NCBI GenBank assembly: GCA_018384485.1 | Contig: JAHBAE010000043.1 | Location: forward strand, 1 to 34,249 | DNA length: 34,249 nucleotides | Direction: 5' to 3' | Source: Kiritimatiellia bacterium | GTDB taxonomy: Bacteria; Verrucomicrobiota; Kiritimatiellia; RFP12; UBA1067 | Part shown: positions 1 through 34,249 of the stretch, piece after piece | How the letters are laid out: each line of letters starts with the position of its first letter | Position numbering within the stretch: position 1 is the stretch's first letter | Made by a program: the position numbers and the translations under genes | Notes under the pieces: model-generated | Database searches by the model: none | Seen by the model: only the letters and a program-made list of their open reading frames with translations | Told to the model about the DNA's origin: nothing

Positions 1-19
1 TAGAGTTTTTGTTTTTCAT
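1..19 (-). CDS. Probable start of a divergent gene leaving the window (partial)
   Basis: On the minus strand an ATG at 19-17 opens a frame reading MKNKNS before the window ends. No product can be named from six residues. The call rests on position: a well-formed promoter (TTGCTT, 17-base spacer, TATAAT) ends only 7 bases before this ATG, and no Shine-Dalgarno lies between, so the message would be leaderless. The gene is divergent from fucI. A regulator of the fucose operon would fit that arrangement, but nothing in the sequence shows it. Confidence 0.35.
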
Positions 20-26
20 GGCATAT

Positions 27-55
27 ATTATAGTATATGCGTATGTAAAAAGCAA
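27..55 (-). promoter_or_regulatory. Promoter for the divergent left-edge gene
   Basis: Read on the minus strand: -35 TTGCTT at 55-50, a 17-base spacer, and a perfect TATAAT at 32-27. Predicted transcription starts at about the A of the ATG at 19. The -10 lies inside a short inverted repeat (GCATATA at 21-27 and TATATGC at 34-40). Confidence 0.5.
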
Positions 56-77
56 GCGGAAAATCAATGGCGCTTGC
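52..77. promoter_or_regulatory. Inverted repeat, candidate operator
   Basis: GCAAGCG at 52-58 and its exact complement CGCTTGC at 71-77 are separated by 12 bases, so the arm centres are 19 bases apart, about two helical turns. The left arm overlaps the -35 box of the divergent promoter. The layout suits a dimeric repressor or activator. On the minus strand the stem is followed by TTTTT, so a weak terminator is the alternative, but no minus-strand gene to the right needs one. Confidence 0.35.
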
Positions 78-124
78 ATAAATTTCTCGGTGCACCCGTT
101 CAATTTAGACATAAAAAAGAGCAC

Positions 125-154
125 TTGACGATGGTCGCCTCTCTTTGGTATTAT
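125..154 (+). promoter_or_regulatory. Promoter of the fucI operon
   Basis: -35 TTGACG at 125-130, an 18-base spacer, and -10 TATTAT at 149-154 preceded by TGG (extended -10). Transcription should start near 161, giving a leader of about 87 bases before the fucI ATG at 248. Confidence 0.6.
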
Positions 155-235
155 CCGCTTTAAGGGTGTCTTAGTGCCAGACTGACGCTGAGGTGCGTTA
201 AAAGAAGAAGTAAAACGAGTTTCATCAACTAATAT

Positions 236-240
236 GGAGG
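236..240 (+). promoter_or_regulatory. Shine-Dalgarno that fixes the fucI start
   Basis: GGAGG lies one base before an ATG at 242 but seven bases before a second in-frame ATG at 248. The spacing favours 248 as the start. Confidence 0.75.
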
Positions 241-247
241 AATGAAA

Positions 248-2050
248 ATGTCACAGACAGTGTTCACTAACAACGGATTCCCCAAGGTCGGTATCCGTCC
301 CATCATCGACGGGCGTAGGCGCGGTGTGCGCGAGTCGCTTGAAGACCAGACAATGGCGATGGCCAAGGCGGCGGCGAAACTCATATCCGACAATTTGAAA
401 TATCCCGATGGCTCACCAGTAGAGTGCGTTATTGCCGATACGACGATTGGCGGCCGCTTTGAAGCGGCGATGTGCGCTAATAAGTTCCGCGATAATAATG
501 TCGGCGTTTCTCTTTCCGTTACTCCTTGCTGGTGCTACGGCACAGAGACGATGGATCTCGACCCTCAGATTCCGAAGGCCGTCTGGGGCTTTAACGGCAC
601 CGAGCGTCCTGGCGCAGTTTATCTCGCCTGTATGCTTGCCGGCTATGCCCAGCGCGGAATGCCCGCTTACGGCATCTACGGCCGTGAAGTGCAGAACCGC
701 GATGAATCCGAGAAGATTCCCGCAGACGTTGCCGAGAAGATTCTCCGCTTCGCCAAGGCCGGCCTCGCCGTTGCCATGATGAAGGGCAAGAGCTACCTCT
801 CGATTGGCACGTCTTCGATGGGCATTGCAGGTTCTTTCGTCGATGTTGATTTCATGCAGGACTATCTCGGCCTTGCTACCGAGAATATGGACGAGTGCGA
901 AATTCTCCGCCGCATAGAAGAGGGCATCTACGACAAGGAAGAGTACGAGAAGGCTATTAAGTGGATGCGTAAGAATCTGAAGGAAGGCAAGGATTACAAT
1001 CCTAAGGCCATTCAGAAGACGCGCGAGCAGAAGGATGCCGACTGGGATTTCATCGCGAAGATGTCTATCATTATTCGTGATATGATGGCAGGCAACCCCA
1101 AGCTCGCCGAGCTCGGTTTCGGCGAAGAGGCAGTTGGGCGCAATGCGATTGCCGGCGGCTTCCAGGGGCAGCGTCAGTGGACTGATCATTGGCCGAACGG
1201 CGACGTGGCCGAAGTTATGTGCAACAGCTCGTTTGACTGGAATGGCAAGAAGATGCCTCAGATTCTCGCAACGGAGAACGATGCGCTTAACGGAATCTGC
1301 ATGCTCTTCCAGTGGCTCCTTACGAACAAGGCGGCGATGTTTGCCGATGTGCGCACCTACTGGTCTGACGCGGCCGTCAAGCGCGCTACGGGCAAGGGGC
1401 TTCCTAAGGATGCGAAGGCGGGTATTATCCATCTCATCAACTCCGGCAGCTGCTGCCTTGATGCGGCTGGCGAGATGAAGGAGAAGGGCAAGAGCGTCTT
1501 CAAGAATTGGTGGGATGTCACCGAGAAGGATATCAACGCCACGCTTAAGGCGACGGAGTGGGTTCCCGCCGGCGTCGAATATTTCCGCGGCGGCGGCTTT
1601 AGCTCTTCGTTCCTTACGCCGAAGGGCATGCCTCTTACGATGATTCGCCTTGCGCTCGTCAAGGGTCAGGGTCCTGTTCTGCAGATCGCTGAAGGTTGGT
1701 CGACAACGCTTGACGATAAGCAACAGGAAACTCTTATGCTTCGCACGAACCCCGAATGGCCATGCACATGGTTTACGCCTCGTCTCACGGGCAAGGGCTT
1801 CTTCAAGGATGTCTACTCCGTGATGAACGCATGGGCCGCGAACCACGGCGCTATCGCCTACGGCCACATCGGCGCCGATCTTATCACGCTCGCGTCGATG
1901 CTCCGCATTCCTGTTGCTATGCATAACGTTCCGGAAGAGCAGGTGTTCCAGCCGCATTGCTGGGGCCTCTTCGGTTCAAGCGACGATCCGACGGGCGCCG
2001 ATTACCGTGCCTGCAAGAATTTCGGGCCGCTCTATGCCACGAACAGGTAA
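248..2050 (+). CDS. fucI: L-fucose isomerase
   Basis: Cytoplasmic enzyme interconverting L-fucose and L-fuculose, the first step of fucose catabolism; the family also accepts D-arabinose. The 600-residue protein (from ATG 248) matches the family length of about 590. Residues expected to bind the catalytic Mn are visible: Glu343 in ATEND, Asp367 in FADVRTYW and His533 in [14 protein letters not shown]. The C-terminal stretch MHNVPEE and the ending [12 protein letters not shown] are typical of FucI. It is the first gene of a seven-gene operon and is followed after 3 bases by a secreted glycosidase-like gene. Fuculokinase and fuculose-phosphate aldolase are not in the window. Fucose is abundant on mucin glycans, which fits a gut life. 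Identification is very secure. Confidence 0.95.
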
Positions 2051-2053
2051 AGA

Positions 2054-2971
2054 ATGGCAATAAATCACAGCATGATTGCCGTTGCTGTAGTTTCGTTGAT
2101 TTCTCAGGCGCTTTCAGTTTTGGCGGCGCCTGAGAATCCGAAACTGGATTTCTCGACGATGAAACGCCAGGAGCGCTCAGTGGGTGCCGGCGTTTCATTC
2201 GTTTCAATCAAGATTCCTGAAACGCCTTGCGAAGTGCGTATGGTGAAGTTTGATCTTGCGAAGAATAAAAAGTTGAAGCTTGAGTTCTGCCTCTGCAGGA
2301 ATGATGAAACTTCGCGCATGACGCCTGAGGATATGGCGAAGAAGGTTGCCAAGGAGACTCGCAAGCAGCCTGTCGCAGCTCTCAATGGAGACTTCTTCCT
2401 GTATGAAGAGAAGGGGGCGGCAAAAGGCGCCGCTGATTCCGGGAAGATAGCGCGTCCGTTCGGGCTTACTCTTTCCAACGGCAAACTTCTTGAGAAGGGC
2501 TGCTGGGATTTCGGTTATGAAATCGTCGGCCGCAGGAAGGACGGCACTCTTGGATTCGGGCGTCTTTCTTCCAAAGGCTCAGGTGACAGTTTCAAGGCGT
2601 ATATGGACGGCGTTGAGGTTACGGATGCGATACGGGTCTGGAACCGCCCCTTGCAGAACGGCAAGGTCATAGACGGGTCGGCGCACAATTGCTATCCCAA
2701 GGATAATCAGAAGAATTATCCGCGCTCGATGGTGGGCCTCGGCACGAATCTTGTAGTCTTTCTCGTTGCCGATGCGCGGCAGATCGGCTGGTCGCTCGGA
2801 ATGCCTTCCGCTCATGCGGCGGAGTTGCTCAAGCGCGAAGGTTGCACGGATGCAGGTCAGTTTGACGGCGGCGGATCCGCTGCTGTTTGGCTTTCAAGGA
2901 AAAATTATCTCAATCGTCCAAGTGACGGCAAGGCGCGCCCTGTCGCCAACGGTCTTGTTATAACGAGATGA
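2054..2971 (+). CDS. Secreted phosphodiester glycosidase family protein (NAGPA domain)
   Basis: A 305-residue protein with an N-terminal hydrophobic signal peptide (about residues 1-25, ending near SVLAA). The rest fits the NAGPA family (N-acetylglucosamine-1-phosphodiester alpha-N-acetylglucosaminidase, also called phosphodiester glycosidase). Visible family motifs are ALNGDFF in the first half, MVGLGTNLVVFLVADAR, and the near-C-terminal FDGGGSAAVWL. Bacterial members act outside the cytoplasm on sugar-1-phosphodiester or related linkages; the substrate cannot be read here. The gene starts 3 bases after fucI with a weak AGG ribosome site inside the fucI end, and its stop overlaps the rdgB start as ATGA. 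Family assignment is good; the exact reaction is unknown. Confidence 0.85.
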   Translation: MAINHSMIAVAVVSLISQALSVLAAPENPKLDFSTMKRQERSVGAGVSFVSIKIPETPCEVRMVKFDLAKNKKLKLEFCLCRNDETSRMTPEDMAKKVAKETRKQPVAALNGDFFLYEEKGAAKGAADSGKIARPFGLTLSNGKLLEKGCWDFGYEIVGRRKDGTLGFGRLSSKGSGDSFKAYMDGVEVTDAIRVWNRPLQNGKVIDGSAHNCYPKDNQKNYPRSMVGLGTNLVVFLVADARQIGWSLGMPSAHAAELLKREGCTDAGQFDGGGSAAVWLSRKNYLNRPSDGKARPVANGLVITR

Positions 2972-3549
2972 AGCTTTATATAGCAACGCACAACGCTCAT
3001 AAGATCCGTGAGATTTCGCAAATTCTCGCGGATTGTGAGATTATTTCCGACGATCCTCAGGGAGTCGAGGAAAATGCCGCCACTTTCGAGGGGAATGCGC
3101 TTATAAAAGTGCGCGCGATTGCGGCGAACCATCCTGGCGAGTGGTGTATGGCCGACGATTCCGGGCTTTGCGTCGATGCGCTTGAAGGCGAGCCTGGAGT
3201 GCGGAGTGCGCGATATGCCGGCGATAATGCACTTACAAAAGAGAATAACGCGCTTCTCATCCGCAATATGCAGGGCGTAGTAGACCGAGCGGCGCGTTTC
3301 GTCTGCGCGGTCGCACTTGTCGATCCTGCAGGCAAAGAACATGTCGTACGCGGCGAATGTGAAGGGCGCATTGCGTCTTCGCCGTCTGGCACTGAAGGGT
3401 TTGGGTATGATCCGCTTTTCATTCCTGACGGGTGCGAGGTTTCTTTCGCCGAGCTTCCCGCCGAGGTGAAAAATTCAATCTCGCACCGCGCTCGCGCGCT
3501 TTCCTCCGTAAGGGAACTAATCGTTCCTCAAGTCAATTCAGGGGGTTGA
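2968..3549 (+). CDS. rdgB: Non-canonical purine NTP pyrophosphatase (RdgB/HAM1 family)
   Basis: Hydrolyses dITP, ITP and XTP to the monophosphate and pyrophosphate, keeping deaminated purines out of DNA and RNA. The 193-residue length is normal. Motifs: the phosphate-binding ATHNAHK at residues 6-12, FEGNALIK at 40-47, the acidic ADDSG at 62-66 holding the metal and catalytic Asp pair, GFGYDPLF at 144-151 and SHRARAL at 172-178. The start overlaps the previous stop by 4 bases (ATGA) and the next gene starts 1 base after its stop, so it is a co-translated member of the fucI-to-exporter operon. Its function has no obvious link to its neighbours. Confidence 0.95.
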   Translation: MKLYIATHNAHKIREISQILADCEIISDDPQGVEENAATFEGNALIKVRAIAANHPGEWCMADDSGLCVDALEGEPGVRSARYAGDNALTKENNALLIRNMQGVVDRAARFVCAVALVDPAGKEHVVRGECEGRIASSPSGTEGFGYDPLFIPDGCEVSFAELPAEVKNSISHRARALSSVRELIVPQVNSGG

Positions 3550-3550
3550 A

Positions 3551-5005
3551 ATGTCTTTTTGGGTTAAGCGCCCGAGTATGAAAGCTTTGATTCTCATAAG
3601 TGCGGTGATTGCTTTTCTCGCGGGTTGCTCTACCGTTAAGAATGCCCGCGAGAAACAAGCCGAGGCGAAAAATTTATCTTCAGACAATGGTGGGAGGGCT
3701 GAGAAGGTAAATGTGGATCTTTCAGGCTGCGCCGTCCGCGCGCTTGTTGAGTTTGCCCTTACAAACAGGCCTGTCATGGTCTCTTCGAGGCTTGAGGTTG
3801 AAAACGCCCGCCTCGCGCTAAAGAGAATCAAATCTTCCGCTCCGCTGGCGAGCGATTCGCCGTGGACATCTCCGACGCTCGGATTCAGCGCTTCACAGGA
3901 TGCAAGAAATTCCGATCAGGATTTCTCCGACGCTTTCAGAACGGAGAAGGGCGATTTCTCAAGCGCGCTTTCTCTCGACATTCTTTTGTGGGATTTCGGC
4001 AGATATTCCGCTTCTGCAGCGGCGGCAAAGGAGCGTATCATTTCAGCCGAGATGGAGCTTGTCAAAGCGGGGCATGAGGTATTTCGCGAGGTGGTCGACG
4101 CGTATTTTGCCACGCTTGAAGCCGATGCTCTTTATGAAGTGGCGCTTACGAATGAAGCGGAGTGCGCCCTTCATCTCGACAGGGCGATTCGGCGCGTCGA
4201 GGAGGGCGAGGCGAAGGAGCTTGACGTCTTGAAAGCCAGGCTCGATCTTTCAATAGCGCGCGAGAGCGTCTGCGCCGCGTCAAACAATGTGGCAACGGCC
4301 GCGGCAGGGCTTATCCGTTCATTAGGCCTTGAAGCCGCAATGACATCGCGCGATAAGATTCTGCCGAGGAAATCTTCTGCGCTTTATGAAATGAACAGAG
4401 TCTTCGCAGAGACTGACGCCTCGGCGGAAACGCTTTTCATGTATGCGCGCACGAATGCTCCCGCAATGCGCGTTTCAAGGGCCGAGCTTCGCGCGGCGAT
4501 TTCCGCCGTCGATGCGGAGATCGCGAACTTGTATCCTGAGATCTCAGCGTCTGCCTCGCTCTCGTGGGTAGATCCCGTTTGGACCTTCCGCTGGGGCGCG
4601 TCTTTTGTCCAATCACTCTTTCAGGGCATGCGCAAGACAACGGCCGTGGACGAGGCAGTTGTCGCCATGCGCAAGGCCGAAGCCAATACGATAGCGGCGG
4701 AGCACGCGCTTGCGCTTGAAATTTCTCTGCAATGCGCCGCGCGCGACAATGCCCGCGAAGCGAATAAACGCGCCAGGCAGTCTTTGAAGGAGGCGAAGGA
4801 GAATCTTGCGCTTTCACGCAGCCGCTACGAAATAGGCGAGGCTGACAGGGTCGATTTTTCAGAGGCTGTCTCTGCGTATTCAGACGCGCTTGGCGCGTGC
4901 GTCAGCGCGTATTATGCGTCACAACGCGCCGAGGCGGCGTTCTTTCCTCTGACAGGAAATTATCCCGTGTACGACGAAGGCTCAGTGCCGACAGAAGGGA
5001 ACTGA
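3551..5005 (+). CDS. TolC-family outer-membrane efflux lipoprotein
   Basis: 484 residues with a lipoprotein signal: the lipobox FLAGC places the acylated cysteine at residue 26. The body is long amphipathic alpha-helix with two related halves, as in TolC/OprM/NodT outer-membrane channels (for example LVKAGHEVFREVVDAYFATL, and LALSRSRYEIGEADRVDFSEA near the end). It should form the trimeric exit duct of a tripartite pump with the adaptor and ABC transporter downstream. GGGGG overlapping the rdgB end serves the ATG at 3551. An ATG at 3578 (residue 10) would give a shorter, more typical lipoprotein signal and cannot be excluded. Family assignment is firm; the cargo is unknown. Confidence 0.88.
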   Translation: MSFWVKRPSMKALILISAVIAFLAGCSTVKNAREKQAEAKNLSSDNGGRAEKVNVDLSGCAVRALVEFALTNRPVMVSSRLEVENARLALKRIKSSAPLASDSPWTSPTLGFSASQDARNSDQDFSDAFRTEKGDFSSALSLDILLWDFGRYSASAAAAKERIISAEMELVKAGHEVFREVVDAYFATLEADALYEVALTNEAECALHLDRAIRRVEEGEAKELDVLKARLDLSIARESVCAASNNVATAAAGLIRSLGLEAAMTSRDKILPRKSSALYEMNRVFAETDASAETLFMYARTNAPAMRVSRAELRAAISAVDAEIANLYPEISASASLSWVDPVWTFRWGASFVQSLFQGMRKTTAVDEAVVAMRKAEANTIAAEHALALEISLQCAARDNAREANKRARQSLKEAKENLALSRSRYEIGEADRVDFSEAVSAYSDALGACVSAYYASQRAEAAFFPLTGNYPVYDEGSVPTEGN

Positions 5006-5010
5006 AGAAG

Positions 5011-6288
5011 ATGAAAAAACATTGTTCTCGGATTGCATTGCTCTCAACGGCGCTCGTTTTAGCCGGCTGCTCCGATTCCGTGAAGATCGGCTCTTCCGAT
5101 AAAACGCCCGCGTTCAGATTCGCGCCGATAGTGAAATCGGACGTGGTGCGCACGGTCGAGGCGACGGGCAAGGTGACTCCGCGCAATACGGCCGATGGGA
5201 TTCCAGTCGGAGCGCAGGTGAACGGAAAGGTGATAAAACTTTTCGTCGATTACAATTCCACAGTCACAAACGGTCAGGTCGTGGCGCTTATCGACCCTCT
5301 CGTTTATGAGGCGAATTATAAAAGCGCGCTCGCGCAGCTGCACGTGAATGAAGCGAATGTCGGCGTGAAGGAAGCAGCCGTGTCGTCGGCTCAGGCCGCG
5401 CTTACGCTTGCGCAAAAAACTTACGAGAGAAAAAAGGCTCTTCTTTCAAAGCGTCTTGCCTCGCAGGCAGATCTCGATGCCGCGGAAGAATCTCTCCTGA
5501 TATGTCGCTCCAATCTTGAAAGCGCGAAAGCTTCCGTCCAGAGCGCGCTTGCGAGTGTGGAGCAGAGTAAGGCAACCGTGAACAAGGCCCGCGCCGATCT
5601 CGGCTACTGCACGATACGCTCGCCCGTCACCGGCGTTGTGCTCGCGCGAAAAGTAGACGAGGGCGAGACGGTCGTCTCGTCGATGAACGCTGTTCCCGTA
5701 CTTACCATCGCCGAGGATTTAAAAACAATCTGGATTGAGGCTACCATCCCTGAGGCCGATGTCGGCAACATCAAAGTTGGCCAGAGCGTTTCCTTTACCG
5801 CCGATGCATACCGCCGCAAGTTTAAAGGGCGCGTAAGGCAAATAAGGCTTGCGGCAACGACGACGAACAACGTTGTGACATACCCGATTATCATAGAGGC
5901 TGAAAACCCCGACGAGATGCTCTTCCCCGGAATGACGGCGACTCTTTCCATCGAGACGGCGCGCGCCGACGATGTAGTGGTAGTGAGCGCGGCAGCATTG
6001 CGATTCCGTCCGAAACCTGAGGATATGCCGGAAGGCGAAGTTGAGCGCGGCAGAAAAATCTGGTTAGTCGGAGAAAACGGGAAGCTTGAATATAAGATAG
6101 TTGAAGCCGGCATCTCCGATGATGCGTTCACCGAACTTAAGGGGGCAGATTCCCTCGAGGGCCAGCAAGCCATTGTCGGTTATGAAACGCGCCATCAGGC
6201 GGCATCAGGCGACCAGACTGTAAATCCCTTCATGCCTAAGCGCACGCGCCCGACAACGAAGGGAACGGCGCCTGAGCCTAAAAAGTAA
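5011..6288 (+). CDS. Periplasmic adaptor (MacA/HlyD-type membrane fusion lipoprotein)
   Basis: 425 residues starting at ATG 5011, which has GAAGAAG just upstream; in-frame sequence before it belongs to the tolC-like gene. A lipobox LAGC gives acylated Cys20. Next come a split lipoyl/barrel-sandwich domain (GAQVNGKVIKLFVDYNSTVTNGQ, quoted here as GAQVNGKVIKLF and onward, and later YCTIRSPVTGVV), a long Ala-rich helical hairpin (about residues 100-195) and beta-barrel and membrane-proximal domains. It should link the outer-membrane duct to the ABC permease. It lies 5 bases after the duct gene and 21 before the ATPase gene. MacA is the closest well-known relative in kind. Confidence 0.88.
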   Translation: MKKHCSRIALLSTALVLAGCSDSVKIGSSDKTPAFRFAPIVKSDVVRTVEATGKVTPRNTADGIPVGAQVNGKVIKLFVDYNSTVTNGQVVALIDPLVYEANYKSALAQLHVNEANVGVKEAAVSSAQAALTLAQKTYERKKALLSKRLASQADLDAAEESLLICRSNLESAKASVQSALASVEQSKATVNKARADLGYCTIRSPVTGVVLARKVDEGETVVSSMNAVPVLTIAEDLKTIWIEATIPEADVGNIKVGQSVSFTADAYRRKFKGRVRQIRLAATTTNNVVTYPIIIEAENPDEMLFPGMTATLSIETARADDVVVVSAAALRFRPKPEDMPEGEVERGRKIWLVGENGKLEYKIVEAGISDDAFTELKGADSLEGQQAIVGYETRHQAASGDQTVNPFMPKRTRPTTKGTAPEPKK

Positions 6289-6309
6289 GAATGATATTCC
6301 GATAGGCAA

Positions 6310-6996
6310 ATGAGCCATCTCATTGAAATTCGCGACTTGCGAAAAACTTACGCGATAGGTGATGAGCCTGTTCACGCGCTTGATGGCGTTTCGCTGTCGA
6401 TCGATCCCGGCGAGTTTGTTGCGATTATGGGAGCCTCGGGTTCGGGCAAGTCTACGATGCTGAATATTTTAGGGTGTCTTGATGTGCCTACGTCGGGGTC
6501 GTACCTTCTTGACGGCATTGAGGTTGCGCGGCGCTCCCGCACGGAGCTCGCGCACATCCGCAACAGGAAGCTCGGCTTTGTTTTTCAGAACTTCAATCTC
6601 CTTCCTCGCACGCGTGCGGTTGAGCAGGTTGAGCTGCCGGACCTCTACATGGGCAGGCTCTCTTTTGCCGACCGTCGCCGCCGCGCTCTTGAGCTGTTGC
6701 GCCGCGTAGGTCTCGGCGGGCGCACGGGGCATACGCCTGCGCAGCTTTCAGGCGGTCAGCAGCAGCGCGTGGCGATTGCCCGCGCTCTTATGAACGAGCC
6801 GCCAGTTCTTTTCGCTGATGAGCCTACAGGCAACCTCGATACGAAAAGCTCTGTTGAAATAATGCGCCTTTTTACCGAACTTTCCGAAGAGGGCATAACA
6901 ATTGTCATGGTGACGCATGAAGACGATATTGCCGCATACGCCAAGCGCCAGCTTCTAATGCGCGACGGAAAACTTGTAAAGGACATCAGGCGATGA
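6310..6996 (+). CDS. MacB/LolD-type ABC transporter ATPase
   Basis: A 228-residue nucleotide-binding subunit with every expected motif: Walker A GASGSGKST at residues 41-49, Q-loop Gln93, signature LSGGQ at 146-150, Walker B VLFADE at 166-171 and H-loop His203. Sequence features such as VFQNFNLLPR and DEPTGNLD are those of the MacB/LolD/FtsE group. In MacB the ATPase and permease are one chain; here they are separate genes with a 4-base ATGA overlap. It powers the exporter encoded with the flanking genes. The ribosome site is weak (AGG at 6304-6306). Confidence 0.93.
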   Translation: MSHLIEIRDLRKTYAIGDEPVHALDGVSLSIDPGEFVAIMGASGSGKSTMLNILGCLDVPTSGSYLLDGIEVARRSRTELAHIRNRKLGFVFQNFNLLPRTRAVEQVELPDLYMGRLSFADRRRRALELLRRVGLGGRTGHTPAQLSGGQQQRVAIARALMNEPPVLFADEPTGNLDTKSSVEIMRLFTELSEEGITIVMVTHEDDIAAYAKRQLLMRDGKLVKDIRR

Positions 6997-8222
6997 ACGT
7001 GTGGATGATTTTCAAAGTTTCCGTGTTTGCGATTTTACGCAATAAGACGCGCTCGCTTTTGACGTGCATCGGCATTATCGTGGGCATCGCGGCGGTAATT
7101 GCCGTTCTTGCGATAGGCAAGGGCGCCTCTATGATGATGGTGAAAGAGATTTCATCGATGGGCAACAACCTTGTCATGGTCTGGCCCGACTGGAACAGGC
7201 GCGGAACGGTGCGCACGGGAGCGGGAGCCGGGCAGACGATGACTGCGGGCGATGCGGAGGCGATAGAGCGAGAGCTTTCGCATATCGTAAAGTCTGTAAG
7301 CCCCGCCGTGAATGTGAATTCGCAGTTAGTGAGGCAGAACCGCAACTGGAATGCGAGAGTGAGCGGAGTTTCGTGCGAAATGCCAGAAATCAGAAACTGG
7401 CAGATTGCGGAGGGCAGGTTTTTTGAAGAGACGGAGCAGCTTAACAACGCCCGTGTGTGCGTTATCGGAACGACCGTAAAGGGAAGGCTTTTTGACGAGG
7501 ATGAGGAAGTCGTCGGCAAGACGATAAGAATTGGAGCGATGCCATTTAAGGTGATAGGGGTTTTGGCGACCAAGGGCGCGAACGGATGGGGGCAGGACCA
7601 GGATGATACGGTAATGGCTCCGTATACAACCGTTTCGCGTATCCTGCAGCGTTCAAAGTTCCAGTCGATAAATATGATGAACGTCTCGCTCCATTCGATG
7701 GACGATGTTGAAGAGGCAAAACGCGAGATTACCTCGCTTCTGCGCCAGAGGCATAAGCTTGCAGGCTATCAGGATGACGATTTTATGCTTCGCGACACAA
7801 GAGAGATTATGAGCACGATCGGCTCTGTCACAAACCTTATGACAGTTCTTCTCACGGCGGTGGCGGCAATATCGCTTCTCGTCGGCGGCATCGGCATTAT
7901 GAATATCATGCTCGTGAGCGTCACGGAGCGCATAAAGGAAATCGGGCTTAGAATGGCTATCGGTGCTACGCCGGCAAATATTCTCTGTCAATTTATCCTT
8001 GAAGCGGTGCTTCTTTCCACTGTCGGCGGAATAATCGGCGTGGGGTTGGGGATTGCAGCCGCCAAGGCGATTGGGCAGATTCAGAACTGGCCTATAATAA
8101 TTGAATTTTCAAGCGCTCTTTGCTCATTCCTTTTTTCCGCGTTTGTGGGAATGTTCTTCGGCTTTTATCCGGCTTACCGGGCGTCGAAGCTCAACCCCAT
8201 CGACTGCCTCCGCTACGAGTAA
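6993..8222 (+). CDS. MacB-type ABC transporter permease (FtsX domain)
   Basis: A 409-residue inner-membrane protein in the MacB layout: one N-terminal membrane helix (about residues 22-42, LLTCIGIIVGIAAVIAVLAI), a large periplasmic core domain (about 45-280) and three C-terminal helices forming the FtsX domain. The conserved LLVGGIGIMNIMLVSVTERI and EIGLRMAIGAT stretch is present, and the ending GFYPAYRASKLNPIDCLRYE (20 residues) is classic. Such permeases do not move substrates across the inner membrane; they work the adaptor-duct assembly mechanically from the periplasm. It is the last gene of the operon. The convergent nuclease gene ends 10 bases away and no terminator is visible between them. 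Confidence 0.93.
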   Translation: MNVWMIFKVSVFAILRNKTRSLLTCIGIIVGIAAVIAVLAIGKGASMMMVKEISSMGNNLVMVWPDWNRRGTVRTGAGAGQTMTAGDAEAIERELSHIVKSVSPAVNVNSQLVRQNRNWNARVSGVSCEMPEIRNWQIAEGRFFEETEQLNNARVCVIGTTVKGRLFDEDEEVVGKTIRIGAMPFKVIGVLATKGANGWGQDQDDTVMAPYTTVSRILQRSKFQSINMMNVSLHSMDDVEEAKREITSLLRQRHKLAGYQDDDFMLRDTREIMSTIGSVTNLMTVLLTAVAAISLLVGGIGIMNIMLVSVTERIKEIGLRMAIGATPANILCQFILEAVLLSTVGGIIGVGLGIAAAKAIGQIQNWPIIIEFSSALCSFLFSAFVGMFFGFYPAYRASKLNPIDCLRYE

Positions 8223-8231
8223 TCTTAGGCG

Positions 8232-9269
8232 TTATTTGAAGCGCAGGAGAATCTGGCGGAAAATATCTGACGCGCGGATCGGCCAAAGGCGGGTGGGAAG
8301 CTCCGCCTCAAGAGGACGCTCGATGAAATCGGGAAGGTCAGGATTGAAATCAAGGCCTGTAATCTCCTCAAGCTCGTCCACGGAAATTATGTGGCGCGCC
8401 GCCCACGCGTTCCATTTCGTCTCCGCCGGGAAGTACGTGGCGAGCATTCTGATATCAAGCCCTTCCTGGGCGATGATTACCTGGTAAAACGCTGAGGGGA
8501 CGTCAATGTCAGTGCCGGGGATTTTCTCTCCGTCTTTTGAAGGCGTACAGCCGACAACCACCCAGATCTCTCCGTACCTCGCCGTCCACAAATCGGCGAT
8601 GCGGTGCTCAAGCACTCTCCATACGCCGCGGTTAAGCTGCGGTGTCTGAGGCGCTACATTCGTCATTAAAAAAGACAATTTCTGCTGAGCTTCCCCGTAA
8701 CGCGAGGCGATGGCGTGGTTGGGCGCCATGTGCCCGCGGTCGTACCCGCTTTTGTAGTAGTCTTTCGGGTTGGGGCAGAGCGGCACTTGCTTATCCTTTG
8801 TAAAGTTAGGCCTTTCGCGTTCTATATGCGAGGCGTCCTTCACTACATGATAGGCGCACCATACGGGATGGCGCAGCGAATCTGACCAGCCGATGATAAA
8901 CTCGCCGCGGTCGAGAATGCGTATGTCGGAAGGAGCCTTGGAACTTGTGCGGACGGGAGAGCCCGCAAAGAGAACGGAGCCGTGAGGCGCCATTTCGTCG
9001 TATTCGTAGACGACATCACGCCCTGTCATGTTTAGAGCGTCGGTGATGTCGCCTACGGGGTTGCCTACCCAGAGAAGGGCGGCTGAGAGGAGAGGATGTT
9101 TTTCCTGCTGGCTTATGACCCATTCTCTGGGATGGTGCACGAACCAGACGCCGACTGCCGCATAAACGGCAGCGACGGCGGAAATAACTAATGCAAGAAC
9201 GAGCGATGCCTTGCGCGAGCGTGAGCGCGGCGAACGACGAGTTTTCTTTTTGCTTTTCTTGCGTGCCAT
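8232..9269 (-). CDS. Membrane-anchored DNA/RNA non-specific endonuclease (NUC1 family)
   Basis: 345 residues. The N-terminus is strongly basic (about 20 residues rich in Lys, Arg and Ser) followed by one membrane helix at about 22-43, so the enzyme faces the periplasm. The nuclease domain carries the beta-beta-alpha-Me motif DRGHMAP with catalytic His180, and downstream NVAPQ and QLNRGVW with Asn213 as expected Mg ligand. Family members cut DNA and RNA without sequence preference; anchored relatives such as EndA help process DNA during uptake, others scavenge nucleotides. It is the last gene of the ftsH operon, 24 bases after the zinc-ribbon gene, with a strong GGAGG-rich ribosome site. Confidence 0.88.
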   Translation of the reverse strand: MARKKSKKKTRRSPRSRSRKASLVLALVISAVAAVYAAVGVWFVHHPREWVISQQEKHPLLSAALLWVGNPVGDITDALNMTGRDVVYEYDEMAPHGSVLFAGSPVRTSSKAPSDIRILDRGEFIIGWSDSLRHPVWCAYHVVKDASHIERERPNFTKDKQVPLCPNPKDYYKSGYDRGHMAPNHAIASRYGEAQQKLSFLMTNVAPQTPQLNRGVWRVLEHRIADLWTARYGEIWVVVGCTPSKDGEKIPGTDIDVPSAFYQVIIAQEGLDIRMLATYFPAETKWNAWAARHIISVDELEEITGLDFNPDLPDFIERPLEAELPTRLWPIRASDIFRQILLRFK

Positions 9270-9293
9270 AAATCCTTCTCCTCCCTTAAGATA

Positions 9294-9527
9294 TCAGAAG
9301 TCCCCGAGATCAATTCTGATTGTTCTGCTCTTGAGAGCCTGAATTGTATCGGGGTCTTCATCGCCTACGGCATGCCGCGAGACACCGTCGTTTGGACGGT
9401 TGTCGGGAATGACGATCTTTGCCCCGCAAGCGGGGCACTCAGTTTCCTGGCCGATCATATCGGAGGAGGCTTCAATCTCCGTTTTGCATCTTGTGCAGAC
9501 GAAGCTTGTGAAAAAGATGTCTTCCAT
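9294..9527 (-). CDS. Small zinc-ribbon protein
   Basis: 77 residues with a four-cysteine zinc ribbon: Cys11-x2-Cys14 and Cys31-x2-Cys34 (CTRC and CPAC). The second half is polar and probably unstructured, ending in TIRIDLGDF. GGAGG stands just before the ATG. It sits 15 bases after nagB and 24 before the nuclease gene. The function is not recognisable; ribbons like this occur in small nucleic-acid or protein-binding adaptors. An uninterrupted frame, a good ribosome site and tight spacing support a real gene. Confidence 0.75.
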   Translation of the reverse strand: MEDIFFTSFVCTRCKTEIEASSDMIGQETECPACGAKIVIPDNRPNDGVSRHAVGDEDPDTIQALKSRTIRIDLGDF

Positions 9528-9542
9528 ATTCCTCCGCTTTTA

Positions 9543-10322
9543 TTAGAGCCCGAGTTTTGTTGCGCTGCGCCAAGCGTAGTACTTTTTGAGCTTGAGCTTC
9601 TTGGCGGCGGCTTCGTCGCAGAAGATCCAGCAGTCGTTGTGCTCCTGAAGCGCGGAAGCCGTGCAGAACTGGCTGACGGGGCCTTCAACGCAACCTTTAA
9701 GCGCGTCCTGCTTGTTTTCGCCGAATGCGAGCATGATAATCTTTTTCGCCTCGCAGATAGTGCCTACGCCCATGGAAAGCGCGCTCTTTGGAACGGCGTT
9801 CATATCGCCCTTGAAAAAGAGCCTTGCGTTATCCTTGACGGTAGAGGGCGTAAGATAGACGATTGACGTGCGGCTCTTGAGCGATGTTCCGGGCTCGTTG
9901 AAGGCGATGTGACCGTCGGAGCCGATGCCGAGCACCTGGATATCGATGCCTCCCGCCTTCTTGATGGCGTTTTCATAGGAGGCGCATTCCTTCTCGGGGT
10001 CTTTGGCAAGGCCGTTAAGAACGTGCGTATTTGAAAGCTTGATGTCAATCTTCTTGAAGAGGTTCTCGTTCATGAAGTAGCGGTAGCTCTGGTCGTGCGT
10101 GCCAGGCAGACCATAGTATTCGTCAAGGTTCCAGCTCTTGACCTGCTTGTAGCTTACCTTCTTCGCCTTGACGGCCTTTGCCATTTCGTTGTACATGAGA
10201 ACTGGCGTAGAACCAGTTGCGAGGCCGAGAACGGTCTTGGGGTTCTTCTTGACCTGCTCGGTGATCATAGCGGCTGCAAGCTTGGAAGCCTCTTCTTTCG
10301 TTTTGCATATTACGATTTCCAT
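9543..10322 (-). CDS. nagB: Glucosamine-6-phosphate deaminase
   Basis: Converts glucosamine-6-phosphate to fructose-6-phosphate and ammonia, feeding amino sugars from mucin, chitin or its own peptidoglycan into glycolysis. The 259-residue length fits the family. Motifs: GLATGSTP at 33-40 (phosphate loop), WNLDEYYGL with Asp67, and GIGSDGHIAFNEPG with Asp136, His138 and Glu143 of the active site. A strong AAGGAAGG ribosome site lies 8 bases before the ATG. It is embedded in an operon of envelope and division genes, an unusual place for a catabolic gene; recycling of wall amino sugars could connect them. nagA is not in the window. Confidence 0.95.
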   Translation of the reverse strand: MEIVICKTKEEASKLAAAMITEQVKKNPKTVLGLATGSTPVLMYNEMAKAVKAKKVSYKQVKSWNLDEYYGLPGTHDQSYRYFMNENLFKKIDIKLSNTHVLNGLAKDPEKECASYENAIKKAGGIDIQVLGIGSDGHIAFNEPGTSLKSRTSIVYLTPSTVKDNARLFFKGDMNAVPKSALSMGVGTICEAKKIIMLAFGENKQDALKGCVEGPVSQFCTASALQEHNDCWIFCDEAAAKKLKLKKYYAWRSATKLGL

Positions 10323-10339
10323 GTTTCTTTCCTTCCTTT

Positions 10340-11215
10340 TTAGTGAGTGATGTAAAGTGAGGGGATTTTTGCTTTTGTGCGCGTTGCGTTGTCGGAAACG
10401 CCTTCACATTTCGGCGTTGTTTCGCTTGCGATCTCTGCGTTGTTAAGCGCCGCTGCCGTAGTTTCGGAGATGGGCGGCACCTCTTCCGTAGTTGCACGGT
10501 ATAGTGCGCGGATGCCTGCCGCCGCCGCAATGAGTATGCCTATTACTGAGGCGCCGAGAACGCCTATGCGCCAATAGGCAAGGTCAGGCAGCTTAAAGCT
10601 TCTTGCAGGCTCATATCTGTTTGAAACGGGAGAGGCGTAGCGCGAAAAACGCGAAGTGCCGCTTGCGGGAGTAAATTTCTTAGGCTCATCCGGATCGACT
10701 CCTGCGAAGGGAGTTTCAAGCTCGCGCGAGGGCGGAGGGACGTTTTTCGCAGTGGGCGTTGCCGAGTAAAGAGATGAAGAGAAGAGATTGAGCTCAGGCT
10801 CCCTTGCTGTTATCGACGGCGGCTCTGGAATCGTGCTGACCTCATTAAAGGGAGGCCTTTCTTCTATTAATGGCTCTGTGCGGACAGGCTCCAGGTTAAT
10901 TGGATCTGGATTGGCGGGCGGCGGCTCTGCGACGGGCGCCTTCGGCGCGATTGTCTTCTCGCGTATGCCGAGATCTTTCGCGCCGTTGTAGATTTCCATA
11001 AATTCCGCTATCATCGGCTTTGGGTCGAGCCCGACCTGCTCACAGTAGAGCTTCACAAACCCACGCCCGTAGATGGGAGCGGGCAATGCGGAGAAGTCTT
11101 CATTTTCAAGCCCCTCCACAATGCGCACGAGCATGTGCGTTGCCTCGGCTATGTTGGCAACGGAAAGCCCTTTTGCTTCGCGGGCGGCTCGAAGCGTTTT
11201 TCCGAATTCTATCAT
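10340..11215 (-). CDS. RodZ-like helix-turn-helix membrane protein
   Basis: 291 residues. Residues 1-75 form a Cro/C1-type HTH of the RodZ kind (FGKTLRAAREAKGLSVANIA, then IYGRGFVKLYCEQVGLD). A Pro- and Glu-rich linker (about 90-210) leads to one membrane helix at about 217-238 and a short tail of some 50 residues. RodZ binds MreB through the HTH and spans the inner membrane to shape the cell. The beta-domain that ends classical RodZ is absent, so the periplasmic part is only a disordered-looking tail. The gene overlaps the ftsK stop by 4 bases. RodZ-like is secure for the domain, less so for function. Confidence 0.78.
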   Translation of the reverse strand: MIEFGKTLRAAREAKGLSVANIAEATHMLVRIVEGLENEDFSALPAPIYGRGFVKLYCEQVGLDPKPMIAEFMEIYNGAKDLGIREKTIAPKAPVAEPPPANPDPINLEPVRTEPLIEERPPFNEVSTIPEPPSITAREPELNLFSSSLYSATPTAKNVPPPSRELETPFAGVDPDEPKKFTPASGTSRFSRYASPVSNRYEPARSFKLPDLAYWRIGVLGASVIGILIAAAAGIRALYRATTEEVPPISETTAAALNNAEIASETTPKCEGVSDNATRTKAKIPSLYITH

Positions 11216-13731
11216 ATCGTTTCCTCCTCTGTTTCCTGCGAGTATGAAATGTTTTCTTCTGCCTCCGGCGTTGGCATGTCAGGCTCGATTTGTTCCGCGC
11301 CTTCAACGGCACCGCCGTCGCTTTCGTTTTGCAGCAATGCCCGAATCTCCATTTCGTCCATGATAATCTGGCGTGGGCCTGCGCCCACGGCCGGGCCTAC
11401 CACTCCGGCGTCCTCTAAGAGATCCAACATTCTTGCCGCATGGTTATAACCCCAACGCATCCTGCGCTGGAAGAAGGAGACTGAGGCTCTCCTCGCTTCA
11501 ATGACGCATTCGAGCGCCTTGCGGAAATCCTTCGCCTCCTCTTCATCGCGTGCCTTCTCTCGCTCTTCTGCCGCGGACGAGGGCTTTTTCTCCTGCTCCT
11601 CATCATCGGCGAGAGGATCGAAAGTCTCTTCCTTTATGGACTGAAGCTTGTTCGTGAACCTTTCGTCGAATTGCGTGGATGAGTGCTCTTCTATGAACGA
11701 AATGATATTTTGTATCTCTCCGTCGGAAATCCACGCGCCCTGGGCGCGCAGGAGGGAGTCCTTTGTCTTATAGAGCATGTCTCCGCGCCCGATGAGATTC
11801 TCAGCTCCTGCGCTGTCGAGAATCGTGCGCGAGTCGATGGCTGTTGCCGTTTTGAACGCAACGCGGCCGGGAATGTTCGCCTTGATCGTTCCTGTAATTA
11901 TTTTTGCGTCGGGACGCTGCGTGGCAAGAATAAGGTGGATGCCTGTGGCGCGCGCCTTTGCCGCGAGACGGGAAATGATGGGCGTCACTTCCTTGCCGTT
12001 TGTAGCCATCAAGTCCGCCACTTCGTCGATTATAACGACGATATACGGAAGCGTCTTGGGGTCTGCATCGTTGCCGGCGACCTCTTCGCCAAAGAGGTCG
12101 GTTTGAGTGGGCCTGTGGTTGTAGCCGTGGATGTTGCGCACTTTTGCGCGCATGAAAAGCTTGAGGCGCTTTTCCATTTGGCTTTCTGCCCACTGGAGCG
12201 AAAGCATCGCCTTTTTGTTTTCAACGATGACGGGAGCTACGAGATGCGGAATGGAGGCGTAGGCCGCAAATTCCACAGACTTAGGGTCAACCATTATGAA
12301 CTTAACTTCATCTGGAGTCTTTGTCATGAGAAGACCGCAGATGAGAGAGTTGAGGCAAACTGATTTTCCCTGGCCCGTTGCACCTGCGACGAGAAGGTGC
12401 GGCATATCGGTAAGGTCGGCAATAAGCTCCTTGCCTGCGGCGTCGCGCCCGAAAAGAAGCGGAAGCGCGCCGGAGAAATTTTTCCACGCGTCAGACTCGA
12501 TGATCTCGCGGAACGAAATGCCGGCGGGCGTAGGATTCGGCACTTCGAAGCCGATTGCGTTTTCGCCGGGGATAGGGGACTCGATGCGGAGCGTCTTTGC
12601 CTTGAGCGCGAGCTCAAGAGTTTTTTGAAGCGCTGGAAACTTCTCCGCTCGCGTCCCCGGCTCCGGTGTTAAGGCGTATTTGGTTACGACCGGACCTTCG
12701 ACTGTGTAGGCGAGAGTGGTGTTTATATCAAAGAGAGTGAGCGTGTCGATAAGGCGCTTCGCGGTGGCCTGCACGTCGCCATGGTCGGCCTCGGCTTTCT
12801 TGATAGGATTTAGAAGCGAGAGCGGCGGCAGGAGATAAGGACCTTTATCTTCCGCTTCGTCCACTACGCTTGCCTGCTCGACTGCGCGATAAGGTTGAGA
12901 AGGCGCTTGCCGCACGGGGCTTGCCGCTGGCCGCTCGCCCGGAGGCGGAGCGAAGGGACGCTGTTCGGAAGCGACCTTTGCGGCGGCTGCCGCGCGCATA
13001 GCTTCGCGCGCCGCTTCTTTTGCCGCAGCCTTTTCCGCCTTGATGCGGGCTTTCTCTTCAAGACGCTGGCGCTTTACCTCTTCCTTGGCTCTCGCCGCCG
13101 CGTCAAGCGCCTCCCTTTCTTCCTCGGTTAATTCTGCGTTGGAAGAATTGCCGCGCCCCGAGCCTTTCGCCCAGTTTATGATTGTGCCGAAGCCGTTGGC
13201 GAAGGCATGAGTGCCTACGGCGGCAATCAGCGAAATGATCATGACGGAAACGGAGATGATTGACGAGCCGAAATCGCTCAGGAGCGCCGAAAGAGCTCTC
13301 GTCATGATGAGATAACCTACAATTCCTCCTGCGTCTGGCGTATTGACTTGCGCGCGCAAGATCTCAACAGGGCCTCCATGTGAACCGATAACTTGCAGCG
13401 TGCAGGCCGCGGCGCCGACGAAAATCGCAAACCAGATGCTCTTGCGCCCGAGAGCTATCTTTTTTCCGCGGAATGCGGCGGCGGCCATTGAGAAGGTGAG
13501 TATGGGCACTATCCATATCGCAAGCCCGACAAAGAGATACCCGTAGTAGGCGAAGTAGTCGCCGAGAGCGCCAATCCAGTTGGAGTGGGGCAGGGGGGGA
13601 GTGCAAAGCGCATCAATCGCCCTCCAGTCGTATGTCAAGAGCGCGAGAAGAGGGAAGAGAGCGAGGATTAGAAGTGGAAGCGAGAGAAAAAGCTTTCCTC
13701 TCGAACCGTCAGCGGAAGATTGTTCTGTCAT
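11212..13731 (-). CDS. ftsK: DNA translocase FtsK/SpoIIIE
   Basis: An 839-residue septal motor that pumps chromosome ends into daughter cells and triggers dimer resolution. It has four predicted N-terminal membrane helices (about residues 15-33, 58-86, 98-116 and 135-175), an Ala/Glu/Lys-rich linker (200-300), and an alpha-beta motor with Walker A GATGQGKS at 450-457 and Walker B VVIIDEVADL at 565-574. A gamma winged helix follows (about 738-790, WGYNHAARMLDLLEDAGVVG) that should read KOPS-like sites. An extra acidic stretch (700-735) and a roughly 50-residue acidic tail frame gamma. Its ATG lies inside the small cdaR-like gene and has no clear ribosome site, so translation is probably coupled. 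Confidence 0.95.
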   Translation of the reverse strand: MTEQSSADGSRGKLFLSLPLLILALFPLLALLTYDWRAIDALCTPPLPHSNWIGALGDYFAYYGYLFVGLAIWIVPILTFSMAAAAFRGKKIALGRKSIWFAIFVGAAACTLQVIGSHGGPVEILRAQVNTPDAGGIVGYLIMTRALSALLSDFGSSIISVSVMIISLIAAVGTHAFANGFGTIINWAKGSGRGNSSNAELTEEEREALDAAARAKEEVKRQRLEEKARIKAEKAAAKEAAREAMRAAAAAKVASEQRPFAPPPGERPAASPVRQAPSQPYRAVEQASVVDEAEDKGPYLLPPLSLLNPIKKAEADHGDVQATAKRLIDTLTLFDINTTLAYTVEGPVVTKYALTPEPGTRAEKFPALQKTLELALKAKTLRIESPIPGENAIGFEVPNPTPAGISFREIIESDAWKNFSGALPLLFGRDAAGKELIADLTDMPHLLVAGATGQGKSVCLNSLICGLLMTKTPDEVKFIMVDPKSVEFAAYASIPHLVAPVIVENKKAMLSLQWAESQMEKRLKLFMRAKVRNIHGYNHRPTQTDLFGEEVAGNDADPKTLPYIVVIIDEVADLMATNGKEVTPIISRLAAKARATGIHLILATQRPDAKIITGTIKANIPGRVAFKTATAIDSRTILDSAGAENLIGRGDMLYKTKDSLLRAQGAWISDGEIQNIISFIEEHSSTQFDERFTNKLQSIKEETFDPLADDEEQEKKPSSAAEEREKARDEEEAKDFRKALECVIEARRASVSFFQRRMRWGYNHAARMLDLLEDAGVVGPAVGAGPRQIIMDEMEIRALLQNESDGGAVEGAEQIEPDMPTPEAEENISYSQETEEETI

Positions 13732-13846
13732 TTTCGCGGTGGGAATTTTTTATTGCGTCGGAATCTTTAAGCGCATGGTAAAGCACTATTGCCAACAGAA
13801 GAGCTATGAGCCTGAGCCCTATGTTATCAAGCTTTTTTAGTTTCAT
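13709..13846 (-). CDS. Mini CdaR/YbbR-like single-helix membrane protein (45 residues)
   Basis: A complete small gene overlapping the cdaA end by 20 bases and the ftsK start by 23 in different frames. The product starts MKLKKLDNIGLRLIALLLAI and continues VLYHALKDSDAIK before a polar tail ending TIFR. The Asn, basic residue, then I-A-L-L-x-A-x-x-L-Y pattern matches the N-terminal anchor of CdaR/YbbR (Bacillus CdaR has NNRWAVKIIALLFALLLY, from memory). CdaR is normally encoded right after cdaA and controls the cyclase from outside the membrane through four YbbR domains; here all of those are missing. AAGGAG at 13861-13856 lies 9 bases before the ATG, inside cdaA. Being a cdaA partner is inference from position and the anchor pattern. 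Confidence 0.7.
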   Translation of the reverse strand: MKLKKLDNIGLRLIALLLAIVLYHALKDSDAIKNSHRENDRTIFR

Positions 13847-14681
13847 TTCCCATTGCTCCTTTTTGAAGATTCTTGAAAAGTTTCATAAGCGGATTTGTGC
13901 GCTTCTCCGAGAGCATCGCTTTTGAAACCCACCTGAGAAGGGCGGCCCTCTCACCCTTGCCGGAATAGCGAGTGATTTTGCCGTTGTGCGCAACGGAAAC
14001 CGTCCCCGTCTCTTCGGAGACCGCTACGACGAGCGCGTCAGTTTCTTCCGAAAGTCCTACGGCCGCGCGATGGCGCATTCCGCTGGTGATAAGGGAAGGA
14101 CTGTTGGAAACGGGGAAGACGCAGTGCGCCGCTGAAATGCGCCCGTTGCGGATTGTTATGCCGCCGTCATGCAGAGGCATCGGCGGAGTGAAAATGGCTT
14201 CAACAAGCTCGCGTGAGAAGATGGCGTCGGTGGCAACACCCGTAGCTTCATAGCCTTTCAGTGAAATGCCGCGCTCGAAGGCGATGAGAGCCCCCATTTT
14301 GTTTGCGGCGAGATGCAGGATAACGTCGGTTACGTATTCGTAATTGACGGAGCCGTCAGACGAATATTTCGGTTTTTCGAAAGAGCTGAATGCGCCGAGC
14401 TGGCTGAGGATGCGGCGGATTTCAGGCTGGAAGATGACGACTGTTGAAATGGCAAGGTATGCAAGAAGCGTGCGGACGATTGTCGTGAGCACATCGAAAT
14501 GAAAAACGTATGTGAAGAGGAACATTACCGCCGCGACAACGCCGACGCCGGTCAATACCTGCCCGAAGCGTGAACCTTTAGCGGCTTTAAGTATGGAGTA
14601 GATTACCGCATAGAGAATTGCAATTTGGATTATCGCGGAGAAATTGATTTTAGAGAGAATGCCTTCGAGAAATTCAATCAT
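13827..14681 (-). CDS. cdaA: Diadenylate cyclase (CdaA type)
   Basis: Makes the second messenger c-di-AMP from two ATP. The 284-residue protein has the CdaA layout: three N-terminal membrane helices (about 15-32, 40-60, 66-86), a short coiled linker, then the DAC domain. The catalytic motifs are LHDGG at 170-174 and RHR at 203-205. Most family members have DGA where this one has DGG; Asp and Gly are kept, so activity is likely. c-di-AMP usually governs potassium, osmotic and cell-wall balance. The start overlaps ftsH by 4 bases, and a CdaR-like small gene overlaps its end. GlmM, a common neighbour of cdaA elsewhere, is absent. Confidence 0.93.
   Translation of the reverse strand: MIEFLEGILSKINFSAIIQIAILYAVIYSILKAAKGSRFGQVLTGVGVVAAVMFLFTYVFHFDVLTTIVRTLLAYLAISTVVIFQPEIRRILSQLGAFSSFEKPKYSSDGSVNYEYVTDVILHLAANKMGALIAFERGISLKGYEATGVATDAIFSRELVEAIFTPPMPLHDGGITIRNGRISAAHCVFPVSNSPSLITSGMRHRAAVGLSEETDALVVAVSEETGTVSVAHNGKITRYSGKGERAALLRWVSKAMLSEKRTNPLMKLFKNLQKGAMGNETKKA
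13856..13861 (-). promoter_or_regulatory. Shine-Dalgarno for the mini-cdaR gene
   Basis: AAGGAG on the minus strand, 9 bases before the ATG at 13846 and within the last codons of cdaA. It is a strong site with no other start codon to serve, which supports the small gene being translated. Confidence 0.7.
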
Positions 14682-16576
14682 GCCAGCTCCTCCGTTTCTT
14701 TGCCGTTTTCCTTAGAAGGCTCTTCCGCCTCTTCGCCGCGTATGAGCTTTTCGACATCGCGCCCGTCCATAGTTTCCTTTTCAAGGAGACGGTTCGCGAG
14801 TATCTCAAGCTTTTCGCGGTTTTTCGTAAGAAGATTCTGCGCTTCCTGATACGCTTCGCTTACCATCTTCTTTACTTCAGCATCAATCTCGCGTGAAGTT
14901 TCTTCGCTGTAGGACGGCGGATGGTTTTCCGACGCGAGGACGTTTTGCCCGATGAACGACTGGAAGCCGAACTTCTCGCTCATTCCGTAGCGGCAGATCA
15001 TTTCCCTTGCAATCTGCGTCGCCTGCTGAATATCTTGCGCAGCCCCCGTGGAGACATCGCCCAGAACGAGCTCCTCGGCGATTCTTCCGCCGCAGCAGAT
15101 GCGAATTTGCGAGAGGAAATATTTGCGTGTTCTGTTGAGGACGTCCTTCTCCGGCAGCGACATCGTAACCCCGAGCGCGCGGCCGCGCGGGATGATCGTC
15201 ACCTTATGGAGAGGGTCGGTATCCGGCAGAAGCACCTGCAGAAGCGCGTGCCCCGCCTCGTGCCACGCCGTAAACTGCCTGTCTTTCTGTGAGTAACCTG
15301 CAGACTTTCTCTCGCGCCCCCAAAGGACTTTATCGCGCGCTTCATCGAGAGTTTCCATATCTACGCCTTCAAGCTTTTTCCTGACGGCCATAAGCGCCGC
15401 CTCGTTCAGGAGGTTTGCCAAATCCGCACCGGAGAAGCCCGGCGTTCCGCGCGCGACGCGGTCGAGGTCGGCATCTGGCGCAAAGGTGATTTTCTTTCCG
15501 TGGAGCTCAAGTATTTCCTTGCGTCCTTTCAGCGTAGGCAGCTCCACCACGACCTGACGGTCGAAGCGGCCTGGACGCAAGAGGGCGGAATCGAGCGTTT
15601 CAGGGCGGTTTGTGGCGGCGATTACGATGACGCCTTCGTTGGCGTCAAAGCCGTCCATCTCAACAAGCATCGTGTTGAGAGTCTGCTCGTATGAGTGCGA
15701 CCCGCCGATTGCGCCGGCGCCAGTTCTCTTCTGCCCGATGGAATCGATTTCGTCAATGAACACTATGCACGGCGCGCGTTTCTTCGCCTCGGCAAACACG
15801 TCGCGCATGCGGCTTGCGCCTACGCCTACGAACATCTCCTCGAAATCGGAGCCGCTCATGGCGAAGAAGGGGACTTTCGCCTCGCCCGCAATCGCCTTTG
15901 CGAGAAGAGTTTTGCCTGTTCCTGGAGGGCCTACAAGAAGCACGCCCTTGGGGATGCGGCCGCCGAGTTTCTGGAATGAGGAAGGCTCTTTCAGAAATTC
16001 GACAATCTCCTGGACTTCCTCACGCGCTTCATCGATGCCGGCCACATCGGAGAACGTAACCTTTTTCGTCTCTTCGTTTCCGTCAAGCAGCCGCGCCTTT
16101 GATTTGCCCATGCCGAAGGGACCGCCGCCTGAGCCTACGCGCCTGAACATCCAATAAAAGAGCGCAAGCATAGCGATGAAAAAGAGAGTCTGCGTCACGA
16201 AAGGCGAAATGGGGCTTTCGCGCTCCACAAGCTTTACCTTGATGGCGTTGTTGAGAAGATCAGCCATAAGCTGTTCGTTCTCGCCAGGAACGAGGTTCAC
16301 CCGATACTTGCGCGTCTTCGGAGAGCCATCATCATTCAGCTCTTCGTTAAGCTCCATTTCTCCGGTGAGAAAAGTCTCTCCATCATCGCGGTCTAAAACA
16401 CGCGTAATCGGCTCTACGATGCGGCCTTTTTCCATCGCCTCGTAGAATTCGACTAAAGTTAAATCGGCTGTCTCGCTAGACCCTCCTGGAGTGGTTTTGT
16501 ACAGAGACAGTAAAATGCCCACGATCAGCGCTATCACAAGCCAAGACCGCCATGTTGATTCACCCTTTTTTGCCAT
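14678..16576 (-). CDS. ftsH: ATP-dependent zinc metalloprotease FtsH
   Basis: A 632-residue inner-membrane protease that extracts and degrades misassembled membrane proteins and unstable regulators. It has two membrane helices (about 11-27 and 128-146) flanking a periplasmic domain. The AAA domain has Walker A GPPGTGKT at 216-223, pore loop FVGVG at 249-253, Walker B IVFIDE at 271-276 and the SRH with arginine fingers ([18 protein letters not shown]). The zinc site is HEAGH at 439-443, followed by a C-terminal coiled coil. It is first in an eight-gene operon. The ATG has no ribosome site; a perfect extended -10 ends 6 bases before it, predicting a leaderless message. Confidence 0.96.
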
Positions 16577-16582
16577 AAGCGA

Positions 16583-16591
16583 ATTATATCA
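16583..16591 (-). promoter_or_regulatory. Extended -10 promoter for ftsH, predicted leaderless
   Basis: Minus-strand TGATATAAT (TG at 16591-16590, TATAAT at 16588-16583). Six bases separate it from the ATG, so transcription should begin at or within a base or two of the start codon. TTGACA at 16615-16610 is 21 bases from the -10, too far for a normal -35, so the TG extension probably carries recognition. Confidence 0.55.
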
Positions 16592-16613
16592 AAAATTTGC
16601 ATGTCTGTTTGTC

Positions 16614-16642
16614 AAAATAATGCCTCCTAAAATAATGCCTCC
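16614..16642. repeat. Two tandem copies of a 14-base direct repeat
   Basis: AAAATAATGCCTCC at 16614-16627 and again at 16629-16642, period 15. The copies lie between the divergent ftsH and giant-protein promoters. On the minus strand each copy begins GGAGG but no start codon follows at usable distance. They may be binding sites for an activator of ftsH, or simply a local duplication. Confidence 0.6.
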
Positions 16643-16644
16643 CC

Positions 16645-16673
16645 TTGTGTTTGCAGAATAAATTTAGTATACT
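16645..16673 (+). promoter_or_regulatory. Promoter of the giant-protein operon
   Basis: -35 TTGTGT at 16645-16650, a 17-base spacer, and -10 TATACT at 16668-16673. The start site should fall near 16680, leaving a leader of about 100 bases before the ATG at 16779. A second A+T-rich -10-like box (GATAAAAT, about 16699-16706) lacks a clear -35. Confidence 0.5.
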
Positions 16674-16689
16674 TCTTTCGAAAGAAGTA
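16670..16689. promoter_or_regulatory. Perfect 20-bp palindrome on the transcription start, candidate operator
   Basis: TACTTCTTTCGAAAGAAGTA is identical to its own reverse complement. It overlaps the last bases of the -10 box and is centred on the predicted start near 16680. Transcripts would contain only half of it, so it is more likely a DNA site for a dimeric repressor than an RNA hairpin. Confidence 0.55.
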
Positions 16690-16778
16690 GAGTAATAGGA
16701 TAAAATTGCCGTCTGCGTGTCTGAACATGGCGTGCGGAGCGGTAGTGTAGTGATTTAAAAAAACTAGTGGAGACATAA

Positions 16779-19700
16779 ATGAATAAACTAAAAGTATTGG
16801 CAGCGTTCGCTGCGATGTCGTCTATCGTATGCGCAGATACGGTGCAGGAGTTGGAGAAGGCTTTTGACAAGGCCGTCTCTTCTGGGAGGCCGCTTTCGGC
16901 CGAGAGGGCGTTTGAGCAACTCATCGAGAAGGGTGCGAAGCTCTCCCCGAACCGTTACCGTCAGGCGGCGGAAGTTGCTCGGCAACTCGGCAAGATCGAT
17001 CAAAGGAATGCCCGCATAGCGCATTTTCTGAAGATCGAGAAGAATCTGGATGCCGATGCTCTGCGCTTAGCGTACGTATTGGCTTTCGAAGCGAATAATG
17101 CAGAAGCTATAGCTCTGTTGGCGCCCAAGAATGCTGATTCGAGAATATTCTTCAACAAGAGTATGGCCGTTCTCAGAAAATATGTCACGGAGAAGCGCGC
17201 GGCAGAGTTTAAGATTGTTGCCAATGCTCTTCTTCCCGCATTTAAAGACGGAGCCTCGCGTGACGCCATATACGGTTGCGTGTACGATATCCTAATGTCA
17301 GGAACACCCGGCATTTCGTTCAAGGAAGCGCGCGAGATGATTGAGAAGTATCCTGCGGATGAAGTTGCTCAGATAAGCCGTATTATGCACGGCAAGCCCG
17401 GAGAGTTTCCTCCTCTGTGGAAGCTGAAGTATATGGTAGACAATCCGTCGTCAGTTCTTGAGCCGTATGCGTTTGACCGTATATTTGATCTTGTTCATGC
17501 TAAAGACAAGCAGAAAGAAAAGGAAGAGGCGTATGGATATGTTCAAAAGTTAAAACAAAAATTCCTTTGCAAGAAATATCTCCCACAAGCCGCAATTTGC
17601 ATCAAGTTTATTGCCGATTTGAGATCTATCGCCGAGGCGAAAAGCAACAAGAAGCAGGTCTCTTCCGAGATACGCTCTTACATCGAGTCGATAATTGCTG
17701 TAAAGGATGGCATAACGCGCGACTATATGCGCGATATTTTGTACCATGTCCTATCAAGGGGAGCTCTTGATAAGGCGGATGTTGTTTTCTTTCGTGATAA
17801 ATACCCTGAGTATGCGAGTGCGAATTTGGACATCTTGTTGTTAACTGAAGAGTTCAATAAAACGAAGTCGATCGCTCCGATCGCGTCTTTCATTGCAAAG
17901 ATCCCCAATGATGAAATCCGCTTAAAAGATGACCTCTTTTACAATGCGCTCGGCAAATATGGTGCGGTGAAAGATCTTGCTTCTGTAAAGAAAATCATAG
18001 AAGAACGCCTCGCAAGGAGTTGTTATTACAGGGTGAACACCTCTTGCTGGGATGCTCTCTGCACTCTTGACGAGTTCAAACTCTCCGATGCCGAGATTAC
18101 TAAATTTCTCAAGCATTTGCACTCCACCTATGGTTCTCAACAGGAGAATCACAACTTCTGGCGTGAGTTTAAAGGATGGCAACAGGCCCGCTGGAGAAAA
18201 CTTAATATGTTCGACGGCAAGGAATTACTGGTCTTCCAGAAGGAACTTAAGCTTCAGACACCCCCTTCTGACAAAATGCTTGCCATCGCGAATAAGATGA
18301 GGGGATTGCGCTGGGACGCCAATTACAACGCCCCAAATGAGGCGCATAAGCTTTTCGCGGAAGCCTGCCAGATTTACAAAGGGAAGTATAATTCAAAAAC
18401 AACCCCGGAGCAGATGGCTTTTTCCTGTGTAATGAATATGTACTTCGATCTTTGTCGCTATGGCTTGAAATCAATGCCGATATTACTGGAGGCTATTTGC
18501 TCGAAGTTAGATAAAGATGATCCCAAGGTATGGGTTGAGTTCTTCGGTCATGGCAGATATCACCATGTATATTACTACTGCCGTGAGAAACCTGATGTTA
18601 TGCGCAACGCTTGTATCGCATGCGCCAATGCTACGAAGGATCTTAGTTACGCAAGGGATGTTACTTACCCTGCAAAGACAGATAAGCTTGATTTCAGTGT
18701 AGAAATGCGTAGGGCTTCTCCTAAAGCAGAGGCGTCTCTCCTTACTCGTAACTGGCATGGATGGAGCAATAACGAACGCTTTTTTACTCCACGGCTTGCC
18801 GCGGATATGGCCCGCTCAGTGCTTACAAACATGAAAGCGGCCGCTCCTGATCATTCCGAGAAAGAGTGGTTTGGACATACGGTCTTCCCTGTTATCGCGT
18901 CAATTATAGCCGCAGCCCCCAATGAATTTAAGGATTTTAATCTTGATCCGGCCGCTTCGGTGATTTTGACCGGCAAGCCCGAGGATGATTACTGGGCGAA
19001 GCTGTTCCTTTATCATGTCTGCGGGGCGTTGAACGTGTCCGACAAATACCTCAAGGTTTTCACAAAGGCCATTGAAGGGCGCAAAGACTTCGAAAAAGCA
19101 AATCTCATGTCCTGGGCTTGCGCTCAGGTTGCTCCGGTTGTCAAAGGCTCTTACGATACAGGCTTCGGGTGGGCTTTTAAAAATTGTCTCATCCCCGCGC
19201 TTAAGCGCGTCCCTACCGAGAAAGCCCCTCTTGTGGCCTTGCATAGTAATAATGATGCATACATAAGATTTACACAATTTATGGAAGGCTCCAGCAAGCC
19301 CGACTGGACGCTTCTTAAAGAATATTCCTCCGAATGCGTGCGCCTTTTGAGCAATGGTGCAAAAGGCTTTAACGACTCCGAGGGGTCTGCAGGCGCTTGT
19401 GTGTTCAGAGATGTCTACAATGCGGCGCTCGCAAAGAGCAATGCCGTCGAGATAGCGCGAATCGCGCGTGAAACGGGTTCGAGGTTGTGGTATCGCACCT
19501 GGGGGGTTGATCTTGATGTGATATCAAAGATAGCAGATGAGACTGCCCGCCAGAAGCACTGGGAGGCTCTCTATCTCCTTACCTCTACGTTGCCTCTTGT
19601 AGACAAGAGCGTGCAGGTTCTCGTCGCAAATCACCGTGCAGAAGCGTCGAAGCATCTTCCCGGAATCTATCCTGTGTCGGAAAGAGACCCTCTCTATCCG

Positions 19701-22700
19701 CTTTATGTTGCGGCCGACGAGTTTGGAAAGAACAATACCGAGCGCGCCACGGAGCTTCTTATGAAGAATCTCTCCGTCTTTGAGAAAGACGCCTTCGTCC
19801 TTCCTCCCGACTTTGTCGCTTGGGCGGTTGATCAGATGAGATTGGCACGCGGTAAGAACGGAGCGCTTCTTGTTAGGGCGCGTACGCTCGCTTCCCGCCT
19901 CCTTGAAGATGAATCTAAGCTTTCTTCCGAGCTTGCGGCCGCGCTTCTTCTCGTTCGTGCGGAATGCAACCGCGACCAGCAGAATTTCGAAGTCGCGAAG
20001 CTTGAGTACCAGTCAATCCGCAACAACCCCGTCTATTCAAAGACGAAATACGGGCGCAAGGCGATGTATAGAGATATCGATCTTATGATTGAGATGGGCA
20101 ATGCCTCCGCGACGGAGTCGACTCTTGAATATTGGCTCTCACAGCCTGATGTTGAAATTCAGGCGCAGGCTCATTACTTCCTCGCCAGAATCGCTTTCGA
20201 GAGGAAGGATTACGAGGAGTGCCGCAAGCAGTTGAAGGAGGTCTTCTCCATCGACTTTACGCATACGGAAGGGCGCTTCCTTGAGGGCCGTTGGAAACTT
20301 GCCACGGGCAATGAGGTCGACGATACCGAGATTATGATCGGTAATCTTACGGATCGCACAATGGTCCGTCCCGGCCAGCAGCTCGCCATCTCCGTTCAGG
20401 ACCGCAACCTTTCCCTTGCGGGCGGCGGCGCTTCCATTCCCGTTATCATTCAGACGACTCCCGGCGGCGACCGCGAGCGTATTCTCCTCTATCCCACGCC
20501 TCGCGATCCCACGCTTTTCCGCGGCGTGATCGATGTCAAGCTCGGCAAGAGCGTCGTTTCAAACCTCACGCTTGAAGTCTCAGGCAAAGACATCACTTCC
20601 TACAACATCGATACGGAATTTCTCAAGGCGCGCGGGCTTCCTATTCCGCCGCCCAAGTCGATGAAGGTTGTTGACGATGCGCGCCTTATCATCGGCACGG
20701 GAGCTCCCCGCACTGAAGAGAGCGAGGAAGAAGACGGAAAGAAGAAAATTGAAGATATCATCAATTCGTCCGATCTTGCATCGTATCGTCCGCCGTCGCT
20801 CAGGCCTGGAAATCCGTTGCATGTCGCCGTCATGGATAAGGATATGTCTTCTGGCGACGACAGCTCCATTGTGGTTAAGGTGTCGACTTCGTCCGGCGAT
20901 GTTCTTGAGAATCTCGTCCTGAAGGAAGTTCGCCCCTATAGCGGCATCTTCCTCGGCGAAATTCCCACTTCCCTGCCTCCGCCCCGCGCGTACGCTTCCG
21001 ACACCGCTATCGGCTACAACCCCGGCGATGTTATCAGCACCAAGCGTAATGGCGGGTGGAAGTCGCTCTCCGACAGCAAGAAGGGCAAGTCGTTCTCCGT
21101 CGATACGATGGGCTCGCACGTCTTCTCGAATATTGTCGTGAAGATGTCTTCCGCGGAAGAGCTCCGCCGCCTTCGCATCGTCGGCAAAATCGGCAACGAT
21201 GACGTTGAGCTTGCCCACTTCCCCGCCGCTCCCAGCACCGGGCGCACTGGCCTTCGTCGCTGGGTGGGCAACGCGCGTTCGCTGCGCGGAGACAAAGCCG
21301 TTAAGACGTTCTTCGACTCAAACCTCAACATCAAGCCGCAGATTGTTACGAACATCACGTGCGTAGGCAAGAAAGACAGGAACGGCAACGCATGCGTCTC
21401 TTATTTCAAGGGGGCGTTCTTCGTGGATTCTTCAAACGAGGCGTTCAGGCTTCTCATCGCGCCCGTCAAGAACGGCTCTTCGTTCAGAAATCTTGTGCTC
21501 TCCATCAACATCGACGGGAAAAACGTCCTTTCCGGTTTCGGCCCGTCGCTCACCAACCAGATTTTCTCGCGCAGGCTCACGCGCGGTTGCCATACGCTCG
21601 AGGTGATCAGCATCCAGAACTATGAAGAAGATGCGTGGGAGTTGTGCTGGAATCCCGTAGGGGAAGAGGCTAAGCACATTCCTGCTTCCTGGTTTGACGA
21701 AAAGGTTCATCCAGAGCTCAACGAATATCTTGCCGACAAGGCTCAGATCGTTCGCGATGCCGAAGGGTTCAATGTCACGTTCAGAGCCCCCACGAGGCTC
21801 AGGTCGTTCACCTTGGAATTCTTAGAGCATAGCTCGTCCGCCGTTTCGCTCAGCAAGATTTACGCGACGGATTGGAGCGGCAAGGGGATTCTCCCCGTTG
21901 AGACTGATTTCTCCGAAGCTCAAAAGAACGGTATGCTTGAGGTTGCCCCTGGCGATTCCATTTCCGTAAGGTATGAGGATAAATCCACTTCATCCGGCCG
22001 TCCGCGCGTGGTGGACAAGTCGATCAATTCCTCCTTCAATGATGCTGATATCGGTTTCTATTACGAGCAGATTGTTGTCGAAAACGATAACCAGGTCATG
22101 AAGCACTGTTATTCGGCATACAGGTTTATCCCTGGCGATAAGCTTCTTGTCGGTTTACGCGATCAGGACCTTGACGTGTCTGACGAGGCTGATACGGCGG
22201 AAGTTGTCATCACCATGCCTAACGGCGAAAAACAGAAGCTCCTTCTTGTCGAACAGCAGGATATGTTCGCCTGCAATGGGACGACCATAAACAGCAGCCA
22301 AGATATCGTCGGCGTGCATTCGGCTTTCTTCCTCGGGCTTGTCACAACGCACCAGAAGGGTGTTACAAACGGCGTTAAGAAATCTTCGATTGAATGCACT
22401 GACGAATCTGAGCTTGTAGTTTCGTACATTGACCGCGAAAATACGTCTCCAGGCGTTCCGTTCGTGCGCACGGCGAGAGTGCCTGCCACATCGAAGTCCA
22501 ACGCAAGGCTTACGGTGTTCAATTCCCGCACGTCTCGCGTCATCGACAAATCTCCCGCGGCTCAGGCGAGGATCAGCGCTCTTCGCCGCAGGGCTGGCAA
22601 CGAAAAGGTCGATCGCCTCTACACGACACAGGTGACTGCGTCTCTGGCTGATCGCGCCACGCTCAATTCTACGAATGATATTCCGGCGAATATTTCCGCG

Positions 22701-24536
22701 CCGATCTTCCTGCGCGTCAACGATCCTTCGCTTGCCCGCCACAGCAGTTCGTATGTAACGCTTGAGGTCGTTACGGAGTCTGAGCGCGCCAGAGCCGAGC
22801 TTGACGGCGACGAGCCTGATGTGAAGTCTACAAAAGTCAGGCTCGCCGCTCCGTTCGAAGGAGGTAATCTCAGCAACGGGCGCGAGTCGCTTGAGGAAGC
22901 TCTCGCCAACGGCAGCTTCAACTGCACCATCAAGCTTCTGATGGGCGAAATCACCCCTGAGCTACTTGCTCCCGCCCATAACAGCCTTAATGCCGGCTAT
23001 GAGCCTATCGCGTTGCCCGTTACAGGCCACGACAGAATCCATGTGACGGTTAAGGATTCCGAAGGAAACGAGCTCATCAAGCGCACGTTCTGCCTTATTT
23101 CCAACGCCGAGATGGAACTTGTCGATTCTTCTCTCATTGCCGAGAGAACGTCCGTTCACGTCGGCGAGCGCCTCTATGTGAAGGTATCTGACGCCGATCG
23201 CGATTTGACGGAAGATCCCGATAACGTTGAAGTGCAGGTTGAGACTACCGGCGGAACTCGCCGCAAAGTGATTCTCACGGAATCGCTTCCGCATTCCGGC
23301 ATCTTCTCTGGCTCTGTAAGGCCGATTATCATTCCGCCGTCTGAAAAGATCCCTTCCGTAATCACGGGAGCGACCGCCTCGGTCGAAGAGCTTATTGCGG
23401 ACGACAGAATCCCCGTCAAGTTCGGCGAGAAGCTTATAATCACTTATACCGATTCCAAGGTTCTCCCCGGTTATGACGCTTACACGCTCTCCGTCACCGG
23501 CACGGTTTATAAGGGCGCCGACGGCTCCGTAAGGCTCTTCTCTAAGCGTTTCCGCGATGTCGATGCGGCAGTGCTCGTGCAGTTCCGCCTTGCCGAGTGT
23601 CTTTTTGAACAGGCAAAGGACTTCCGCAAATTGAAGCAGGTTGATAAGAGTGCCGAGGCGATTGCCAAGGGTAGGGGCATTCTTGAAGAGGCTCTCAAGA
23701 ACAACCCCGAAAGCGCGCATGTCGCTCAGGGCGAGTTTCTTCTTGCGAACCTCTATCAGGAGCTTGCGGCAGAAGAGGAAGTTCTTGCCAAGCAGCTCCG
23801 TAGTGATGGAGACGAAGAGGCTTCCGCCGAGGCGACTAAGAAGTCTCGTCAGCTCTATGCGGAGGCTCTTGCCCGCTTCTCGTCGATTCTCGCCGTCTGG
23901 CCGGAAGGCGAGTATGCACCTCGTGCGCAGTATCACAAGGCCTACTGCCTTGAAATGCTCAAGGATTACAAGCTTGCCGGCGAGGAATACGTGAAGATGA
24001 CGTATATGTACCCCGAGTCCGATCTCGTCGGCGACGCAACAATCAGGCTTGCCACGTACTACTTCCGCGAAGAGAAGAAGTATCAGACCGCGGCAAGAAT
24101 CTACGAGAGCTTCGCCCGCAGGTTCCCGAATCATGACAAGGCAGCGCGAGCGCTCTTTATGTCGGGAAGCTGCTACATCAAGGAAGGCGAGACAATCCAC
24201 AAAAAGGCGGTTGAGGCAGCCCGTCTCGCGGCAGAGAAGACAAAGAGGGAGTTTTCGCCTAACCAGGTCTACATGCCTGTGGCGACGGTTGAAAATTATA
24301 CGCGTGCGGTTAACGCCTTCGTGGATATGGCAGAGAAGTATCAGGCCGTCACAACGCCGGAGTTAAGGGCGCAGGGCCTTTATTGGGCCGGCGACGCGTC
24401 GCTCCGCAAGGATGATGTTAAGGCAGCCTACATCTTCCTCAAGCGCGCCGTGCTTGAATATCCTGAAACGGAATGGGCACGCCGCGCACGCGGTCTCCTC
24501 CTCCAGAACGGCAAGCGCTTCAGGGACATTGACTAA
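16779..24536 (+). CDS. Giant exported TPR and beta-domain protein (2585 residues)
   Basis: No named protein is recognised. A signal peptide (MNKLKVLAAFAAMSSIVCA, cleavage before Asp20) sends it out of the cytoplasm. Residues 20 to about 1180 are helical and TPR-like. From about 1182 to 2240 come repeated Asp-rich beta domains whose starts read PG-x-x-L-x-V-x-x-x-D (near 1195, 1341, 1782, 2125), with GIF-x-G turns near 1388 and 2174. A PA14-like patch lies near 1540-1630. Residues 2262-2585 are clear TPRs (AGEEYVKMTYMYPESDLVGD, and ARIYESFARRFPNHDKAARA). GGAG precedes the ATG. The next gene's ribosome site begins at its stop. A scaffold or assembly factor of the envelope is plausible but unproven. 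Confidence 0.85.
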   Translation: MNKLKVLAAFAAMSSIVCADTVQELEKAFDKAVSSGRPLSAERAFEQLIEKGAKLSPNRYRQAAEVARQLGKIDQRNARIAHFLKIEKNLDADALRLAYVLAFEANNAEAIALLAPKNADSRIFFNKSMAVLRKYVTEKRAAEFKIVANALLPAFKDGASRDAIYGCVYDILMSGTPGISFKEAREMIEKYPADEVAQISRIMHGKPGEFPPLWKLKYMVDNPSSVLEPYAFDRIFDLVHAKDKQKEKEEAYGYVQKLKQKFLCKKYLPQAAICIKFIADLRSIAEAKSNKKQVSSEIRSYIESIIAVKDGITRDYMRDILYHVLSRGALDKADVVFFRDKYPEYASANLDILLLTEEFNKTKSIAPIASFIAKIPNDEIRLKDDLFYNALGKYGAVKDLASVKKIIEERLARSCYYRVNTSCWDALCTLDEFKLSDAEITKFLKHLHSTYGSQQENHNFWREFKGWQQARWRKLNMFDGKELLVFQKELKLQTPPSDKMLAIANKMRGLRWDANYNAPNEAHKLFAEACQIYKGKYNSKTTPEQMAFSCVMNMYFDLCRYGLKSMPILLEAICSKLDKDDPKVWVEFFGHGRYHHVYYYCREKPDVMRNACIACANATKDLSYARDVTYPAKTDKLDFSVEMRRASPKAEASLLTRNWHGWSNNERFFTPRLAADMARSVLTNMKAAAPDHSEKEWFGHTVFPVIASIIAAAPNEFKDFNLDPAASVILTGKPEDDYWAKLFLYHVCGALNVSDKYLKVFTKAIEGRKDFEKANLMSWACAQVAPVVKGSYDTGFGWAFKNCLIPALKRVPTEKAPLVALHSNNDAYIRFTQFMEGSSKPDWTLLKEYSSECVRLLSNGAKGFNDSEGSAGACVFRDVYNAALAKSNAVEIARIARETGSRLWYRTWGVDLDVISKIADETARQKHWEALYLLTSTLPLVDKSVQVLVANHRAEASKHLPGIYPVSERDPLYPLYVAADEFGKNNTERATELLMKNLSVFEKDAFVLPPDFVAWAVDQMRLARGKNGALLVRARTLASRLLEDESKLSSELAAALLLVRAECNRDQQNFEVAKLEYQSIRNNPVYSKTKYGRKAMYRDIDLMIEMGNASATESTLEYWLSQPDVEIQAQAHYFLARIAFERKDYEECRKQLKEVFSIDFTHTEGRFLEGRWKLATGNEVDDTEIMIGNLTDRTMVRPGQQLAISVQDRNLSLAGGGASIPVIIQTTPGGDRERILLYPTPRDPTLFRGVIDVKLGKSVVSNLTLEVSGKDITSYNIDTEFLKARGLPIPPPKSMKVVDDARLIIGTGAPRTEESEEEDGKKKIEDIINSSDLASYRPPSLRPGNPLHVAVMDKDMSSGDDSSIVVKVSTSSGDVLENLVLKEVRPYSGIFLGEIPTSLPPPRAYASDTAIGYNPGDVISTKRNGGWKSLSDSKKGKSFSVDTMGSHVFSNIVVKMSSAEELRRLRIVGKIGNDDVELAHFPAAPSTGRTGLRRWVGNARSLRGDKAVKTFFDSNLNIKPQIVTNITCVGKKDRNGNACVSYFKGAFFVDSSNEAFRLLIAPVKNGSSFRNLVLSINIDGKNVLSGFGPSLTNQIFSRRLTRGCHTLEVISIQNYEEDAWELCWNPVGEEAKHIPASWFDEKVHPELNEYLADKAQIVRDAEGFNVTFRAPTRLRSFTLEFLEHSSSAVSLSKIYATDWSGKGILPVETDFSEAQKNGMLEVAPGDSISVRYEDKSTSSGRPRVVDKSINSSFNDADIGFYYEQIVVENDNQVMKHCYSAYRFIPGDKLLVGLRDQDLDVSDEADTAEVVITMPNGEKQKLLLVEQQDMFACNGTTINSSQDIVGVHSAFFLGLVTTHQKGVTNGVKKSSIECTDESELVVSYIDRENTSPGVPFVRTARVPATSKSNARLTVFNSRTSRVIDKSPAAQARISALRRRAGNEKVDRLYTTQVTASLADRATLNSTNDIPANISAPIFLRVNDPSLARHSSSYVTLEVVTESERARAELDGDEPDVKSTKVRLAAPFEGGNLSNGRESLEEALANGSFNCTIKLLMGEITPELLAPAHNSLNAGYEPIALPVTGHDRIHVTVKDSEGNELIKRTFCLISNAEMELVDSSLIAERTSVHVGERLYVKVSDADRDLTEDPDNVEVQVETTGGTRRKVILTESLPHSGIFSGSVRPIIIPPSEKIPSVITGATASVEELIADDRIPVKFGEKLIITYTDSKVLPGYDAYTLSVTGTVYKGADGSVRLFSKRFRDVDAAVLVQFRLAECLFEQAKDFRKLKQVDKSAEAIAKGRGILEEALKNNPESAHVAQGEFLLANLYQELAAEEEVLAKQLRSDGDEEASAEATKKSRQLYAEALARFSSILAVWPEGEYAPRAQYHKAYCLEMLKDYKLAGEEYVKMTYMYPESDLVGDATIRLATYYFREEKKYQTAARIYESFARRFPNHDKAARALFMSGSCYIKEGETIHKKAVEAARLAAEKTKREFSPNQVYMPVATVENYTRAVNAFVDMAEKYQAVTTPELRAQGLYWAGDASLRKDDVKAAYIFLKRAVLEYPETEWARRARGLLLQNGKRFRDID

Positions 24537-24537
24537 T

Positions 24538-24541
24538 GGAG
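24538..24541 (+). promoter_or_regulatory. Shine-Dalgarno that fixes the second TPR gene start
   Basis: GGAG lies 6 bases before the ATG at 24548. An in-frame ATG at 24536 overlaps the previous stop (TAATG) but includes this ribosome site in its own coding sequence. The start at 24548 also gives a cleaner signal peptide. Confidence 0.65.
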
Positions 24542-24547
24542 AATCAG

Positions 24548-26242
24548 ATGAAACTCTTTGAGCGTATCAGTTCAAAATGCGCCATCGCCGCCCGCGTCGC
24601 AATCGCGGCGGCGGCGATGTTCGCCTCTCAATTCGCCTTAGCCGATCTCTATTGGAACTGGCGCATGCCAGGCGATATCTATAGCGGGCTCGATTTTGAG
24701 ACGCGCGTCGGGGTCGATAAGGCTTCCAAGTGTTTTTCCGACGCGATCAATGCGGAACGCAACGGTGCGAATTCTGTAAAGCTCATCCCTCTTTACAGAG
24801 CGGCCGTTGCGGAGTGGCGTAAAGTCGAAATCCAGGCGGAGGCCGACAACACAAACGACGACCTTCTCGCATACGCAGCCTTCATGCAAGGCTACGCAAG
24901 GTTTCGCGCTCACGATACGAACGAGGCCGTCAAGTTCTTCAATCAGGTTGTCGACCTTTATGAAGATCTCGAATGGGTCACGTTCCCGGCAAAATATTTC
25001 ATTGCCCGCGTTAAGTTAGATGCAGGCGAGATGAGAACCGGCTGGAATCTTTACGAGGAGATTTTCCATGGAGATGAAGGGAAGACTCATCCGCTTATGG
25101 CCAACGTCGCCAACAGCTTGGGCTGGAAAAAGTGGGATGAGCTCAAGGAGGCTGAGGCTCAGGAGGCCTGGACGGTAGGCGCTTCCGAGCATTTTGCCAA
25201 CTCCAACTGGCGCGCCCGCAACGCAAGCGTCGAGGGGCTTCTCCTCGCGTGCGTCATACGCGGCGCCTTTGATGACCTTGAAAACTTTCTCTTCGCCGGA
25301 GTGAAGGAAGAGAATACTAAGCGCAGAAGGGAAGTCGTCTATGGGAACGCCGACTGGTTTCTCTGGCAAATCACCTATGGCCATTCCGCTCTCTGCAAGC
25401 AGATAAGAAGGAAATGCAAGAGCGATTCTGAATGCGCGACGAAGACTCGCGAGCTGCATTCGCGTTATGTCGAATGGTTTGAAGGAAAGAGAAATCTGCT
25501 TGTCGTCAACGGTGACGATTTCCACTTCTGCGTGAAGCAGATTAAGCTTCGTCTTAGGCTGGAGAAGCGTGACAAGATAACATCCCGGATTTTAGCTCTC
25601 GCTTCCGGGCTTGGCAAAATCAAGGATGACAAAGCAAAGGCCTCACGCGTCAGAACTGTTATTGACTTGTTTTACGACCTTAACGATTTTGATTCGGCGT
25701 TCATCGTTGCCGACAAAATGCCCGGGGCGGGAGCCGCCGCATATTTAAGGTATGAAATTGCGAAGACGGCCGCCGAGCGAGGCAAAGGCAAATGGGACGA
25801 CTGCATTCCACACCTCAAGGAATATCTCAATACGCATCCGGAGTCTAGTTCTGTGCTGAATGCAAAGTATATAATGGGCTGGATATATCGCGAGCGCATG
25901 GGAGATGCGAAGAAGGCGCTGGAGGTATATCTTGATATCACGGATCCGCCGAAATCGCTTTGGGAGCTTGCCTGGACGTACCGCAAGCTCGGCGAGAAGA
26001 GCAAGGCGGAGAATACGCTTACGGAAATCGCCTCGCTCTTTGAGAAGGATGCTCCGCGCGCGGTATTGACTCTTGCTCAATATGCCGAGGCGGATGGAAA
26101 CAGAAAGAAGGCGGTTGCCCTCTACAAGAGATTGCTTTCCCAGCCGGAATGGAAGAAGCTGGGCGAGTCTTCCCAAGCCCATCAGGCGTTGGAGCGCCTC
26201 GGCGAGCGCACGGGCGGCGCGATGATAAACGAGGTGCATTAA
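24548..26242 (+). CDS. Exported TPR protein (564 residues)
   Basis: Signal peptide of about 32 residues: a basic start (MKLFERISSKCAIAAR), a hydrophobic Ala-rich core and a cut after FALA before DLYWNW. The rest is alpha-helical with TPR-like pairs, for example VKFFNQVVDLYEDLEWVTFP, KYIMGWIYRERMGDAKKALE and AVLTLAQYAEADGNRKKAVA. No beta domain of the type in its neighbours was seen. It starts 11 bases after the giant gene and ends 34 bases before the third gene, so it is co-transcribed. A 12-residue longer form from ATG 24536 is the alternative. The function is unknown; it is presumably a periplasmic partner of the other two. Confidence 0.85.
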   Translation: MKLFERISSKCAIAARVAIAAAAMFASQFALADLYWNWRMPGDIYSGLDFETRVGVDKASKCFSDAINAERNGANSVKLIPLYRAAVAEWRKVEIQAEADNTNDDLLAYAAFMQGYARFRAHDTNEAVKFFNQVVDLYEDLEWVTFPAKYFIARVKLDAGEMRTGWNLYEEIFHGDEGKTHPLMANVANSLGWKKWDELKEAEAQEAWTVGASEHFANSNWRARNASVEGLLLACVIRGAFDDLENFLFAGVKEENTKRRREVVYGNADWFLWQITYGHSALCKQIRRKCKSDSECATKTRELHSRYVEWFEGKRNLLVVNGDDFHFCVKQIKLRLRLEKRDKITSRILALASGLGKIKDDKAKASRVRTVIDLFYDLNDFDSAFIVADKMPGAGAAAYLRYEIAKTAAERGKGKWDDCIPHLKEYLNTHPESSSVLNAKYIMGWIYRERMGDAKKALEVYLDITDPPKSLWELAWTYRKLGEKSKAENTLTEIASLFEKDAPRAVLTLAQYAEADGNRKKAVALYKRLLSQPEWKKLGESSQAHQALERLGERTGGAMINEVH

Positions 26243-26276
26243 TTTTTTTCACGAGATTTAAAAAGGAGCGAATATA

Positions 26277-28502
26277 ATGAAGAAACTGGTAATGGCTGGA
26301 TTGGCAATGGCGTGTGCCGTTGCATATTGCGATGCGGCTAAGACTTCCAAGGACTCGAAAGATTCCAAGGAAATTAGCGCGGCAGCGGCCGCGAAGACGG
26401 CTGCGCAGGCAGAACGGAGAGCGATGCGCATGATTAAAAATGCAGTCTCTCTCCTTCAAGAGAGGGAGGAAGACCGCGCGATTAACATGCTTGAGGCCGT
26501 TCCGAGGATGTACCCCCAGTCGCAGTCGAGATTCAAGGCCCACCTTGAGCTTGGCCGTCACTGTTTAAGCAAGCGCGATTTCGACCGCGCTCTTGCGGAG
26601 CTGAAGAAAGCATGCGAATCAAAGGAAGAGGAAGTCTGCGCCGAGGCGAATTTCCTTACCGGCGAGCTTTACCTTGCGAAGAATCAGCCGGGCGAGGCGG
26701 CTATGGTTTTTCGCCGCGTTTCGCAGGACTTCCCCACGAGCGATTTCGCGAACGACGCGTTCTTCAAAATCGGGCAGATACACTTTCATGCAGGCCGCTG
26801 GGCCCGCGCGACGGAGGCGTTCGAGATGGTTGGCACGGCAGTTCCTCTTTCCGTGAAGACGAACGCGGTCGTTCTTGTGGAGGCGGGGCAGCGCATCTTT
26901 GTCCATGTGACGGATAAGGACCTTGCCGTTCTCGCGCTTATGGGAGAGAAGACCAAGGTTAAACTTATCGGCTCCGGCGGCGACAGCGAAACTGTGGAGC
27001 TTGCGTCCTTCGGCAAGGGCGATGGTGATTTTATCGCTTCATGCAATACTACTCTCGTGCCTTCGCAGGTGAACGACGGGGTTCTCACCGTTCGCGGCAA
27101 TGATCCAATTAAGGTTGAGTACATCGACAACAATACGCTCAACGGCGATATCAATATTGTGCGCAAGGCAGATGCTCACACGGCCTCTTCCGCAACCGTT
27201 GCGTTCCTTGATGGCGCCATGAGGCAGAAGGTTAACGGCGTGTTCGTCGATCAGCCCGCGTTCATCCGTCTGCGCGATCTTGACCTCGATTTGACTGACG
27301 GTGTCGACAAGGCGACGGTTCATGTCAAGTCCACTTACCGCGAGCGTCCTGAGCCGGCTCCCGGCGAGACGGTCGCCCCTCCGCCCGCGCCAGATGCTCC
27401 ATGGCTTACGCGCTATGAGATGGATGTCGTTCTTTCCGAGACAGGCCCCCGCACCGGCATCTTTGCAGGCAGGATTGTTGTCCGCCTTTTACCTGCCGAC
27501 ACGAATAAAATCGTCAAACTCCCTGCCAACGAAATCTACGCCAGCGCGGAAGATAAAGTTGTCGTGGAATATGATGACAAGAGGCATCTCGGCGGGGAAG
27601 GTACGGCCAATCGTTCTTCTTCGGCGATCGTTCTCGTCGGCGGTTCGACGGAGCCTAAGTCGATCGTCGCTCATTCAAGCGAGGCTACGATTCAGGCAAA
27701 GAAGCTTCTCCTCGAAGCGAAGCTCCTCTACAAGTGGGCCGCAATCTTCAAGGATGTTGGTCTTGTAGACAGCGCCCGCGAGAAATCTGACGACGGCCTT
27801 CAGCGCATTTCCACGGTCTTTGATCTCTCTAACCGCAATACGCTCGACCGCACAGTTATCGAAGAGGCGTATGAAGCGCGTTGGAATCTTTTCCTTGTGC
27901 GCGACGACTTGAAAAATGCCGTTGCAACATGTAATGCGCTTGTAAAGCGTTTCCCTGATACGGTTCTTGCCGATCGCGCATTCATGCGTATTGCAATGGC
28001 AAGGCGCGAGGAAAAGGAGCATGATGCGGCAAGAAATGCGATTGCCGTGTTCAAGGCGATTCTCGACCTTCCAAATTCGCAGCTTAAGGCCGAGGCTCAG
28101 TACCGCATCGCGGAGACTCTCGAGATGTCGGCGAGAGAAGCAGCGGCAAAATCCAAAGCTCGCAATGCGAAGCCCGATTTCTCCAGCGCGATGGCGGCCT
28201 ACCAGACTTGCGCCGATGCGTATCCGACAAGCTCGTTCGCAGGTGAGTCGTACAAGAAGATGGTCGACTACTGCATCTCCATCAAGACATTCCCGAGGGC
28301 GCTTGAGATGATCCGCCGCGTGCTTGAAGATTATCCCGATGCTCCTTGGCTCGATGAAATGATTGTCAAGTGGGGTGTTATACTTCACCGTCAGGGCGAC
28401 AGAGAAGGGGCTATCGCCAAGTTCCGTCAGGTTCTTGAGGAGTATCCCAGCGGCAAGGCGGCCAAGCAGGCCTCGCAGTTTATCAAGCGTTTGGAGGACT
28501 AA
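26277..28502 (+). CDS. Exported TPR protein with two Asp-rich beta domains (741 residues)
   Basis: Signal peptide MKKLVMAGLAMACAVAYCDA. TPRs fill about residues 45-185 (HLELGRHCLSKRDFDRALAE, FFKIGQIHFHAGRWARATEA). Two beta domains follow: one from about 199 (EAGQRIFVHVTDKDL) to 310, the second from about 325 (FIRLRDLDLDLTDGVD) with TGIFAG near 392 and DKVVVEYDDK near 425. The C-terminal part from about 465 is TPR again (AIAKFRQVLEEYPSGKAAKQ). This beta-then-TPR order repeats the C-terminal third of the giant protein, so the two share ancestry. AAGGAG stands 8 bases before the ATG. The following aminopeptidase starts at its stop. No function can be named. Confidence 0.85.
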   Translation: MKKLVMAGLAMACAVAYCDAAKTSKDSKDSKEISAAAAAKTAAQAERRAMRMIKNAVSLLQEREEDRAINMLEAVPRMYPQSQSRFKAHLELGRHCLSKRDFDRALAELKKACESKEEEVCAEANFLTGELYLAKNQPGEAAMVFRRVSQDFPTSDFANDAFFKIGQIHFHAGRWARATEAFEMVGTAVPLSVKTNAVVLVEAGQRIFVHVTDKDLAVLALMGEKTKVKLIGSGGDSETVELASFGKGDGDFIASCNTTLVPSQVNDGVLTVRGNDPIKVEYIDNNTLNGDINIVRKADAHTASSATVAFLDGAMRQKVNGVFVDQPAFIRLRDLDLDLTDGVDKATVHVKSTYRERPEPAPGETVAPPPAPDAPWLTRYEMDVVLSETGPRTGIFAGRIVVRLLPADTNKIVKLPANEIYASAEDKVVVEYDDKRHLGGEGTANRSSSAIVLVGGSTEPKSIVAHSSEATIQAKKLLLEAKLLYKWAAIFKDVGLVDSAREKSDDGLQRISTVFDLSNRNTLDRTVIEEAYEARWNLFLVRDDLKNAVATCNALVKRFPDTVLADRAFMRIAMARREEKEHDAARNAIAVFKAILDLPNSQLKAEAQYRIAETLEMSAREAAAKSKARNAKPDFSSAMAAYQTCADAYPTSSFAGESYKKMVDYCISIKTFPRALEMIRRVLEDYPDAPWLDEMIVKWGVILHRQGDREGAIAKFRQVLEEYPSGKAAKQASQFIKRLED
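28493..28497 (+). promoter_or_regulatory. Shine-Dalgarno that fixes the aminopeptidase start
   Basis: GGAGG lies 4 bases before an ATG at 28502 and 7 before a second in-frame ATG at 28505 (TAATGATG). Spacing favours 28505; both may be used. Confidence 0.6.
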
Positions 28503-28504
28503 TG

Positions 28505-29872
28505 ATGAAAACGAAAGCGACTTTTCTTCCTGTCGACGTTTACGCCAAGCGTTATATGGATTATCTCGGCGTTGCCAAAACGGCGCGCCGGAGTTATGCC
28601 GAAACAAAGCGCATTCTGGGAAAGGCCGGCTTTTGCGAGATTTCGTCTTTTAAATCTCTCAAGCCGGGAGATCGCGTCTACCGCGGCTGTGAAGACCGCA
28701 CGATTCTCGCCGCTGTAATTGGAAAGAAGAGCGTGGCCGAGGCGGGAATGAAAGTTGTCGGCGGACACACCGATGCGCCTCGTCTTGACCTGAAACCGAG
28801 GCCGCTTTACGAGAAGGGCGGCTGCGTCTATTTTGATTGCCACATCTACGGCGGCATCAAGAAGTATCAGTGGCTTGTCCTTCCTCTTGCGCTGTACGGA
28901 ACGGTTGTCCGCAAGGACGGCACGAAAGTAGATATAGCGGTTGGGGATAATGAAGGCGATCCCGTCTTCATGATTACTGATATCCTTCCTCATCTCGGCA
29001 AGGATCAGGCGAAGAAAACGCGTGATGAATTCTTCGAGGCGGAAGACTTGGATCCCGTCTGCTGGGCTACCTATTCCGAGGCAGGCGAGGAGGAAGGCTC
29101 CCTTCCGAAGGCGGACCGCAAGGGCCTTGTAAACTTCCTCAAGAAGAAATATAAAATCTCGGAAGAGGATCTTCTCAGTGCTGAGCTTGAGATCGTCCCT
29201 GCGGGAATGCCGCGCGAAGTAGGCTTCGACCGTGCGCTTATCACAGGTTACGGCCATGACGACAGAGTCTGCTCGTTCGCCGCGCTTGAAGCTCTTGTGG
29301 AATCGGCAGCCTGCGTTCCTGAGATCACGTCCTCAATGCTCATGTGCGATAAGGAGGAGGTCGGCTCCATGGGGTCGACGGGAATGCAAAGCTCCTTCTT
29401 TGAAAATACGGTTGCGGAAATCATAGAGCGTCAGGAGAAATCACCGCGCGATATTTTTGTCAGGCGGGCTCTTGAAAAGTCCACCATGCTTTCCGCCGAT
29501 GTGACGGCTGCGGCCGATCCTCACTTCCCTTCAGTTGATTCAACAGGGAATGAGGCGCGTATCAGCAAGGGTGTTGCGGCTTCAAAGTATACCGGCGGCA
29601 CTTCCAAGGGCGGCGCAAGCGATTGCTGCCCTGAGTTCGTAGCGGAAATCCGCAGAATAATGGAGAAGGAAGGCGTCGCCTGGCAGATGGCTGAGCTCGG
29701 CAGGCAGGAAAAAGGCGGCGGCGGAACGATTTCTCAGTATATGGCGCGCTTCGGCATGAAAGTTCTCGATATGGGAACGCCTATGTGGAATATGCATGCG
29801 CCTTGGGAAATCGTCTCGAAGTTTGACGCCTGGTCCACATACAGGGCGTACCTGGCTTATTTTCGTGACTAA
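28505..29872 (+). CDS. M18 family aminopeptidase (aspartyl aminopeptidase type)
   Basis: A 455-residue cytoplasmic metallo-aminopeptidase; the family forms tetrahedral dodecamers and prefers acidic N-terminal residues. Two-metal site residues are in place: His88 in GGHTDAPRL, Asp252/253 in GHDDRV, Glu284-Glu285 in DKEEVGS, Asp332 in SADVTAA and His431 in MHAPWE. The wording KGGCVYFDCHIYGGIKKYQW resembles the larger bacterial branch of M18. There is no signal peptide, unlike the three proteins before it, though the stop of the third protein gene lies 2 bases upstream and the ribosome site is inside that gene. It may have joined the operon only for expression. Confidence 0.93.
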   Translation: MKTKATFLPVDVYAKRYMDYLGVAKTARRSYAETKRILGKAGFCEISSFKSLKPGDRVYRGCEDRTILAAVIGKKSVAEAGMKVVGGHTDAPRLDLKPRPLYEKGGCVYFDCHIYGGIKKYQWLVLPLALYGTVVRKDGTKVDIAVGDNEGDPVFMITDILPHLGKDQAKKTRDEFFEAEDLDPVCWATYSEAGEEEGSLPKADRKGLVNFLKKKYKISEEDLLSAELEIVPAGMPREVGFDRALITGYGHDDRVCSFAALEALVESAACVPEITSSMLMCDKEEVGSMGSTGMQSSFFENTVAEIIERQEKSPRDIFVRRALEKSTMLSADVTAAADPHFPSVDSTGNEARISKGVAASKYTGGTSKGGASDCCPEFVAEIRRIMEKEGVAWQMAELGRQEKGGGGTISQYMARFGMKVLDMGTPMWNMHAPWEIVSKFDAWSTYRAYLAYFRD

Positions 29873-29910
29873 GAGAAAGTGAGAAATCTCCGCGCAAAGG
29901 ATAAGTTTTA

Positions 29911-29919
29911 TGGTATAAT
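29911..29919 (+). promoter_or_regulatory. Extended -10 promoter of the oxidoreductase operon
   Basis: TGGTATAAT with a perfect TATAAT at 29914-29919. No convincing -35 lies 16-18 bases upstream (CGCGCA region), which is common for extended -10 promoters. Start predicted near 29926, 36 bases before the ATG at 29962. Confidence 0.55.
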
Positions 29920-29961
29920 TCCAAAAGTTGAATTTTAAAATACAATAAGAAAGGTAGCGTA

Positions 29962-31518
29962 ATGACGATAAATGCATCAAGAAGGGGCTTCCTCCGAGGT
30001 TTGGCGGGAGCTGGAGTGTTTGGCATAGGCGGTTGCAAATGCGCTTTCGGACAGCAGAAAATCCGTCTTGCCGCAGTTGGCGTTATGGGCAAGGGCTACA
30101 GCGATTGGGTGCCGATGCTCAAGTCGGGCTTTGTTGAGATGGTTGCTTTCTGCGATGCCGACTACGGTATGCGTGAGAAAGCTCAGATGGCTTTGATCAG
30201 GGACGGTATTGATCTTGATATGTATTCGATTCCGTTCTATACCGATTACCGCAAGCTTCTTGACGACGCAGGCATTCTCGGCATTGACGCGATGACGATT
30301 TCCACTCCTGACCACGTGCACGCCGCCATTGCAGTCGGTGCGATGAAGCAGGGCATTCACGTGTATGTGCAGAAGCCCCTCGTCAGGACTCTTTGGGAGA
30401 ATGATTATTTCAACAGGACCGCACGCGACAACAATGTCATCGTGCAGATGGGCAACCAGGGCTCCTCGCTCGACTCGATGCGCCGTTGCACGGAAGTTAT
30501 CCAGAGCGGCATTCTCGGCGATGTCAAGGAAGTTCACGTTTGGACGAACCGTCCCGTGTGGCCTCAGGGCACGAACGTCGCCGACTGGGTGAAGAAGAAC
30601 ACGAAGGGCGATCGTGTCCGCGACGGGCTTAACTGGGATGCGTGGCTCGGCGTCGCCGAGAAGCGTCCGTTCCTCGATCAGTATCCCAAGGACGCCGATG
30701 TTTACGATCCTTGGGGGCTCGGTAAGAACGTCTACCATACATTCACATGGCGCGGCTTCTTCGATTTCGGCGCGGGTGCTTTCGGCGATATGGCATGCCA
30801 TACGATGAACCTCGCGTTCCGCGGCCTTGAGCTCGGTGCCGTTTCCGACGCTGAATGTACTCAGATTGAGTCTGAGAATGACATCGCCTATCCTCTCAAG
30901 TCTGTCGTCAAGCTTACCTACAAGGCGCGTGAGTCGAAGGTTCGTCCCGGCGTCAATCTTCCTGCCGTTACGCTCTACTGGTACGATGGCAACATCAAGC
31001 CTGATGCGGCGATCATGCCTAAGTGGGCATCTTCTCACGGCGGCAAGGTTCCCGACACGGGCTGCTACATCATCGGCTCGAAGGGCGCTGTTCTCATGCA
31101 GGACGACTACGGTGCACGTTGCGCCATCGCCCTCAATGACGAGAAGAATTTCGTCGACATCTTCAAGCACGGGGCCGCTCAGGCCGTTCCTCGCACGATT
31201 CCGTTCTGCGACAATTCCTCGGCCTCTGTTGCAGGCGGCAAGTCGACCGTCGAGATGAAGGGCTTTGCCGAGGGTCACTACGGCGAGTTCCTCCGCGCCA
31301 TCCGCGGCGAGGGCAACTACTATGAGCAGACTCATTCGCGCTGCTTCTCCGACATCGAATATTGCATTCCTCAGATGGAAGGCATTCTCGTCGGCTGCGT
31401 GGCTCAGCGCATGGGCCGTGGCGTCAAGCTCGAATGGGATTCCGCTGCTCAGAAGTTCAACAGCGCGAAGGCCAACGAGTTTGTCAAGCCATACATCCGC
31501 AAGGGCTTTGAATTCTAA
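29962..31518 (+). CDS. Tat-exported Gfo/Idh/MocA family oxidoreductase
   Basis: 518 residues. The N-terminus SRRGFLRGLAGAGVFGIGGC has a twin-arginine motif and a possible lipobox (IGGC, Cys25), so the enzyme is exported folded, presumably with its NAD cofactor, and perhaps lipid-anchored. The Rossmann fold starts at IRLAAVGVMGKGYSDW. The family signature normally reads EKP; here it is QKP at 137-139 (VYVQKPL), with the catalytic Lys kept, as I recall for secreted PVC members. Members oxidise or reduce sugar hydroxyls; exported relatives include GH109 glycosidases and 3-keto-glycoside-forming dehydrogenases. AAGG lies 7 bases before the ATG. It is first of three co-transcribed genes. The substrate is unknown. 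Confidence 0.88.
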   Translation: MTINASRRGFLRGLAGAGVFGIGGCKCAFGQQKIRLAAVGVMGKGYSDWVPMLKSGFVEMVAFCDADYGMREKAQMALIRDGIDLDMYSIPFYTDYRKLLDDAGILGIDAMTISTPDHVHAAIAVGAMKQGIHVYVQKPLVRTLWENDYFNRTARDNNVIVQMGNQGSSLDSMRRCTEVIQSGILGDVKEVHVWTNRPVWPQGTNVADWVKKNTKGDRVRDGLNWDAWLGVAEKRPFLDQYPKDADVYDPWGLGKNVYHTFTWRGFFDFGAGAFGDMACHTMNLAFRGLELGAVSDAECTQIESENDIAYPLKSVVKLTYKARESKVRPGVNLPAVTLYWYDGNIKPDAAIMPKWASSHGGKVPDTGCYIIGSKGAVLMQDDYGARCAIALNDEKNFVDIFKHGAAQAVPRTIPFCDNSSASVAGGKSTVEMKGFAEGHYGEFLRAIRGEGNYYEQTHSRCFSDIEYCIPQMEGILVGCVAQRMGRGVKLEWDSAAQKFNSAKANEFVKPYIRKGFEF

Positions 31519-31522
31519 CACA

Positions 31523-31550
31523 AAAGGAAAACAAAAAAAGGAAAACAAAA
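31523..31550 (+). repeat. Tandem 14-base repeat carrying two Shine-Dalgarno-like cores
   Basis: AAAGGAAAACAAAA occurs at 31523-31536 and again at 31537-31550, back to back, ending on the A of the ATG of the next gene. Each copy holds AAAGGA; the second lies about 8 bases before the start codon, the first about 22. Confidence 0.7.
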
Positions 31551-32518
31551 TGAATATCTCAAGAAGGAGTTTCCTCGGTACGCTCGGCTTCGCCGGCGCC
31601 GCCGTTCTTGCCCCGGGCTGCACATGCAAATGCTGCGGCCCCAAGGCTAAGGTTGCTCTCCAGCTCTATTCCATCCATCGCTATATCGCCAAGGTCGGCT
31701 TTGCGAAGGCTCTTGCCGATGTCGCGGCCATTGGGTATTCTGGTGTTGAGTTTGCAGGTTACGGCACTCACACTCCTGCAGAGCTCCGCAAGATGCTTGC
31801 CGATAACGGGCTTCAAGTTTGCGGTACGCATGTTGGAAACAGCGCGTACGGCTTCAAGATTGATGCTAAGGAAGGCAAGTTTGAATACGATGCCGAGGTT
31901 CTTAAGAAGACGTGTGAGTTTGAGCTCGCTTACGGCAATAGCCTCGTCATTTGCCCCGGCGGCGGAAATATTCCTCCTGGGGCCGGTTGGGGAATGGAGC
32001 AGCCTCCTGCTACGGCGGAGAAAGACGAGTTCATCAAGCGCCTTGCCGACCTTTACAACAAGGCCGCCAAGGATGCCGCGACGATGGGTTGCCGCATAGG
32101 TCTTCATAACCACATATGGGAGCATACCGTCAAGATGCTGGACGGAACGAGTTATTGGGATTACTTCTTCTCCAATACGGACAAGGCTGTTTGCATGGAG
32201 CAGGATGTCGGCTGGACAGCATGCGCAGGCGGCGATCCTTGCGCCCAGTACAACAAGTATCCCGGCCGCTCGCCCACTCTCCACGCCAAGGAGAACGGCA
32301 TGGGCTCGAACGTCAAGAAGTTTGACGCGATTCTCGGTAAGCCTGGAATGGATGAAAACGGCAAGGTCGTAGCCGTAGGCGTCGATTGGGATAAACTTAT
32401 CGTCGCTTCCGAGGCTGATGGAGTCAAGTGGTATGTTGTTGAGTGCGAAAGGCATCAGGATGATCTTACCGCAGTCACACCTTCGTATGCATTTCTTAAA
32501 GAAAAGGGGTTAAAATGA
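31550..32518 (+). CDS. Tat-exported sugar phosphate isomerase/epimerase-type TIM barrel
   Basis: 322 residues, starting MNISRRSFLGTLGFAGAAVL with a Tat motif and a possible lipobox at APGC (Cys24). The start at ATG 31550 is set by the duplicated AAAGGA just upstream; upstream in-frame sequence overlaps the first oxidoreductase. The body is a xylose-isomerase-like (AP endonuclease 2) TIM barrel with likely metal ligands in LHNHIWE (185-191), MEQDVGW (216-222), PGRSPTLHAKE (238-248) and VVECE (296-300). Relatives are epimerases and isomerases, and also C-deglycosylases or 3-keto-glycoside lyases that work with Gfo/Idh/MocA partners. It overlaps the next gene by 4 bases. The fold is sure; the reaction is inferred only from context. 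Confidence 0.88.
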   Translation: MNISRRSFLGTLGFAGAAVLAPGCTCKCCGPKAKVALQLYSIHRYIAKVGFAKALADVAAIGYSGVEFAGYGTHTPAELRKMLADNGLQVCGTHVGNSAYGFKIDAKEGKFEYDAEVLKKTCEFELAYGNSLVICPGGGNIPPGAGWGMEQPPATAEKDEFIKRLADLYNKAAKDAATMGCRIGLHNHIWEHTVKMLDGTSYWDYFFSNTDKAVCMEQDVGWTACAGGDPCAQYNKYPGRSPTLHAKENGMGSNVKKFDAILGKPGMDENGKVVAVGVDWDKLIVASEADGVKWYVVECERHQDDLTAVTPSYAFLKEKGLK

Positions 32519-34038
32519 TCTCGTTTGATAGACGCTCGTTCCTCATCGGTAGCACGGCGGCGGCCCTCGCGGGCTGCGACAGAGGTAAGAAGATGCCCTT
32601 GAGGCCTCTTAAGCCTGGTGAAAAGCGCACTCTCGCTTTTATCGGCTGCGGTATTCAGCAGCGCACGGCTCTTGCGCCGCAGTTCTTAAACCCGTCCTTC
32701 AATAAGACGATGAAGGTTGTCTGCGTTTGCGATTGCGATAAGGTTCGCGCACAGAACGCCGCCAAGCAGGTCAACGATGCTTACAAAACGAATGAATGCC
32801 GTGTGGAATACGATTTCCGCCGCGTTCTTGAAGATCCTAACATCGATGCCGTCTGCATCGCGACCCCTGACCACTGGCATGCTTACATCGCCGTTGAGGC
32901 GATGAAGAACGGCAAGGATGTCTATTGCGAGAAGCCTCTCACGTTTTCCGTGGAGGAAGCGCGCAAAGTCATTGAGGCGCAGAAGAAGTACGGTCGTGTT
33001 TTCCAGACCGGCTCCATGCAGCGTTCGTGGCGCGAGTTCCGCGTGGCGGTTTCTCTCGTGCGCGGCGGACTTATCGGCGATGTCCTTTATGTCGATGCCA
33101 ACTACGGCAGGGCAGGGGATAAGCTCGGCGGGCCTTCACACCCGGTGCGTTTCTGGAATGATCCTGCCAATGCGGCTACGGAAGGTGCGCCTAATCCCGA
33201 TTGCGATTGGAATATGTGGCTCGGGCCTGCCAAGTGGAGGCCTTACACTGACCAGTTCGCTCCTCGCGGCGTGAATCAGTTCTATCCGATGTTCTGGCGC
33301 TTTGACGACGATATCGGCTCTGGTTACAACGGCGACTGGGGTGCTCATCATCTTGATATCGCCCAGTGGGGTCTTGATATGGATGAAGGCGGGCCTTCGA
33401 AGATTATCTGCTCTTCTGAGCCTCATTCGATCAACATCTATCATGGCGGGCGCCGCCAGTATGGTATGAAGATGATCTTCAAAAAGCCGTACGGCGATGT
33501 TGAGCTTTACCATGGGCCTTTCGGCGTATGGGGCACGGTGTTCTATGGAACTGACGGAGTCGTTGCGGTGAACCGCGGCAAGATTGCGGTATGGAAGGGC
33601 ACGGGAAGTGTTCGTCCTGACGCTACAATCCGCGCGGAAATCGCCAATGTCACATTCTCGAAGAATAATCTCATCGCAGCTTCCGTTGGAGCCGACTACG
33701 GAACAGATGCAACGGTCAAGAAGGATGATCGTCTCGCAAATGCGCTCGATACTCTCGAGAAGAAGTATGCTGACATCATCAAGAAGGCTGATCTTTATGT
33801 GAGCGCCAACCATGTGCAGAACTTCTGCGAATGTGTTGAGTCTCGCAAGTGCACGATTACGCCTGCTGAAGTCGGCGGCCGCAGCTCCACGCTTTGCCTT
33901 CTCTGCAACATGTCGTATCAATACGACAGGGGCTTTGAGTGGGATGGCAAGCGTATGACATTCAAGTCTGGCACTTGTACGGGAGGCATTTCCGACAAGC
34001 GCGAAGTTTACCGCAACGGTTGGAACATTGTAGTTTAA
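32515..34038 (+). CDS. Tat-exported Gfo/Idh/MocA family oxidoreductase, lipoprotein
   Basis: 507 residues. The N-terminus has a Tat motif (DRRSFLIG) and a clear lipobox LAGC with Cys21, followed by Asp, which in E. coli would keep it in the inner membrane. The Rossmann domain begins near TLAFIGCGIQQRTAL; the signature DVYCEKPLTF gives catalytic Lys140. The C-terminal domain includes WGAHHLDIAQWGLDMDEGGP, a pattern common in exported members. It differs from the first oxidoreductase of the operon, being a separate subgroup rather than a recent copy. Two oxidoreductases with one TIM barrel suggest oxidation, cleavage or epimerisation, and re-reduction of a sugar outside the cytoplasm. The terminator 28 bases after its stop ends the operon. 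Confidence 0.9.
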   Translation: MISFDRRSFLIGSTAAALAGCDRGKKMPLRPLKPGEKRTLAFIGCGIQQRTALAPQFLNPSFNKTMKVVCVCDCDKVRAQNAAKQVNDAYKTNECRVEYDFRRVLEDPNIDAVCIATPDHWHAYIAVEAMKNGKDVYCEKPLTFSVEEARKVIEAQKKYGRVFQTGSMQRSWREFRVAVSLVRGGLIGDVLYVDANYGRAGDKLGGPSHPVRFWNDPANAATEGAPNPDCDWNMWLGPAKWRPYTDQFAPRGVNQFYPMFWRFDDDIGSGYNGDWGAHHLDIAQWGLDMDEGGPSKIICSSEPHSINIYHGGRRQYGMKMIFKKPYGDVELYHGPFGVWGTVFYGTDGVVAVNRGKIAVWKGTGSVRPDATIRAEIANVTFSKNNLIAASVGADYGTDATVKKDDRLANALDTLEKKYADIIKKADLYVSANHVQNFCECVESRKCTITPAEVGGRSSTLCLLCNMSYQYDRGFEWDGKRMTFKSGTCTGGISDKREVYRNGWNIVV

Positions 34039-34065
34039 CCGGCTTGCTAAGGTACAATAAAAAAG

Positions 34066-34093
34066 GCTGCGCTTTTTAGCGCAGCTTTTTTTT
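34066..34093 (+). terminator. Rho-independent terminator
   Basis: The stem GCTGCGCT (34066-34073) pairs with AGCGCAGC (34078-34085) over a TTTT loop, followed by eight T. A-runs before the stem mirror the T-tract, so it could also work on the other strand. It closes the oxidoreductase operon and insulates the strong promoter that follows. Confidence 0.92.
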
Positions 34094-34115
34094 AAAAAAA
34101 AATAATTTTCCCCCC

Positions 34116-34145
34116 TTGCGCGGTATGCGAAGATTATGGTATACT
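34116..34145 (+). promoter_or_regulatory. Strong promoter, probably of an rRNA operon
   Basis: -35 TTGCGC at 34116-34121, an 18-base spacer, and -10 TATACT at 34140-34145 preceded by TGG. An A/T-rich tract (34086-34109) just upstream could act as an UP element. No coding start follows within the window. Confidence 0.6.
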
Positions 34146-34249
34146 ACACACTCGTTCGCCTGAAAGGGTTTGAACGTCGTTCTTTGAAAGTCGGATGTTT
34201 GAGAAAACAGTAAATGTTTGTGTGAGAGGTCAACTCAAATTCTTTTTCT
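34146..34249 (+). other. Probable rRNA operon leader with boxA-like element
   Basis: About 100 bases of non-coding sequence after the promoter. GTTCTTTGAAA at 34179-34189 resembles the boxA/leader motif found before 16S genes in many bacteria. CGTTC (34153-34157) and GAACG (34172-34176) could form a small hairpin ahead of it. The last bases (CAACTCAAATTCTTTTTCT) look like the region just before a 16S 5' end, but no 16S sequence is inside the window. Confidence 0.5.

Follow-up and report, generated by a model that had tools for sequence, protein, structure and literature searches.

A three-gene locus for exported TPR proteins in a Kiritimatiellia bacterium as the probable exported part of an ExbB/ExbD-driven envelope system of PVC bacteria

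Three exported TPR proteins, one of them a giant

What role is played in the cell envelope by three adjacent genes which encode exported, TPR-containing proteins, one of them of 2585 residues? The genes lie in the window, the stretch of 34,249 nucleotides analysed here, which is contig C51 of a 1.82-Mb genome of 117 contigs (labelled G000). Named close relatives of this genome comprise Kiritimatiellae as well as uncultured assemblies recovered from gut samples (yak, goat and others).

16779..24536, plus strand: gene A, exported giant of 2585 residues (open reading frame call; Pfam TPR/YfiO)
24548..26242, plus strand: gene B, exported TPR protein of 564 residues (TPR_6, 3e-13)
26277..28502, plus strand: gene C, exported protein of 741 residues, organised as TPR, beta, TPR

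The open reading frames match the arrangement given in the first-pass annotation, in which the genes are adjacent, co-oriented and separated by 11 and 34 bases. The A-to-B gap of 11 bases holds for the ATG at 24548; an alternative ATG at 24536 would give a B protein of 568 residues and a 1-base overlap with the stop of A. The signal peptide assigned to each protein was also seen, as Sec-type signal-peptide-like N-termini mark A, B and C, as judged by inspection. TPR-type families were the sole matches of the three proteins in Pfam and NCBIfam, and enzyme families were not found in either collection, in keeping with the earlier remark that no enzyme motif is present.

The co-oriented run extends past C, the open reading frame of an M18 aminopeptidase overlapping the C stop by one base (28502). 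The aminopeptidase was dropped as a partner of C because it follows C in the sub-lineage of the window only. Genes for FtsH, a CdaA-type diadenylate cyclase and FtsK are divergent from A. The cyclase gene overlaps ftsH by four bases (window 13827-16576) in a single transcription unit divergent from A, and the overlap may link c-di-AMP to membrane proteolysis. Three adjacent genes located downstream (29962-34038) encode two GFO/IDH/MocA dehydrogenases (glycoside 3-dehydrogenase-like) and a sugar-isomerase-like TIM barrel, and probably make up a sugar oxidation operon unconnected with A-B-C.

Domains recognised in A and C, all on the plus strand, are the following.

20328..23513 (A, residues ~1184-2245): beta region of Ig-like domains (AF2 model, Foldseek, VIA)
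20976..21917 (A, residues ~1400-1713): F5/8-type-C (CBM32-like) galactose-binding-like domain (VIA; PF00754 in homologues)
21207..21740 (A, residues ~1477-1654): PA14-like sugar-binding fold, nested inside the F5/8-type-C-like domain (VIA; PF07691 in homologues)
23559..24533 (A, residues ~2261-2585): C-terminal TPR region (TPR_16, YfiO)
26364..26825 (C, residues 30-183): N-terminal TPR, BamD-like by sequence (AF2 model, sequence match)
26874..27629 (C, residues 200-451): beta module homologous to that of A, S-layer-Ig-like fold (hhalign, VIA)
27684..28496 (C, residues 470-740): C-terminal TPR, CpoB/YbgF-like (CpoB match, AF2 model)

The long N-terminal region of A includes a TPR at residues 1129-1161; with the NCBIfam tol_pal_ybgF domain model the C-terminal TPR region of A scores 69.6 bits, under the cut-off. 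AF2 models, both of fair confidence, were obtained from alignments of homologues at the loci of relatives. In the model of A residues 1180-2379 (pLDDT 82.3) beta structure extends to about residue 2245, and is followed by TPR helices to residue 2379; the model of C (pLDDT 81) features the TPR, beta and TPR segments delimited above. The best Foldseek match of the A beta region is the Nitrosopumilus S-layer protein 8c8m (E 8.7e-25), and 221 residues were aligned by VIA to 8c8k (Z 14.4, rmsd 8.2). The beta part of C aligns to 8c8k over 213 residues (Z 15.0, rmsd 7.6). This likeness emerged on a separate look at the beta part, as the best 50 Foldseek matches listed for the whole C model are mainly TPR proteins.

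The CBM32-like domain of A resembles 8ayr (VIA Z 14.3, 121 aligned, rmsd 2.4), and the nested domain a Marinomonas PA14 domain (VIA Z 11.8-12.0). The A sequence of the window reaches neither PF00754 nor PF07691, and support comes from homologues: PF00754 was matched in 11 of 40 homologous A segments (best 2.4e-5), PF07691 in 4 A homologues (best 2.5e-27). A profile of the A beta region has no sequence match among solved structures. The likeness of these predicted folds to S-layer, CBM32 and PA14 proteins does not establish a common function.

A and C are related. Profile-profile alignment of C with A residues 1180-2379 (hhalign, E 3.5e-27, 99.7% probability) covers the beta part plus the following TPR, and beta structure precedes TPR in both models, as expected from the claim that two of the genes combine TPR with the same beta domain. 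This domain had been termed Asp-rich. Its composition is only mildly so, Asp accounting for 6.6% of residues in the A beta region and 8.6% in that of C, against 5.2% in the other open reading frames of the window; what is striking is the presence of invariant Asp positions, as in D-x-D, which in C are D213, D215, D334 and D336. C scores 119.5 bits with the TIGR02795 tol_pal_ybgF domain, above the cut-off of 90.1, and matches CpoB (6g5s) over residues 625-733 (E 2.3e-10). It remains under the cut-offs of the whole-protein CpoB model NF008068 (80.9 bits vs 383) and of the T9SS PorW/SprE model NF052312 (47.5 bits vs 250).

Association of A, B and C with an ExbB/ExbD motor

Loci homologous to A-B-C were sought in one genome per species, neighbouring genes being classified by custom-built HMMs. 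A total of 51 genuine loci were found in Kiritimatiellota, Lentisphaerota, Verrucomicrobiota and Planctomycetota. Genes are ordered A-B-C-ExbB-ExbD1-ExbD2-TM-DUF4159 or, in a second clade, B-C-A-ExbB-ExbD1-ExbD2-TM, and B adjoins C in nearly all loci. The two orders correspond to separate clades in the tree of C, bar contig L131, which holds B-C only, so that the order relative to A is not readable there. ExbB lies downstream of the trio in 34 of the 44 loci with at least 1.2 kb past the last of A, B or C, at a distance of 7-676 bases. Where sequence runs on past ExbB, two ExbDs, a protein with a TonB/TolA-like helix (TM protein) and a DUF4159 membrane protein are found. Loci lacking ExbB are mostly those of the sub-lineage of the window (five loci), plus two in which DUF4159 is directly upstream of A. 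The A-type giants measure about 2,200-2,900 residues. Outer-membrane barrels, Pal and lipoprotein anchors are absent from the conserved gene set, and lipobox-like motifs are rare, with 3-5 cases per TPR protein among about 50 copies. In the other loci, the genes on either side of the operon are not conserved within the stretches that were read.

The trio is kept, as A-B-C or B-C-A, across PVC phyla; its homologues stay together rather than being scattered without synteny, and profile searches did not assign the giant to an unrelated characterised family. Because the order is kept, one exported complex, as proposed in the first-pass annotation, is likely. The set of genes, though, would include a membrane motor, and the machine would not be extracytoplasmic only.

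The operon is split in two in the lineage of the window, A-B-C residing in the window and the motor genes on contig C114 of the same genome. The latter carries ExbB, ExbD1, ExbD2, short TM and DUF4159 genes in the standard order on the minus strand (L089 11517-15086). C114 ExbB and its counterpart in the contiguous operon of G029 share 75% identity, whereas the figure for two other ExbBs of the same genome is only 31-40%. The same split is observed in G024, G012 and G032, where the M18 gene comes after A-B-C and a different contig carries the motor set. Since an ExbB/ExbD set follows the trio elsewhere, and is found on C114 here, the periplasmic scaffold suggested earlier is more plausibly the arm of a machine driven by protons.

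A gene for an exported protein follows the C114 motor set (10092-11396), and a homologue occupies the same place in G024 (L090 8700-10004). Two A-B-C-M18 loci (contigs C117 and C61; L062, L074) and one motor set were found in G024. Of the two A copies in this genome, one is 58% identical to the A of the window, the other is partial, at 84%; the double locus points either to paralogy of the exported part or to a bin of mixed origin.

Duplications were noticed also in other genomes. The closed 5.68-Mb chromosome of G361 hosts two copies of the system (L150-L153), one with two adjacent A-type giants (2462 and >2147 residues). Two A paralogues surround C in L139, L143 and L146. In L126 (16504-21887) a second cluster, made by a TPR gene (1091 residues), ExbB and ExbD, is found directly after the DUF4159 gene. 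These bacteria seem to contain several TPR/ExbBD systems side by side.

Linkage was complemented by co-occurrence. A, C, the ExbB subfamily (E <= 1e-40) and the TM protein are common to the same 12 of 58 related genomes (G000, G003, G007, G012, G024, G029, G032, G038, G040, G044, G047, G057), A and C being counted over most of their length. G003 was counted as a carrier, yet has only part of C, at a contig end; a C fragment alone, at a contig end too, is present in G043. The TM protein search gave one extra weak match in the ftsK region of the window contig, probably by chance. Within the genus, the DUF4159 domain was found in exactly the same 7 of 35 genomes as the carriers, a match expected by chance once in 6.7 million if genomes were independent, which they are not. 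G057, which has no DUF4159 match, is 62% complete. Among 388 genomes of the phylum, C is present in 24, and DUF4159 in all of these (24/24), compared to 152 of 388 overall. The capsule/exopolysaccharide export domain PF02563 and the TonB plug PF07715 fail to separate carriers from non-carriers. From these patterns the system appears to be transmitted as one unit, also where its halves lie apart on the chromosome, and its patchy presence within the genus argues against a housekeeping envelope role.

DUF4159 alone was discarded as a marker of the system. It is too broad, because it is found also beside MoxR/DUF58-like genes. DUF4159 proteins of about 500 residues occur in L154-L157 without A-B-C, some of them beside such genes, in what is an uncharacterised separate use. 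The two kinds share a C-terminal PF13709 domain (solved relative 4i66), but the DUF4159 protein of the system has membrane helices and lies beside ExbBD, whereas the other kind adjoins MoxR/DUF58-like genes.

Residues of the motor are conserved. Operon ExbB copies match PF01618 (ExbB/TolQ family), and the motifs GTVTG and EALxxTAxGL are invariant or nearly so in 20 sequences, including that on C114 of G000. ExbD1 and ExbD2 match PF02472 and keep the TM Asp, the consensus being DIAFLLIIFF. The TM protein, of about 140 residues, has a single helix, then a charged linker, and closes with a conserved acidic tail, PPKKEFQLGDDLSLD in the genome of the window. Its helix is of the S-x3-H type, His being found in 24/24 operon copies and Ser, four residues before, in about 20; an exception is the TM protein of G071 (L158), with Phe at the His position. 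S-x3-H is the motif where the transducer helix of TonB/TolA meets ExbB/TolQ. The contact has been discussed in a recent survey (PMC12204202). The TM protein does not feature a globular C-terminal domain of the TonB/TolA type, and the L069 copy has no TonB/TolA Pfam match. Acidic tails of this sort are commonly bound by the grooves of TPR proteins, and the tail may therefore dock on B, C or A.

In the DUF4159 protein a C-terminal DUF4159 domain (PF13709) is fused to 4-5 membrane helices; PF13709 was the sole match at E<=0.1 in three operon copies. In the deep clade the last helix also bears S-x3-H, and the protein may thus be a second transducer. The literature collection searched contained no paper naming DUF4159. 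An open frame of 1313 residues in G047 (C9:88443-90122) includes a DUF4159 domain and a stretch like A residues 1045-1189, and may represent two system components that have fused naturally.

A putative trans-envelope machine and alternative readings

The best explanation of A, B and C is that they form the exported portion of a proton-driven trans-envelope machine which PVC bacteria encode in eight genes; a probability of about 0.6 is assigned to this reading. It draws on the gene set, its synteny and co-occurrence, the motor residues and the predicted folds. The inner-membrane motor would consist of ExbB and two different ExbDs, and proton flow through ExbB/ExbD1/ExbD2 would move the TM protein, perhaps the DUF4159 protein too. 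The short, one-helix TM protein is most likely carried by the motor and engages the TPR proteins, and the multi-helix DUF4159 protein would complete the membrane part. The tail of the TM protein would pull the TPR arms. A and C, in which TPR solenoids would flank S-layer-like beta domains, joined in A by sugar-binding-like ones, would relay motion across the periplasm, and the pull would reach a polymer at, or close to, the outer membrane or the cell surface, a glycan or other surface polymer being probably gripped. The output may be the moving, holding or anchoring of this polymer, as in Agl-Glt/Nfs. On the predicted folds, the machine probably acts on a glycan or surface polymer, and cells probably pull or push something in the outer envelope with a device not described earlier as a whole. 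Tentatively, a distinct class of PVC machines may be envisaged, in which a minimal transducer, reduced to S-x3-H helix, linker and acidic tail, would drive giant TPR/S-layer-like/CBM proteins on surface glycan, possibly for gliding, adhesion to plant fibres or surface-polymer assembly in gut Kiritimatiellae. Against a proton-driven machine stand the following observations: the two halves are unlinked in the genome of the window itself, the conserved set includes no outer-membrane barrel, Pal or lipoprotein anchor, and Phe replaces His in the TM protein of G071.

Motors of this type may alternatively energise uptake. A TonB-like importer, in which oligo- or polysaccharides would be moved over the outer membrane and A and C would be periplasmic glycan-binding relays or docking proteins, would fit the TonB/TolA-type S-x3-H helix, the predicted sugar-binding-like folds of A, and a related TonB/ExbB/ExbD cluster of Fibrobacter, with raised levels on cellulose and a proposed role in cellodextrin import (PMC6851124). 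It is nevertheless unlikely, given that the conserved set has no TonB-dependent receptor, that TonB plug domains occur in carriers and non-carriers alike, with none detected in the carrier G024 (72% complete), and that no TonB-like globular domain closes the short transducer.

Less likely still is a passive surface layer or scaffold composed of A, B and C, with an ExbBD motor that either assembles it or is merely encoded nearby. TPR solenoids are scaffolds, the Ig folds predicted are S-layer-like, and in the window genome the halves are unlinked; yet the all-or-none association with a specific ExbB and TM subfamily persists even where linkage is lost, and several other ExbD copies are present in every genome, so that the specific pairing is not explained by chance. 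A Tol-Pal-like role, by which the outer membrane would be kept attached or constricted at division with C as a CpoB-like partner, agrees with the CpoB/YbgF-like C-terminal TPR of C and with the Tol-type motor and transducer helix, but is similarly improbable, as tolB and pal are missing from the conserved set (contiguous loci), and an envelope-integrity system is expected to be near universal, not confined to 7/35 genus members and 24/388 phylum genomes.

A proton-driven trans-envelope machine remains the preferred reading. ExbBD/TolQR/AglRQS-type motors serve widely differing purposes, from uptake and outer-membrane tethering to gliding and spore-coat transport. The analysis supplies a complete eight-gene parts list for one PVC version of the motor, and ties it to giant exported proteins with predicted sugar-binding-like folds.

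Comparison with known systems

Tol-Pal and TonB-ExbBD share with the system the motor residues, the S-x3-H transducer helix and a CpoB-like TPR, and differ in that here two ExbDs, TPR-beta giants and DUF4159 are found, and the conserved set has no TolB, Pal or receptor. The Nitrosopumilus maritimus S-layer protein (8c8m; PMC11153153) has in common the predicted fold of the beta domains of A and C; here these domains are flanked by TPR solenoids, in bacterial proteins encoded in a motor operon.

The Agl motor of Myxococcus is proton-driven and made by one TolQ (AglR) and two TolR (AglQ, AglS) proteins. Agl-Glt includes exported TPR proteins and the 4132-residue TPR protein GltI, for which no signal peptide was predicted, and Agl-Nfs moves glycan strands around the spore, being halted by CCCP or by an AglQ Asp mutant (PMC3169522, PMC3858216). 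In gene composition, the likeness lies in a single TolQ with two TolR, and in TPR proteins that include a giant. In contrast, Glt has the FHA/TonB protein GltG and the outer-membrane candidates GltH, GltA and GltK, DUF4159 is absent from Agl-Glt/Nfs, and an S-layer-like/CBM core has not been reported there.

The nearest published relatives are the TPR-ExbB-ExbD-ExbD-TonB cluster of Fibrobacter and the TPR-tolQ-tolR-tolR-vWA clusters of PVC bacteria. In the rumen bacterium Fibrobacter succinogenes, FSU_2396-2403 encode OmpA, TPR, TPR, ..., ExbB, ExbD, ExbD and TonB; the TPR genes FSU_2397/2398 are close to ExbB, ExbD, ExbD and TonB (2400-2403) and are raised on cellulose, and FSU_2397 was found in a multiprotein complex (PMC6851124). 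Motor composition and adjoining TPR genes are common features, by description; the Fibrobacter cluster differs by OmpA and a TonB family protein, and neither a giant nor DUF4159 has been reported there.

Among published PVC relatives, the TPR-tolQ-tolR-tolR-vWA cluster comes closest; it was reported in 2025 as a "new class of force transducers" of unknown function, in hosts including Tichowtungia (PMC12204202). The remark of the first-pass annotation that the set was not recognised as a described system is fair, DUF4159 having no match in the literature searched, but the general kind (TPR, tolQ, two tolR and a transducer) had been reported. Both share a TPR gene, one TolQ-like gene and a pair of different TolR-like genes, and the published transducer helix is of the SHLS type, like S-x3-H here. 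That transducer ends in a vWA fold, whereas the putative transducer here, the TM protein, is short and without a globular end, and the DUF4159 membrane protein and three exported genes, one for a giant with predicted S-layer-like and sugar-binding-like domains, set the system apart by description. The system is accordingly filed as a variant of ExbBD-driven trans-envelope machines, distinct from Tol-Pal, TonB and Glt.
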